DNA of 64,000 nt from assembly GCA_950295325.1 (NCBI GenBank), contig OX485808.1:2854501-2918500 (forward strand). The letters run 5' to 3'. Position numbers and translations under genes: made by a program. Shown piece by piece: positions 1-64,000 of the stretch. The DNA comes from Polytrichum commune (taxonomy: Eukaryota > Streptophyta > Polytrichopsida > Polytrichales > Polytrichaceae). The notes under the pieces were generated by a model, which worked only from the letters and a program-made list of their open reading frames with translations, was not told the DNA's origin and made no database searches. Each line of letters starts with the position of its first letter. Position 1 is the stretch's first letter.

Positions 1-727
1 ATATGTATTATTTCATCTCATTTTTATATATAGATATGTAACTAATGATAAGGCACCTTAATTTTCAACATACACATGAACTATAGTGGGTCACGGCACT
101 TTCTACCCATCCCAACTTCCAACCACAGTAATAGACAAAAACAATGTACTACTTAAATCAATAATTACAACTACTTGGCTCCATCACTACAACAAAACAC
201 GTCTTTTATTCCCGCACCCACTTCAGTGCATGTCTTTTATTACCATAAACAGTGAACGGTTGAAATTGTTGAAATCCACCTTTACTGTCCTCATGTCTGA
301 GTTAACTTCGGGGTGTCATGGTAGTCATGTGGGACAAGAATGTGCTTGGGAACGCACTTGAGAATGTGTTCGGGAACGTCAGAGAACGTTCATTACTACG
401 GATAGTAAAGTGGTCGACTTCACTATGTCACTTCAAAATGTTATGTGTTTTTGGGTTTTCCATAGAATGCTCACAAAAGAATGGCCCATTTATTTTTGCT
501 AACATATAATGAAATATACATATTCGACCACAATATGAAATTACCACATACTCAAGATATTATAATTTATTCTAGAGGAGCATGACCATCTTCTTCAAGT
601 GCAGCTTCATAAAGTGGTCGACTTCACTATGTCACTTCAAAATATCCACTTCATATTTAGGTTGAAATTTAATAAAGATTTGTATTCAAAAATGTTATTC
701 TAAAATCAAAGGACAAACTATTTCACC
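1..727. other. Intergenic, no gene recognised
   Basis: I see no gene in this stretch. Its open frames are short and without family motifs. The only structure is a perfect 33-bp direct repeat at 407-439 and 611-643, which begins AAAGTGGTCGACTTCAC. Confidence 0.5.
407..643. repeat. 33-bp direct repeat pair
   Basis: Two identical 33-bp copies lie at 407-439 and 611-643, about 204 bp apart and in the same orientation. Their origin is unknown; they may be the remains of a small tandem duplication. Confidence 0.6.
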
Positions 728-1095
728 ATTTATGGTATTTAAGTGCACAAATTCTGATTGTCTTGCTCAATGTTGATTGTAAACCGCAACATAGTGTCAC
801 CAACACTAAATGTTAACCCAACATTATTTGTCATTCCTTGTAATTTTTTTGGGGGATTATTGATTTATAGTGTTGCAATTATTGTCACTTACTAAGTGAG
901 TGTTCATCCAAATGTCAATCATCCATTACATTATTTCATCACAAGTTGCTGACAAGAGAAGGTAAGGTTTTTGCCAATGGATGAACACATCCATCATCCA
1001 TAACAATGTTTGTAAACTTATTCACAAGAAGTGTCATCCAAAAAGTTAACATAGTGATATTAAATGTCATATGACACTACTTGTCATATTAAGTG
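728..1095 (-). mobile_element. MITE family A, copy 1 (inverted)
   Basis: A non-coding element of about 370 bp, the reverse complement of the copies at 14105-14492 and 36768-37138. Shared landmarks, read on the minus strand, are the tip CACTAAAT...ATTTAGTGTCATATG, a block TCACTATGGTAAC, the phrase GGATGATTGAAATTTGGATG, and a GAATGACAAATAATGTTGGG block before the far tip. It is more diverged than the other two copies. It has no coding capacity, so it would depend on a transposase elsewhere. The superfamily is not determined. Confidence 0.7.
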
Positions 1096-2090
1096 TAGAT
1101 GCTTAGAGGTATCTAAGCGTCATGTCCACTAATTGCCAACATAATACTATTTGTCAACATAAGTAAGTTTTAAAGTAAAAAAAATGATTAACAACATATA
1201 GGGTAGTAATTGGAATACTTGGGATGATAGTTTGTGTTTTAATATGCAAGGGAACATATTATTTGATATACTAATGACAAGTGTCATGTGTTCACATACT
1301 AGTATGCAAGGGGAAGATACTCTTGAGCATACTAATGTCAAGTGTTATTTGTGTACACTTTAATCATCATGTAGATTATCGTGTAACATAGGCATACACC
1401 TCATAACACTATTGAACATGTTGATGTCATGATATTAGTAAGTGCACTTGAAATGCCGAGTGTCATGAGGTGACACTAATGGTGAAGTTGTCGACCATTG
1501 ATTTAACCTAGCATACGCCTCAAAATAGGGTAAGTGACACTATTACGCATGTGATACTAAATACCACAACGGTGTAACCATTTCATTGAGTGTGGCCCAC
1601 ATTGTTCATCATTGATCCGCAACAATTGTCTTGCAATCATTGGGCAGCAAACAAAGTCGATGTCACATGAAAATTGGTGTTGCATGAGAAAGTCACAAAA
1701 ACCACTATGTTGTTTACACTATTGACCATTGATCATTGACCACCACTTTTTAAATTCTCTCATTGGTTGTGAAATGAAATGAACGTACGTTGCTGCTCTA
1801 ATCAAGAAGGTCGAGATCTATGCTATAAGGGAATTGTATTTGTTGAGGTTCATATATCTCACTTCATTTCACACAGCGCAAACCAAAAATAACCGATTGC
1901 CCAAGGCGTGTTTTGTGGTAAATATTTACAATAGCCCCAAATTACATAAGAATTCCAAACGGATCATTGGCAATACAACCTAATGCAACGATGTAATGGT
2001 AGGATTGCGTCCTTCACTTTGCACGTCTATTTCTTGATTTACCCATATTGATGGACAACAAGCTCATACAACTTAGGGCATGTTTACACG
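1096..2090. other. Intergenic, no gene recognised
   Basis: This is AT-rich DNA with no coding frame I recognise. Several short blocks such as TGTCATATGACACTA and ATACTAATGTCAAGTGT suggest worn MITE debris. Confidence 0.4.
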
Positions 2091-2449
2091 AAAGCCATTA
2101 GGCCATGGCTCTTGAGAATCCTGGAATTCTCATTGGGTAAGAGTGTCACATGCCCTTGTTTTAGGTTTACATGAGGTTTGTTTTGGACCACAACCCATTA
2201 CATTTTTAGTGGATGAAAAATCTACATTGAATCTTGCATGCCAAGCATGGATAAGGTTGGCCGCGATTGTAAGGTTATTTTTGAGACGGCTCTTGGAAGT
2301 GGGCATGGCAGAATTTTCGGTAGGAATTTGGGTTTACACTAAGGACTTGTGCCCTCCAAAAGACTTTGGGCTATAGTCCATATAGTTCTGTATGGTGTCA
2401 TCCAAAAGCAGGGTATCATGGTCATTCAAGAGCCATGGCCTATGGCTTT
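2091..2449. mobile_element. TIR element, about 359 bp
   Basis: The ends form an inverted repeat. AAAGCCATTAGGCCATGGCT(CTTGA) at 2091-2115 pairs with the reverse complement of TCAAGAGCCATGGCCTATGG(CTTT) at 2426-2449, with one indel. No clear target duplication is visible, so the exact ends are uncertain. There is no coding capacity. It is a MITE-like element of unknown superfamily. Confidence 0.55.
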
Positions 2450-2849
2450 GGCCTCTCTATAATATACACATTTGCATATAAAAAATCTTGCAAGCAAATG
2501 TAGTTTCACTTACATAAAACTCAAAGACGTTTCATTTATTGAATCAACTTTTGATTTTGTTCAATACCACCACACAATATCCTTACATCCACTGGATTAC
2601 GGATTCAATAATAAAGGACATACATGATGCATTAACCTACAAAACGCCTATGGTATCTTTATTTTAAGTCTATACACCAATATGTTTGGAGGGGGGGTGA
2701 TGGGACAAGAAGGTGAAGTCATCCAACCTCCAATATGTCCTTCCACATTTTACAACTAGTTACTCAAGCAAGTTCTAGGATGTCAAATTAATCCACACAC
2801 ATGGTATCTCCTATAGGCCATTCCACCTATTCAAGTGCAACATATAAAA

Positions 2850-3154
2850 AATGCCAAAATACCAAAGGCCTCTAGTATCTACTTTAGGCCATTCCAACCA
2901 ATTAAATCCAACAAGGTCAAGGAAGTTGAGTTCCACAACGTCCCTTGAATCTCCTTTGAGCCTTTACACCCATTTAAATATAAAGAAGTCAAGGAGGTTA
3001 AATGATCCCAACGCCTCAGGAATCTCTTTTAAGCTTGAAATCTACATGAGTTGACTCTAGTCCAAAAGATCATGTTGCCCACCACCTCTAATGTTTCTTT
3101 CGAGCTAATACCCAACACCTTTCATTTTCAAGCCTACACAACCCTTCATTTTAA
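2850..3154 (-). pseudogene. Degenerate LRR units beyond the receptor stop
   Basis: Reading the minus strand downstream of the receptor stop codon, further LRR-like text appears. It includes SLKEIPEALGSFNLLDF, followed by blurred 24-residue-spaced units broken by stops and frameshifts. The ancestral LRR array was therefore longer than the present protein, and the 3' end has decayed after a truncating change. This may now serve as 3' UTR. The weakest units, toward 2850, could be chance. Confidence 0.5.
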
Positions 3155-6100
3155 TCAAGAGCATTGAAGCCAAGTCATCAATTTTCTCCAGGATCGACTC
3201 AAGCGTTTGCGGGTGGAGAATTTGACCTCCTTGACCACCACTGTTTGACAAAGATTACTTTTCTTCAAAGTCCACGCCCAAGGTTTTCTACCCCAAGCCT
3301 TTGGTATCTTCTTCAAGCGTTGACACCCCCATAAATCAACGGAGGTCAATGAGGTCAAGTTACCCAATGCCTCCGGTATCTCCTTCAAGCCTTCACAATA
3401 ATTTAAGTTGAGGGAGGTCAAGGAAGTCAAGTTACCCAACGCCTCCGGTATCTCCTTCAAGCCTTTACATTTACGTAAGTCGAGCGAGGTCAAGGAGGTC
3501 AAGTTACCCAATGCCTCCGGTATCTTCTTCAAGCCATGACACCAACTTAAGTCGAGTGAGGTCAAGGAGGTCAAGTTACCCAACCCCTCCGGTATCTCCT
3601 TCAAGCCTTCACAATAACTTAAGTTGAGGGAGGTCAAAGAGGTCAAGTTACCCAACGCCTCCAGTATCTTCTTCAAGCCATGACACCAACTTAAGTCGAG
3701 TGAGGTCAAGGAGGTCAAGTTACCGAACGCCTCCGGTATCTCCTTCAAGCCTCTACACCTACCCAAGTTGAGGCACGTCAAGGAGGTCAAGTTACCCAAC
3801 GCCTCCGGTATCTTCTTCAAGCCATGACACCTACTTAGGTCGAGCGAGGTCAAGGAGGTCAAGTTACCCAATGCCTCCGGTATCTCCTTCAAGCCTTCAC
3901 AATAACTTAAGTCGAGGGAGGTCAAGGAGGTCAAGTTACCCAACGCCTCCGGTATCTCCTTCAAGCCTTCACAATAACTTAAGTCGAGGGAGGTCAAGGA
4001 GGTCAAGTTACCCAACGCCTCCGGTATCTTCTTCAAGCCTTCACAATAACTTAAGTCAAGGGAGGTCAAGGAGGTCAAGTTACCCAACGCCTCCGGTATC
4101 TCTTTCAAGCCTCTACACCTACCTAAGTTGAGGCGGGTCAAGGAGGTCAAGTTACCCAATGCCTCAGGTATCTCCTTCAAGCCCCAACACCTACTTAGGT
4201 CGAGCGAGGTCAAGGAGGTCAAGTTACCCAACGCCTCCGGTATCTCGTTCAAGCCCTCACAATAACTTAAGTCGAGGGAGGTCAAGGAGGTCAAGTTACC
4301 CAACGCCTCCGGTATCTCCTTCAAGCCTTTACAACAACTTAGGTCGAGCGAGGTCAAGGAGGTCAAGTTACCCAACGCCTCCGGTATCTCCTTCAAGTCA
4401 TAACAACAACTTAGGTCGAGCGAGGTCAAGTTACCCAATGCCTCCGGTATCTCCTTCAAACACCAACACCCGCATAAATTGAGGGATGTCAAGGAGGTCA
4501 AGTTACCCACCGCCTCCGGTATCTCCTTCAAGTCCCAACACCAACTTAAGTCGAGGGAGGTCAAGGAGGTCAAGTTACCCAACGCCTCCGGTATCTCCTT
4601 CAAGCCTCTACACTTACTTAAGTTGAGGGAGGTCAAGGAGGTCAAGTTACCCAACGCCTCCGGTATCTCCTTCAAGCCTTCACAACAACTTAAGTCGAGG
4701 GAGGTCAAGGAGGTCAAGTTACCCAACGCCTCCGGTATCTCCTTCAAGCCTCTACACTTACTTAAGTTGAGGGAGGTCAAGGAGGTCAAGTTACCCAACG
4801 CCTCCGGTATCTCCTTCAAGCCTTCACACCCACTTAAGTCAAAATAAGTCAAGATGCTTAAGTTGCCTATGGTGCTTGGTAGGGATCGCAAATTTTTGCA
4901 ACATCTTATTCTCATTTTGTATAAGAATTTCAATTGTCCAATGCTATCATCAATATGATGTAGAGTAGATACGCCTTCAATCACCAAAATTTGCAAATTC
5001 ATATGATTGTCCCATTTGAACATAAATGGATTTGAGGTCATAATTTCAAAATCACGATTCTCTTGGCAAATCACCGTCAAACATTGGAGATTGTTTGATT
5101 GATTCAAAAATTTATCCAATGAGATTGAACCATCAAAACCTTGAAAACCAAAATATCGGAGCGAAACCAAAGGTTTTGTAATGTCAAAGTGTGTTTTGAA
5201 TTCCTTTGTTGGTTCATTGAAAGAAAGGCATTCGATACGCTCCATAATTGTTTGTGTTCTCCCACTCCATGTTGCATTTTGTATTTTCCACCATCGAGTA
5301 CCTTTATACATGGGGTCTGTTTCCACAATCATACGTCCCATATCCCGTAATTGATCATGGATTTCATAGACTCCATCTTTATCAATCTTAACCAAGGATT
5401 TATCTTCGAGACGTTTCAACGATTCTTCAGGATTTTTGTTCACATCTCGCCATAAATGTGACGAGGTCACAACTTGTAATGTATCCATTGGGACCAAATC
5501 TTTGCTAAAATGACAACATAGGTCCAAAAACAAGTTTTTTTCTTCTTGGGTAAGGTCGTCGAAGCTTATCCGTAGGCAATGCCAAACCTCATTGTTATTT
5601 TCCGATCCCAACGCTCTTGCCCTTTGTAGTCTTTGCAAAGCTCGCACCCAAATGCGTAGTCTCTTCAATCCATACAATGTTCCACCCACAACTTTCAAGC
5701 TCAAAGGGAGCCCTCTACATGCATCCACAATGTTCTCGACGATGTCCACCATATGAGATGGTATTTCATATCCTTGATCACCAAAAGCATGCCTAGAGAA
5801 TAATTTCATAGCTTCGCCTTTGATGAGTTCATCCAAATCTACACGACCAACGTCTCCCAGGTTTTCCACAAGGTGCCAATCACGAGTTGTGATGATCATC
5901 TTGTTAGTACGTTTGGCTTTGAAGATATCAACATCCATCAACTCATGAATTTGCGTACTATTGCCAATGTCATCAAAAACAATGAGAGCACTTTTGCTTG
6001 TGATTGTTTGGCAAAGACGGGTCCTTGCTTGTACAATGTCTTTCACATCATCGACCTTTGCCCCTAAGTTGCTCAAGATTTCTTTGAAAATCTCGATAGT

Positions 6101-7858
6101 GCCACAATCTTTGTTCTTCATGAAAATAAAACAAATTGCTTCAAATTGACCACGCATACGTTCCATCACAACTTTTGCCAAAGTAGTTTTGCCCATTCCA
6201 CCCACCCCTATAATGGCCACTATGGGGTGTTTCTCCAATGCTTTCGTAACCCTTAGGATTCTTTCTCGCATACCAACAAGCTCGTTTCCTCCCTCCTTTG
6301 CACTTGTGTCCCCCTTGTGCTCCATAGTACCTATTCTCGGTAGAATGTTCCCACTTGTTTCTTGAGTTTGAGGGATGTTGGCCTTGTCCATCTTCACAAC
6401 ATTGTTCATATTGTTTGAAGCATTCAAATGAAGTTCTTGCCGAATTTGATGGAGCCTCGAACAAATATCTTGAAAGGTTGGCCTTTCAGATGGTTGGAAA
6501 GACCAACAATCTTTGATCAAAGATGTCAATGACTCGGGGCAATCGGGCGGCAAGCTCGGCCTCTCTCCAACTTCCATCCTTTCTTTTATCTCGGATCTCC
6601 TACATTGTGAGAATGGAATCACCCCCGTAAGAATGTAAGAACACACCATGGCAAAGCTGAATACGTCACTTTTGAAAGCATTCACAAGATGTTTCAATGT
6701 GTCATCGTATCCTACAAATGTCTCTGGTGCCCTAAACCCGGCGGAACCTAGATTATGCCATGTTGGCTCTTCGTAAGCATCTTGTGCTTCAATTTTTGAA
6801 ATTCCAAAGTCGACCAATTTAACTTTCATGTAGCCCATGGAAACCAATATGGGATCATTCAAGGAGTTCACAAGGATGTTTTCGGGCTTCAAGTCACGGT
6901 GTGCAACATTCATGTCATGGAGATAGAGCATTCCGCTTGCAATTTGGAACATGACATCAACGGCAACAAGATTTGGTCGTTGCAAATCAACATTGTTCAT
7001 AATTGCAACTCCGAGATTTCTCTCCATCTTCTCCATCACTATATATCGCCAATTGCTATCATGGTCACCTCCTTCACCACAACATATGAACTTAACAATG
7101 TTTGGATGACTCAACCCTGCTAAAATACCCACTTCTTTCTTGAAGTTTTCATATGCTTTATCTTTAGAATCAATGTCAACCGCTTTAAAAACCTTCATAG
7201 CCAATTCCAAGCCAAAGCAATTTGTTTCGTATATTTGTCCACAAGCACCACGTCCCAACGGAGTTGATCGTTGAGGAATCCAACTGTTTGCTGGAAATGT
7301 ACAGGAATTCAACTCAACACCTTCTCCATCCATTCGACAAACCAACCGGTCGTAGGCATACTTTAGAACTTGCCGATCCTTCAAGGATTTTGTTGCATGA
7401 CTATGTTCCAACAATTGCAAGACCAATGCCTTTTGGTCTTTCTCCACTTCTGTTACATTGATCGGATGGAACTCTATGGACTTTCGAAGGTCCATGGTCA
7501 TTATCCCCAATATTTGGAATTGCTCACACAATGTATCGAAAGTACAATTGAGCTCTTCAAGCAACTCACGAAACTCTTCTTCATTATTCATCTGCCACAA
7601 TGATGCATGAATCCAATAGTCCCTACTGCAGTCTCGGATTAATGCCTCGATTTTACACACAACTCGATATAAATCCTCCATACTTGGTCCGCGCTCCATT
7701 TTGTCATGAACTTGTTGGACCAAAGTCTTGAAACATTCTACAACAAGATTCGATTTGTTTTTTAAATGCAAACATTGTTTTGCATTCAATAAGATCTCCT
7801 TTTGTTCCAATTGCTTCAATTTTATTGAGCACTCCATCAAAAGTTGGGAGTTCTTCAT
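3155..7858 (-). CDS. Protein kinase-NB-ARC-LRR immune receptor
   Basis: A single-exon, 1567-residue intracellular immune receptor. In order: a helical N-terminal region (about 1-190); a kinase domain with glycine loop GRGACG (202-207), Lys in LAMKVF (222), HRDLKPEN (320-327), DFG (350-352) and APE (377-379); NB-ARC with P-loop GVGGMGKTT (551-559), Walker B LIVFDD, TTRD (657-660), GLPL (716-719) and IHD at 833-835 in place of MHD; then 22 LRR units of 24 residues. All kinase catalytic residues are present, so activity is plausible. Kinase-NB-ARC-LRR fusions are known from mosses; pathogen sensing is inferred from the family. The frame is open from the first ATG to TGA, with no intron needed. 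Frames read on the opposite strand across the LRR array are mirror artefacts. Confidence 0.93.
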   Translation of the reverse strand: MKNSQLLMECSIKLKQLEQKEILLNAKQCLHLKNKSNLVVECFKTLVQQVHDKMERGPSMEDLYRVVCKIEALIRDCSRDYWIHASLWQMNNEEEFRELLEELNCTFDTLCEQFQILGIMTMDLRKSIEFHPINVTEVEKDQKALVLQLLEHSHATKSLKDRQVLKYAYDRLVCRMDGEGVELNSCTFPANSWIPQRSTPLGRGACGQIYETNCFGLELAMKVFKAVDIDSKDKAYENFKKEVGILAGLSHPNIVKFICCGEGGDHDSNWRYIVMEKMERNLGVAIMNNVDLQRPNLVAVDVMFQIASGMLYLHDMNVAHRDLKPENILVNSLNDPILVSMGYMKVKLVDFGISKIEAQDAYEEPTWHNLGSAGFRAPETFVGYDDTLKHLVNAFKSDVFSFAMVCSYILTGVIPFSQCRRSEIKERMEVGERPSLPPDCPESLTSLIKDCWSFQPSERPTFQDICSRLHQIRQELHLNASNNMNNVVKMDKANIPQTQETSGNILPRIGTMEHKGDTSAKEGGNELVGMRERILRVTKALEKHPIVAIIGVGGMGKTTLAKVVMERMRGQFEAICFIFMKNKDCGTIEIFKEILSNLGAKVDDVKDIVQARTRLCQTITSKSALIVFDDIGNSTQIHELMDVDIFKAKRTNKMIITTRDWHLVENLGDVGRVDLDELIKGEAMKLFSRHAFGDQGYEIPSHMVDIVENIVDACRGLPLSLKVVGGTLYGLKRLRIWVRALQRLQRARALGSENNNEVWHCLRISFDDLTQEEKNLFLDLCCHFSKDLVPMDTLQVVTSSHLWRDVNKNPEESLKRLEDKSLVKIDKDGVYEIHDQLRDMGRMIVETDPMYKGTRWWKIQNATWSGRTQTIMERIECLSFNEPTKEFKTHFDITKPLVSLRYFGFQGFDGSISLDKFLNQSNNLQCLTVICQENRDFEIMTSNPFMFKWDNHMNLQILVIEGVSTLHHIDDSIGQLKFLYKMRIRCCKNLRSLPSTIGNLSILTYFDLSGCEGLKEIPEALGNLTSLTSLNLSKCRGLKEIPEALGNLTSLTSLDLSCCEGLKEIPEALGNLTSLTSLNLSKCRGLKEIPEALGNLTSLTSLDLSWCWDLKEIPEAVGNLTSLTSLNLCGCWCLKEIPEALGNLTSLDLSCCYDLKEIPEALGNLTSLTSLDLSCCKGLKEIPEALGNLTSLTSLDLSYCEGLNEIPEALGNLTSLTSLDLSRCWGLKEIPEALGNLTSLTRLNLGRCRGLKEIPEALGNLTSLTSLDLSYCEGLKKIPEALGNLTSLTSLDLSYCEGLKEIPEALGNLTSLTSLDLSYCEGLKEIPEALGNLTSLTSLDLSRCHGLKKIPEALGNLTSLTCLNLGRCRGLKEIPEAFGNLTSLTSLDLSWCHGLKKILEALGNLTSLTSLNLSYCEGLKEIPEGLGNLTSLTSLDLSWCHGLKKIPEALGNLTSLTSLDLRKCKGLKEIPEALGNLTSLTSLNLNYCEGLKEIPEALGNLTSLTSVDLWGCQRLKKIPKAWGRKPWAWTLKKSNLCQTVVVKEVKFSTRKRLSRSWRKLMTWLQCS
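3290..4862 (-). repeat. 72-bp tandem LRR-coding array (22 units)
   Basis: Twenty-two 72-bp units encode LKEIPEALGNLTSLTSL-type repeats that are almost identical at nucleotide level. One unit is short by three codons (near 4400-4450). Variation is concentrated in the LSxC positions (SYCEG, SRCHG, SWCHG, GRCRG, SKCRG), and adjacent units share the same variants. That pattern indicates recent unequal crossover or gene conversion. The array is within the receptor gene and stays in frame. Confidence 0.92.
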
Positions 7859-10769
7859 GATGCAATACTTGCCGTATGCCCTTGAATAAATGTACTTTAT
7901 GAAATCTCAATTTAAAAGGATTTTGTATTGGAAAGGAACTTTGAAGGATCATATAATCATCTGCACATCAAAGCCAAAAATCAAGATTAAGAACACACCT
8001 TCATGTACAACACATTTATATCTACTTTATTATATGCAACACATATTACATCTATCAAAAAACAAATCATGAAATAAAATAAATAAAAAATCATGTATTC
8101 TAAGAACTCCTCCTTACTAGTTCCAACACTCTATAGTCTACTTGGAAGCATACACAACTTAATCACTTCATATGTTAAACATGTTTGTAACATAATGTTG
8201 GATGTTAGATGTTCTTGGGCAACCTAGATTTTCTACATTTGTAGAAGATATTAAGGTCTAAACAAACCTTCATTAACCATTCATACAATATAGCATGAGC
8301 ATTGTATTATACATTATACAAGAAAATTCAAAGTTGTAGAATGATATAATACAAGTATTACTTGGAACCACCCCCCGCCCAACAATCATGAAGTTTTCAC
8401 TAACTAGGATATGAGACAAGAATTTGGTATTTAGGTGCAAGTTGGACAACTAACACCAAAATCCAAAGAGAAATGAATCATGAATGTGCGTGAACTCTTT
8501 GTTGGAAACCTAAATGATGTGCATAGGTGACCATGAAAAAAGTATACCCCTACATGCGAGAAATTTATAGTGAACAAATAATGTATATGTAGGAACAATA
8601 AGCTAGAAAATGGCTCATATATTTATATTAAGTTTTCCAATTTAATGTCATGAAAACCTCCACTACATACACGAACTATACTTCATGAAATAAATAGGCC
8701 TGCACTCCATATAGGATCCACTTTTACTTTCCAATGACATTTAGTCTTTGGACATTTTTCATCCATATGATATATCCCATTATACCTTGACCCTTAAACA
8801 CACATCACTTCAAAGAAATAAGGTATATTAGATGAAAATAACAAATCTATTGTCAATCATGTCTCTAGATCTTAGAAGCCTTTTGTACATCTATTGTAGA
8901 ATTTCTTTGCAGAACTGTGTCAACTTCCCAATTACCACATAATACATACCAAATTAGCAAAACATGTGCCGAGAAACGCTTCTAAACCCTTTTGGTTTGA
9001 ATCTACCACCCCGGAAAACGTTTATCAAACACGAATGAGGCTGCTATACCTACCAAAAAGCCATAGCAACCAAACGAACCAGGTAATGGATGTGAGAAAC
9101 CTTCTCTCGACATGTAAGCGCCCAACCTACCGAGCTGCAATAATGACATGGTAAACATTTTGTGCCTGTTACAGGCGATTGCATGGCGACACGTGTCCAT
9201 TATGAGACCAAATGGTCATGAATTATGGGCGATAATGTGCACGCTCATATCAAATTAGGAATAAACACTCTAGTAAAATATATACATTAATTTGGAATTC
9301 CATCATATGTTGATAGTTTCTTCCCAAGTGAGTTTGTTTCGTAGTATGCATGTATCAACGTACAACGCAGACAATACTCTCATATGCATTATTATTTTCA
9401 TATAAACTATTTTGTCTACATTTTCTTAAATCCTAGTACTCCGTTAGATAATCATAACACTTGCACATAAACAAGGTTGCACTCGACGCGCTTGGGTTGG
9501 CGGATTCACACTACACTATCACCTCACTCTTGATGACAAGGTGGAGAACATCCTTATAGTCTATTCCCCATTCTCCTCCAACAATCACTTCCCTCCTAAA
9601 CACTCACAATACTTGATGACAACACATGCCACTCAATAACTTTATCACGTATCACGTAGCCAGTCATTTAACAATTTCCAAATGGGACAGTTTTTTGGAC
9701 CCAACAATAAGGTGAATAGGAATTTCTACATGAATCATGCAAGCGCATGATTGTATTGAAATAGCGAAGATATGCACCTATGTGAAGAGGTAGGAAATAC
9801 AAATGATGATGGTGTTGTGGTCAAATCGCCCTTGAAGTCAACTTCCCAATCTTCACGAGCCATGCTATTAAGCAAGTCGCGGAAGTCCCTCTTGTACAAC
9901 ACCACACTAAATGCTTAAGTTAACGTGGCCAACATTATATGTCGTCCATCACATGCATTTGGCAACTAGAGAGGGTGTCATAGGACACTTGGTGCTACAT
10001 GACCAACCATGAAGACCACTCTAAACAACATGGTTAGACATTTTTAATCCCACACTCAATATCTATGGTTTTGATTGCTCTTCAAATTTTAGGGCGCACA
10101 AAATCCCTAGGAGCAACCGCCGCTCAACTCAACATCAACACAACCTAATTTCTACACTAAACAACCGCCAACAAATCTAATCCACAAAGAGGAGTGCGAG
10201 TACATAGGAAGCAACATACATGTGAAGCATATTAACTCCTATTTAGACTCCTCTTTGCATGACAAATACCTACTTCAATAGCAAGCTATTGATATGTCTC
10301 CAAGAAACAAACAAAACAAACAAATATTTGGCTATTGGTAGAACCACAAGCTACACACAAAGTGGTCAAGCTAAGGAATATTTTTGACGGTTACATACCT
10401 TTTGTTCGTCGCTACATAGTGGAACGAGAGGTCGAGTCCAACAAAGCCTGGGAAACGATAGGGATGGTGAGCCCAAAGAATAATAAATCATTGCCCATGA
10501 CCCTAAGTATCATTTGAACATCGTTGCCGTTGCAAACCACGACCCACCATCACCAAAGAACCTGTAAGTTTTGGGAGTCGGTTGATCGTGAGAGCCAAGG
10601 TGGTGAACAAAGGCCAGCAGGCACCTCCCACAAAACTAAACACAAGATCTTTTGTAGAATGCCATGAAGTAGAGCACAGAGTCATACAAAATACACCAAG
10701 ACTCATGCAGAGTCACAAAAGAGTCTCTAGAAAGTGTAGAACTTTTAATGCAAACTATTACCTTTAAAC
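7859..10769. other. Intergenic, no gene recognised
   Basis: This includes the upstream region of the kinase-NB-ARC-LRR gene. I see no convincing coding exon, RNA gene or bounded transposon in the remaining AT-rich sequence. The open frames are short and lack motifs. A promoter must lie near 7.9 kb, but I cannot place its elements. Confidence 0.4.
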
Positions 10770-10852
10770 CTTGAGACATTGTGCATGGTAGCCAGCGGCA
10801 ACAAGCCTTTCAGTGACTTCTCGCAGTTGGATCACAACTTTTGGGGCAATCT
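10770..10852 (-). pseudogene. EXO70-like exon remnant (C-proximal block)
   Basis: The minus strand reads IAPKVVIQLREVTERLVAAG followed by YHAQCLKV and a GT donor. This resembles the EXO70 segment in which a proline-rich turn is followed by a helix ending in AG-x-QQC-x-KIYR. EXO70 is an exocyst subunit that tethers secretory vesicles at the plasma membrane. A TAG interrupts the frame just upstream of IAPK. On its own the match is weak. It gains support from the first-exon-like EXO70 block on the same strand about 1 kb upstream in gene sense. Confidence 0.4.
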
Positions 10853-11853
10853 ACACAGGAAGTTCAAGAGGTCCAAAGAGGTACTCCGGGGTGATGAAAA
10901 AGGCAACTCAAGAATTCTTAAAGGCAACTAACAGGAGTGAAATTCTTGAAGAATCTCGCAGAATTATTATCCCTACTCTATTTATGCAATTTCAAAGAAA
11001 AGGTTCCAGATAATTGTTCTGATTGTCCTTGAGAAAACTTCTCGACTTATATAGTATACTTCTGCTCAATCAGACATTGCTAAGAATCAGGCTTCGTAGT
11101 AATGATGATTTTGTCGGCAAACTTATAGAGTTCAAGTCTAGTTGTGAGATGATCGAGATAGAAATAGTGACAATTGTTGTTCATCAAAGTTACACAAGCG
11201 TAATTGTCCCTTCACAGCTAACACGAATATTCATACATCACATTTTCTTATGTTGCATCCTCCCCCTTCCTTTGGCAATATATCACTTTGTGCAGGTGTT
11301 AATTTGCACTTAGATTGCCTTTCACCACCTATTGTTGTCTTGGTTGAAACACATGTTGCTGATAGTCAGGCTTCGGTTTAAAGAGGAAGAATATTATTGT
11401 TAAGACCGATTAACTTAGGTCGATAAAACCCGGAGAGAAGATAACCTGCTCTGAAGTTTATCAATCCAGACATACATTACATTACATCATTATCCCCGTG
11501 TCTTCATACCGGAACCCTCTAAGGAAATAGTGAACGTCATACAGGTGATACCACAATAAAAAGAAGCCCAACAGAATTGTCTGCAATGAAATCGAGAACT
11601 GGTTTGCAATGCGGCACTCAAACGGATTTGGTTCAAGTTTTGACAATGTGAGCCTTGGAAATCCACTTTTGAAAGTTCAGTAGGAGGAGCAAGTGCAATT
11701 GCGCAGACACGTCCGCGTATGTCCGCATCGAGATTGATGTTTAAGAAATTACTGCGCAAAATGCACACCAAGTGGAGTGGTTCCGCAAAAATAGTTCTGT
11801 AGATATCCACGTTCAATAATCATGGCTGAGATGAGAATTGGCGAAAGAAGTAC
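10853..11853. other. Between EXO70-like remnants; nothing recognised
   Basis: If the flanking EXO70-like blocks come from one gene copy, the middle exons should lie here. I do not find them. The sequence has only short frames without family motifs, so this part has been lost or replaced. Confidence 0.35.
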
Positions 11854-12022
11854 TTGAGTAGGACGCATTGCAGATTCAAGCGTAGAGAGACGGTGGTCAA
11901 GGAGCCGAGGATGGAGATCATCGACTCCGTCACGCTCCGCCTCTTGCCGAGGCTCTCCCGCATCAACTGCGCACGCGCTCTCACTTTCTCTGTTTCTTTC
12001 CTCCTCCACTCCTCTTCACTTC
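11854..12022 (-). pseudogene. EXO70-like first-exon remnant, frameshifted
   Basis: The minus strand encodes EKVRARAQLMRESLGKRR, then SVTESMISILGS, and, in the next frame, DHRLSTLESAMRPTQ followed by a GT. Together they match the conserved N-terminus of plant EXO70A-type exocyst subunits (VSILGSFDHRLSALE-AMRPTQ). A one-base loss near 11900 (TTT to TT at the expected Phe) splits the frame. No start codon precedes the conserved segment; a TGA lies just upstream. A gene fragment captured by a transposon is one explanation, simple decay of a duplicate another. Confidence 0.6.
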
Positions 12023-12199
12023 AACCTTGTCACAAATCACCGCCATGCATCTCCGTCTTCTGATTCCCAATTAAATCATCCCTCCCACACGCTCCCAAGC
12101 CTTCGTGATGTGCGCAAGTTGCAATCTTCCTCTTATTCCACCTAAATCTCGGTCCAAATCCCCTGTTCTCTACAATGCGCTTCTTTACCCTTACACAGA

Positions 12200-12655
12200 T
12201 ACTTCAGCTCCAATGTTTTGCTTCCCAACAACACTCCTCACGCATTAACAAGCAGGTCTTCGTCTTACTCCCCACAAATGCATCTCCGTCTTTTAATTTT
12301 CAATCATTCCACAACATGCATAACCTCACAGCACAGCAACGTCGTTGCATCTCCTACGTTCCCAAGCCTTAGCGATGTGCGCATGTTGAAATCTTCGTCG
12401 TCCTCCGCCTCAAATCTCAGTTCTTAAATCTTCTTCTTTAACCGCACAACACAGCAACTTCAGCTGCTTCCAATGTTCTCCTTCCCAACAACACTCCTCG
12501 CGCATTAAGAAGATCTTCTTCGTCTTGCTGCGCCACAAATCTCGAACCACATCAAACCTCAGCTGCTTCCAATGTTCTCCTTCCCAACAACACTCCTCGC
12601 GCATTAAGAAGATCTTCTTCGTCTTGCTGCGCCAGAAATCTCGAACCACATCAAA
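12200..12655. repeat. Tandem duplication, about 99-bp unit
   Basis: A pyrimidine-rich segment is repeated in tandem at about 12461-12559 and 12560-12655. Both copies contain CAGCTGCTTCCAATGTTCTC and AAGAAGATCTTCTTCGTCTT. A third, more diverged copy starts near 12208. The block lies upstream, in gene sense, of the EXO70-like remnant and could once have been its 5' region. No protein is supported. Confidence 0.65.
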
Positions 12656-13091
12656 CCTCCTCTGCGGAGTGGCTATGGCTATTGGCTATGGCGGGAGTGG
12701 TGGTGGAGGTGAAGAAGTCGGTTTGGTGAAAAGGATCGTGGTTGCTTGAGTCCGTGTCCACACGTTTATGGGCGGCCTAGGGAGACCCGGATTTGGGCGG
12801 GCATGTTGGGTTACCGATTGCACGTCTCCCACAAGACCCACGCTGGCCAAAGTGTCTGTACTCACTCGAGATTCCCGCTGCTTGGATTAGTGGACGGGGT
12901 TCAAGAGACTCACGGTCAGAAGCCTGGAATATTTGAATAGGATAATGGTTCATGCCTTGCGTTAGGGAATGAGCAACACGTGGACTGTAACTGTGAACCA
13001 TTCTTGGGTTTCCCTCCCTGCAGCTCGCCTGGCAGGCTAACCAGAGCGTCTTTATTTAGGTTTCTCGAACCTTCGGAAGACATCTAGAGAA
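12656..13091. other. GC-richer stretch without recognised gene
   Basis: The sequence is GC-richer than its neighbours and has short open frames on both strands, none with a motif I recognise. It ends at the target duplication of the element starting at 13100. Confidence 0.35.
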
Positions 13092-13099
13092 CTTGCGGC

Positions 13100-14062
13100 C
13101 AGTGTGTATGTTTGACAAATTTCATGTGACGTTCAACCCCAAATCCAAAGTGTCACGTGACGTCTTCAAAAACAAAAATGAATGTCAATTGACATCTACA
13201 TTTTATTTCAAAATGTCACCTCGATTTTTGGCTTACACAATATTTTAGAAAACTAATATTTTGAATAATAATAAAAAAACTTGATTTGTAACCAAAAAAT
13301 ATATATATCAATCGAGCGTAAGTATCCTTCGGTCTCGCATGTTTTTCCAAATGTTTCCAGAGAGGCAGGGGAAGTGGAAAGCAACCACACAATCACAACT
13401 TCATAATTACACGTTAATTATCCCAACAGAACAATTCACTCTGGAACAAAGTGCACTACAATCAATCCTAACCAAAAGCATGCGTTGATCTTCGTGCCAC
13501 TTCTCCGTCATTTTTGCAATAAGAAGCCTCTCCAGCTCCAAGAAAGCTTAAAGGGATTCAAATGCTTTCAACAAGGGAGCTTTGCGATTCAAAGGGAATT
13601 GCTCAAAACAACTTTGGTTGAAAGCAAGAAAAACTCACATTGGTTGGAATCAAGAAAAAACTCATATGGAGTGGAGGATGTGCAAGCACCACAGTGATAC
13701 AAACATTTGCCTTGCCATGTTCCTAGTTAGTCTCGCTCTCCGATCACCGGCTTAGCTCCCGGTTACAAAGGAAATTGCAAGAGCAAAGTTGAACTTAAGT
13801 ATTGGAGTGAGTGTAGGAAGTTCTCCTACTATTATGGGTTATGTTTTCCGGATACTTGAGCTGCACTTTATAGTACTCAAGTAATACGTGTCATTTTCAA
13901 TTTCTAGTGTGTCAATTGACGTGTGGTTTTTTTCTTCAAAAGTCACAGTACGTGTCAATTTCTAGATTGTGCATGTCAATTGACGTGCATTTTTTTTTTT
14001 GTGCAAGTTTTTGCGTGTCAAAAGAGAAAAACTTGCAAAAACTTTGTCAAACATATACACTG
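13100..14062. mobile_element. hAT-like TIR element, 963 bp, 8-bp TSD
   Basis: The ends are CAGTGTGTATGTTTGACAAA and, read inward from the right, CAGTGTATATGTTTGACAAA (one mismatch in 20). An exact 8-bp duplication, CTTGCGGC, flanks the element at 13092-13099 and 14063-14070. CAGTG-type ends and an 8-bp TSD are hallmarks of hAT transposons. No transposase is present, so this is a non-autonomous copy. The subterminal regions repeat the palindrome TGTCAATTGACA or close variants near 13175, 13908 and 13975, which are candidate transposase-binding motifs. Confidence 0.85.
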
Positions 14063-14104
14063 CTTGCGGCTTCCTGCTCGGTTGAGGCCTTCTTTGGGCA
14101 ACTA

Positions 14105-14492
14105 CACTAAATAGGCTATTTAGTGTCAGATGGCGTTCAATGTCACTATGGTATCGTTCCGGATGACACTTCTTACAAGTAAGTTTATCGATCCTGTCAT
14201 GGATGAGTTCGTCCATCGCCCAAAATCCTACCTCCTCTTGTCACCAACCTGTGATGAGATGTTGTCGTGGATGATTGAAATTTGGATGACAGATCACTTG
14301 GTAAGTGAAAGTAATTGCAACACCGTAAATCTATTACCCCCCCCCCCCCCGGCCAAGAAAAAAATAAATTACAAAGGAATTACAAGGAATGACAAATGAT
14401 GTTGGGTTAACATTTAGTGTGGGTGACACTAAACCGAGGTTTACAATTAGTATTGAGCAAGACAATCAAAATCGGTGACACTAAATATCACC
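14105..14492 (+). mobile_element. MITE family A, copy 2
   Basis: A non-coding element of about 390 bp. It starts with the near-palindromic tip CACTAAATAGGCTATTTAGTG, has the TCACTATGGTA and GGATGATTGAAATTTGGATG blocks, an internal poly-C run (about 14338-14350), the AGGAATGACAAATGATGTTG block, and ends at a GTGACACTAAATATCAC tip. It lies just to the right of the 963-bp hAT-like element. Confidence 0.75.
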
Positions 14493-15173
14493 TCTAACTT
14501 ACAAACGTTTTTATAATTGGATTTGTCAAAAAAAATAAAAATTTAGGTCTTAACCTACGGTTGTTGAAATTGAGGTCGCATTTTATGGGCAGGTTTGAGG
14601 GAAATCGGGTGTGGGAAGTTAGGGGTTGAACCAACCCCACCAAATGCTTGGGCGCAACTTCAACTTATTTGATTTTTTGAGTTTAGCTTTATAGTATGTA
14701 GTGTGACTTACTACATGGGTTTATGGAATGCTCTAACTTTCGCTAAGAATGTAAGTTGTCATGAAGGAAAGTCCATGCATTTAATCTTTTTTGGTAAAAC
14801 ATAAAATCCATAATCAGGAGTTATGGCCTTGTGAATTTCCAAATAATTGCACTCTATATCATAAACAATGTACCATTCAACTTATAATGTGTAGGTTGTA
14901 TGTTGTACATATACCTTTAGAAATATCTTAGTTTCACAAAACATATCAGGATGTTTAAACTGGTTGAGAATAATGAGATTCGAGTGCTTGTAGGATTTTC
15001 TTCATAGGAGCTTCATGCTCAACAGATTCAAAGATTCAAATTCAATCATTAGTGTTGAATGAAATTTTTATTTTTGTTTTTTGTCTCTCTCTCTATATAT
15101 ATATTTTCATAATGTTTAAATTTAGTTGCGGAATAATGTAGTCACCAAGTTGGTGTTTAACGTTGGCCATCAT

Positions 15174-15393
15174 TACACCATTTATGGCATTTAGTGTCAC
15201 TTACTAGCCAAAGTTACACATTGCTATAATATTTTATTATTAATGCAAACATTTACCAAGTAAAAAATGTTAATGCTTGATAGTGTCCAAACAACCAATT
15301 TGGCCCTTGTTGGTAAAACATGAGATCTATAGTAAAAATTTATAGCACAATGTAACTACAAAAAGTAAGTGACTAAATGCCATACATGGTGTA
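15174..15393. mobile_element. MITE family B, copy 1 (about 220 bp)
   Basis: Terminal inverted repeats of about 45 bp. The left arm has GGCATTTAGTGTCACTTACT and then TTACACATTGCTATA; the right arm has the complementary TATAGCACAATGTAA and AAGTAAGTGACTAAATGCC. The interior shares CAATTTGGCCCTTGTTGGTA with the related copies. It is non-coding. Confidence 0.65.
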
Positions 15394-16431
15394 GTGAGAT
15401 ACATAATAAAAAAGTTATAGCACAACAAACTCCAAATAGTAAGTGACATCAAATACCATAAGTGATGTCGTTTTCATGCCTGTTTTTGTCCTAAAGTGCA
15501 CTCTTGGTTGATAGTAATGTGAAGTGCATATACTTTTTTGAGCACCAAAGAGCTCAAGTGTTGAAGTCATCTTTATCATGTGCCCCACTTAGTGTCACTG
15601 CATTGTCAAGTTTAACACCACGTGCGATTGAAAATAAAATTCATTTCTTACATAAAGCATCACCAAAATGAGTCCAAACTTTATCAACCTTTTTTCATGA
15701 CTAGATATACATAGTATCTATTACATAGGTAAAAAATGATATCCAAATTTGATGATTTGTTTTTCTAAATAAAGCATACCGTTTCTAACTAGAATGACGC
15801 ACAATTGAACTAAAACAATTACTACAAAAATGAAGATGACTAGAAAATTCAAGAAAATGTACAAAAGATATTATCAATGATTGAGTATATGTATGTGAGA
15901 AGATCAAAAAATTTAAAATTCTCTATGGCATTGAATATAGGGTAGCAAAGTTTTATCGCACGTGGTTATGAAATGTACGGGGGGTGTGATCGCCCCAATA
16001 TCCTCAAGGATGATGCTCTCATAAGCAAAGTCAATTTGGATGATGGATTTATTCTCATGTTTGCCCAATTTGACTTTCCACATGACATGATTGTCATTAC
16101 ATTTATTAGTCCTACTAGTGTGGGTGGAAATTCAGTGTAGGCCACATTGATTTTCTATTGAAGGTGACATTACCATGGGGTCAAGACCTTACATAAAGTA
16201 AAAGTCACCTCAGGGATTGTTCACACTTATGGGTAAGTCCTATTGTGATTGCTAGATTTACCAATCTTGATGATAAAATAACCTAACTTTAAGTTAACCT
16301 AAATGACATTCACACTTATAGGCAACTTTACCAAAGATGTTGCCTATGTAGAGAGGGTTACTACTTCCATTCACACATGGTCATCACTAAACTCACCATA
16401 TTTGCCAACATGTCATGTGATGACTATAATG

Positions 16432-16648
16432 AATATGCTATTTAGTTTCACTATATTATTTGGAATTACTCAATGCTATAACTATTTACTTTATGTTTCA
16501 AATTCTACCAACAAATGTCAAATTGGTTGTTTGGACATTATAGAACATTAACACCTTTACTTGGTAAGAAATGACATCAATAGTAGTATGATATAGCATT
16601 GCATAATTTCAAATAGTAAGTGATACTAGATTTCATATTTAGTGTAGT
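16432..16648. mobile_element. MITE family B, copy 2
   Basis: The left arm is GCTATTTAGTTTCACTATAT with TGGAATTACTCAATGCTATA. The right arm has the complementary TATAGCATTGCATAATTTCA followed by AATAGTAAGTGATACTAG. Interior matches to the other family B copies include TTACTTGGTAAGAAATGACA. It is more diverged than the copy near 22.6 kb. Confidence 0.6.
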
Positions 16649-17500
16649 AATTCAATAGTCACTACCATTGTCTTTAAATTTAGCTAACCATTCTCGTACG
16701 CATGTAATAAGATACCACCCAAGTGAGACGCTAATCGTGTTGGTAGGTTAGACATGTGAAGTAACTGAACCCAATGATGGTAACTTAATGTATGAGGCAA
16801 GTTAACAATCCACCAAGTGTGCATATAGTTATAAATAACCATGTCGTAAGAGAAGATACCCACGGTTGTGAACCATGCCTTACATCAATAGTAGCATAGA
16901 AACAAATAACCACCCACATTGATTTTTTATAATAAAATTATTGTCGCCCACTCTATTTTGTATAATATTAATTATTATTGTCACCCACGCTATTTTTTAT
17001 AAAATAATTATTGTGCCCCATGCATAATTTTCTATTAGAAATTTAGCGTGGTTTGAGAATCAATGTGGCCCACATGAATTCTCATTATAAGGATTACAGA
17101 GGGCTCTAGAAAACTAGTGTGGCCCATAGTAATAGGATTATTTAGTTACTTTTGCGTTTATTAGTCTAACTTGTATGCTTGAAAAGTGCTAATCTATGCA
17201 CACATAAGGGAGCAACATCTTCCAGGGAGCTTCTCCTTTGTATTAATGCAAGCATAAGTTTGCACTTAAACCATGTGGATTTAAGTTGAAATACATCAAC
17301 TGGATTTATTCACTTCCATTCAACAACATTGTTCTTTGTTTGACCTAGTCCAAAATTATGCTTTAAGAAGTTGCAAACCTAAAAGGAAATTAAACAAGAT
17401 GTGGGCCGATTTCAGCCTTTTGGCCAATCACAAGTGAGGATTTCAAGCTTCTTACACAACGAATTGGCCTTGCCTCTAGGTGTAAATCGGCCCTAAGTAC

Positions 17501-18170
17501 CAGAGCCCTACATTGGGTGCCCATACCCATGCCTATGCCCATGCCCGCCCATGCCCGTGGGTTTTGGGTGGGCATGGGTGCGATATTAATGTTCATGGGT
17601 GGGCATGGGTGGGCATGTCTGCAATATTATTGTTCATGGGTGGGCATGGGTTTGATATTATAATGGGTGGGCATGGGTGATCATGAGATCATTGCAGCGG
17701 TGAGCTTAGCATTGCCAATGAATCGGGATACCACTACTAAATTCAATATTCTCTTGTGGTGGAAGCTGAAAGGAGCCCCCACATTCCCCATCATGTCGCG
17801 CGTGGCGCGTTTGGTTTTGTGCATCCTTGCATCTAACTCCAAATCGGAGTCAAACTTCTCGGATGCAGGGAATACGCTAACCAAGAAGCGCTCCGAGCTC
17901 AAGCCAGCGATAGTGAACGACCTTTTATTTGTCCGATCCAACCAAGACTTGGTGTAGGCGGGTAATGCACATTACACAATTTTTGAATACATGGGCGCCA
18001 TTTGAATAGCATGGGTGGGCATGGGTGGGCACATGTCACGCTATGTGTGGGCATGGGTGGGCATGGGTGCACACATGTCATGCTATGGGTGGGCATGGGT
18101 GGGCATAGGTCGCTGCTAATGGGCATGGTCTGGGTATGGGTGCAATTTAAAAGGAAAATGTTGGGCTCTG
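17501..18170 (+). mobile_element. Internally deleted hAT transposon, 670 bp
   Basis: The ends are CAGAGCCCTACATT and, inward from the right, CAGAGCCCAACATT (13/14). A perfect 8-bp target duplication, CTAAGTAC, lies at 17493-17500 and 18171-18178. CAG-initiated ends, the 8-bp TSD and a retained hAT dimerisation exon inside make this a hAT element. Most of the transposase is missing. Both subterminal regions are filled with tandem GGGTGGGCAT/GGGTG units (about 17560-17690 and 18008-18135), likely transposase-binding repeats. The tight TSD suggests a fairly young insertion. Confidence 0.92.
17667..17957 (+). pseudogene. hAT transposase C-terminal dimerisation fragment
   Basis: A 96-residue frame containing the hAT C-terminal dimerisation domain: ILLWWK, then FPIMSRVARLVLCILAS, then SKSESNFSDAGNTLTKKRSE and a conserved LLFVRSN ending. 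This domain mediates transposase multimer assembly. The catalytic RNase H-like part and zinc finger are absent, so the fragment cannot transpose on its own. It begins inside the left GGGCATGGGTG repeat block, so the apparent ATG is probably not a real start. Confidence 0.85.
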
Positions 18171-18178
18171 CTAAGTAC

Positions 18179-19369
18179 ACACTTCCCACTAGTCCTCGCA
18201 GATTGCACAAAGATTGCCGGGTGTATACTAATGTTCATCAAGTTTCTCAAACACCATGCAATGAAGAACAATATGAAGTAACCCTATATATGGATGCCAT
18301 GCACTTCAGAGCAGTATCAAAACTACAACCGTTGTCCAACGTTAATATTTTCTTTTAAATATGGGCCATTAGTTTGGACAGAAGAAATGAGTCTTCTTAA
18401 TAATCGTGCACTAGAGCGTTGTGGAAAGGAATAAGCAACCAAGCCTTGATCATTTAGGCAACTTCAGTCTTCAAAGAAACCTCGCCACAAGTGCTAGTAC
18501 ATATTCAAGGGTCGTATTCCAGGGTTCTTCTATTACCTACTTGATGCCATGCTCCATATCTTGCATTTGCAAGTAGGAAATTAACTTGACAAATGCTTCT
18601 ATGATTGACTTTATGCATGATGCTCCCATCAACTTTTACTGCATTTGTGTTCATCATATCTTCTCTAATTGTAATTATCTTACAGTGTTAAAACTTTGAA
18701 ATTGTTAAAAATAACAAACAAAATTCCAAATATATGTCAACTGGATATCAATCCTAACCTAAAATGTGGCATCTCATTTGGAAATACATTGATTCTTTTA
18801 GGCATGGTCCATATTTTACTAGCTTCTAGACATATGCTTTGGAAGAAATGACTTGTAATGCTGCACACTTTGTGGTAAATTTTAATTACATTTGTGTTCA
18901 CCAAACCAACAATACCATCATCTACTAACTCTGCCCATTAATTGTTTTTCCCCATATATGAATGAACAAGGTACCATTATGTCGGCTACAAAAACTTTCA
19001 TATTCCTTTTCTGTTATTTGGATGATGATATTTTTGGTTGTTGTTTTAAAATTAGATTTAAAATAACATGGTTTACAAGGACTAATGCATGCATGAACAA
19101 TTCCACATTGTTGTAACATAACATGATTATGCTAAGTGACCAAGTTCGTTGGGTCGGGAATGTGTCATGTAAGGTGTTAGAATGGTACCTTGTGGATGTT
19201 TGTTTGCACATACATTCAACCATAGTAGATAATTGAGATTTGGGTGGAGCTATATCACTCAATATTAATGGGATGGAGCAGTTTATAGTTGCTAAATATT
19301 GTTATGAAATGCATGAACAACTTCATACAGAGTTGATGTCATTGTAATATGATTGTGCAAAGATTGGTG
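18179..19369. other. Intergenic, no gene recognised
   Basis: AT-rich sequence between the hAT element and the TNP2 relic. I find no coding motif or bounded repeat. Confidence 0.4.
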
Positions 19370-21990
19370 TATTTTCCGATCATCCCTCATTTGCAAGCCT
19401 TGTTTAGGAGCCCTACATTGTCAAAGTTGATGTTTAGCACAAGCGTAATAAATATGCGGATGGATATATGAATGGATATATGAATGGCCCACAAGACGGT
19501 ACAACTTGGAGGCATGTTAATGATACATTCCCAGATTTTGGCGATGACCCTAGGCATGTGAGACTATGGATTTCAATGGATTGAGTCAATCTATACAACT
19601 AGTTCAATCGGTTCATTCAACATGGCCAATCATAGTTGTCATTCACAACTTGCCACAGTGGCTATCTATAAAGAAATGTACACATCATGTTATCTACAAT
19701 AGTGCATGGTGTGTGAAAACTAAACTAACAATTTTCAATTTATAGTGAGTAGTAATAATCTATATACCCACTTGATTGTCCCTAATAATTATGGCAAGTG
19801 TTCAAATTTGTTGTGTTTTTTCTTGCAAGTCCCAGGTAAGTGCCTAACATGGACATAATATCTTCAACCTCTTATTGGCGAGTTGAATGAACTTTGCGAA
19901 GGTGTGCCATACACATATGATGTCAACACAAAGACTCACTTTAGGATGAGAGGCATTTGCCTTTGGACTATGACCGATTTTTGAGGTACATAAGGCTTAA
20001 ACCCAATACGGTATGGCACATACCATTTATTCATCTACATGGTTGTGTTCCAATCTATATTTAGCACATTCTCTATAAGCCTCCACTATCATTTCTTCAT
20101 GGGAAGAAACTTAGCAAATAGGAAGACATTGATGTTGGTACAAATAATGAATATTGTTGGTATGAATAGTAAGAATATTGTGATTAGTGTCGGTATTTTC
20201 ATTCATGACACTACTATAGTGCTACTATGAATAGTATTCTCATTAAATAATACCGAGATGAACAATGTGACCTATAAATAGTGTCATGCATAATAGTGGC
20301 TACTCCGAATAGTGTCTTGAGTATAACTCTACCCAAATTGTCGCATTGAAGCCTGAATGTATGAATAATAATAATAATAAATATGAAGTTGTTCGAGGAC
20401 CCCGTAGAATACAATTGACATAATCTAGGATGATGAAAACGACCCGCATGGCTAAATTATAATGTTATGCAAGTATATATTACTCTATACACTTGTTTTA
20501 TTTGAGCTAGTTGTGATGTCTATGTTGTTAATTTTAACCTCTGCATAGTTGACGGAATGCACTTTTCGTATGTGAATGTGGATGTGGACGGAACACTTAA
20601 CTTTTGCCCTATAAGTAGCATCTTTTGTTTCATAAAAGGGAACATACTTTTAGAGTTTTTTTTTTGTAGTCCATAGCCGACTGGCTAAGGTTCAACCCTA
20701 AACTGTAAATTAACTGATTCACCGTATGTGTCCTATAAATCAACGTAGCTGACAAAAATGATACCATACTCTTTGTGAAACACATCACGACCTAATGCAG
20801 AGAAGAGTTACACATCATGTATCCACATAAGAGGGTTTTCCACAATATAATTTTATACAATAAACATTAAGTATTTGGTGTATTATGGTTTAGGGTTTAG
20901 GGTCACATTGTATGGGAAAAAAATGACTTGCATTATGAGTCGGTTAGCATATATTTGGGTAATGAATGAGTTACAGGGTTGGGTTGGCCAGTCTTTCGAT
21001 ACATTCTTGTATTCAAACCTTCTCACCGCAAGCTTGAAATTCGACGAAATGGTGGCTTCTATTGAAATAGAGAAAGTGCATCATTTTAATCATGTCATAC
21101 TTTGATATCCTTATAATGAAGGCCATGGCAAGAATAGGTTCCATATATAGTTGGAGACACAACAATAACGTTAATCGATTATTAGTCATCAAGAAGACTA
21201 GAATTTTGAGGTTGAGGGGGTCAATGGGATAGTGTGCAAGAGTGTGATTCCTAGAGCTTTAGTCTTAACAAACTGTAGGATTAAAATTACCATATTTTCA
21301 TTAATGTATGTTTGACAGTAGTTTCATGTAACGATTTTGGGTTGGGTAATGACAATCTGCAAGATTAGGGGTTTGTTCAGGGTTACCATGCAAGGAATAA
21401 TGGCATGCCCAATTTGTGGACCTAACCTTGTTAGTCATCACACAATAAAAAAAAAAACAATGTATCCATTTTGGGACAATTTTTGCCAAAGAAGCACAAA
21501 TATCGCATCCCTAGGTATGCGTGTAGATTTGACAAGTAAAGGTGTAGGCTACCTACATCAAGGCATCCAAGTGGCCAAGACATGATACGAGGGTGGAATA
21601 ATGTACGGGTTGGCAACATGCCAACTAAAAAAGCTGAAATGAAACAATTACCAATATTTTGTACACTCTTATATTGGAAGTTGCGTAATTATATCTTTTG
21701 ACTTGAATTGGTTGTGACAAAACTTAGAAAGTAATTTATACCGGTTCATTAATCATGTGGCGAAACTGAAGGTTATTGCTCAAGTATGTCCATAACATAA
21801 TATCCATGAGATGATGTAGGACTTATTGTGTTACCATTTGTTGGACCCTATGCATATCAAAAAGAACATATGCAAGACATTCATGAAGATATTTTCGAAC
21901 ACAAAGGGGACTAGAGAAGACAAATTGTTGGTGCGCGAAGAGATGAAAGCTCAAAACCAACACCCCCTCCATTGGCCACACGATAACAAC
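19370..21990 (+). pseudogene. CACTA-type TNP2 transposase relic
   Basis: Six frame-broken blocks follow the order of TNP2 (CACTA/En-Spm) transposase: IIPHLQALFRSP (from 19370), WRHVNDTFPDFGDDPRHVRL (from 19507), WPIIVVIHNLPQWLSIKK (from 19623), YLQPLIGELNELCEGVPYTY (19817-19983), MACPICGPNLVS (about 21394-21560) and DPMHIKKNIC with TREDKLLVREEM (21826-21990). Stops and frameshifts occur in nearly every block. About 1.3 kb of unrelated sequence separates the fourth and fifth. No CACTA ends were found. It is an old, inactive copy. Confidence 0.85.
20884..20901. repeat. Short telomere-like TTTAGGG stretch
   Basis: GGTTTAGGGTTTAGGGT: just over two units of the plant-type TTTAGGG telomere repeat inside the insert that splits the TNP2 relic. 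It is too short to be a chromosome end. Confidence 0.6.
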
Positions 21991-23645
21991 AAATTTAGAA
22001 TGGCCAGCTAGGTATGGAAAAAGTTGAGTTGCAAAAAGGGTTGGGTATAATTTCAACTATTAGAACCTCCACAAATTATGTTTCGAATCTTTCCAAAAGA
22101 GTGAGAGTCATGGAGTGATTTAGAAACTCCATACTATGTAATTTAATTTAATTCAACAACAAAATATGCATTGTCCCTAATCTTGTTTTCCTTCTAATAC
22201 ATCAATGAGATAGAACATTATCAATTTATATGAAAGCTTCAAATAACAAATTATAAAATTTCCTATATACAATTTTTTTTTTAAACCACACACACTAAAT
22301 GTAACAATTAATTTTTCTTTAGGAAATACTTGCAACGAATAGAAATGCAACCACTTTTGGGCCTCTAGGATATTTTAAGAGTGTAATCTTTAAAATAAAT
22401 AACCAAATATATCCCACACTAATCCTATCCACACTACCAATGTTTGAGGATGAAATCCTCGATGCTCGTCAAATGGACACCAATTTATGTACCAATTTGA
22501 ATTTACCTAGTGGGACAATTATATTGACTAAAATTATATTGTCCAAATTGATCATGAGCCCGGCATACATTGGTACACCAAATATGATATTTAGTGTGAC
22601 TTACTATTTGGATTTACACGGTGCTATATCCCTTTACTATTGATATAAAGTTTTTATCAAGTTAAGTTGTCAATGCTCTATAATGTGCAAACTACCAATT
22701 TTACATTTGTTGGTAAAATATGAGATGTACATCAAGTAGATATAGCATTGTGTAATTCCAAATAGTAAGTCACACTAAATATCATATTTAGTGTAGTGAT
22801 CTTTGCAAAACTTGGAGGACGTTGCATCTTGTTTAGTGGATTCATTATCTATTTTGGACGACTGGATTTGGTCACTAGACTTGGCTCGCACGATACTAGT
22901 TCTAACAAATTGGTGACCAATCATCAAGCTCAAATCAAGAATATACAAGGTAATATGCTATGGATATGTTCAACTAGTAGATGTGTAAAGTTGGACTCTT
23001 GTTCAACTTTGGAGTATCGAAGTATACATTGCCACATTGGATTATGATTTTAATAAAATTGAGGAATGCTTTAAACACTTTCTCAAAGTACTCAATCTGT
23101 ATCCTAGCAACTTTTTTTTCACTTATGAGTTCATGCATAAAATATAGTCTTCGTTAATATTTTGCAATTGTGAACTTTTACCACAACCACCACTCATTAT
23201 AACATTTGGTACCATGAAGTATTAGATTTGCTTATATCAAATTTTTCATGCATTTATCTAGCTCATGCACAAAACAAAGCGTGTGTTTACAAGTGCATTA
23301 CGAGCTTTTGTTGAGAAAATGTCATTGGTTGTTTTGGGAGATGTTGAGTTGTGCAACGAATAAGCCAACAATATTCAACTTGTCATGGGTCTTGCAGTGG
23401 CAATTGAAACAATGAAGATACTATGCTTCTGTTGCTTATGGAGGCTGTAGGCAAAGGTGTTTATTGCTTATCGTCGTTGAATTTATCATAATACTATTTG
23501 TGCACACGTGTCAAATGTGATAGGATCTTGCTCAAGGATGCCCAATCAGAGGAGATAGAATCTCTCTCTATATATATATAAAGTTTACGAATGTCATCCA
23601 AATGATGTTTAATCAACCTTCAAACAATGGCAAAGCACAACAATG
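21991..23645. other. No gene; one MITE inside
   Basis: Apart from the family B MITE near 22.6-22.8 kb I see only short motif-free frames. Confidence 0.4.
22574..22795. mobile_element. MITE family B, best-preserved copy (222 bp)
   Basis: Inverted terminal repeats of about 50 bp with few mismatches. The left arm reads TACACCAAATATGATATTT then AGTGTGACTTACTATTTGG; the right arm is its complement. The outermost part is itself a palindrome, CACTAAATATCATATTTAGTG, shared with MITE family A. TA flanks both ends and could be a 2-bp target duplication. There is no coding capacity. Confidence 0.75.
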
Positions 23646-23836
23646 ATTATCCCAATTAATGCGTGTTATTGTTCGGAATCACACTATAACTTTGTAATGA
23701 GAATATAATATTCTACCAAGCAAAGCCATTTATGTTCTACAGTGTTAACCTATTGAACTTTCCTTAGTAAATTTTTTGAGTAAAACGTTATTGCATGGCT
23801 TAACTTCAAATAGTAACACCCACTAATTGGGATAAT
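23646..23836. mobile_element. MITE family C, copy 1 (191 bp)
   Basis: The ends are ATTATCCCAATTAATGCGTG and the complement of CACCCACTAATTGGGATAAT. The interior (AATGAGAATATAATATTCTA, CCAAGCAAAGCCATTTATGT) recurs at 39.44-39.63 kb, confirming a repeat family. It is non-coding. Confidence 0.65.
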
Positions 23837-26257
23837 GTGTGTAGTCTGAATACCACATTAATGCCCACTACATTCATAGTATGACCCCAAATACCCTTGT
23901 CAATGTAGTCGAGACTCATCCACTCTAGATGTCTATCCCTACAAGAGTGTTTGTATATTGTCACACTAATTTGGGTTCATAATTGCTCTTAGCTACCATA
24001 CAGTTCAATGAACAGCACTAACTTCTCGAAGCTCATTCATGTGCAATAATACAACACTAAGGTTTGAGTGTGGCATTTTAATGAGGAACAACATAACATT
24101 TTGAAATATTGGTTTCTATTGAGATAGTATTTGGTGTCATCTTAAATAATACTACTATTAATTTTCTCTTTGATGACAAATGTTTGCAAACAAAGTGGAC
24201 CACGATAATTGGTATGGGATCAACATATTCATAATCAACATGGATACTCGTGCTCAATCTCGATGTGAACAAGAAAATGGTAGAACCGTGAGGCTTTGTC
24301 TTTTTCAAAGATTCATGAATTCACAATTAGTGTGGGCCACACAAATGGCAGTTTATGATAAGATCCGGGGTCTCGAGGAGTCAAGCCCTTGTGTATAGGA
24401 TGATGTGCAATAACTCGCTCACCGGGCCCAATGGATTCTATGATGCAAGAAGAATTTGACGGTTGGCAAATACTTTATTCAAGTATGTTATCCAAGTCAT
24501 TCATAACATTGTTAGGCAGGCACATGATGGTCTCTTTCCAAAGGAAGAGGTTGAAATTAGGGTGAGTTAGGCCGCTCGCCCACTAGATTCTAGAAAATAT
24601 TGGGTCAGAGGTGTTTGCATGTACTTAAGTGCGAGTCACCATCCAACCAGTGTTGTGGAGTGTTGTACGTGGACATGGGCCGCTAGACTTTCATGCACCC
24701 ATTAAAGAATCTTTAAGTTACAAGTGTCGGTCACCAAAGTTTTTGAAGACAGGTTTTGTAAGGAAGAGGAGGTTTTAACATGCAGGAGGAGGTTAGTACG
24801 TGGGCCCAAATTTGAGAAGATGGGAGTATAGCTAGTTGGCACATACAAACCCTACCCAAACAATTTTTCTCTATTATTGGTCGGGTTTGTCCTTATTCAC
24901 ACTAGAATATGGTGGGTGAGTAGCCTACATAAAAACTCACCTTTAAAACATCACGATAATTCACAACTCCTTATCAAAAAGTTCACAACACATAACTTAG
25001 GCGCTCCCTATAGACAAAAAATCTTGGAATTGAAGGAGAGGTATCCTCAAGTGCTCCAAATTTGGAGAAGTACAAGGCGGTGCAATTTTTTTCCGTGTAA
25101 GAAGATAGGAATTAGGAGAACCGCAAAAAAATTGATAATTTTATTCCTTGAATTGAAGTTACCGTGGATTTCCAAACCCAAAAGTTGGCCCGATCATATT
25201 ACCAATGACTAGAGTCTGCCATAACCGGTCATTTCAACCATTCATTCCTCCCCACTTCAGCACTCAAACCAACAACATATGTCATAGCACTATTGGTTCT
25301 GACCTAATCAAAATTCAGTCCCAACCTGATGGAAATTATGGCACCCTATAGGTTCCATGGGGTCGTGATCAGGAATAGGCCCCTCTACTATTACTTTAAC
25401 TTTGTTTGCCTAAAAATATATAAATCTCGTTTATGTCAGCGTTACATGACCCTAGTGAGCAGTTAAATGGACCTGGTTGACTATGGGTGCCTCAACTGCA
25501 CAACCCTAATACAGACAGAAGCATATAAGAATCGAGGCATCACTCAGCCAGAGAAGCTCACAAATAGGAACAGCCTTTTGCTTCACATGTTTCTCAAATC
25601 TTTAAACACTCGACCATTGTCACTAACCAGTGAAGAAACTGATGAAAATCATGCCACGGTTTCTTAAGAACATTTCTGTGCACTTGGCAAAGCAGACAAA
25701 AGACACAAATGAACTCCGAATATACAGCTAATGTGGAGATGGGTCTTTATTTGGAATATATAAGAGTAATCAACCGATACACAAATTGAAGCCTACAGAT
25801 AGAGATTCTCTCCACTAAGTAGGCATACACACCCAACCGGGAGGCTTCTTTAGGCACAGTTCAGGTCAAAACTTGATCAGGACTTCAGCTCCAATTATGT
25901 GAATTACAACTAGTTTGCACACATTCATATACCAATATGTCAGCCTTTCGACTACTATGGCCGAAGTCTTGTTAAGACAGACCCCAACGTCAAAACAAGA
26001 TTCACCCAGGTTTGCTGCTAACTCTCTCTCTCTCTCTCAATTACTCCTCACATGCCATCATGAGGGCTTCGTACACAACTGACTGCTAAGGTGGAGGGGA
26101 TTCCTGGAACACATCAGCGGGTTCTATAATAGAGGGATAAATCCTCCCTCCCCCTGAGAAAGGTATCAAATTTGCCTATAATGACAATTTGTGTGTCTAA
26201 GAGGGTTTGAATTAATGCACCTGTTGACCTGAGGGACAACAGAAATATTGTAGGCGC
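23837..26257. other. Intergenic, no gene recognised
   Basis: I find no supported gene. The part next to 26258 should contain the 3' UTR of the FN3 gene. A (CT)n run lies at about 26021-26038. Confidence 0.4.
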
Positions 26258-29240
26258 TTAGTTTACTGTGAAATAGGCAGCGGCAAAAGTCAAGGCAAGT
26301 CCGAGTGCAAGCGCCATCCACCATCGTGTCATTAGACTCCATGGTTCCCGCAACTGCAACCTAGCTTTTTGTGCAAACATGGTCATTGACATTGCCAGGT
26401 CCTCTGCAAGCGAGGACTTTCCTTTTACATGCAAGTTTGAGGGTTGCCTTGCTATGGTGATTGACGAGGACCATGCACTCCAGGCACTTGAGCCAACTCC
26501 TTGTGCTCCATTCGCCCGAACCCGGAACCGGTATTTGTGCTCTTCTACCAGATTTGGTACCTCAAAACTGCACTCACAACATGTTCCTACCATCGTTAGC
26601 ACAGATTAAGTCCGAGATTGTTAAACAAGGGCGGAATGTGGAAGATGATTTTTGTGCTGTAGCTACAAACAATACGAGCATGACATGTGCAAAGAACGCT
26701 GTTCTAAAGAAAAGTTCAATACAAAATACTTAAACAGGTCTAGGAAACCAAGTTTGTATCCTACAAGGAACATGAAAGTAATGAGTGAAAAAACGATACC
26801 TAGTGGAAGATCCTTCATACAATGACACAAATTTCCCTGCCTTTTTTAGATCTTCCATCTCCAGGGTGTAAGACACGGTCTCTGCAACACCTTCGCTGAG
26901 ATGAACCGAGTCAGCCAGCTGCTGAGCGCTATTATTGTCCTTGGGCACTTCCAGCCAATGAACCCTTACAGATTTCTCAGTGACACCTTTAACTTTTGGA
27001 GTTGGGGGTGTTCGTGGGGGAGCTATTGGTAGCTCCACCGTGACAATTTCACTTAGAGCACTTGCTCCCAAAGCGTTGATAGCCTGTGTGATTTACACAT
27101 TTATCAACAAGGAGTTCGTTAAGAAAAACTTAAATTACTTTCACATGCTATATATTTGTTGTCCAGACTAAAGTTGAGTAGATTATTGCAGCAGTATGCA
27201 AGTCTCATACATGACAGGTAATGCTAAGGCTCAGCTCCAATTGATATCCTACCCCAGAAACTTAAACTTATTCACAGAAGGTTCAAGGTTCCTATCTCAG
27301 AGATTCACAATTGAAGCCCAGACCGCAAAAGTAAAGGACACCTTTACAATAAAAAGTAGGAGTTTTGACCTGCACAGCAACACAGTAGCATGACGCAGGA
27401 ACTAGCTTGGTTGCCTTGTGGTTGGTGGCTGCACCTTCATACACCTGATGGATGTAAATGATGTCTCAAGTCAGAGATCCTCACATCTTACAACATTTCT
27501 TTCACAACCATAACAAGTAGCGCACAGAAATGAGATCCAGTCAGCTATAAAAGAAAAAAAGACCTGAAGCATTGAATAAGTTACTTACTTTCCGTAGTCT
27601 GCCTCCCTTGCCATCATCCATCATCAATTTGTAGCTGTACACATGCCAAAATCCACTCTTAGGAAACACACACTGCAATCCATGGCCTTGTCACAAAGTG
27701 TGCTGGTGAGAATCAACTTTCAGATAAGAATTACAATAAACAAAAATCTGTAGCTCATCCACAAGTATCGGAGACATTGAGAAAGCCAGAACTTCACATG
27801 CACCAAAAACCCATGGATTCACAAGAATTGTTGGAGTCTTCTGAAGTACAGTACATTGGTGAACGCTTAAATAAGGGACTAATAACATGTTGCAAAATGT
27901 GTATGGCTGTTGCTGATAAGGAAATGGACTAGGATACAAAACAAGAGCTTTACCTAGTAACTGGGATCCCATTGTCACAGGCTGGAGCTGACCATCGAAT
28001 GCGCACACTGGTTGGAGTAATGGAGCTGAACAAGGGAGATTGGGGTGCTTCAGGAGCAGAAGCTAGTGTGGTGAAACCAACACTTGGGCTTGCAGGAGAT
28101 GTACCCATATCATTATGGGCGGCCACTCGAAAATTGTACTGAGTACTGGGCAATAAGTCCACAATATTGTACCTGCCGGTCACAAAAGACATGTAGTGTA
28201 GTGAGACTCAAAGAGCTACGTTGTGACTAGGAGAAATTTTTCATCAAACCCAGGAGATGCCTTGTGACTACTCAGAACATTATATTATCCTTTATATATA
28301 TGTGTATGTGTGTGTGTATATATATATTCAAGGATACTTGAGGTGATGTCATTAGAGATATGATGGAGAGACATACTCAAGGGCATTGCCGTCGTACACC
28401 TTGCACCGGAGCCATTGTCTTGCCTTGGAACCTGCAGACACAACACACGCTGAGTATGCCGACTTGTAGAAATATTATAAAATGTGTATGTCAGCAATCA
28501 AACCAGCTCATTCAAAATTCAAAAAGTGCCACAGACCTCCCATCTCAGAGTCAAAGATGTCGATGTTGTATCTAGTACAGTCGGGGCACATGGAGCAGAC
28601 GGAGCAGCAGATGATGTCGTTCCAACAATAAAAGAACTAAACCCACTTGGGCCTGCTTCATTGTGTGCCTGAAGATTCAAGCCAATAATAAGAATGCCAG
28701 ATTACAATTGTGAACTACAATTGAAACTTGGGGACTACACCCAGCAATAATATAATCCACCAAGACAGGAACAACAATAACAACAAAAGAGACCATAAGA
28801 AAGGTAGGAATAATCATAACCAGTTGATACAACCAACTGCGCAAGTTCTGACCACCTTGGTTTCTGAAGTGTACAGAAGGGCCCAAATCTAAACCAACTA
28901 GAAAATCAAAATTGACAACTCTTTAAAAGCAGTGCACAGCCTCTATGCAGGATGTGACAAACATTACTTGTTTGTATTCCTGTGAAACACTTCTTGTACT
29001 TATCATATCCAGAACCTGGCCATGCAAAGCCATCCCAAGTCATCCCTCAGGCATAACATTTATGGAAATTACTGACCTGAACCCGGAATGCATAACTGGT
29101 AAAAGGCTGAAGCTTCTTGATAGTGTGCATTGTGTTGGACCCATAATAGACATCCTGCAGAGCCAGGTCCCTTTGACCTTCATTTGCCACCTTTGCAAGG
29201 CCTTCCTGCGAATCAGACTCATCCTCACTATCACTAGTAC
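26258..29240 (-). CDS. FNDC3-like FN3-repeat tail-anchored protein, 3' part
   Basis: Minus-strand exons with good splice sites: 29240-29077, 28668-28537, about 28434-28385, 28172-27954, 27634-27589, 27444-27370, 27083-26800 and 26567-26258. They encode fibronectin-III repeats (SYAFRVQ|AHNEAGPSG; STQYNFRVAAHNDMG; KYRFRVRANGAQG) and end in a hydrophobic tail WWMALALGLALTFAAAYF just before TAA, a likely C-terminal membrane anchor. This resembles FNDC3-type ER proteins; the molecular role in plants is unknown to me. The junction after 28537 does not keep a clean frame and appears to lack about ten residues of one FN3 strand, so an exon is missing or lost. No upstream exons were found past 29240, so the gene may be 5'-truncated. 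Confidence 0.72.
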
Positions 29241-29315
29241 CTGAAGAAACATGATAAATACAGATCGGTTGTCCTATCAATAGAAAAATATGCCAAGAAT
29301 ACAACGGATGTATTC

Positions 29316-29320
29316 AAAAA
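29316..29320 (-). terminator. RNA polymerase III T-run terminator
   Basis: Five consecutive T on the minus strand, 6 nt beyond the tRNA 3' end: the usual Pol III stop signal at the usual distance. Confidence 0.75.
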
Positions 29321-29326
29321 CATACA

Positions 29327-29411
29327 TGCATCAGCCGGGAATCGAACCCGGGTCTGTACCGATCTGCGATGTTTTTGGCAGGGTACTATTCTACCACTAG
29401 ACCACTGATGC
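29327..29411 (-). tRNA. tRNA-Gly(GCC) with 14-nt anticodon-loop intron
   Basis: The minus strand gives an 85-nt tRNA gene: acceptor GCATCAG/CTGATGC with discriminator A, A box TGGTCTAGTGG, anticodon stem GTACC/GGTAC, loop C-T-GCC-A, and B box GGTTCGATTCC. A 14-nt insert, AAAACATCGCAGAT (29375-29362), sits exactly between positions 37 and 38, the canonical site of nuclear tRNA introns. Removing it leaves a standard 71-nt tRNA-Gly. The fourth acceptor pair is T-A where I recall C-G in the common plant gene, a compensated change that preserves pairing and argues for function. It lies 87 bp upstream (in gene sense) of the first recognised FN3 exon. Confidence 0.93.
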
Positions 29412-30322
29412 AGCCAATCACGTGGAGACACGCGTCACCCGACACAGCGGAATGTGCTCAGGCCGGAGAGCTCTTGAACATTGGATAGCATTGGCTCCGT
29501 TTCTTTGAACCATATGGGATTTACACTCCGGAATTTCAACCTGCTTAATGTCACTCCTCTTATATCTCCAAACCCTAGGGAATGCCAGATGTTCTTGGTT
29601 GACAATCCCACTCCTTATTGTCACATTGCCTTCCCATATATATATCACATGTTTTGACATTCAACCAAACCACCAAAGAATCCAAACCACACGCTTGCAC
29701 GCATCATGTTGTCATCCTTCCAATGAATTGCCATTATTGTCATGTCGATTTTGTGTTCTCTCAAAATGTCACATGCTACACTAATATGCCTTGCCACATG
29801 TTAAGCAAATGACAACCTACATTATTTATCAAAATAGGTTTGTGGAATCCAGTGCCACATCATGGCCTTGGTGACAAGTCATGGGAAGTTAGAAAATAGG
29901 TCTAGAGTATTCAAAGGCACATCGTGGCCCTTTGCCACTTATTTATTATTTATAAAATATGAAGTTTTGAATAAAAGTTTGGAGGAAACTAGGGGTCTTA
30001 CACGCCAACCTGAGGGTATTTACCTAAATTAAGCTCCATCAGCCTCTTGATGAACTCATCTAGATTTTGTTATGAGGTAACTCACTTGAGTGTAGACCAT
30101 TATTTAGCTACTTACCTACCCTTCTAATATAATAATATTCAGTGACAGTGCTTCACCCGAGTTTTTCAAGTTGCATCTCAAACAACATTGTTGGTAAAAG
30201 AATAATATAGTTCCCAAATAATATTTGACTTATTCCTAGCCCCACCCACCCACTATACTGAGGTGATTAATGTTATGTGCCACGAAATTTTGGCGGTCTA
30301 TAGTGTAGATGAAGTTACGAAG

Positions 30323-30646
30323 CTTTGGTCCAATTTTGGTATTTTGTAATGTTTAAGGAGTGTTCAAGTGGCACCAAAACTCCCCTTTTAAATTTAGTGA
30401 AATAAAGGGGAGGCATTTGACTTTAGCCAAAAGGGGACTATTGTATAAAAATCTCATTACAAAGTTTCGAAGGCACCTAAAATAATGCTCTCAAAAGTTT
30501 AATAAGGAGTTCAGCGTTATATAGTTGGCTTATGGCCAAGGTCAAACACCTTCCCTTCATTTCACTACAATTGGGTTTCGACACCACATGAACACTCCTC
30601 AAACATTATAAAATGTCAAAAGTGGGCCAAAACTCCCTACCAAACC
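30323..30646. mobile_element. Long-arm inverted-repeat (MITE-like) element
   Basis: Two arms of about 110 bp face each other. The left arm has ATTTTGTAATGTTTAAGGAG, TGTTCAAGTGG, AGTGAAATAAAGGGGAGG and TTGACTTTAGCCAAAAG. The right arm read in reverse has ATTTTATAATGTTTGAGGAG, TGTTCATGTGG, AGTGAAATGAAGGGAAGG and TTGACCTTGGCCATAAG. It could fold into a long hairpin, a potential small-RNA precursor. No clear TSD. Confidence 0.65.
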
Positions 30647-31820
30647 ACATGATTTTGAGAGACTTCAAGGCCAACTCCATTGCCTTGTCTAGAGTTGAGG
30701 AACTTATTGTTTCTATGTCTCGGAATTGCTGGAGAGATCAGGACTTGATTGGGGAGTTACAAGTTGTTTATTCAGCCAAGGCACAAACTTGGCATATAAC
30801 CTTGAAGTCGGTGCATGATTAATTGGTCCAGTTTCAAAAACTTCTGTTGATCTTCTTGGTCAATATAGAATCGCTGTGTTAAAAGTGACTCAAATTAATG
30901 AAACCTGATGTTTAGAGTGCTTTGGCTTCACATCTTGGATGTCCAAGTGACTCTACTCTCATTGTGCACATATGAACAATATGGTATATTCTCCCAATAT
31001 ACTACTATTGTCTTCCATTCTCTTATTACAATAGTGGATTCAGAGATTCTCAACAACTTGAAACAGCACAAACTAAGTTATTGGCTTGCATATTCATTGC
31101 AAGTGGATTGCAAGCCTCTAAGGTTGAGGCATCTATGACCGATAAAATACGAGAGTTTATCTCTGTTTGGGAGGAGTAATAGCAGGAATTGTATCTTCTT
31201 GCAGAGAGAAACAGATTCTAAGGAGAATGCAATTATATTGAATAGAATTCCATGAATATTGAAACTGCTGCAAATTCCGAAGCGTAGATTTTAGGGTTAC
31301 ACATAGTCGATTAATCCATAACCGCTCACTTCAATGCTAGTCCTCGGCTACAACAATTGTCAAAACTCTTCTGAGGATAATCAATCACAAGCTGCCACCA
31401 CATTGAGTATAGGCATCCATAACCGATCACTTAAGAGATCCTGCTGTATGGTCCCACGGAATGTAACAAAGGAGATGTGTAATATTATGTTCCCAAGAGA
31501 GTTGATACATGGTTTTTCATACTCAATTGTTAGCCCTTTTAAGGGTTTAGGAGCCCAATTTGGACTCTCATACATGCGGCATTTTGAAATTATACAACGT
31601 GAATCTAGATTGTGAATCGATTTAATGGTAGTTAGTGATAGCTCTTTGATACGCAAGGTTTACTTCACGATAGTCACACAAAGTGAAGTAAATAGAATTG
31701 GATAACGATTTCATGTCATCTAGTATAAAGAGCAAATACACAATTAATATGAGCATGCTAAAATCTTATAAGGGTTAGTATTGTATCATTGTGCTTTCTG
31801 ATAGGTAGGAATTCATTTCT

Positions 31821-31821
31821 G

Positions 31822-31856
<35 letters not shown>

Positions 31857-31858
31857 GC
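31821..31858. repeat. (TA)n(CA)n microsatellite
   Basis: Alternating TA dinucleotides run directly into alternating CA; seen directly in the sequence. Confidence 0.9.
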
Positions 31859-34399
31859 ACTCTCCAGTTATATCATCTCTAACTTGGGAGTGAGTACATA
31901 CATCCACCACAAATAAAGAATAGGCAATGTTTCTCATTCATTGTTAAAACCCATCTTAGGGTTGTTTTCGATCAAATTTCCAAGTTATAATGATATTGGA
32001 AGATTGGGTTAAGTCATTTGTTATAAGTTGGGTTTGTTTGACACAACCATTGAAATATACAACAGAACCAATTATGACAATAATACACATGTTGGCAAGC
32101 TCCCCCATGCATAGTAACTATGGGGGCATTCACGGTTGGGGTACTACTTTTGGGTGTCTAACGGAAAATGACTTTTTTAGATAACTTCACATGCTTGGTA
32201 TGATTAGATTTGTATTGTGAAGCATATTTTGGATCATACCTACAATTCATACTTCATATTGAGTACACCGACAAAGTTAATTTAGAAGGAATAGAATCAT
32301 CTAAGATATCATTTTGATTCCTTAAAGGACATTTAGGAGTGTTGTCTTAATTATTCACCTTAGGATCAAGGAATGAAAAGGACAACAAGAATTAATCGAA
32401 ACGATCCCAATTTTTTTCCTCACAATCATCGTTCAAGTGTGTACCAATAGAACCAAAAATGTATTGAATACCAATTGCCCAACTTTACATGTGGCACCAA
32501 ACATGGCCAAAAATACATATAATCACGGCCACACCTAAAAGGAACGTCTAGTATTAGAATTGGACAAAAAAAATTATATGAATGGACACATGACACTTAT
32601 ACCAAGGTACCAAGATGCAAAACATGAAATAATTGACCACCAATGCACACCTAAATAGCAAAAAATGCCATTGATGTGGCCCAAACAAGTCATTTGACCC
32701 CTTTTCAAGTTTTATGACTTATCTACTTATTTCATAGGGAATTTCTCTATTATTGGTGATTATTTAATAAGAAATAATATATTTCTTGATATAGCCTATG
32801 AACTATCTACTTATTTATTTAAAATTTATTGATCAAATATTAGTAAATCATGATAAACACCGAAATCCACTAGTCCTTAAGTCCTTTGTCCCAAAAGTAG
32901 TACCTCAACCATGAATGCCCCCCTATGCATTTCCTACCAACTTTGGGTATTATATTTAATTATCATGGTGGTAATCTGCCATATACCTATTGATGATGGT
33001 TGGTTTCTCTTTGCCATTTGCTAGCTTAAAATATAGCTATATTATAAGGAGAAAGGCAAGAGAAGACCCTATAAAATCCAGGGCATGTCTTTTGATAATG
33101 TATTCCATAGATAAAATTCCAACATCACCATGAAACTTTAACAAGTCCAAAGGAGCAATTGACACATTGAAGTACTTCAAGATGAAGAGTTTTCTAGTAG
33201 CAAGGTATTTTTGGAGAGAACTATAGACACCAAAGTGGAGGCATTGGCCATTTTGGAGAATATTACTTGGGTAACTTTTTGGCTTTCAACTACACTAAGG
33301 GCCGATTTACACTACGGTGGAGAAGTCCACTGGTCATGAATTCTAGGGGAATTTTGAAGTTTGATTGGCCGAGAGTGACACTCTTGTCCGGTGGTGGTTT
33401 ACACTACGGCCAAGAGTCCTTTGGTGGAGAACTTTGTACATGGATGAACAAATGTCACGGTTGCCAACGTGGCGACACTTTTTCCAAGGGGAGTTCTCCG
33501 GACGTCAAGTTTCTTGGGCAACCTCAAAGCCTTGGACAAGAAACTTGGCCTCCGGAGAACTCCAACTTGAATAATATAGTTCTTCCCTAGAGAAATCTTT
33601 GCACTATTGTTCTCCCTCATTAGTATGACATTTTTGGGAAATACAAAAACAATTGTATTATCGAGGTGCCGTCTTCTCATTAATATGAAAAATGATGTAA
33701 CATTGTCATATTATTGAGGGAATACAAAAAAATAAGTAATATGAGCTTACAAATATATACAACGAGTTTAAGCAATATATATGGTATGAAAACTCAAACA
33801 ATAGCATGGTGCTTTGTAGCTATGAACGCAGGTGGTTGTATGGATTTGGTGGCTACACCAACCTACCATTATATGATTTGCGGGCTTCATAATGCCTTTG
33901 AAATGTGCATCTTAATGACATATTGCGAACATAATACCCACATGTAGAGCGAAACCGCAATTGCATTAAGATCGTTGATGATGGGAACTTCCCTGCCACC
34001 AAGCTCCGGGAAGATTTTAAGGCATAATCGGTCAACATCCTAGTGTTTCCAAGTCCAAGCAGTTACATGTTGTGATCTTTTGGTTTTGCTTTCAGATTTT
34101 TGAGACATATTTGACATATTATTCTAAAACGGTCGGTAGTTCTCCGGAAGTCTTGAACTTGAACCAGTTATTTTGCAAACTCAACCGATTCATTTGTAAC
34201 TAGCAGCCAGTTCTCCCCATTCATTGCCCGTAACAATAGTGAAACCAAGTTCTTATGCAATAAGGTCGATTGCTCTTATGAAGTGAGACCTTCAACATAT
34301 GGAAGAAGACATTGCACTTGCCCCTCCAAATGGCATTTCATGTCACCACAACGATCATTGTTCTTATCCCTCATATTCATCTCTTTGCACCACCGTCAT

Positions 34400-36243
34400 T
34401 CACACCTTTGGCAATTTCAACGTACCCAAAATGCATATGCCAAGGGCCGACTCAAATTTCTCCCGAGCAAAATGCATTGCTAAAATCAAGAGAATTGCCA
34501 AACAACAACAATAACTCACGACTAATTCATCCAATGTTGACAAATTCCCACTACCATTTGCCGGTCTCTTTAGGTATGGACAACCTTCTAGATCAAGTGT
34601 CTCAAGGTTGTGAGGTTTGCTTAAATCCGGTAGGTCACTTAATCTTGTGGGTGAAGAATCCAAAATTTGTTGGTGAATGCATTGATCGGTTTGTTCAACC
34701 TTAGTAGTCTTCATGTTGCTCACAACCAAAAGTGGTCAATGGGGTCAGTGGGTAATTTGGCTAGGTCACATTTAAAATTCCAATGATGGAAGAATCCCAA
34801 TCTTTTGAAGACTTTGCAATCTTCCACAATCATGAAAATATGTTTTCTTAGTTTGCATAGTCCACTAAGATTTGGCAAGTTCCACAATCTCGATTTTGCA
34901 CAATTTAACTCAAACAACATTGTTAAATATGCAATGCCTGGATTGTGGTCAATATTGGATCCCAATATATCAATAACTTGTAACTTTGTCAACTTGCGGA
35001 GATCAAGGAGCCTTTCAAAGTTGAAACATCCACATAACACCAACTCCTTTAAAGAAATGCCTTCCTCTAGCCTTGGAACCACGGGTAGATCACTTAGTGC
35101 ATTTAAAAAACGACGTGCGGCATAATATAGAGAGGATTAAAATAATTTGAAATAAAATTTATAAAAGAATTCCAAATAATGAAGGGGCCATTAAATGTAG
35201 ACAATCCCATTATAAGTAAGTTAGATGGACATAAAACGTGGGCCATTATTTTTTTGTAAAATTAATATAGGGGCTGAAGATAAGGGTCCTATGTGTTTTC
35301 ATCATAACAGTGTTTGCAATGGTATTACTTTGCTATGGTCTCCTATGTGTTTTCTTCATAACTTTGTTTGCAATGATATTATTGTTTGCACCCTTCTTTG
35401 TTTCCATGCTTTCCCTCAACACTCGTCAATTGTGTTAGGAAGTAGATTAGTTTTTATTACTTAAAAGGAATATAGAGAACAAAAAAATTGCAGTGACTTG
35501 GACAATATAAGTAATGAAAGGGTGCAAACAAATGGGTCATTTTTTATATTTAAGTAATTATAGGGAGGCTTTAATTCAGCCCTTGAAGGTAAATAGCCCC
35601 AAAACAAAAAACCCCCAGCCACACGTGGTGCACAAAAATGCCTTAGAGTGATCTACCCGTGCTTGGAACTTCAATGATGTTGACATATCGAATAATTGTT
35701 AGTGTTTCAAGATTTATACAATCTCTCAAGTTTTGCGTAGAAGTGCCATAGTTCAACCTTTGTATCCAATTATAGGGCAACTCCAAATGCAAATACCTTG
35801 ATGATGTCCAAGGGAGACAATATGACAATTGTGTGAAATGTATATGGAGAAGATTGTTTAAAACCTTCCAAATGTACTGCCTCCAATACTTGACAATCCT
35901 CCAAATATAAATACACTAGGTTCTCCCACTAATGTAAGTCAAGGCTTTTCAATGTTGGACAACATTGGAAGATTAACACTTATGTTGTCGAGCAATTATT
36001 GTAGAAAACTTTGTGTGTCAAGTTGTTTATTTTCACGCCATCCATGACAAGCCTCCATTCCAAGAAAAAAAAATTCCAAGCAAATTCCAAGCACATGTCA
36101 TGGATATGAACACCTCCATCTCGAATGTCCTCAACCAGTGCTTCATCTTTAGCTCCTTCAACTATCATAGCATTACTCATGTGATGAGTTGTGTTCAACT
36201 GCCCTAACTTTGGATTTAGTCTAAAGCATTGGGGATCTTGCAT
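34400..36243 (-). pseudogene. Broken NLR receptor (ARC2 end plus LRRs)
   Basis: Minus-strand blocks in NLR order: ALVEDIRDGGVHIHDMCLEF (about 36.1 kb), matching the end of NB-ARC where the LVxxxxDGxVxMHD motif sits; LVYLYLEDCQVLEAVHLEGF (about 35.9 kb); LETLTIIRYVNIIEVP; SLKELVLCGCFNFERL; KLTKLQVIDI; and LETLDLEGCPYLKR. Stops and frameshifts separate them, and a 582-bp TIR element interrupts the LRR region at 35080-35661. Kinase and P-loop regions are not seen. It is probably a decayed paralogue of the class at 3.2-7.9 kb, although its LRRs are not the homogenised type. Confidence 0.75.
35080..35661. mobile_element. 582-bp TIR element with 8-bp TSD, inside NLR relic
   Basis: The ends are CACGGGTAGATCACT, identical on both sides for 15 bp, then TAGTGCATTT versus CTAAGGCATTT. 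The perfect 8-bp duplication CTTGGAAC lies at 35072-35079 and 35662-35669. Removing the element and one TSD copy restores a continuous LRR reading (EVP joined to PRLEEG) across the site. The 8-bp TSD suggests hAT or a related superfamily. No transposase inside. Confidence 0.88.
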
Positions 36244-36767
36244 TTGGAGGCTTTATTTCTCGAATCTACCCTTGGGCCCATGAACACAAATCATCAGTTG
36301 AGTTATGTTATGACCCTCCATGAACAATACATTAGAATACACTTAGAAGAGTCCATTTTGAATTGACAAGCACACTTAAACAATTTAACTAATTATACAA
36401 ATGTTGGTAAGATCCTCAAGATTATATGCCAACAATAGACAACCATCCTTTATTATTAGCATGAGTTTTGTTGGGGAGTTTGTTGTTTTATAAACAACAG
36501 TTATATGTTCATTCTCGGACGTAGTGCAAATATTTGAATGAAACTAAAATTTAAGTATATTTGGATTCATGTATGAATTTTGGATAATTCTAACTGTCAA
36601 AATATATGAGGAGCCTTTGGGCACATTAGTGGGGGCCCATGAGGTGAGCATAAATACTTGTCCAACAATGTGATTGGACCCTGGGGGGTGAGGGTTAAGT
36701 CTTTTTGGAGCGGACAAGCTAAGATAAGGTAAGAGTAAGATGTCCAAAATAAGAGGAGTTAGAAATA

Positions 36768-37138
36768 CACTAAATATGATATTTAGTGTCATATGGAATT
36801 TAATGTCACTATGGTAACTTTTTGGATAACACTTCCTATGAATAAGTGAACAAATATTGTCATAGACGATGGATGAGTTCATCCATTGGTCAAAACCCTA
36901 CCTTCTCTTGTCAACAACTTGAGATGAAATATTGTCATGGATGATTGAAATTTAAATGAAAAATCATTTGGTAAGTGACAGTTAATGCCACAATGTAAAC
37001 GTACAATCCCCCAATAAATTTACAAGGAATGACAAATAATGTGGGATTAACATTCAGTGTTGGTGGCACGGTACCTTGGTTTACAATTAGCATTGAGCAA
37101 GACAATTACAATTTATGACACTAAATATCATATTTAGT
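36768..37138 (+). mobile_element. MITE family A, copy 3
   Basis: About 370 bp. Left tip CACTAAATATGATATTTAGTG, then TGTCACTATGGTAAC, ATGGATGATTGAAATTTAAAT, ACAAGGAATGACAAATAATG, TTTACAATTAGCATTGAGCA, and right tip GACACTAAATATCATATTTA. It is collinear with the copies near 0.7-1.1 kb and 14.1-14.5 kb. Confidence 0.75.
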
Positions 37139-37290
37139 AGAGCTCGGAGTCTTCATGAAATTGAGTTTGCACTTATGTGAAGTTATCGTATCAAAGGAGT
37201 ATATATGAGCTTCAAATATTACTTGGCAAATGGCTATGGGTTTGATCTAGGTTTTCGAATTATTTCACACTATTTACATGTTTCATAAAC

Positions 37291-37412
37291 TAGAAGGAAT
37301 GACAAATAATGTTGGGTCAACATTTAGTGCTAATGACACTATACCTCGGTTTACAATTAGCATTGAGCAAGACAATTAGAAATGATGACACTAAATAATC
37401 ATATTTAGTGTC
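37291..37412 (+). mobile_element. MITE family A, right-end fragment
   Basis: Only the last 120 bp or so of the family is present: GAAGGAATGACAAATAATGT, then TTTACAATTAGCATTGAGCA and the ATCATATTTAGTG tip. Confidence 0.6.
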
Positions 37413-38073
37413 CTAAGCAAGATTACCACTAGGGGTTGCAAGTAGTTCACTAGATTGTCACTAATCCATTCTTATCAATTGGCTTTATCAAAGCTTAGTT
37501 GAGTTCATCCTTGAGGCTTCACTATAGTTTAGTTTTGTCTACAATTTGCAATAGTCTAGTGCCCATCATGAAACTTAGATCTAGGAACATTGAGGAGGTA
37601 TTCTGAAGCCCATGTGTACTTTAGGTTATCTTGTAACAAAGTAGCCATCTCCTTTGGATATACGACATGGCTTTTTATACACGTTGGTTGACATACACTA
37701 GGTTGCAAAATTTACACAAATACGATGGTTGGCGAATATGGACTACAGAACATTCCAAGTTGTCGTTGTTGCGGTGTTGCTTTTGTTGTAGTCGTTTGAT
37801 GTTTTTGTCCCCAAATGTGCACATCCCTTTTTTAATTTTGGACTAGTGGTTTGTTCAAATCTACTTAAATATTACTTATAAAAAATAGGTAGATTTGATT
37901 TATTTTGACAGATCGAGATGTGCTAAAATAAGCTTGATATGTAGTATACCAAAATAGGTTTTTATTCACTCAAATCTAGACACTACCCCCCCCCCCCAAG
38001 CATGCATCACAAGTAGAAATAAATTATTTATGCTACTTACAACCAATGGGATATTTACTAAGGGACCAAGTCC

Positions 38074-38612
38074 CCCGGGTATGCAACTCCCGTATTATAT
38101 GGTCCTGATTATAATCACTTATAATGCGTTTTAGTCCAATATTGAGTGATACAATTTTTTTTAATGTAGGAAACCCTTGTAGCCCTTCTAACAAGGAATC
38201 CAAAAATGTAATTATATATAGGAAATGAATATATTTTGAAGCATATAATTGCATTAAAAACCTAATTATATGATTTTTTTTTAATACATGGACCATAGGT
38301 CAAACTACCCAACTTTTTGGACTTTTTAATAAAATTTTAACATTGTGAATGACTTATAATTTTAATGGGAGGCAACTTTTTTTTCATCTCATTTATTTAA
38401 TTTGGTCTTCACCCAACTTTTTTTTCATCTCATTTTATTTAATCTGGCCTTTACCCAACTTTTTTCCATCTCATTTTATTTAATTTGGTCTTCACCCAAC
38501 TTTTTGATCATTTTAATTTGATATAATTTGATATAATTTTTCCAAAAGCCATCCTCTAAGCCGTTTTTAATACGATGCCCCCTGCGTATAATATGGGAGT
38601 TGCGTACCCGGG
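38074..38612. mobile_element. CCCGGG-ended TIR element, 539 bp, 8-bp TSD
   Basis: The ends are CCCGGGTATGCAACTCCCGT and, inward from the right, CCCGGGTACGCAACTCCCAT, continuing into ATTATA. The perfect 8-bp duplication CCAAGTCC lies at 38066-38073 and 38613-38620. The interior holds a tandem repeat of about 50 bp in three copies (about 38371-38505, ACCCAACTTTTTTTCATCTC units). No coding capacity. I do not recognise the CCCGGG end as a named superfamily. Confidence 0.85.
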
Positions 38613-39107
38613 CCAAGTCCCAACACAAAGTCTCATTAGATTCAAGGATTTGTCTAATGTATGTCCAATTTAATCATTTAAAGCTTAAATTTACCAAGAA
38701 TGTCATTAATCTAGATGAGGACCTAACTCACCCCTTCATGAGATAAAATATATTTTGAGCTTAAATACAATAACATGAAGTTGAGACAATGCATGTTGCT
38801 CATTACCACTCCACACATATACCTTTCCTTTGGCACACATATTCTCAAGAGTGTGAGGTAACCTACCAACACATAATCTTCACATAGTTCAATTTAGTTG
38901 CACGACACTAGCTTGAAGGCTTGGCACATGGAACTTTAGCATGTGTGCTTTAATCCTATAAACATCAATCTTTAAGTCATTACATTCTCCAATATCTTTT
39001 GATTGGGTGTCATCTTATGGAATCAAAACAAATACCAAGGATGCGTGACTGGCAAATTTTAGAACACTCGATGAGTCATCCTCATATATAGATGAACTTC
39101 AAAAATT

Positions 39108-39232
39108 TACAAGGAATGACTAATAATGTGGGGTTAACATTTAGTGTTGGTGGCATGGTACCTTGGTTTACAATTAGCTTTGACTCAGCAATACAATTAG
39201 AATTTATGACACTAAAGAATCATATTTAGTGT
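39108..39232 (+). mobile_element. MITE family A, right-end fragment
   Basis: The right-hand 125 bp of the family: ACAAGGAATGACTAATAATG through TTTACAATTAGCTTTGA to the ATCATATTTAGTGTC tip. It is the second such right-end-only piece within 2 kb. Confidence 0.6.
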
Positions 39233-39439
39233 CCTTAGCTAGATTACCACTAGAGGTTTCAAGTAGTTCACTAGATTGTCACTGATCCTTCACTTCCTTC
39301 CTTGCCCTTACTTGCAACATACTAATGGACTGCACGCTCTTGCATAGTTCACGCTAAGCACCTGATGAGTTTGCGTGGACGATAGAAGAGAGTGATGTTG
39401 TATGCGTCGGTAATTAGTGCGCACCCACACTACACGGAT

Positions 39440-39634
39440 GATCGCAATTAGTGCGTGCTATAACTATTCAATGAGAATGTAATATTTTTTGCCAAGCAAA
39501 GTCGTTTATGTTTTATAAGGTCCAAACCAACCTCTTGAACTTGAATCATTCGTAAAAACTGAACTTTTCAATAAGACATTATTACCCTGCGTAGCTCCGA
39601 ATAGTAACACACACTCATTGGGATAATCAATGTA
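39440..39634. mobile_element. MITE family C, copy 2
   Basis: Collinear with the copy at 23646-23836: CAATGAGAATGTAATATTTT, CCAAGCAAAGTCGTTTATGT, AATAGTAACACACACTCATT and GGGATAAT. The left tip is eroded. Confidence 0.55.
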
Positions 39635-40097
39635 ATATCTCCTATGTTTTTTAGGCATGGGTCCCTTATTATTATTGGTGTGGCCCACATTATTTACCAC
39701 AATCGATAGAGTTGATGGTCACCCAATGGAGATTGCATTGACGGTAAGGGGGCAGGTCAACCACTTTGATCAACCAATGCATAATCACAAAGACTAATTT
39801 GTAGTAGCCGGGGGGGGAGGCTCTTCATTCATGCTTGCTCTGTAAGGAACTTAAAGCTTGTGTCTATTGCTATCTATTGTAGCCATGTAGATTGGAGATG
39901 AAAGCATTGGAGACCTCTTGTGATTTTTAGTTCGTTTGACACCAAAAACAACATTAAAGACCCCATTTTAGTCTAGTGAAATGCAGTTGGAATGAATCGC
40001 CCACAAACTTGTAGGAGATAGGGCTTTGTTGGAGAGAGCCTAACATGATTGCTATGAATTCTTAACCTTTAACATGGCTAGTATCAAACTTTAATGC

Positions 40098-40275
40098 TAC
40101 AATGCTAATATTGGCCTTTAGTGTCACTTACTATTTGGAACTACGCCCAAACTATGCAATGTTTAAAGTAGAATTTACTACAAACACCGTTTTCCACCAA
40201 CAATGGTCAAATAGGTTGACATTATGGAGCATAAACGGCTTTACTTGGTAAACTTGACTCATGTTTCCATTCAAA
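40098..40275. mobile_element. MITE family B, partial copy
   Basis: The left arm is conserved (GGCCTTTAGTGTCACTTACT and ATTTGGAACTAC), as is the interior ACATTATGGAGCATAAACGG; the right arm is eroded. Confidence 0.5.
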
Positions 40276-40655
40276 ATGTATAACACTACACAACTATGTT
40301 AGTACGTTGTTTACGGAAAATATTATGGGCCACACTTTAAGTGAGGAAACCCACACAAAAAACATTGGGAGTATCACTATGGTTGCATGTCATATTCAAA
40401 CCCCCATGTTATATAACATAGATTGTCTCCGCTAGATTATTTCTATTCCATGGTGTAGAAGAGTGTGCATCTAAGAGACTTCCAACAACGTGAATAACAC
40501 TATATTCGTTAAATTGAGACTTTTTGGGCATTTTGAGACATTCACAGAAATAAGAACAAGGATAAATGGAACACATATTGGAGAAAGTTGTAAGATGCTA
40601 ACACTTTGAAGCGGGTGTTTAGAACAAGAACCCCATTAATAACTCATATTTGGGA

Positions 40656-40935
40656 TTGTTTAGGGTGGGCAATCCAAACCTTAGGCCAAGTTGAATGGGA
40701 AATCTTAAAACATTCATATTATCGCACAAAAACTTGTATGAATATGGTTAAGGTAGGGTGGGCAATCCAAACCATAGATCATATTGAAGGGGAAATATGT
40801 GAACCAATATAATATAACATGCAAAATATTCCAAACTCATATTTGTGATGGTTTAGGTAGGGCAATCCAAACCTTAGACCATATGGAAGGGGAAATCATG
40901 TGACACTTATATTATTGCAAAGAAAACATACAAAG
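40656..40935 (+). repeat. Subterminal tandem repeat of giant element (3 units)
   Basis: Three units of about 90-105 bp share GGTTTAGG/GGGCAATCCAAACC, then a CATATTGAAGGGGAAAT-like block. The core GTTTAGGGTGGGCAATCCAAAC-like segment is a worn relative of the 22-bp palindrome found deeper in the element. It is next to the left end and may be a transposase-binding zone. Confidence 0.6.
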
Positions 40936-41037
40936 TGTGGCATGTAAAATGCATAGCATGCTAACACCACACATCCATTGGATAGTGCGACCCAAAATGT
41001 TCTTGCCTATGGCCCACAACCCTACGCCTACTATGGC

Positions 41038-41832
41038 CTATCTAGCCTCGGAGACTACCTCTTTTTCTTTTGCTTCATTTTCTTTTGTTTTTTTTTCTTT
41101 TGCCTCTTTTTCTTTTGCTGCGGCTTCTTTTGCTCGCATTGCTTCAACATTCCTGAAAATCTCCGCCCCGCGACTATAGCCATTCTTGGGGTGACTGCCA
41201 ACAATAACACATTTTGGATTCCGTCGGCCGCCCGAATTATACGACGAAGAATTCGAATACGATGAAGTGGACTGTCTTGCATTTCTGGTCATGGAGTAGA
41301 AACGCTCCAACTCGATGGATGCACTAGACCGCATAGGTTTACGGGTGAGAGCAACCTGCAATGCGTCAATGCAAGACCACATGTGTTAGTTTAGGGAGGA
41401 AGACCCAAACGTGTCACACGTTCATTTTTTAAGTGCGGGATGATTGTAATGCGCGGTTAACCATGTTTGGGGGTTCACCTTGTCACCGGGGGCGTTCCCG
41501 TCGGAGTCGGCGAGGAGGGGCAATGCGTCCCGCAAAGGAATAGGAAGGGTTCCACTCTTCGTTGGCCGAGCGTCCATCCGCAGCCGCCGTTGAGGTGTAA
41601 TACTGCCGCCGGGCCGAGAGGGGGACGTCCGGACGCATTTGCGATTTATGCCCTTGAGCGGTGACGGGGACGGAGATCGCCGGAAGATTTGCTTGGGTGG
41701 GGGGCTATCGACGACACTGGCGTCAATAGGCTCCTTGGAGTAGTCTATGGTGGACGCGGCATCGTAGACGGTCTCGTAGAAGAAGCTCCCCAAGTTTGAT
41801 TCGCTGACGATCTCAATCGACGGCTCCAAACG
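41038..41832 (-). CDS. Two exons of an unrecognised protein
   Basis: Minus-strand exon 41832-41479 follows an acceptor (TTGCCATCAG) and ends at AAG|GTGAAC. Exon 41355-41038 follows TTGACGCATTGCAG. Joined, they encode a Ser/Pro/Arg-rich segment (SPSPSPLKGINRKCVR), then SIELERFYSMTRNARQS, a Ser/Tyr stretch, NPKCVIVGSHPKNGYSRG, and a Lys/Glu-rich tail, ending at TAG. I do not recognise a domain. The exons lie just downstream of the FCP1-like frame. They may be a separate gene or the 3' part of a longer transcript of this cluster. Confidence 0.5.
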
Positions 41833-41941
41833 CTGATGGCAAAATTAAAACAAACAAAACCCAATGGGAGGGGGAGCATGTGAAAATCGATATACATTTG
41901 AGGCATAATATATCACACACAATGGCACACCATGTAGTATC

Positions 41942-42754
41942 TCAAATGAGTTTATTATATTTCGCGTGAGCGTACAACTCTCTGTACATATAGTCCTTCG
42001 GATCCATGTATCTTTCGCCTATCGGATTACAACTAAGGAACCGGGGCACGGGTAGTCCGCTCCCCACGAGTGTTTGAATGTACTTAAGTAGGTCTAACAA
42101 AAAGCGGTCTCGGACCTTCTCGACCGTCCACGTCGGGCAAACTATGAAGTTCGAGGTCGGGTTCAAAATGTTCTTGGAAGCGCTGTCGTCCACCATCAAC
42201 GTGTTGTCACGGGTGGGGCGAACGTCGTAGGGACAGCCGACCATGGTCGGACGTTGGTCCCATACGACTGGCTTCAAGACCTTAAGAAATTGGTTTACGG
42301 CGGGGTTGTTGGGCTTCTTCACAACCCTGCCCTCGGGGGTGTATAACGTTCTACAAGAATCCTGTCCTAGGACCAAGCACGGGGGTTGGAGTCCCTTGAA
42401 GATGAACTCCACGACGGCCTGGGTGGTCTCGGACTTCATGGAGCTCCACACGATCACCCACCATTTGGATAGGGCGACCTGTAGGAAGCGCCGAAGCCAC
42501 GGGCGGAGGTACACTAGCTTGTTTTTGATGTACGCGGGGGGATCATCATAGTTGGCGTCCTCGGGCTTGCAGAAAGGCACCGTGGGGACCCTCGGACAAT
42601 GCACGCACTGGACAAGGACCCCGTTGAGGTCTAGCACCAGGAACCGGGTCTTGGGAGGCAAAGGTGGTGAGGGCAAAATCGGGGGGACCACCGCGCTGTC
42701 CTCCACACTCCTCGGAGAGGATCGGTGGGGAGCCGCGACGCTATGCTCCGAACC
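41942..42754 (-). CDS. FCP1/HAD phosphatase-like protein (main exon)
   Basis: An FCP1-homology (HAD superfamily) domain, related to phosphatases that act on RNA polymerase II tails and other phosphoproteins. The open exon reads RFLVLDLNGVLV (motif I), WWVIVWSSMKS (motif II), a KPVVWDQ region and NTLMVDDSASKNILNP (DD motif), ending with TGA. Motif I is DLNG rather than DLDG, so the second catalytic Asp is Asn. The first in-frame ATG is not upstream of the domain. A good acceptor (GTCGCCGCAG) at 42755 suggests an earlier exon supplies the start, and a GTG at 42706 is unlikely to be used. It is the most intact gene of the minus-strand cargo. Its role there is unknown; substrate targeting or gene regulation are guesses. 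Confidence 0.75.
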   Translation of the reverse strand, partial: GSEHSVAAPHRSSPRSVEDSAVVPPILPSPPLPPKTRFLVLDLNGVLVQCVHCPRVPTVPFCKPEDANYDDPPAYIKNKLVYLRPWLRRFLQVALSKWWVIVWSSMKSETTQAVVEFIFKGLQPPCLVLGQDSCRTLYTPEGRVVKKPNNPAVNQFLKVLKPVVWDQRPTMVGCPYDVRPTRDNTLMVDDSASKNILNPTSNFIVCPTWTVEKVRDRFLLDLLKYIQTLVGSGLPVPRFLSCNPIGERYMDPKDYMYRELYAHAKYNKLI

Positions 42755-43206
42755 CTGCGGCGACGAGCGAGAGAAGGCGGACGAGGACTATGTTATGCTA
42801 TGTCCATCTCAAGCAGAACGGAAATTTTGTGCAAACACAAGAACAATTGGACCATTGGTGGCAACAAAAACATACAAGGCGAACAACATACATTGGGACA
42901 CGGATGCAAACATATGGGCGTCAAAAATAATAATTTTATTTTTACAAATCTCTATGTACAATTTGATGGGGGGGGGGGGGGAACCGCGGTGAACGAGGGC
43001 ATTCACACTATCCTAATTGTACATCTACAAAATTGGTTGCGCGCCGCCAAGGTCGAGCGTAGTCAAATGCAGGTGAGACGAAGGGGATCGCGGGGGGCAC
43101 GTTGGGGGAGGGGGAGCAAGTGTAGAGCATGGGGGGGGGGCAGGGGGTGTGCATTTCCTCCTAGCAAGGGGAACACGACCACGCCAACAAGACAATGACC
43201 CAGGAA

Positions 43207-43620
43207 GTTTGGGTCGGTCGACCCAAACTGGGGAGGGCTCAGTGTATTACCTCGCCCTGGTCATGTCTCGACGATGTGGAAGCCTCCACCGTCCCCGCTG
43301 CCCCGCCTCTCTCGCCACCGCCTTCTCCGACGACGTCAGGAACCTTCTCCTGCAAACGATCGGCATCAGGCCCTTGTCCTAAACCAATCCCCGCATGTGC
43401 ATCATGCATGCGTTCATCGATTTGGTTAGGAGTAGAGGTATCACCAGGCCCTTGCAGGCCTTCAACATCTAGCATGGCCGTGTCTAGTTGACACCCATGT
43501 TGGTCAAGGGAGGACTGCGCTGCAACGGGGTTTGGGTCACCCGACCCAAACTGTCCTGCATCTGGAGAGGGCCCTTCGGACACTACAGTGGATGGTGGGT
43601 TTGGGTCGGTCGACCCAAAC
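43207..43620. repeat. Three 22-bp palindromes around exon 3' end
   Basis: Copies of the GTTTGGGTCGR palindrome lie at 43207-43228 (just inside the following intron), 43530-43551 (variant centre) and 43599-43620. The last two are inside the coding exon, where the palindrome is read as FGSTDPN or FGSGDPN. Confidence 0.85.
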
Positions 43621-44815
43621 ATCCTGGGGTCGTCCGATTGGTGAGGGGGCGCCATGACTATCGGGGGCCGAAGTGGTGGAGGGCCCAAAGGGGAGGAGGC
43701 TCCAGAGACGCGCCAGATGTTGGGGTCATCCACTTGTTGGACCGGCGCGTACGGAACTTGGTGGGGCCGCATCAAGTGCTGGGAGCTGAAAGACGATTGC
43801 GGCACAGGCTGCTAAGGGATGCTCTACGGAGGGAAGCCGGGGGGCAAGTGCGGGAAGGAGCTGGAGGGAGCCACCACCAAACCTTGCGCCCACATTCCTT
43901 GTATCACTTGTGATATCAATTCGGCGTGGGACGGAGGTTGGGCCATCGCCCTCTGTCGCTCTTGCTCCAACAGGAGAGCCCTCAGCTCTGCTACCTCGTT
44001 CCGCATTGAGGGCTCTTCAGCGGCAGCCTTCTGCAGACGGACGCGTTGCTCCTCGTCCCTCCTCATCTTCTCGTTCGCCTCCTCCACAGTCAGGACCTCG
44101 GGCTTCACCCTAACCATGCCAGCGAACGCTGTCGGGGACGGGGGATCTGATCTGAGCCGTTTGGCGAGCTCAATATCATCATCGTCCTCGCTGCTTATGG
44201 CAATGGTCTCCTCCACGGAGTAGTCGCCATACAGCTTCTTCCCCTTCAACTTCCTCCTCTCCCTGAACGTGGCGGTCGCGTCCCTGGAGTACATGTCCCA
44301 TGCATCGTCCACAGTCAGGACGGGCACGAGCTTACTCTGCGGGGTTGCCGCCCGCATCGCCTTCTTCCGTTGAGGGGCTTCGGATTGTTGCGTGAAGCCC
44401 GTTGCCCCTTCCTCGACGTCGCCTTCCTTCTCCGCCTCCTCGTGTTCCTCTTCTTCCTCCTCCTCCTCCTCCTCAACCTCGCCACCTTCTGTGCGGGACA
44501 GATTGCCCGGATGCAACCCGACCAGAGGTTCGGGAACTTGGGTTGTGGCCCTCATGGCCATTTCCTCCGGGTTGATGCGCCTCACCCTATCAAGAGGGTT
44601 TTCGCCACCTTGAACAACCTCGTCGACGTAGCTACCCGGGATCCAATCGAGGATGTCCATCTTCTTCGCCAGCGATTTCTGCACCTTATAAAATGGCAGA
44701 TCGCCATCCTCTATGTAGGAGTATATATTCAGCCCCGACATCTACACAATCCAAGTTATAGGGAAATTAGAATTTGTCGAGGCAGTCACATAAACAAGAC
44801 TAAGTGAAATGTGTA

Positions 44816-44981
44816 GTTTGGGCCGGTCGACCCAAACTTGCAAAGAGCCTAGTTTGGGTCGGTCGACCCAAACCTGCAAAGAGCCTAGTTTGGGCCGGTC
44901 GACCCAAACCTGCAAAGAGCCTAGTTTGGGTCGGTCGACCCAAACCTGCAAAGAGCCTAGTTTGGGTCGATCGACCCAAAC
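44816..44981. repeat. Palindrome array, 5 copies, 36-bp period (intron)
   Basis: Five 22-bp palindromes at 44816, 44852, 44888, 44924 and 44960, separated by a constant 14-bp spacer (TGCAAAGAGCCTA core). The array lies wholly within the second intron of the ParB/methyltransferase-like gene. One copy has the perfectly symmetric centre CGATCG. Confidence 0.95.
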
Positions 44982-46431
44982 TGCTTACGAGCTATAGAAA
45001 GTCACTTACCATAGCAGCATAGACAGGTTTTGAGCCTCCGAAGACGTTGAAGATGCAGTCCCCTCTCCTCGTCAGTGTCCTCATCATTCTCATGTAAAAT
45101 TCCATCCGCAGTTCATCTGCAAGATAGCTCGCTTATTTAGCCTCGTCGTAGAGGCTCTTGTTGGCACCCAACCCTTCTGGAACTTAGAAGAGTTTGTCCA
45201 TCCGGGATATAGGGTGGTTCGGAACCTTCAGCAACTCCGCTTTGTACACGAAGTACAAACACAAGACGTTGACGAACTTGGTCTTCTTGTCCTTCAACGT
45301 CGTGTAAGCCCCCTCCGCCGGTGCGGCGATGTAGTGAGACTTGGACACTGCATACTCCGGCTGCAGTTTCCGGACAAGCTCGTACACCTGCTCCGCCCTC
45401 CTATCCTCGACTATCCAAAGCCAGATATCTACCTCCCTGAACTTAGGGCTTGCATAATCGACGAACTTAGTTAAGAAGGGGTCGTAGAAGAGGGTGCTCA
45501 TCGTGCCCTCAAATGAGTTTCCAGGAATATTTCTAAAATCAATCATCCCAAAAGGAAAACGGTCCCTTGCTTTCGTCCTTATCGCCATTCTGGCGTCTTG
45601 ACCTGGCCAGCCCTGAATTTTCAAAGGCTCGAAGGTGACAAGGTTGAAGTAAGCGTCCCCTTCAAACTGGACAATCTTTTTTTCCTTGATGAAGTTCGAG
45701 AACGCACGCGCTGTGTGATCCGGAAGCGCCCGGTTCTTCCCACCCTTCACCATCTTGGCCCGCAAGAAGTCGTCCCCCGCTTCCCTTATTAGAGCCGCCA
45801 TGGAGGCACTGGTGAACTTATATTTATCTTTGAATGCTCTCCAGTTAGCCTCATGAACCTCGCCGTCCACGACAATATTCCTCTCTGGCACCAATTTATG
45901 CAGCTCCTGCACGATAGTCGTCTTCTTTTTCCTATTCTCCGTCCATTCCTTCATGGTGTAGCATGAAGGAACGAAGGATTTGGGCTTTACGAAGACAATA
46001 TTCGGGTGCACCCAGCACGTCTTGGCCGTGGGTGCCACGTGCAGGATGTGCGATGCCGCCTTCTCCACCTCCGTCTCTGACAGCCCTTGAAGAGTTCTAA
46101 AGAACTCTCTCACGAGAGGCTTCATCTGCTTGAAGCGCGAGGCCAGGCTGAAGAAAGCACCAGTGTCGGGGTCGATCAAATCCCCTGTCTCGTGCTTTTC
46201 AAACACGGTTTTCCACTTCCTCCAAACTGAGTCCGATGCTGTAATCAAATAAATCTCCCCCTTGAGGTCGCTGTATTTCTTCTGCTTGTGGCTCGAATTA
46301 TCAATGGAGGAGAATTTGTTGATCATTTGGTATTTGAAATCCTGCACGTGAACAAAACATAACATTTGAATGCGTGTTAGATAAGTACATGTGATTTCCA
46401 AACCATATCATGACCAACATCTACAACAAGA

Positions 46432-46597
46432 GTTTGGGTCGATCGACCCAAACTAAAAAAAAACACAAGACTGCAACAGTTGTTTGGGTCGATCGACCCA
46501 AACTAAAAAAAACACAAGACTACAACAGTTGTTTGGGTCGATCGACCCAAACTAAATAACAAGGCTGCACCAGGAGTTTGGGTCGGTCGACCCAAAC
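46432..46597. repeat. Palindrome array, 4 copies, about 48-bp period (intron)
   Basis: Copies at 46432, 46482, 46531 and 46576, with spacers of the CACAAGACTGCAACAG type unrelated to those of the other arrays. Three copies have the fully symmetric CGATCG centre. The array fills most of the first intron; the rightmost copy ends 4 nt from the splice donor. Confidence 0.95.
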
Positions 46598-48227
46598 AAT
46601 ACTCACCTCCCACTTGGGATTCTTGTCCTTCGCATTCTCCCTCTCCTTGGGAGGCCTACCATAGAACTCCCACACCTCCCGCGAGGCCATGATATTCCTT
46701 ATCTAGGAAGCTTGGTAGGCCCTCTTCTTGTTTCCCATATTGAAGTACCGGGAGATGTCGCTGAGCTTGGTCTCGTCGTCAGACCACACCACCAGTGCCT
46801 TCCAAACCTTCAGCTTTTCCTTCTGATTGTTGGGATTGTCCCACTCATTCATGAGTTGGATTTTCTTGGATGCCTCCACGCTGTGTTGGCCGTCTATCAG
46901 CCAAAAATCACCCTTCTGAATTGTTGGCCACATTTCAGGTGTAGGCATTTTCTTAAGACCCTATGGCATCACTACAATCGTTTGCCTGTCGTCTTTAAAC
47001 TGCTCGCAAACGATCTGCGCGATTATCCAGTCAACGTAGGCGTCCTCCTTTGCCCGGACACACTTCTCCGGTGGCGCTAGATGGCACTGGCTAATGTTCA
47101 CGTCGAACTTGAAATCCCTGCCCATGAAAAAACAGTGGGAGCATTTCGTCGTGAAATTGTTCACGATTTTCTGCAGCTCCCCTGCATCCACCTCTTCGCC
47201 GGGCTTCGGTATGTGCAACTCCGGTGAGACTGGCTCGTCAGTTATCACAGATGACTCTCTCGCCCTCTTGGATGGAGTTGTTTGACGGCTCCCAGAAGGT
47301 GTAGGTGTCTCACTATTCGTAGGTGTTTGGGAGGGAGTGGTCCTACGCGAGTCAGCCGGTACTGGTAGCGGCATCCTCACCGATTGAGGTCTTGACGACC
47401 CTGCTCCTTCCTCTGTGGGAGCTTTCCGCCTCACAGGTTGCTGTGATTTGGTTTTGCTTTGCAGGCCCCTGTTCAGCACGGTTATTGCATGTTTTAGTTT
47501 TGTGAACCGGCTTGAGACCTTGGTATTCGATGTACTCCCATCGATAAATATTGTCTCCGGCTTGATAACTTCCGGTTCGACACAAGACTCTCTTGCATAG
47601 AGTGCGTCGAAAGGCTCGGAGAACTGGTGCATGAACATATGCGCGTTCTGCACAGCCGAGTTCTCGAGGATGACGTCGGTGTAGTCTCCAAGAGACTGTA
47701 CCGATGCGACCTCCCATCCCGTAATAGTCGCCCAGGTGTGTTTCTCCACGGTTCTCACCTTCACAACAAAAATCATTTTGTATGTTGAGGCTTTGACTAC
47801 TTGAATAGACCAAGCGAGACAAGCCCGTCCTTAGGGGAATAGGAGTCATCCTGCAGGGTTTCGTGCTCCTGCCACAACATGTCCGGCGCAGGCATGAACC
47901 ACCTTTCGCCGGGTCTTTTCTTTGGAGCCATCTGTAAGAAAATAATGTGCAAAGTTAGTTTCGGTCGTTCGACCCAAACATCTACGACATGAATAGGTTT
48001 AGGTGGATTGTGTATTTATATATTTCAGCATCATTTGTAATGATAATAAGAATGTTATGATTATTGGGTGGATTTGCATTTTATATTGTTTGTGACATGT
48101 AGGATTCCTTGATACTTTTCCTTGATACATTCCTTGATTATTATTTTGGGTTGATGTGAATTTTATATTGATGCAAAAATCATGGATTTCTTTATGAGTT
48201 TATAATTAGAAGACTTTGTTTGGGTCG

Positions 48228-48476
48228 TTCGACCAAACATGATGCTTTGTGTTATATTTGGGTCGTTCGGCCCAAACATGATGCTTTGTTTTGTGTTTGG
48301 GTCGAGCGACCCAAACAAGGGGCTGTGTTTGGGTCGGTCGACCCAAACAAGAGGCTGTGTTTGGGGCGGTCGACCCAAACAATAGGCTGTGTTTGGGTCG
48401 GTCGACCCAAACAAGAGGCTGTGTTTGGATCGGTCGACCCAAACAATAGGCTGTGTTTGGGTCGTCTCCCCAAACT
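48228..48476. repeat. Palindrome array, 8 copies, mostly 32-bp period (5' region)
   Basis: Eight copies spaced mostly by 32 bp, with AACAATAGGCTGT/AACAAGAGGCTGT spacers. They lie 0.3-0.55 kb upstream of the start of the ParB/methyltransferase-like gene. Flanking copies are variants (centres CGTTCG, CGAGCG, CGTCTC); central ones match the consensus. A lone worn copy lies at 47958-47979. Confidence 0.95.
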
Positions 48477-48689
48477 GTATTATTTTAATATATTTTTTAA
48501 ACTTGGCATGTAGCATATACAATGCTTATGCATTGTGTATGCTACAACACCGTGAATCTACAAACACATATTGGTTAAAATAAAACACAATACCTTTCAA
48601 AGATGTTGTGCAGACAATTTGGAGTAGAGCAGGTTGTTCTTCCAATAATTCTCAATATCAAACAAACTGTGAGAAAGTTCAATGAGAAA

Positions 48690-49010
48690 CTTTCAAATAA
48701 GTATCAACTCTCTCAAATAGCTCTTGGATCTCTCAACCAACTCCTGAATCTCACACAGAACTACTGAATCTCTCAAAAGACTTCGAAATGTCTAAACCAA
48801 CTCCTGAATCTCACACACAACTACTAAACCTCTCAAAAGCCTTCGAAATGTCCAAACCAACTCCTAAATCTCACACACAACTACTAAACCTCTCAAAAGA
48901 CTTCGAAATGTCTAAACCCACTCCTGAATCCCTCACAAAACTACTGAATCTCTCAAACGACTTCGAAAACTCTCAAACAACTCTTGATACTCTTAAAGAA
49001 CTCTTGAATT
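48690..49010 (+). repeat. 60-bp tandem repeat (about 5 units)
   Basis: Units start near 48741, 48801, 48861 and 48921 at exactly 60 bp, containing CTCCTGAATCTCACACACAA and CTCTCAAAAGACTTCGAAAT, with decayed units on both sides. Since 60 is a multiple of 3, a plus-strand frame reads a 20-residue repeat (KPTPESHTQLLNLSKAFE). Whether it is translated is not supported; it could equally be a leader or spacer repeat. Confidence 0.85.
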
Positions 49011-49741
49011 TCACAAGCACTCCTAAAACTTCCAGTACAAACACCTGGACCTCCCAAACAGAAGCTTTATCTACTACACAATGTTCTACTAACTTCCTTC
49101 AGCACTTTCCAATACTCTTCAACACTCTTTTGCTAACTTCCTTCACGCTCACGCTCTAAAACCTTCCTCCGTATGTTTCTGTTTCTTTCAAAACTCTTCC
49201 TAACTTCTAAGATTGCACAAGGGCTATTCTATTGAAGAGCAAAAGAAAGGAGGGAAAAGAAGATGCAGAAGAAAGCAATGAACGCGGGAGAATGAAGGGT
49301 TAACCTACACCAAGCCTGATTCACCGCGGCGCTTTGCGAAAGCGGCGCTTCAGGAGAGGCGGCGCTTCGAAGCGAGGCGCGGAGAGAGAGAGAGAGAAAG
49401 AAATGAGAAATGCGACGGTTGGGGTTTTGTTTACCTCGGGCATTGGCCCCCAACCGCATGAATAGGGTGCCCACAGGATTAGGGCACCCACGGAAACAGG
49501 GTTACAGGGAACCCTAAAACCTAAATCCTAACGCTTGACTCTAAACCCTTAGCGGGCCTACCTCTTTAAGAGTACATAGGCTATTTGCCTCATAGCATAG
49601 GTTGCATTCTACAATATCAACTTTTTGTAAGTTGAAAACCTTTTGAGTTTGTAAGTTCCTCGCCAATTGCCTTCAAAACTAATTTTTAGTAGGTTAAAAT
49701 CCTTCATATCTTTTAATGTTGTAGGTTTTAAAATCAAAATT

Positions 49742-49815
49742 TGAGTACTAAGTGGGATCCTTGGCAGGAATTGAACCTGGCTAAGCCTTTCACCACGTTT
49801 GAAGGCCAAGGATTA
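49742..49815 (-). ncRNA. tRNA-like Pol III B-box segment (SINE head candidate)
   Basis: The minus strand contains ATCCTTG...CAAGGAT acceptor-like arms, a D-arm-like CCTT...AAGG hairpin and a T-arm-like block with GGTTCAATTCC (good B box), but no anticodon arm. This resembles a degenerate tRNA-derived head of a SINE rather than a functional tRNA. The body and 3' end of such an element are not defined. Confidence 0.35.
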
Positions 49816-50157
49816 ACCAAGTCTTTTTTAAAGAGTTGATTATAAGTTATGAAAGGTTGCTAAAATTCAAATGAGTTTAAGGGTGAAAGTTCTCACCATG
49901 TTCTCATTCAAGTTCTACTCTTCCTGCAAGATATAGCCTAAAGATATGTACTTAGGCCAACTAATTTCCCAATTTGAAGAAGGATGAATGGCTAAAATCC
50001 TCTCTTTTAAAAAAAATTTAGGCAAAATTTCCTAAATGTTTTTTATCACATAGGTTGATATCCTATGTTTTTAAATTGTCCATAGGCTCTTTGTCCTACA
50101 CTTTCAAAATTTTATAGGCTAAGTCACTAATTTTGTAGGCTGCATTTGTTTTAATCG

Positions 50158-50398
50158 GTATATTCGTTAATTTGGGATTTTTTCGGCATTTTGAGAAAGT
50201 TACAAATATAAGAACATGGATAAAATCGCACGTACATTGGAGAATGTTGTAAGATGCAAATACTTTGAAGCGGGTGTTCATATCAAGAACGCAATTAAGA
50301 TCTCATATGAAGATGGTTTAGGTAGGACGACCCAAACATTACACTATGTTGTTGTGGTCCATATATTAATTTGAGAGAAGAGAAAATCTCAAATTAGC
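50158..50398 (+). mobile_element. Small nested relative of giant element (left plus right ends)
   Basis: About 180 bp resembles the giant element's left arm (TATATTCGTTAATTTGGGA, ATAAGAACATGGATAAA, TTGTAAGATGC, TTTGAAGCGGGTGTT). It is followed directly by a segment like its right end (CCATATATTAATTTGAGAG, AAAATCTCAAATTAGCAAAT). The left-then-right order in the same orientation is what a short internally deleted family member would show. The tips are eroded. Confidence 0.6.
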
Positions 50399-50919
50399 AA
50401 ATTTTAGGGTTTAGGTTCTTTTGGACCCTGCTCTAAACCTTTATTAGTTTTTTCAAAAGAACTATGGAGTACCCTAAGGTGCTACATAAAATGTGTTATT
50501 CTACAAAACTAACCATTTATATAGCCAGCGCATTCTTACAACAAAACTTTATGCTAAACTAATACTTATCCCCTACTTACATGACACCATACCCTAAATT
50601 TTCGAAAATCATTGAAGGCATTGGTTTCTCTTTTGTTTGAGCATGTTAGAAAAACCATATAATTGCGTTATATTTAACGATGTAACCATTCACATTTAGT
50701 CTTTACCAATGATGCCAACAATTCACACGATATTGAATGAAAAAAAAAGATTACCCACACCCCCCAACATGTGGAACAATTTAGAATAATTGAGTGTGGA
50801 GCCTAATAAATGAATACCTTTCCCAACTGCATTTTGCAGGGTTTAGGAGATAGGAGATAGGGTTATAACATATTAATCTATCCAATGTCAATGTATAACA
50901 TTGTCTTACTCGTGAGAAG

Positions 50920-51427
50920 AGTCTTATAGGAAGGTTATAGTGAAGACGATGTTGATTATGTTAATTTGTTATTTGAGACGTTTAAACACGATATATTGAT
51001 TGGTCGTGTGTTTATTCAAATAACATGAAATATTGTGGATGTTAATAGGGGCTAGGGGTCCAACTTTGGATGTTTCGCTCACTTTAGGGAATCACATATT
51101 AGTCGCTAATAAACCATCGTTCATGATGTATTTAATATATGAAATGTGATGTAAAAGTAAATCGGAGAAGCACAACATCATGTTGTTATTCATTGTTCTC
51201 TCCACGTGTATTAGATAATGGAGGAAGATATAACAGATATTGTTTGCATAATATGAAGAAGAGTCTAATCGGAAGGTCATAGTAAATACAATCTTGATCA
51301 TGTTAATATGTTATATGGGACGTTTAAACATGATATCCTAATTGGTTTTGTATTTAGTCAATGCGTATTTCATGTTGTGGATGTTATAAGGGTTTAGGGT
51401 CCAATCTTGGATGTTTTGCTCTCACAC
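50920..51427 (+). repeat. Diverged direct duplication, 165-bp copies
   Basis: Two copies at about 50920-51083 and 51253-51427 share AAGGTTATAGTGAA/AAGGTCATAGTAAA, GGACGTTTAAACATGATAT, ATGTTGTGGATGTTA and TTGGATGTTTTGCTC-type blocks, offset about 333 bp. Non-coding. Confidence 0.6.
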
Positions 51428-51577
51428 ATTAGTAAACTTGAAGTGAACTTGAGGATGGATTCAAGTAACATTAAAAGATTGAACTAGAAAGGGACATTGG
51501 TAGTTAGTATCCCCTTAACAATGTCCACATACGTTCGTCATTGCCACTCTTGCATGCGAGATAATAGAGCAAGGTTC

Positions 51578-51599
51578 TAGGGTTTAGGGTTTAGGGGGG
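51578..51599. repeat. Telomere-like TTTAGGG stretch
   Basis: About 2.5 units of TTTAGGG. Matching shorter runs occur at 50402-50414. The plant-type unit supports the lineage call. Confidence 0.6.
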
Positions 51600-52334
51600 A
51601 CAAATAAATAATTCTATTCATCATGACAATGGCCTCAAGCCTTGGAAACTCTCTCATAATTGCAGCCTCCAAATGGCCCAAACCCCACCTAAATAGGTTT
51701 ACACTTGAAAGCATTGAATGGAGTTGTGTTTGGGTCTACATATTGGTTAAAATATACCTTGATGATACTTGAAAAAATTAATGTGGCCGCCACCCTTCCT
51801 CCCAATGGCGTATGTCATATCCACACAAAACAAAACAAATAGATTAAATAACATAGACTAAGTCATATGACGGCTGGGGTATCAGAGGGGCATTGATAGA
51901 TGCGCATTTTTCTACTATAAACAGAAAACGGGGAATTATGTCAGGAGGTTTGAAATAACCTCTGCAAGAGAAGAAGGCGGGGAAGGCATCCAATGACTAA
52001 GTCTGGGAAGCGGAGGTGGATAATATAAAGGGGCGCACCCCCCAAAAGTCGGTCCTTCTTTTCTCTTCTCCCGCTGTCGAATTCGTAGAGAGAACTCTTA
52101 GTAAGAGCTGTACTTCAAGGTTCGTGCATGCTGCCGTTCATGAGCACTTATCCATAGCATGCAAGTTCATGAGCACCTATCCACAGCATGCAAGCCCACC
52201 GTGAACTTTGCAATGAGCTCAAATTCAACACACCACGCAATATCCGCCGCATTATACGCCGGATTTTGTGGTGTACTTGGGCGAACCTTCACCTCTACAC
52301 TAGTGTTGGCGGGTTTTGAGTCTGACCCTATGAG

Positions 52335-53337
52335 GTTTGGGTCAACCGACCCAAACCTGTCCACTAGTGTGTTAGGGTTTATGTCTGACCCTTAACAGGT
52401 TTGGGTCAGTCGACCCAAACCCCAACCCCAGTGTGTTAGGGTTTTTGTCTGACCCTTATCAGGTTTGGGTCGACCGACCCAAACCTGTCCACTAGTGTGT
52501 TAGGGTTTATGTCTGACCCTTGTGAGGTTTGGGTCGGTCGACCCAAACCCCTACCCCAGTGTCTTAGGGTTTTTTTCCTGACCCTTATCAGGTTTGGGTC
52601 GACCGACCCAAACCACTACATGGTGTGGGTGGATGTACTCTTGTGAGGTTTGGGTCGGTCGACCCAAACCCCTACCCCCAGTGTGTTAGGGTTTTTTCCT
52701 GACCCTTATCAGGTTTGGGTCGACCGACCCAAACCACTACCTGGTGTGGGTGGATGCACCCTTGTGAGGTTTGGGTCGGTCGACCCAAACCCCTACCCCA
52801 GTGTGTTAGGGTTTTTTCTTGACCCTTATCAGGTTTGGGTCGACCGACCCAAACCCCTACCTGGTGTGGGTGGATGTACCCTTGTGAGGTTTGGGTCGGT
52901 CGACCCAAACCCCTACCCCAGTGTGTTAGGGTTTTTTTTTCTGACCCTTATCAGGTTTGGGTCGACCGACCCAAACCCCTACGTGGTGTGGTTGGATGTA
53001 CCCTTGTGAGGTTTGGGTCGGTCGACCCAAACCCCTACCCCAGTGTGTTAGGGTTTTTTTTCTGACCCTTATCAGGTTTGGGTCGACCGACCCAAACCAC
53101 TACCTGGTGTGGGTGGATGTACCCTTGTGAGGTTTGGGTCGGTCGACCCAAACCCCTACCCCAGTGTGTTAGGGTTTTTTCCTGACCCTTATCAGGTTTG
53201 GGTCGACCGACCCAAACCCCTACCTGGTGTGGGTGGATGTACCCTTGTGAGGTTTGGGTCGGTGGACTCAAACCCCTACCCCTGTGTGTTAGGGGTTCAG
53301 TCCGACCCTTATGAGGTTTGGGTCGGTCGACCCAAAC
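52335..53337. repeat. Palindrome array, 17 copies, alternating orientation, 121-bp unit
   Basis: Seventeen copies of the 22-bp palindrome. For most of the array, copies with centre CGGTCG (starts 52527, 52648, 52769, 52889, 53011, 53132, 53252) alternate with copies of centre CGACCG (52463, 52592, 52713, 52833, 52955, 53076, 53196), which are exact reverse complements. The composite unit is about 121 bp and includes GTGTGTTAGGGTTTTTTCC and TGGTGTGGGTGGATGTACCC spacers. It ends 200 bp upstream of the DUF7869-like gene. Confidence 0.95.
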
Positions 53338-53536
53338 CCGCACCAAAATAATTTCTGGAACTTGTTTTGGACTTGCACACAGTGTTGGGAGTTCACATTG
53401 TAGTCGTGTTGGAAATGTCTTCATCCTCGGTGTCCCCATTGATCATGGTATCTTGCATTTTCCGATATTTGATTCTTTTGGACCCTTACATTCTTTCCAT
53501 GTGTGTTGAGGTTTCATGTGCATGTGTGTAGGCGCA

Positions 53537-56500
53537 ATGGAGGGAGTTGGTGGAAGAGGGGATTCCTTCTCTGACAACATGGGCAACACCCAATCTACGT
53601 CTGGGGATGAGCTAGACATTGTCAGGGAGGATAGTTTTGATGACAGTGCAGATGAAGGTGACTTGGGGAGTCCTTCGCCATCTGCCCCTTCTTGCCCCAC
53701 TGTGGAATGTGCTGGACTTTCACGAGCTTCATGGGTGAATTTGGATGTAGTACTTGTTAATGACAGTGGAGTTGCTGTGGCGGAGGGTATTTGTCGTAAC
53801 ACACATCCACAAGATTGCATTGATGAAAACCCCCTTGGCACCGAGGACGTTGGAGTTGTTATATTGGAATCACTCGTACATTCCGAAGTGAATCCAACTC
53901 ATAGGTTTTCGTTGCGAAGGTGGCCGTTGAGGAATGTGACAATTGAGGGGGTTAGCTTGCATGACCATGAGCGACGACACATCCAAATCCAACAGGAGCT
54001 CCAAGCAAACATTTGGCCACGCAAAGGCCTACGGAAGTACGATACATTGGCACATCCTACTCCGTCTGCAAATGAGTGTAAACGTCAAAGGTTGCTTTGT
54101 GAGGAGTCCATTAGAGAAGTTGCCACAAAGGATTGTTGTGTACATCGTTGTTGCCAATTGTTCCCAAGGGATAAATTGAAGGCCATCCGCGAGGAAATGT
54201 GGCTTGGAGATTTCCGTCTAAGATCCACCAAAAAGCTTGATGTCCATAGGGCGATACATGTGAACGGAGCGGGTCGCAAGGTCATCACCCTTGAGAGCAT
54301 AGACGTGTGTTGTACGGCATGGTACATCATTCACGGTGTGTCAAAAGCGGAATTTTATAGACAAGCCACGTATGCCAAGGAAGGCCGCCGGTCCCGTCAC
54401 CATGGGAATACGGGCTTAAAGAAACCAAGGGAAGCAACGAGACAAGCAACCGTCACTCTGGCAACCATCATTGTCCCCCTTGCCGATGCAATGCCGCACA
54501 AAACACGCACACTCGCAACCGGTGAAAAGGTTGTGGAGAAGGTTCTTCCTACAAGCACGAAATGGAAAGACATATTGTTGGACGTAAACGCAGTTGGCGA
54601 GAAGACTGGGTTGGACCCTATTTCGTTGTCGAAACTGAGTGCAATAAAAAAATCTCACTTTAGCGAATACATCACAAAAAGACGAGGCGACAAATTTGCC
54701 CGTTGTTCTAAATGCGAGAAGTTGAAACGCCTTCGAGATGCACACACGATGGGGACAGAGTCATATGCCGCACATCAAATGAACTATTTCAAGCATGTGA
54801 ACATGCAAGAGGCACACCGTAATGATTACTACACAAATAGAGCTTTGTCCATCTCTAGGCCTTTGGAGGTCCTTTCAATCATCCATGACAAAATGGACCA
54901 TGCCAAAACAACCTCACCATGTTTTGCAAATCGAATAAAAGCCACGGACGGCCTTTTTAAGCTTCCTGTATCGGTTACAGGTGATTTCGATAACAATTGC
55001 ATTGCATTACCTAAACACAAATTTGTGCTTTAGGTTTGTACTTGGGGCCATAGATGTACACCATGTGAATTTTTTGGTGTTATAGTTGAATATTAAACCA
55101 TTGGGTTGGCTTTGCAGGGATGATTGCACATGGACATGGTGATGTCAAGTATGCTCATTATGCTCTTGATTTGTATCCGGCGGATTCAAACCACACGATA
55201 GGGTCATTTGCAAAGCTTTTACGTGATTTGGAGAAACCGCCGTCCTATTCATCAAGATTGTTATTTGAAAACTCGGGATCAACACCTCTATATGAAGCGG
55301 TCTTGGATGGAAGAGATGTATGCGTGCACTCCTTGCCGGAGCCACCAAGTGAAGATGTGATTGCCAATAATTTGCCCCCAACTCTGCGTGTCCAATTGGA
55401 TAATTGTACGAAGGACAATAAAAGTAGATATGTTTTTGCATATTGGTCGTTGTTGGTTGCGAAAGGCATTTTCAAGGAGATTTTTGTGTCCTTTCTATTG
55501 GTAGGCCACACGCACGACGATATCGATGCATCTTTTGGGCGGTGGAGCATGAAGTTGCACGAGGAGGATTTTCCAACAATCCCATTGTTGATGAAGTCGT
55601 ACATGGATTTGGAGAACATTCCCGTCATCCCCCATATGATCGAGGAGGTTCCAGACTTCAATGCATTCATAGAACCGTATATTCGAAGCGGAGCTCACCG
55701 ATTGATCGGACATACGAAGGCACAACAATTTCGGTTCTACGTGCGTGACGATGGTATCCCCGCCATGCAATACAAGTTGTTGTGCATGTCACAAGACTGG
55801 AGCCCGCCGGAGGGTCTCCTTGTATGGCGTGTTGATGGGGAGGGAAGGACGATGTTGCCTGACGGAGAGCCTAAGCCTTGCAAACCAATACCCATGAAGA
55901 ATTTGGAGGACATTTGTAAAGGCATATCAGGCTTCATACAATATTGGGAGAGTTTGAGGGTAGCGGATGTTGGTGGATCGTGTTGGCTTTGTTACGGAAG
56001 TTGGATACAATATTAGACACGTGTTCGTGGCGCTTTGGCAAACCTTCATCAAGATACACCCCTTACTTTAAAGCATGGGTTTTGGCCACAAACACGTGTC
56101 AATGTACAAGCTTCGGAGGCTAGTCTTTTGGGAAATGGAGAGGTTCGAGAGGAGTTTGATGTGGACGACCATTACGTGGGGCCTGCTAGTAGTCGTCCGC
56201 CACCATTTTTCCGCATTGCAGTGGATTGTCATGAAGGTTATATGCTCATTTTGCGTCCTGGAGATGAGACATATGCAAAGCCAGTGTGGGTGGCAAGAGC
56301 TTTGTCCAATCCAAATTTTGTAACTTCCAGCCCTCATTTTCGACAAATACAAGTAGAGTACTACCGACCGACAGCACGGAATGAAGATGTTGTTCGGCAT
56401 TATACAGGCTGGGAACAAACCAACACTTTCGGTGGAAGGTGGATTCTGAGCACGGTCCATCTTGGGTAGATACAGATTCCATATTCATAGCATGGAAACC

Positions 56501-56605
56501 ACGGAAAAATCATAGTGGATCAGTGTCCATCCCTCAAAAGCACATAACTTTTGCAAAAGACAACCTTGCTCGGATCGCAGAAGAAGCAACCCACGTTGAA
56601 TGAGA
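53537..56605 (+). pseudogene. DUF7869-like putative transposase, lightly decayed
   Basis: Two exons: 53537-54980 and 55118-56605, with intron 54981-55117 (ACAG|GTGATT ... TTTGCAG|GG) joining SVTG to MIAHGHGDVK. The C-terminal half carries the DUF7869-type core: LRVQLDNCTKDNKSRYVFAY, VSFLLVGHTHDDIDASFGRW and a final SIFIAWKPRKN. I read this family as an RNase H-fold, DDE-like transposase, with D in LDNC and D in DDID as likely acidic residues; that activity is inferred. A CxxC pair (ARCSKCEKL) in exon 1 may bind zinc. An in-frame TAG (56014-56016) and a one-base shift near 56430 break the C-terminus. An ATG at 53516 is also possible, but TGTGTAG before 53531 looks like an acceptor. The protein would bind the element's own ends. 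Confidence 0.75.
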
Positions 56606-57140
56606 AGTTGGTAGGATTGTGTTAGCATGATTATAGTGTAATATGTAATTCGACAAATATATATTACTTATATGTGTGCTCCTCAAACTTGGGGCAAAGT
56701 TTGGGTAGAGCTTGCGAATGCTATATTGTTTGGGGTTGGATGAATATCCATTTACTATATTTCAATACAGTTGTGAAGTTCATTTTTTTTATTAAGTTTG
56801 GGACTACATTTTCCATTGAAGAAAAATGCATTTATTGCATGCACTTTGTATGTTGCAATGTCTATATTTTATTGACCATGCTAATAATAGAAATCATTTT
56901 ATATGTTTCTTGGGTGAAACTAGTTTGGAGTGCTCTATCCAAAGTGTTTTTGTTGATGAAGTTGGTGTTGAGTGCTCTACCATATGTGCTTATGTCCACA
57001 CATAATAGATTTGGGATATTAGAACATATAATATATTTGAGATTGTTCGCAATATAGTTTCGGAACACGGAATGTTGTTTGATCCATATATTAATTTGAG
57101 ACTAGAGAAAGTCTTAATTTAACGAATATAGTGTTGAATA

Positions 57141-60100
57141 CCAATTCAATTCATACCCGAGCCTATGAAGGGAATTGGCGTCTACATTTGTCATTAGGGG
57201 ATGTTTTATAATGTTTAATGATGATTCTCTCGAGAAGGGAGTGAACTACACATATTCGTGCTACGGTGCATTGTGAGAATTAGGAACAGGAATCATGTGT
57301 CACTCCTGTGAAAGGAGGTCAAATTCTCCATGAGTGTGTGCTAGGAGGCCGAACTCCTGTGGCAGAGCAAGGTTATCTTACATTTCGTCACGACTGGTTC
57401 AAAGGCATAAGAGTGTGCACTATGATGGACATGTCTTGTGTGTATTCCTGTGAAAGGAGTTTAGATCCTTTATGAATGTTGATGTATTCGGATCCGAGTT
57501 TTGCATGATCTCAGGGAGAAAAATCATCTTCTTTGTGTATCCCATTCCTGGAAAGAGTTTGGGGAAATTCTATTGAAACTTAAAGTGATGTTCACTGCGA
57601 GCAAGTATGTCCTGTAGTTCTTACTTCACCTGATTGAGAGAAAGTGATGTTGAGTTTCTGTCCGACTCTGAAGCATCATGGATGGAGTAACTTTGAGCCA
57701 CGGAATTGGTGAGCCTGTGTTAATGAGTGTGAAGTTGAAGAAAGTCGAAGCAATCTGTCTCGTAAGGCACCCGAACGAAAATGCCGCGCAGAGTCGAGAG
57801 GCAGAAGGAGTCGCGTGATCGGAAGAAGCCGTGAGCAAGAAATAAGTTGCCCATTAACCCATATTGTTTGGGTGAGGCTGGAAGGGCAAGCATATAAAGA
57901 GAAGGAGCCAGCTCTATGTTCGAGAACTTGACGCTGACTTGGTTACTGGTTACTGGTTACTAAGACTGTGGCCCTCTTTGTGAGATTGGTTACTTGTGAC
58001 TGTTACTTGGAATTGGACTATGGTCCTGCGATTAGACGCTCTCGGTCCTGGTCTTGTTCGGTTCGCTTAGACTCGTACACTAGGTTCCCGTCACTTGTAA
58101 CTAGACTTTTGCACATTATAACAATTAATTCTAATGTGTTCAAATTCCATTTGATTTTGATAAGTCTAAAATGACTAAACAATAATTCAACTTTGAGATA
58201 TTGAAGTAAATCAATGAATTCATTTGCTTAGAGGTAGGAGAGTCATGTGTGATTGTGATGTTTCCTAACCTGTGGTATGGCCGATAGTCCTTGGTTACTT
58301 ATCTCAAGAGACTATGGTCACCTCAAGGAGTTCTTGCCTTGGGGTTTCTGAGACTATGGCGTACCCATATGTTTATGGCTGAGCTGTGACTCCCTGAATT
58401 GCAAAACACATTATAAGAGTGATGTTACTGACGAGAATGGGTTATAAGGGAGTGACTGATCAATTGCATGTACTGCTGTGAGTGACCCTTAACCTTAATT
58501 AAATCATTCCCAAAATTCACTTTAGAAGTCCTTTTACCTGTGTTTGTTGTCCTAAATTCACCTTAATTCCCTTGTGATCTATCAATTAACTTAATGGTGA
58601 TCCCTAGATGTAACACCTGACACTCATTTGGTCTTCCCTGTGTGGTTTTCTTAATTGGAACCCAATCTAAAAACCTATCTACAGTGGGCCAAGATGGCCT
58701 TGCAAATGCCGATTCGGGATCCCAGACACTCCATCCAAAACGAACACCTATAAACTGCTCCCAGTTTCCAACACTCTACTATCTTGAAGCGTACCCGGCG
58801 GTGTAGGAGTGTCTGGGCCCACGGAGTGACAGTTTTAGGTGCCATTAGTGGTGCCACCTCATAGCGGCCTCCACTACCTTCATGTAGGGTAGGTAATGGG
58901 CTCCACTCTATCTCGGGTTGGTTCAAGTTGGAATTAGGGTGGCTTGTCAATGTTTATTATAGCCATTCTATTCATAACGCCAAAGGAGGTAGGCCCACAA
59001 AGCACAAAATGGTCATTCCCCAGGATGCAGGGGGGTTGGTTCCCGGGCTGCAAGGTGATGGTTTTGCAAGCGTACTGGGAGGGATCATGGAGGTAGCCAT
59101 GTTGCTTTGCGTACCATTATTACTTGGGCTTTGATGTAGTTTGGATCTAGTACCCAAATGTGTTGTGTTGGTTCTAGGATATGAAGGAGGGGGTCCTCAT
59201 CACTTGCAAGGTTGCCATACACGGGGCCTATGGATTGGTTTAAGGAAGCTAGTAGTTATGGTTTTGAATATTCATCAAATATTCAATTGAGACTAAAGAT
59301 ATATTTCTTCTTTCTTGATACCTATTTTTAGCCCAAAGACTAATATGCATATCATTTTTTATATCAACCACATAGCCATATGCATGTGCAATAGCTTAAA
59401 GTGTTGGTTTAAGCACCCTCTACCTTAGGTGCACGTTACTCCAAAATGGGAAAGCCCTTCCCTTTCTAACTTTACTTGGGTCCACACACTCCCTCACTAT
59501 AGAAGAGAATTGTACCTCCATAGAAGGTGTGTGGTGTCGATTTTTGAATTCTCTTAGTCAGATGAGTGTTTAAATGTATCAATGCTCTTTTTGAACTTCA
59601 CAAGTAGAAATAAATAGGTGTGAAAGGGGTTATGAACCGAGATTTCAGGAAGTAATTCAAAAGAGGCTATGGCCCGATCCTAGGAGGTGCCCGGAGGATA
59701 TACAAGCCGTTGTCTGGTAGGAAAAAATAAAAAGCTTTTGGTGGAGTACAACTTTGAGTAGAGAACGAGGGTGATTGAGAGAGAAATTTGAGGAGTATTA
59801 TCTCAATTCTAAGAGAGAATTGCAGATTTATACCAAGGAGTGATTCCTCAAGGTTGTCAAGATAGAATTTAAGTAATATTTTGATTGTCTTTCCCAATCC
59901 AAGGTGTGTAACTTGATCGTGGTATGTAATTGGTTAGGCCATACTCTGTGCAGAGGGATTTTTACTTGATGGCCGACATATGAATATATTATTTATGGAA
60001 ATTATTGAAGTTTGAATTTGTTGTAGTCGAATTGCTGCAATTACAGGCTATAATCTGATTGAATCTTGAGTTATAAGTTGGCAGTGAAAAGGAATGCAAT

Positions 60101-63100
60101 CCCAGTCAGTATGTTGCGTGTATGAATGTATTTGCATATGTATGTTTTATGTCATGCACTCATTGAATTAAGCAGGGATAATTTTAGATGTTTATTTATG
60201 GGAACATGATTTCACCATAATTGATTCATGAATGTTGAATACGTAATAATGCTTGATGAATTAAAAATTGAGACAGTTGCCTGAATGATAAGCGAGGGCT
60301 GATTAGAGAGAAAATACATATTGTGTTCAAGGGCCATAGTATGTCCAAATTGATATTTGCTAAGCAGAGAGCTCGTGGAGCTTTGTGTAAAAATTATTAG
60401 ATTATCCTTGGATTAATTAGTACAGAGATTGCAAGAATTGATTGATTGTAAATGAATACATTCAAGACTCTATAAGTGTTACCCGTATAAGCATTATGAT
60501 TTCCTATATGTTAAGAAATTTTTACTCCCCTACAAAAACAAAATTGGTAAGATTAGTGAGTGTTATGTGTTAAGTGTTATAACACGCTCTACTCTCTTCT
60601 TTGTTAATTGCACCTCTATAAGTGTTAATTTTGAGAAAACCAAGGTAATAATATATGAGAGCATACATTTTAAGCATGTAATCACATTTATCCCATATTC
60701 ATTGCGAACAATTCAAAATTGTTGGAGGCATACAGGTGTTCTTTTGATCTCTATAGAGAGGGAGATATAGGAAGCTAGGCGCTTGGTAGAGGTTGATGAA
60801 GTTGCTATCTACTTCATCAACTGACGTTGTTGTCCTCTGATAGTGTGGTGGGTGATGTGATGAATACTCATGAATACCGCAATTATGAGATGGAGTTTGA
60901 TTCAAACAACCCCTATGAACCTAATGATGAGTTTTGGATATGTATTCCTCAGTAGATCAAGAAATTATTGTTGAATAGGTTATGGTTGATAACTTGACGT
61001 GGTAGAAGAAACTGTAGGATTTAGTGTTGCTGAGCGTTCTCTGGAGAAATACTTTGAACAAAGACCAAATGATGCCATATCACACACGAGGGGCATTCAA
61101 GGACTCCAGAAGGAAGTTTCATCTCATCATTTGGAAGCTTCTCATCATACTACTATAGACTCTTCCTTTCGGTTAGTTTAGTTGGAAGAATCTCGTCAAG
61201 TTACTACTATACAAATTATTTCTTTCAATTAGTTTAGTTGAATTATGTATTATCATAAGTACTTTCATTTGTACAGGGTGCATCATGCTTAGATTATCCC
61301 TACAATGAAATAGAAATTGGATACATGTTGGGTACCATAAAGCCTTGGAATCTTCATGCCTAACTTATGTGTGGAGATTGAGATACGCTTTACCTTGACC
61401 ATACCTACAAACTCATATGTGAACCCGAAACGGGTCCACTGAGCAATATGCTTCGGGACAAGTGTTACTATCTCTTGTTGGAGGCGGTCTTTTTGGAGGT
61501 GGTCCTTTTTGGTAACCAAATAGGTTTTTCATGGCTTGATAGTAGCATTCATCATGCAATAACCAACATCTTTATGTCACATTGATTATTAGTCATTAGA
61601 TTGGACCAGAACCCGTTTAATTAATGGCAACATGTTTATTTATATATAGTATCCTCCACTATAATATGCAAAGATCATGATGATCATATCAATTTTATTA
61701 TGACTATATTTCCATTATAGATTAATTGCTTATACGAATTAAGATACATTGATTTTATTCATCATATTTTAATATCATAACTTTCATATAGCATTGAGGA
61801 TTCATATTGTCCTATAACATCTAGATATATGGAAAGTGCATCATCAAATCCGCCTATAGATTTCAGATAGCCAAAAATCCAATTTTTTTTAATATGTCTA
61901 AATTCATATTGAAAAAAAATCAAATTTTGATATATGATACACACTGTCACATCATGGTAACTTAGAACATCGTGGTACACGAATTTCCAATCCCAAAGAA
62001 GGATGAATTAATATCTTTGGAGAACAAGACTCGGTGGAAAATAGAATTGTAGGGAAGTTGAAGTTTGAAGAGGTTGAGCTGGCCACCGAGTCTTTATCAT
62101 AGAATTGGAAGTTGACATTCATTTGAGCTATATATATATATATATATATGAAAAATATGTTGATATGGGATTGAGATTGTCATATTCTACATGAGTTTCC
62201 TTCAAAATAGAATATTCTTGTTATTCAAATCTTGCCTAACTCTTTCGTTTTCTTTGCATTAATTTATAATTTTCTAGAAAATTAAGACACAAAGAGAAAT
62301 AATCCACTCATGTAACACTCAAATGGATGAATTTGATTGTAGGCACATTCCAACTTGCATATGTAATAACAAGACAATTCTACTCCATCACATGTTGGTA
62401 GAATTTTTTTAACAAGTATATAATTTTCTACCCATACAACATAAATATCTAATACACACTTCAAGGAATAGGAAATAATTAATTTCAATGAACGTATATT
62501 GTATCATTGACTTTAGTGTGGCCTTAATATCATATCAAACATTTTCATTAATCTAGTATTTTGCATTAATGTGGTGCACATTGCGCATTATAGTCATACA
62601 CCACAATATTCCATAAAATAAGTAAATTAGTGTTATGTGTACAAGCTATCATATTTGACAATTGTGACATATGTTTCATCGCAAACTCTCTAGTGTATCA
62701 CGAGTTTTGTTGTGTAAGTCTAATTGGTAGAAGTTGGAGATCATGAAAAACAAACCAAATAACACCCACGTACCTTATGATCCACCCAATCATAGTGGGT
62801 ATATTTTGGTGAACCACATACTTTCAACCAACCATGTGAGAACGTATGGGCTTTGCCCTTGGGGGAGATAGGTGTTGACGGGCGTGTCCCGTGTCCGTTT
62901 AAGGTCTTCACCTTTGAAAGAAGGCAATAATCTTTGGGACCCTGTAATTCTTGTAATGCCCATATTAGAATCCCATATAGACTTAGACAAACTAAAAAAA
63001 GAAATAACACCATAATTCACGTTGGTGACAACATTCGAGCCATCTATCCTTTCTTTTTCTTTCTTTCTTTATTGGTTTCACACGAGAGTTAAACAAGAAG

Positions 63101-64000
63101 AAGGGGGGAGGGGGGGGGGACAAGTATGGTGGGAAATGGTTGAAGCACTTTGCTCCATCCATGATGTGATTGACTTGTGTGGCAAGGAGAGATATGGATT
63201 TTTTGTATGCTCATGGCTAAAAAAATGCCTCTCTTGGTGGATTCTCACCTACCTTATATATTGTGGTCACCTTATTTCTCATATGTATCATCACAAATTT
63301 GAATGATCACAACGCTTGTTGAAGGTGTGGATGATTTCTATTGTTAGGTCTAGGGTACGGTGATCTATTGGTGCAATGGTGAGGATGTTGTGACGATATG
63401 GTTGTTTGAGAACGAGTGGCTTCAAAACTAACATGAGATCAATAATGGCATGGGTTTGGTTCATGGAGGCTGCAAAATAACAAAATATGTAGAATTTTGG
63501 TAATATGGGGAGAAATGGAAGAAGTTTGATAACATATTCATATAATTATCTTAGGATACTCTCAAAAGTGGTATATAATATGTATGTATTATATGTATCT
63601 AGAGGTATGGTTTTATGGTGGGGATGTTCTTATGGACTCGGATCTGATGCGATGATGGTGGGTGGATCCAAGGGCCAAGGTATGGATTATGGTATAGATG
63701 TTGGATTTGAAAGACGGTAGGACTTAACTCAATAGATTTTGCCTATACTCTTCGTGAATGATATATGGTCTACACATACATGTTGTGTGTGTCAAGTTAT
63801 AAAGTAGAGTGCAAATACATACAAGACCAACGAGATGTCCATTGAGGAGAAAGTGGGAGAGACTTTGCAACCTCTTTGCAACTCCCAATTCTATAACAAT
63901 AAAGGCACATTAGTAGAATATAACATTAATCAACAAGCCTTGGCACTTCCCCACATCATGTTGACATTGTTGCTTTGTATGGCAACAAGCTATGAGATTC
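57141..64000. other. No gene recognised; simple repeats
   Basis: All open frames are short and without family motifs. 57.2-58.6 kb is less AT-rich and contains a CATATAAAGAG TATA-like site near 57.89 kb. It could be a solo LTR, but I find no matching pair, primer-binding site or clean TG...CA ends. (TA)n lies at about 62128-62149. Confidence 0.4.
62128..62149. repeat. (TA)n microsatellite
   Basis: Uninterrupted alternating TA of about 22 bp. Confidence 0.9.

Follow-up and report, generated by a model that had tools for sequence, protein, structure and literature searches.

A decayed giant DNA transposon of probable Sola-like character in Polytrichum commune with candidate palindromic sites for a ParB-like accessory protein

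The window analysed here, a stretch of 64,000 nucleotides from the moss Polytrichum commune (GenBank: GCA_950295325.1; contig OX485808.1), contains a decayed member of a high-copy family of giant DNA transposons, probably located in the nuclear genome. The element is real and forms one single unit of 16,640 bp (40496-57135; boundaries corrected from a comparison of 31 copies). We read it as a Sola-like cut-and-paste transposon copy whose ParB-like accessory protein binds candidate palindromes, a combined reading to which we give a probability of about two thirds. New here are the apparent fusion with a phosphatase, the presence of 22-38 palindromes per full copy and a palindrome type that seems to differ by ParB clade. 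The features of the window copy are listed in Table 1.

Table 1. Features of the transposon copy in the window
Feature	Position	Strand	Basis
Left target-site duplication GAAT	40492..40495	.	4-bp duplication in 30/31 copies
Left terminal inverted repeat (AACACTATATTCGTTAAATTGAGACTTT)	40496..40523	+	End match, genome copies
Subterminal direct repeats by left end	40641..40927	+	Window self-comparison
ORF X1, 135 aa, similar in other copies, C-terminus variable, status uncertain	41425..41829	-	
Cargo exon E, FCP1/NIF-like phosphatase domain	41945..42787	-	Pfam NIF; position by tblastn
Palindrome sites between exons D and E and inside exon D	43212..43625	.	
Cargo exon C/D, acidic and proline-rich, interrupted in window copy	43251..44741	-	
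Palindrome sites, intron between exons B and C	44857..44986	.	
Cargo exon B, helical and methyltransferase-like regions, interrupted in window copy	45010..46341	-	
Palindrome sites, intron between exons A and B	46437..46602	.	
Cargo exon A, N-terminal PH-like and ParB-like domains, frame broken in window copy	46607..47931	-	
Palindrome sites upstream of cargo gene	48298..48417	.	
Nested decayed short derivative, left ~183 bp and right ~50 bp of same family	50155..50405	+	
Tandem array of palindrome sites upstream of transposase	52291..53340	.	
Transposase exon 1	53516..54982	+	tblastn from copy L014
Transposase exon 2 (DUF7869), broken in window copy	55120..56600	+	Pfam, tblastn
Right terminal inverted repeat	57108..57135	-	End match, genome copies
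Right target-site duplication GAAT	57136..57139	.	Comparison of 31 copies

The two ends match in inverted orientation at 26 of 27 positions, as originally predicted. A terminal A/T pair present in all 31 copies, that of the window included, adds one base to the terminal inverted repeat (TIR; AACACTATATTCG...CGAATATAGTGTT). Just outside this extended TIR, 30 of 31 copies carry a 4-bp duplication, and 4 bp was the longest match in each of these 30 when lengths of 2-10 were tested. The target-site duplication (TSD) of the window copy was therefore read as GAAT. The 6-bp TGAATA named in the original prediction does stand literally on both sides, but its outer T and A match by chance: at each flank, one of them belongs to the host and the other is the terminal base of the element. 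A 19-bp end pattern (up to 3 mismatches) was found within the window only at these two ends, compared with a mean of 0.03 in each shuffled sequence.

Searches of the 407.8-Mb host genome revealed 1,053 and 1,054 occurrences of the 27-bp end. Other loci carry both ends, the TSD and the same genes, which bears out the proposal of a single giant DNA transposon whose transposase and cargo genes are arranged divergently. The gene layout recurs in nine fetched copies of 14-18 kb, one of which has an internal deletion in the cargo. A pair of separate short MITEs with ordinary host DNA between them could be suspected from the same-ended short derivative nested within the element. Against this, 21 of 34 adjacent end pairs less than 60 kb apart on contig C1 span 14-19 kb, where random placement expects 0.13, 30 of 31 pairs are bordered by 4-bp TSDs, and gene content and order agree among the nine gene-bearing copies. 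The MITE pair was rejected on these grounds and has a negligible probability. One copy of the transposon sits within a related transposase gene, which provides a paralogous empty site; no empty allele of the window locus was found among the genomic loci compared.

The transposase lies on the strand opposite to the cargo. A Pfam scan of the window assigned it the domain DUF7869 (PF25273; 7.3e-40). The open frame of exon 2 comprises 308 aa in the window copy, compared with 504 aa for the majority of the 132 listed matches. Structure modelling predicted an RNase-H fold, and three aspartates (D309, D434 and D474/D476, P0033 numbering) are invariant and lie on the RNase-H topology. Judged from the fold, the DUF7869 DDD transposase encoded on the right half would recognise the 28-bp ends, and the observed ends and TSDs would result from insertion by a 4-bp staggered cut. 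Moss DUF7869 proteins, for example from Ceratodon purpureus and Physcomitrium patens, have the same domain, with named hits 41-50% identical to exon 2, and their names go no further than hypothetical, predicted or DUF7869 protein. A PDB sequence search with exon 2 gave nothing useful. The model also showed middling matches of an N-terminal part to KOW/Tudor-like folds and of a C-terminal part to BAH/Tudor/MazF-like folds, to which we give no weight.

According to the available excerpt of a published account, Sola transposons have a DDD transposase and a 4-bp TSD, are known in the moss Physcomitrella and sometimes exceed 15 kb, most measuring 2-9 kb (PMC10741241). The excerpt seen of a second account describes Sola1-1_Ec32 from Ectocarpus, a 21.5-kb Sola-1 element whose ParB-methyltransferase gene and transposase lie on opposite strands, and its authors raise the possibility that proteins of this kind bind to and modify the transposon that encodes them (PMC12477816). 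With its 4-bp TSD in 30 of 31 copies and its invariant Asp triad on a predicted RNase-H topology, the moss element fits a Sola-like transposon, a likeness drawn from published descriptions. The original prediction had held that no named superfamily combines such features; the excerpted Sola descriptions speak against it (PMC10741241; PMC12477816). A wholly new superfamily unrelated to Sola would agree with the lack of any mention of DUF7869 in the literature searched and with a Sola likeness based on descriptions. We consider it unlikely because the 4-bp TSD and DDD residues fit Sola and a ParB-methyltransferase gene is known in Sola1-1_Ec32; giant size, occurrence in a moss and the opposite-strand position of that gene fit the excerpted accounts as well.

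Like Sola1-1_Ec32, as far as excerpted, the moss element is a giant DNA transposon with its cargo opposed to the transposase strand, the ParB fold being clear and the methyltransferase resemblance weak. By description it is set apart by its moss host, an apparently fused FCP1-like phosphatase, a degenerate methyltransferase motif and candidate palindromes. The excerpt on Sola1-1_Ec32 names no phosphatase or binding sites (PMC12477816), and that on Sola in general mentions no such accessory protein or palindromes (PMC10741241).

An integrated virus or a Polinton-like element might also be suspected, given the large size, the presence of more than one gene and a ParB-like protein of a type characteristic of prokaryotic replicons. 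Polintons/Mavericks have a 6-bp TSD and encode a protein-primed polymerase B, a retroviral-type integrase and a capsid. None of these genes was among the Pfam matches of the main ORFs, and the 4-bp TSD in 30 of 31 copies led us to reject the Polinton reading together with the 6-bp TSD; a viral or Polinton origin is thus very improbable. CACTA/EnSpm elements have a 3-bp TSD and begin with CACTA. Membership in this group was rejected, as the ends begin with AACACTAT and are flanked by a TSD of 4 bp.

The cargo exons appear to encode one protein of ~1,660 aa with a ParB-like fold, a methyltransferase-like region and an FCP1-like phosphatase, joined as the splice sites suggest. The cargo protein is under purifying selection. 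Against the main reading, one of ten copies (L013) shows a Met ahead of the phosphatase motif. Comparison of the predicted structure of exon A with solved ParB structures revealed the ParB N-terminal fold; overall, the ParB/methyltransferase part was modelled poorly (pLDDT 62.9, pTM 0.31). ParB proteins are marked by a GERR CTP-binding box. This box is present in none of 48 homologs, and DGQHS stands at its place in 33 of 35 exon-A proteins. For the methyltransferase-like region, Foldseek showed a weak resemblance to MTA1, CcrM, M.BceJIV and MboIIA (E 0.2-0.9, none <0.001). Motif IV of beta-class N6A/N4C DNA methyltransferases is (D/N/S)PP(Y/F/W); eight of ten exon-B homologs read DF(R/C)x(I/F)P there, and the sole (D/N/S)PP(Y/F/W) among the homologs comes from P0123, within its proline-rich exon C/D. 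For the cargo exons, neither Pfam nor NCBIfam named any family of ParB proteins or methyltransferases, and PDB sequence searches with exons A, B and the phosphatase exon gave nothing useful. The NIF/FCP1 domain was detected in the window at 7.5e-14 (Pfam NIF scores 52.1 and 58.0 bits; gathering score 21.8). FCP1/NIF phosphatases use the nucleophile motif DxDx(T/V); all ten copies with the motif region read DLNGV, which keeps the first Asp and does not match the motif. Enzymatic activity of the cargo domains may be lost, given the absence of GERR, the DF(R/C)x(I/F)P reading of the methyltransferase motif and the DLNG reading of the HAD motif. Among the genes originally predicted, the transposase, the FCP1-like phosphatase and, by predicted structure, the ParB-like domain were recovered, and the methyltransferase part received weak support.

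The palindrome consists of two 10-bp arms and a free 2-bp spacer (GTTTGGGTCG-NN-CGACCCAAAC). It occurs at 26 core sites inside the element and at none in the remaining 47 kb of the window. Among the first 100 genomic sites listed, counted by hand for placement, two TIR-paired copies account for 61, and another 16 are found within 17 kb of a listed TIR that stands alone. The other 23 are placed elsewhere along C1, with one at 438 kb, 12 at 463-478 kb and 10 at 2,154-2,160 kb. The repeat is thus real, and the notion that it is fully private to the family was abandoned over these 23 sites away from the family's ends. In three stretches totalling 24.6 kb around 22 of them (L077-L079), tblastn detected neither cargo nor transposase, and three scanned ORFs of L077 (of five >180 aa) had no Pfam match. 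An RNA hairpin was ruled out because, in sites with up to 3 arm mismatches, arm changes were compensated once and uncompensated 93 times.

The palindromes are most likely bound by the ParB-like protein. We regard it as doubtful that they instead serve a host factor or the transposase as binding sites, or are spreading short tandem repeats, with the ParB-like protein unconnected. The arrays at loci without detectable cargo, and the tandem array that makes up a large part of the window's set, agree with such an origin. Three observations oppose it: the arms are conserved, in contrast to the variable spacer and flanks; every full copy has sites in both the intergenic region and the A-B intron, and none in the transposase intron; and the palindrome type seems to change with the ParB clade. 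Three ParB clades were distinguished, each apparently with a palindrome of its own, which is GTTTGGGTCGNNCGACCCAAAC in lineage I (read as DNA) and would be TTACGGACGNNCGTCCGTAA and TTACGAACGNNCGTTCGTAA in lineages II and III, as deduced from intron read-through peptides.

Under binding by the ParB-like protein, the left half would supply, from its own strand, one accessory protein with ParB-like, degenerate methyltransferase-like and FCP1-like phosphatase parts. As a dimer, it would bind the palindromes that are spread through its own introns and the divergent promoter region, coat or mark the element DNA and so control the element's expression, its chromatin state or its transposition; possible targets of the phosphatase are proteins of transcription or chromatin. 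The parS sites of bacterial ParB-parS systems are palindromic and clustered. The moss element shares with them a ParB-like fold and clustered palindromes on the DNA that encodes the protein, but it is a eukaryotic transposon with a free spacer between the arms and DGQHS for the GERR box; Pfam scans named no ParA, and a partition role is not implied. More tentatively, and at somewhat less than even odds, the transposon would have its own ParB/parS-like self-recognition: the protein would spread from dozens of palindromes and mark the element by binding, a modified methyltransferase or the phosphatase, while in related elements the co-evolution of protein and palindrome would have given rise to three or more specificities. 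Any further element with the same palindrome would then use the mark in trans.

The moss element gives a precise and testable candidate site for the ParB-methyltransferase proteins of giant transposons, with three putative natural specificities. It points to the occurrence of such proteins in a land plant and to their gain of a phosphatase, and bears on how an element of ~17 kb reaches about a thousand ends of each orientation genome-wide. Palindromes I and II had no match in viral contigs; palindrome III was found as single sites on four viral contigs.

The two ends of the window element agree at 26 of 27 positions in inverted orientation, as originally observed. A search of all 64 contigs of the host genome (407.8 Mb) with the 27-mer, allowing up to 3 mismatches, revealed 1,053 forward and 1,054 reverse places, and none for the 27-mer read backwards. 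At least 90 exact places lie on contig C1, where the matches listed contained 34 adjacent plus/minus end pairs less than 60 kb apart, 21 of them spaced by 14-19 kb (0.13 expected under random placement). Target-site duplications were analysed in 31 copies, comprising the window element, ten further copies taken together with flanking DNA and twenty additional end pairs, both sets from C1. The duplication is exactly 4 bp and lies just beyond the terminal A/T pair in 30 of 31 copies (window included), so that the 6-bp duplication claimed earlier was not upheld; the sole exception is a 36.9-kb end pair. The duplicated 4-mers are AT-rich, preceded by C or G in 23 of 30 and followed by C or G in 22 of 30. 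End pairs as long as 44 kb still showed matching duplications, which nested insertions presumably explain. One copy sits within an exon of a related transposase. Joining its flanks with one duplication copy gave a junction-spanning alignment to intact transposase exons (71-73% identity), whose score was highest, narrowly, with exactly one duplication copy (165 versus 160 and 160). The intact exons represent a paralogous empty site.

The single-element reading had depended on other loci with both ends, the duplication and the same genes, and nine such copies of 14-18 kb were found. These nine of the ten further copies from C1 have a common gene order and are ~73-99% identical to the window DNA in aligned pieces, with lower values in tandem arrays. 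One of them, 27537k, has a deletion running from exon B into exon C; the tenth copy (4.8 kb) is devoid of the middle part. Several exons of the window copy are disrupted when frames are taken as they stand. The DUF7869 exon as query detected 1,495 candidates. The best 132 of these, which were scored, are all at least 95% identical and spread over seven large contigs (C1-C7); most have a 504-aa open frame, compared with 308 aa in the window copy. The seven contigs, taken with the relatives in mosses, suggest a moss host, perhaps one of the Polytrichaceae (n = 7).

The element had been proposed as a new family outside any named superfamily, a claim that published descriptions make unlikely. Sola elements have a DDD transposase and a 4-bp duplication, are mostly 2-9 kb with some >15 kb, and occur in Physcomitrella (PMC10741241). 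A 21.5-kb Sola-1 element of Ectocarpus carries an opposite-strand gene fusing ParB-like and methyltransferase domains (PMC12477816, which also points to cases in green and red algae: Iyer 2011; Petroll 2025). We therefore rate the giant element as a variant of this kind. Further literature considered comprises PMC3985635, PMC3627910 and PMC6431247. In a literature search of partial coverage, neither the giant element nor its phosphatase fusion nor its palindromes turned up in an earlier report, and no paper contained DUF7869.

Nei-Gojobori comparisons among ten copies, leaving out pairs with dS <=0.08, <60 shared codons or dS too saturated to compute, gave dN/dS of 0.02-0.13, 0.04-0.21, 0.05-0.15 and 0.08-0.34 for cargo exons A, B, C and E and 0.11-0.34 and 0.10-0.19 for the transposase exons; many of the dS values exceed 1, and their size is unreliable. 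Copies 14644k and 26567k are close to each other in transposase exon 1 (dS 0.11) and far apart in exon B (dS 1.51). The two halves have thus recombined between subfamilies: copies (L017-L020 and others) are mosaic, with a transposase half from one subfamily and a cargo half from another.

The palindrome of the element is GTTTGGGTCG-NN-CGACCCAAAC, with the core GGGTCGNNCGACCC. The window element contains 26 core sites and the nine larger copies 22-38 apiece, totals that are unchanged without double counting; the 4.8-kb deletion derivative has none. Among 356 sites with <=3 arm mismatches in ten elements, 268 are perfect. Spacer and flanks are variable around 180 distinct perfect sites, and a single arm change is compensated versus 93 uncompensated. 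This pattern fits a dimeric DNA-binding protein; an RNA hairpin, the other reading considered, is rejected given the rarity of compensated changes among these sites.

Palindrome distribution, and repeats in the window and related loci
Feature	Location	Observation
Palindromes	between divergent genes	12-28 per element
Palindromes	intron A-B	2-6 per element
Palindromes	intron B-C	2-7 per element; 0 in 27537k (region deleted)
Palindromes	between exons D and E	1 per element
Palindromes	inside exons	1-2 per element
Palindromes	transposase intron	none in any element
Long tandem array	window 3292-4840	period ~72 bp; shifted copies ~85-89% identical
Dispersed flanking repeat	window 731-1102, 14098-14490, 36763-37471, 39098-39291	both orientations (window self-comparison)
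Decayed short element	window 50155-50405	shares 183 bp at its left and 50 bp at its right with the giant family, nested within giant element; no clear duplication by eye
Palindrome arrays	L077 (C1:2153500-2160500)	spacing mostly 32 bp in one array; long ORFs alongside, three scanned without Pfam match
Insert of 610k copy	L009 2276-3793	
Recurrences of 610k insert	L078 2938-4547; L079 5050-7325	~97-100% identity in longest pieces

In database relatives, the reading frame often continues into the intron, giving a read-through tail. Translations of the lineage I palindrome suit the tails of 8 of 48 proteins, those of TTACGGACG-NN-CGTCCGTAA (type II) 9 and those of TTACGAACG-NN-CGTTCGTAA (type III) 7, types II and III being known from peptides alone. 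No protein combined two types, and 24 of 48 showed none. These patterns were drawn up after inspection of the tails and thus describe the pattern rather than test it independently; 120 control proteins (65,071 aa) gave no match, a weak control as they are transposase relatives. The LRTxVR motif, compatible with both II and III, was left out of typing, and the tails of P0137, P0140 and P0141 are compatible solely with a variant of type II. A single FastTree run on 37 exon-A sequences gave a tree that sorts these types without exception into three separate groups (splits 0.999-1.000), with 9 of 15 (two known from DNA), 8 of 15 and 7 of 7 rows labelled in groups I, II and III.

The palindrome had been considered private to the element. 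This holds within the window, where the other 47 kb contain no core site, and not beyond it: the host genome contains 9,231 perfect sites (none for the palindrome read backwards), and 23 of the first 100 listed lie away from the family's listed ends. Loci L077-L079, covering 22 of these 23, gave no tblastn match to cargo or transposase, so that either other elements carry the same palindromes or something else reads them. The two recurrences of the 610k insert lie ~12 kb apart elsewhere on C1, and one of them directly adjoins a palindrome array.
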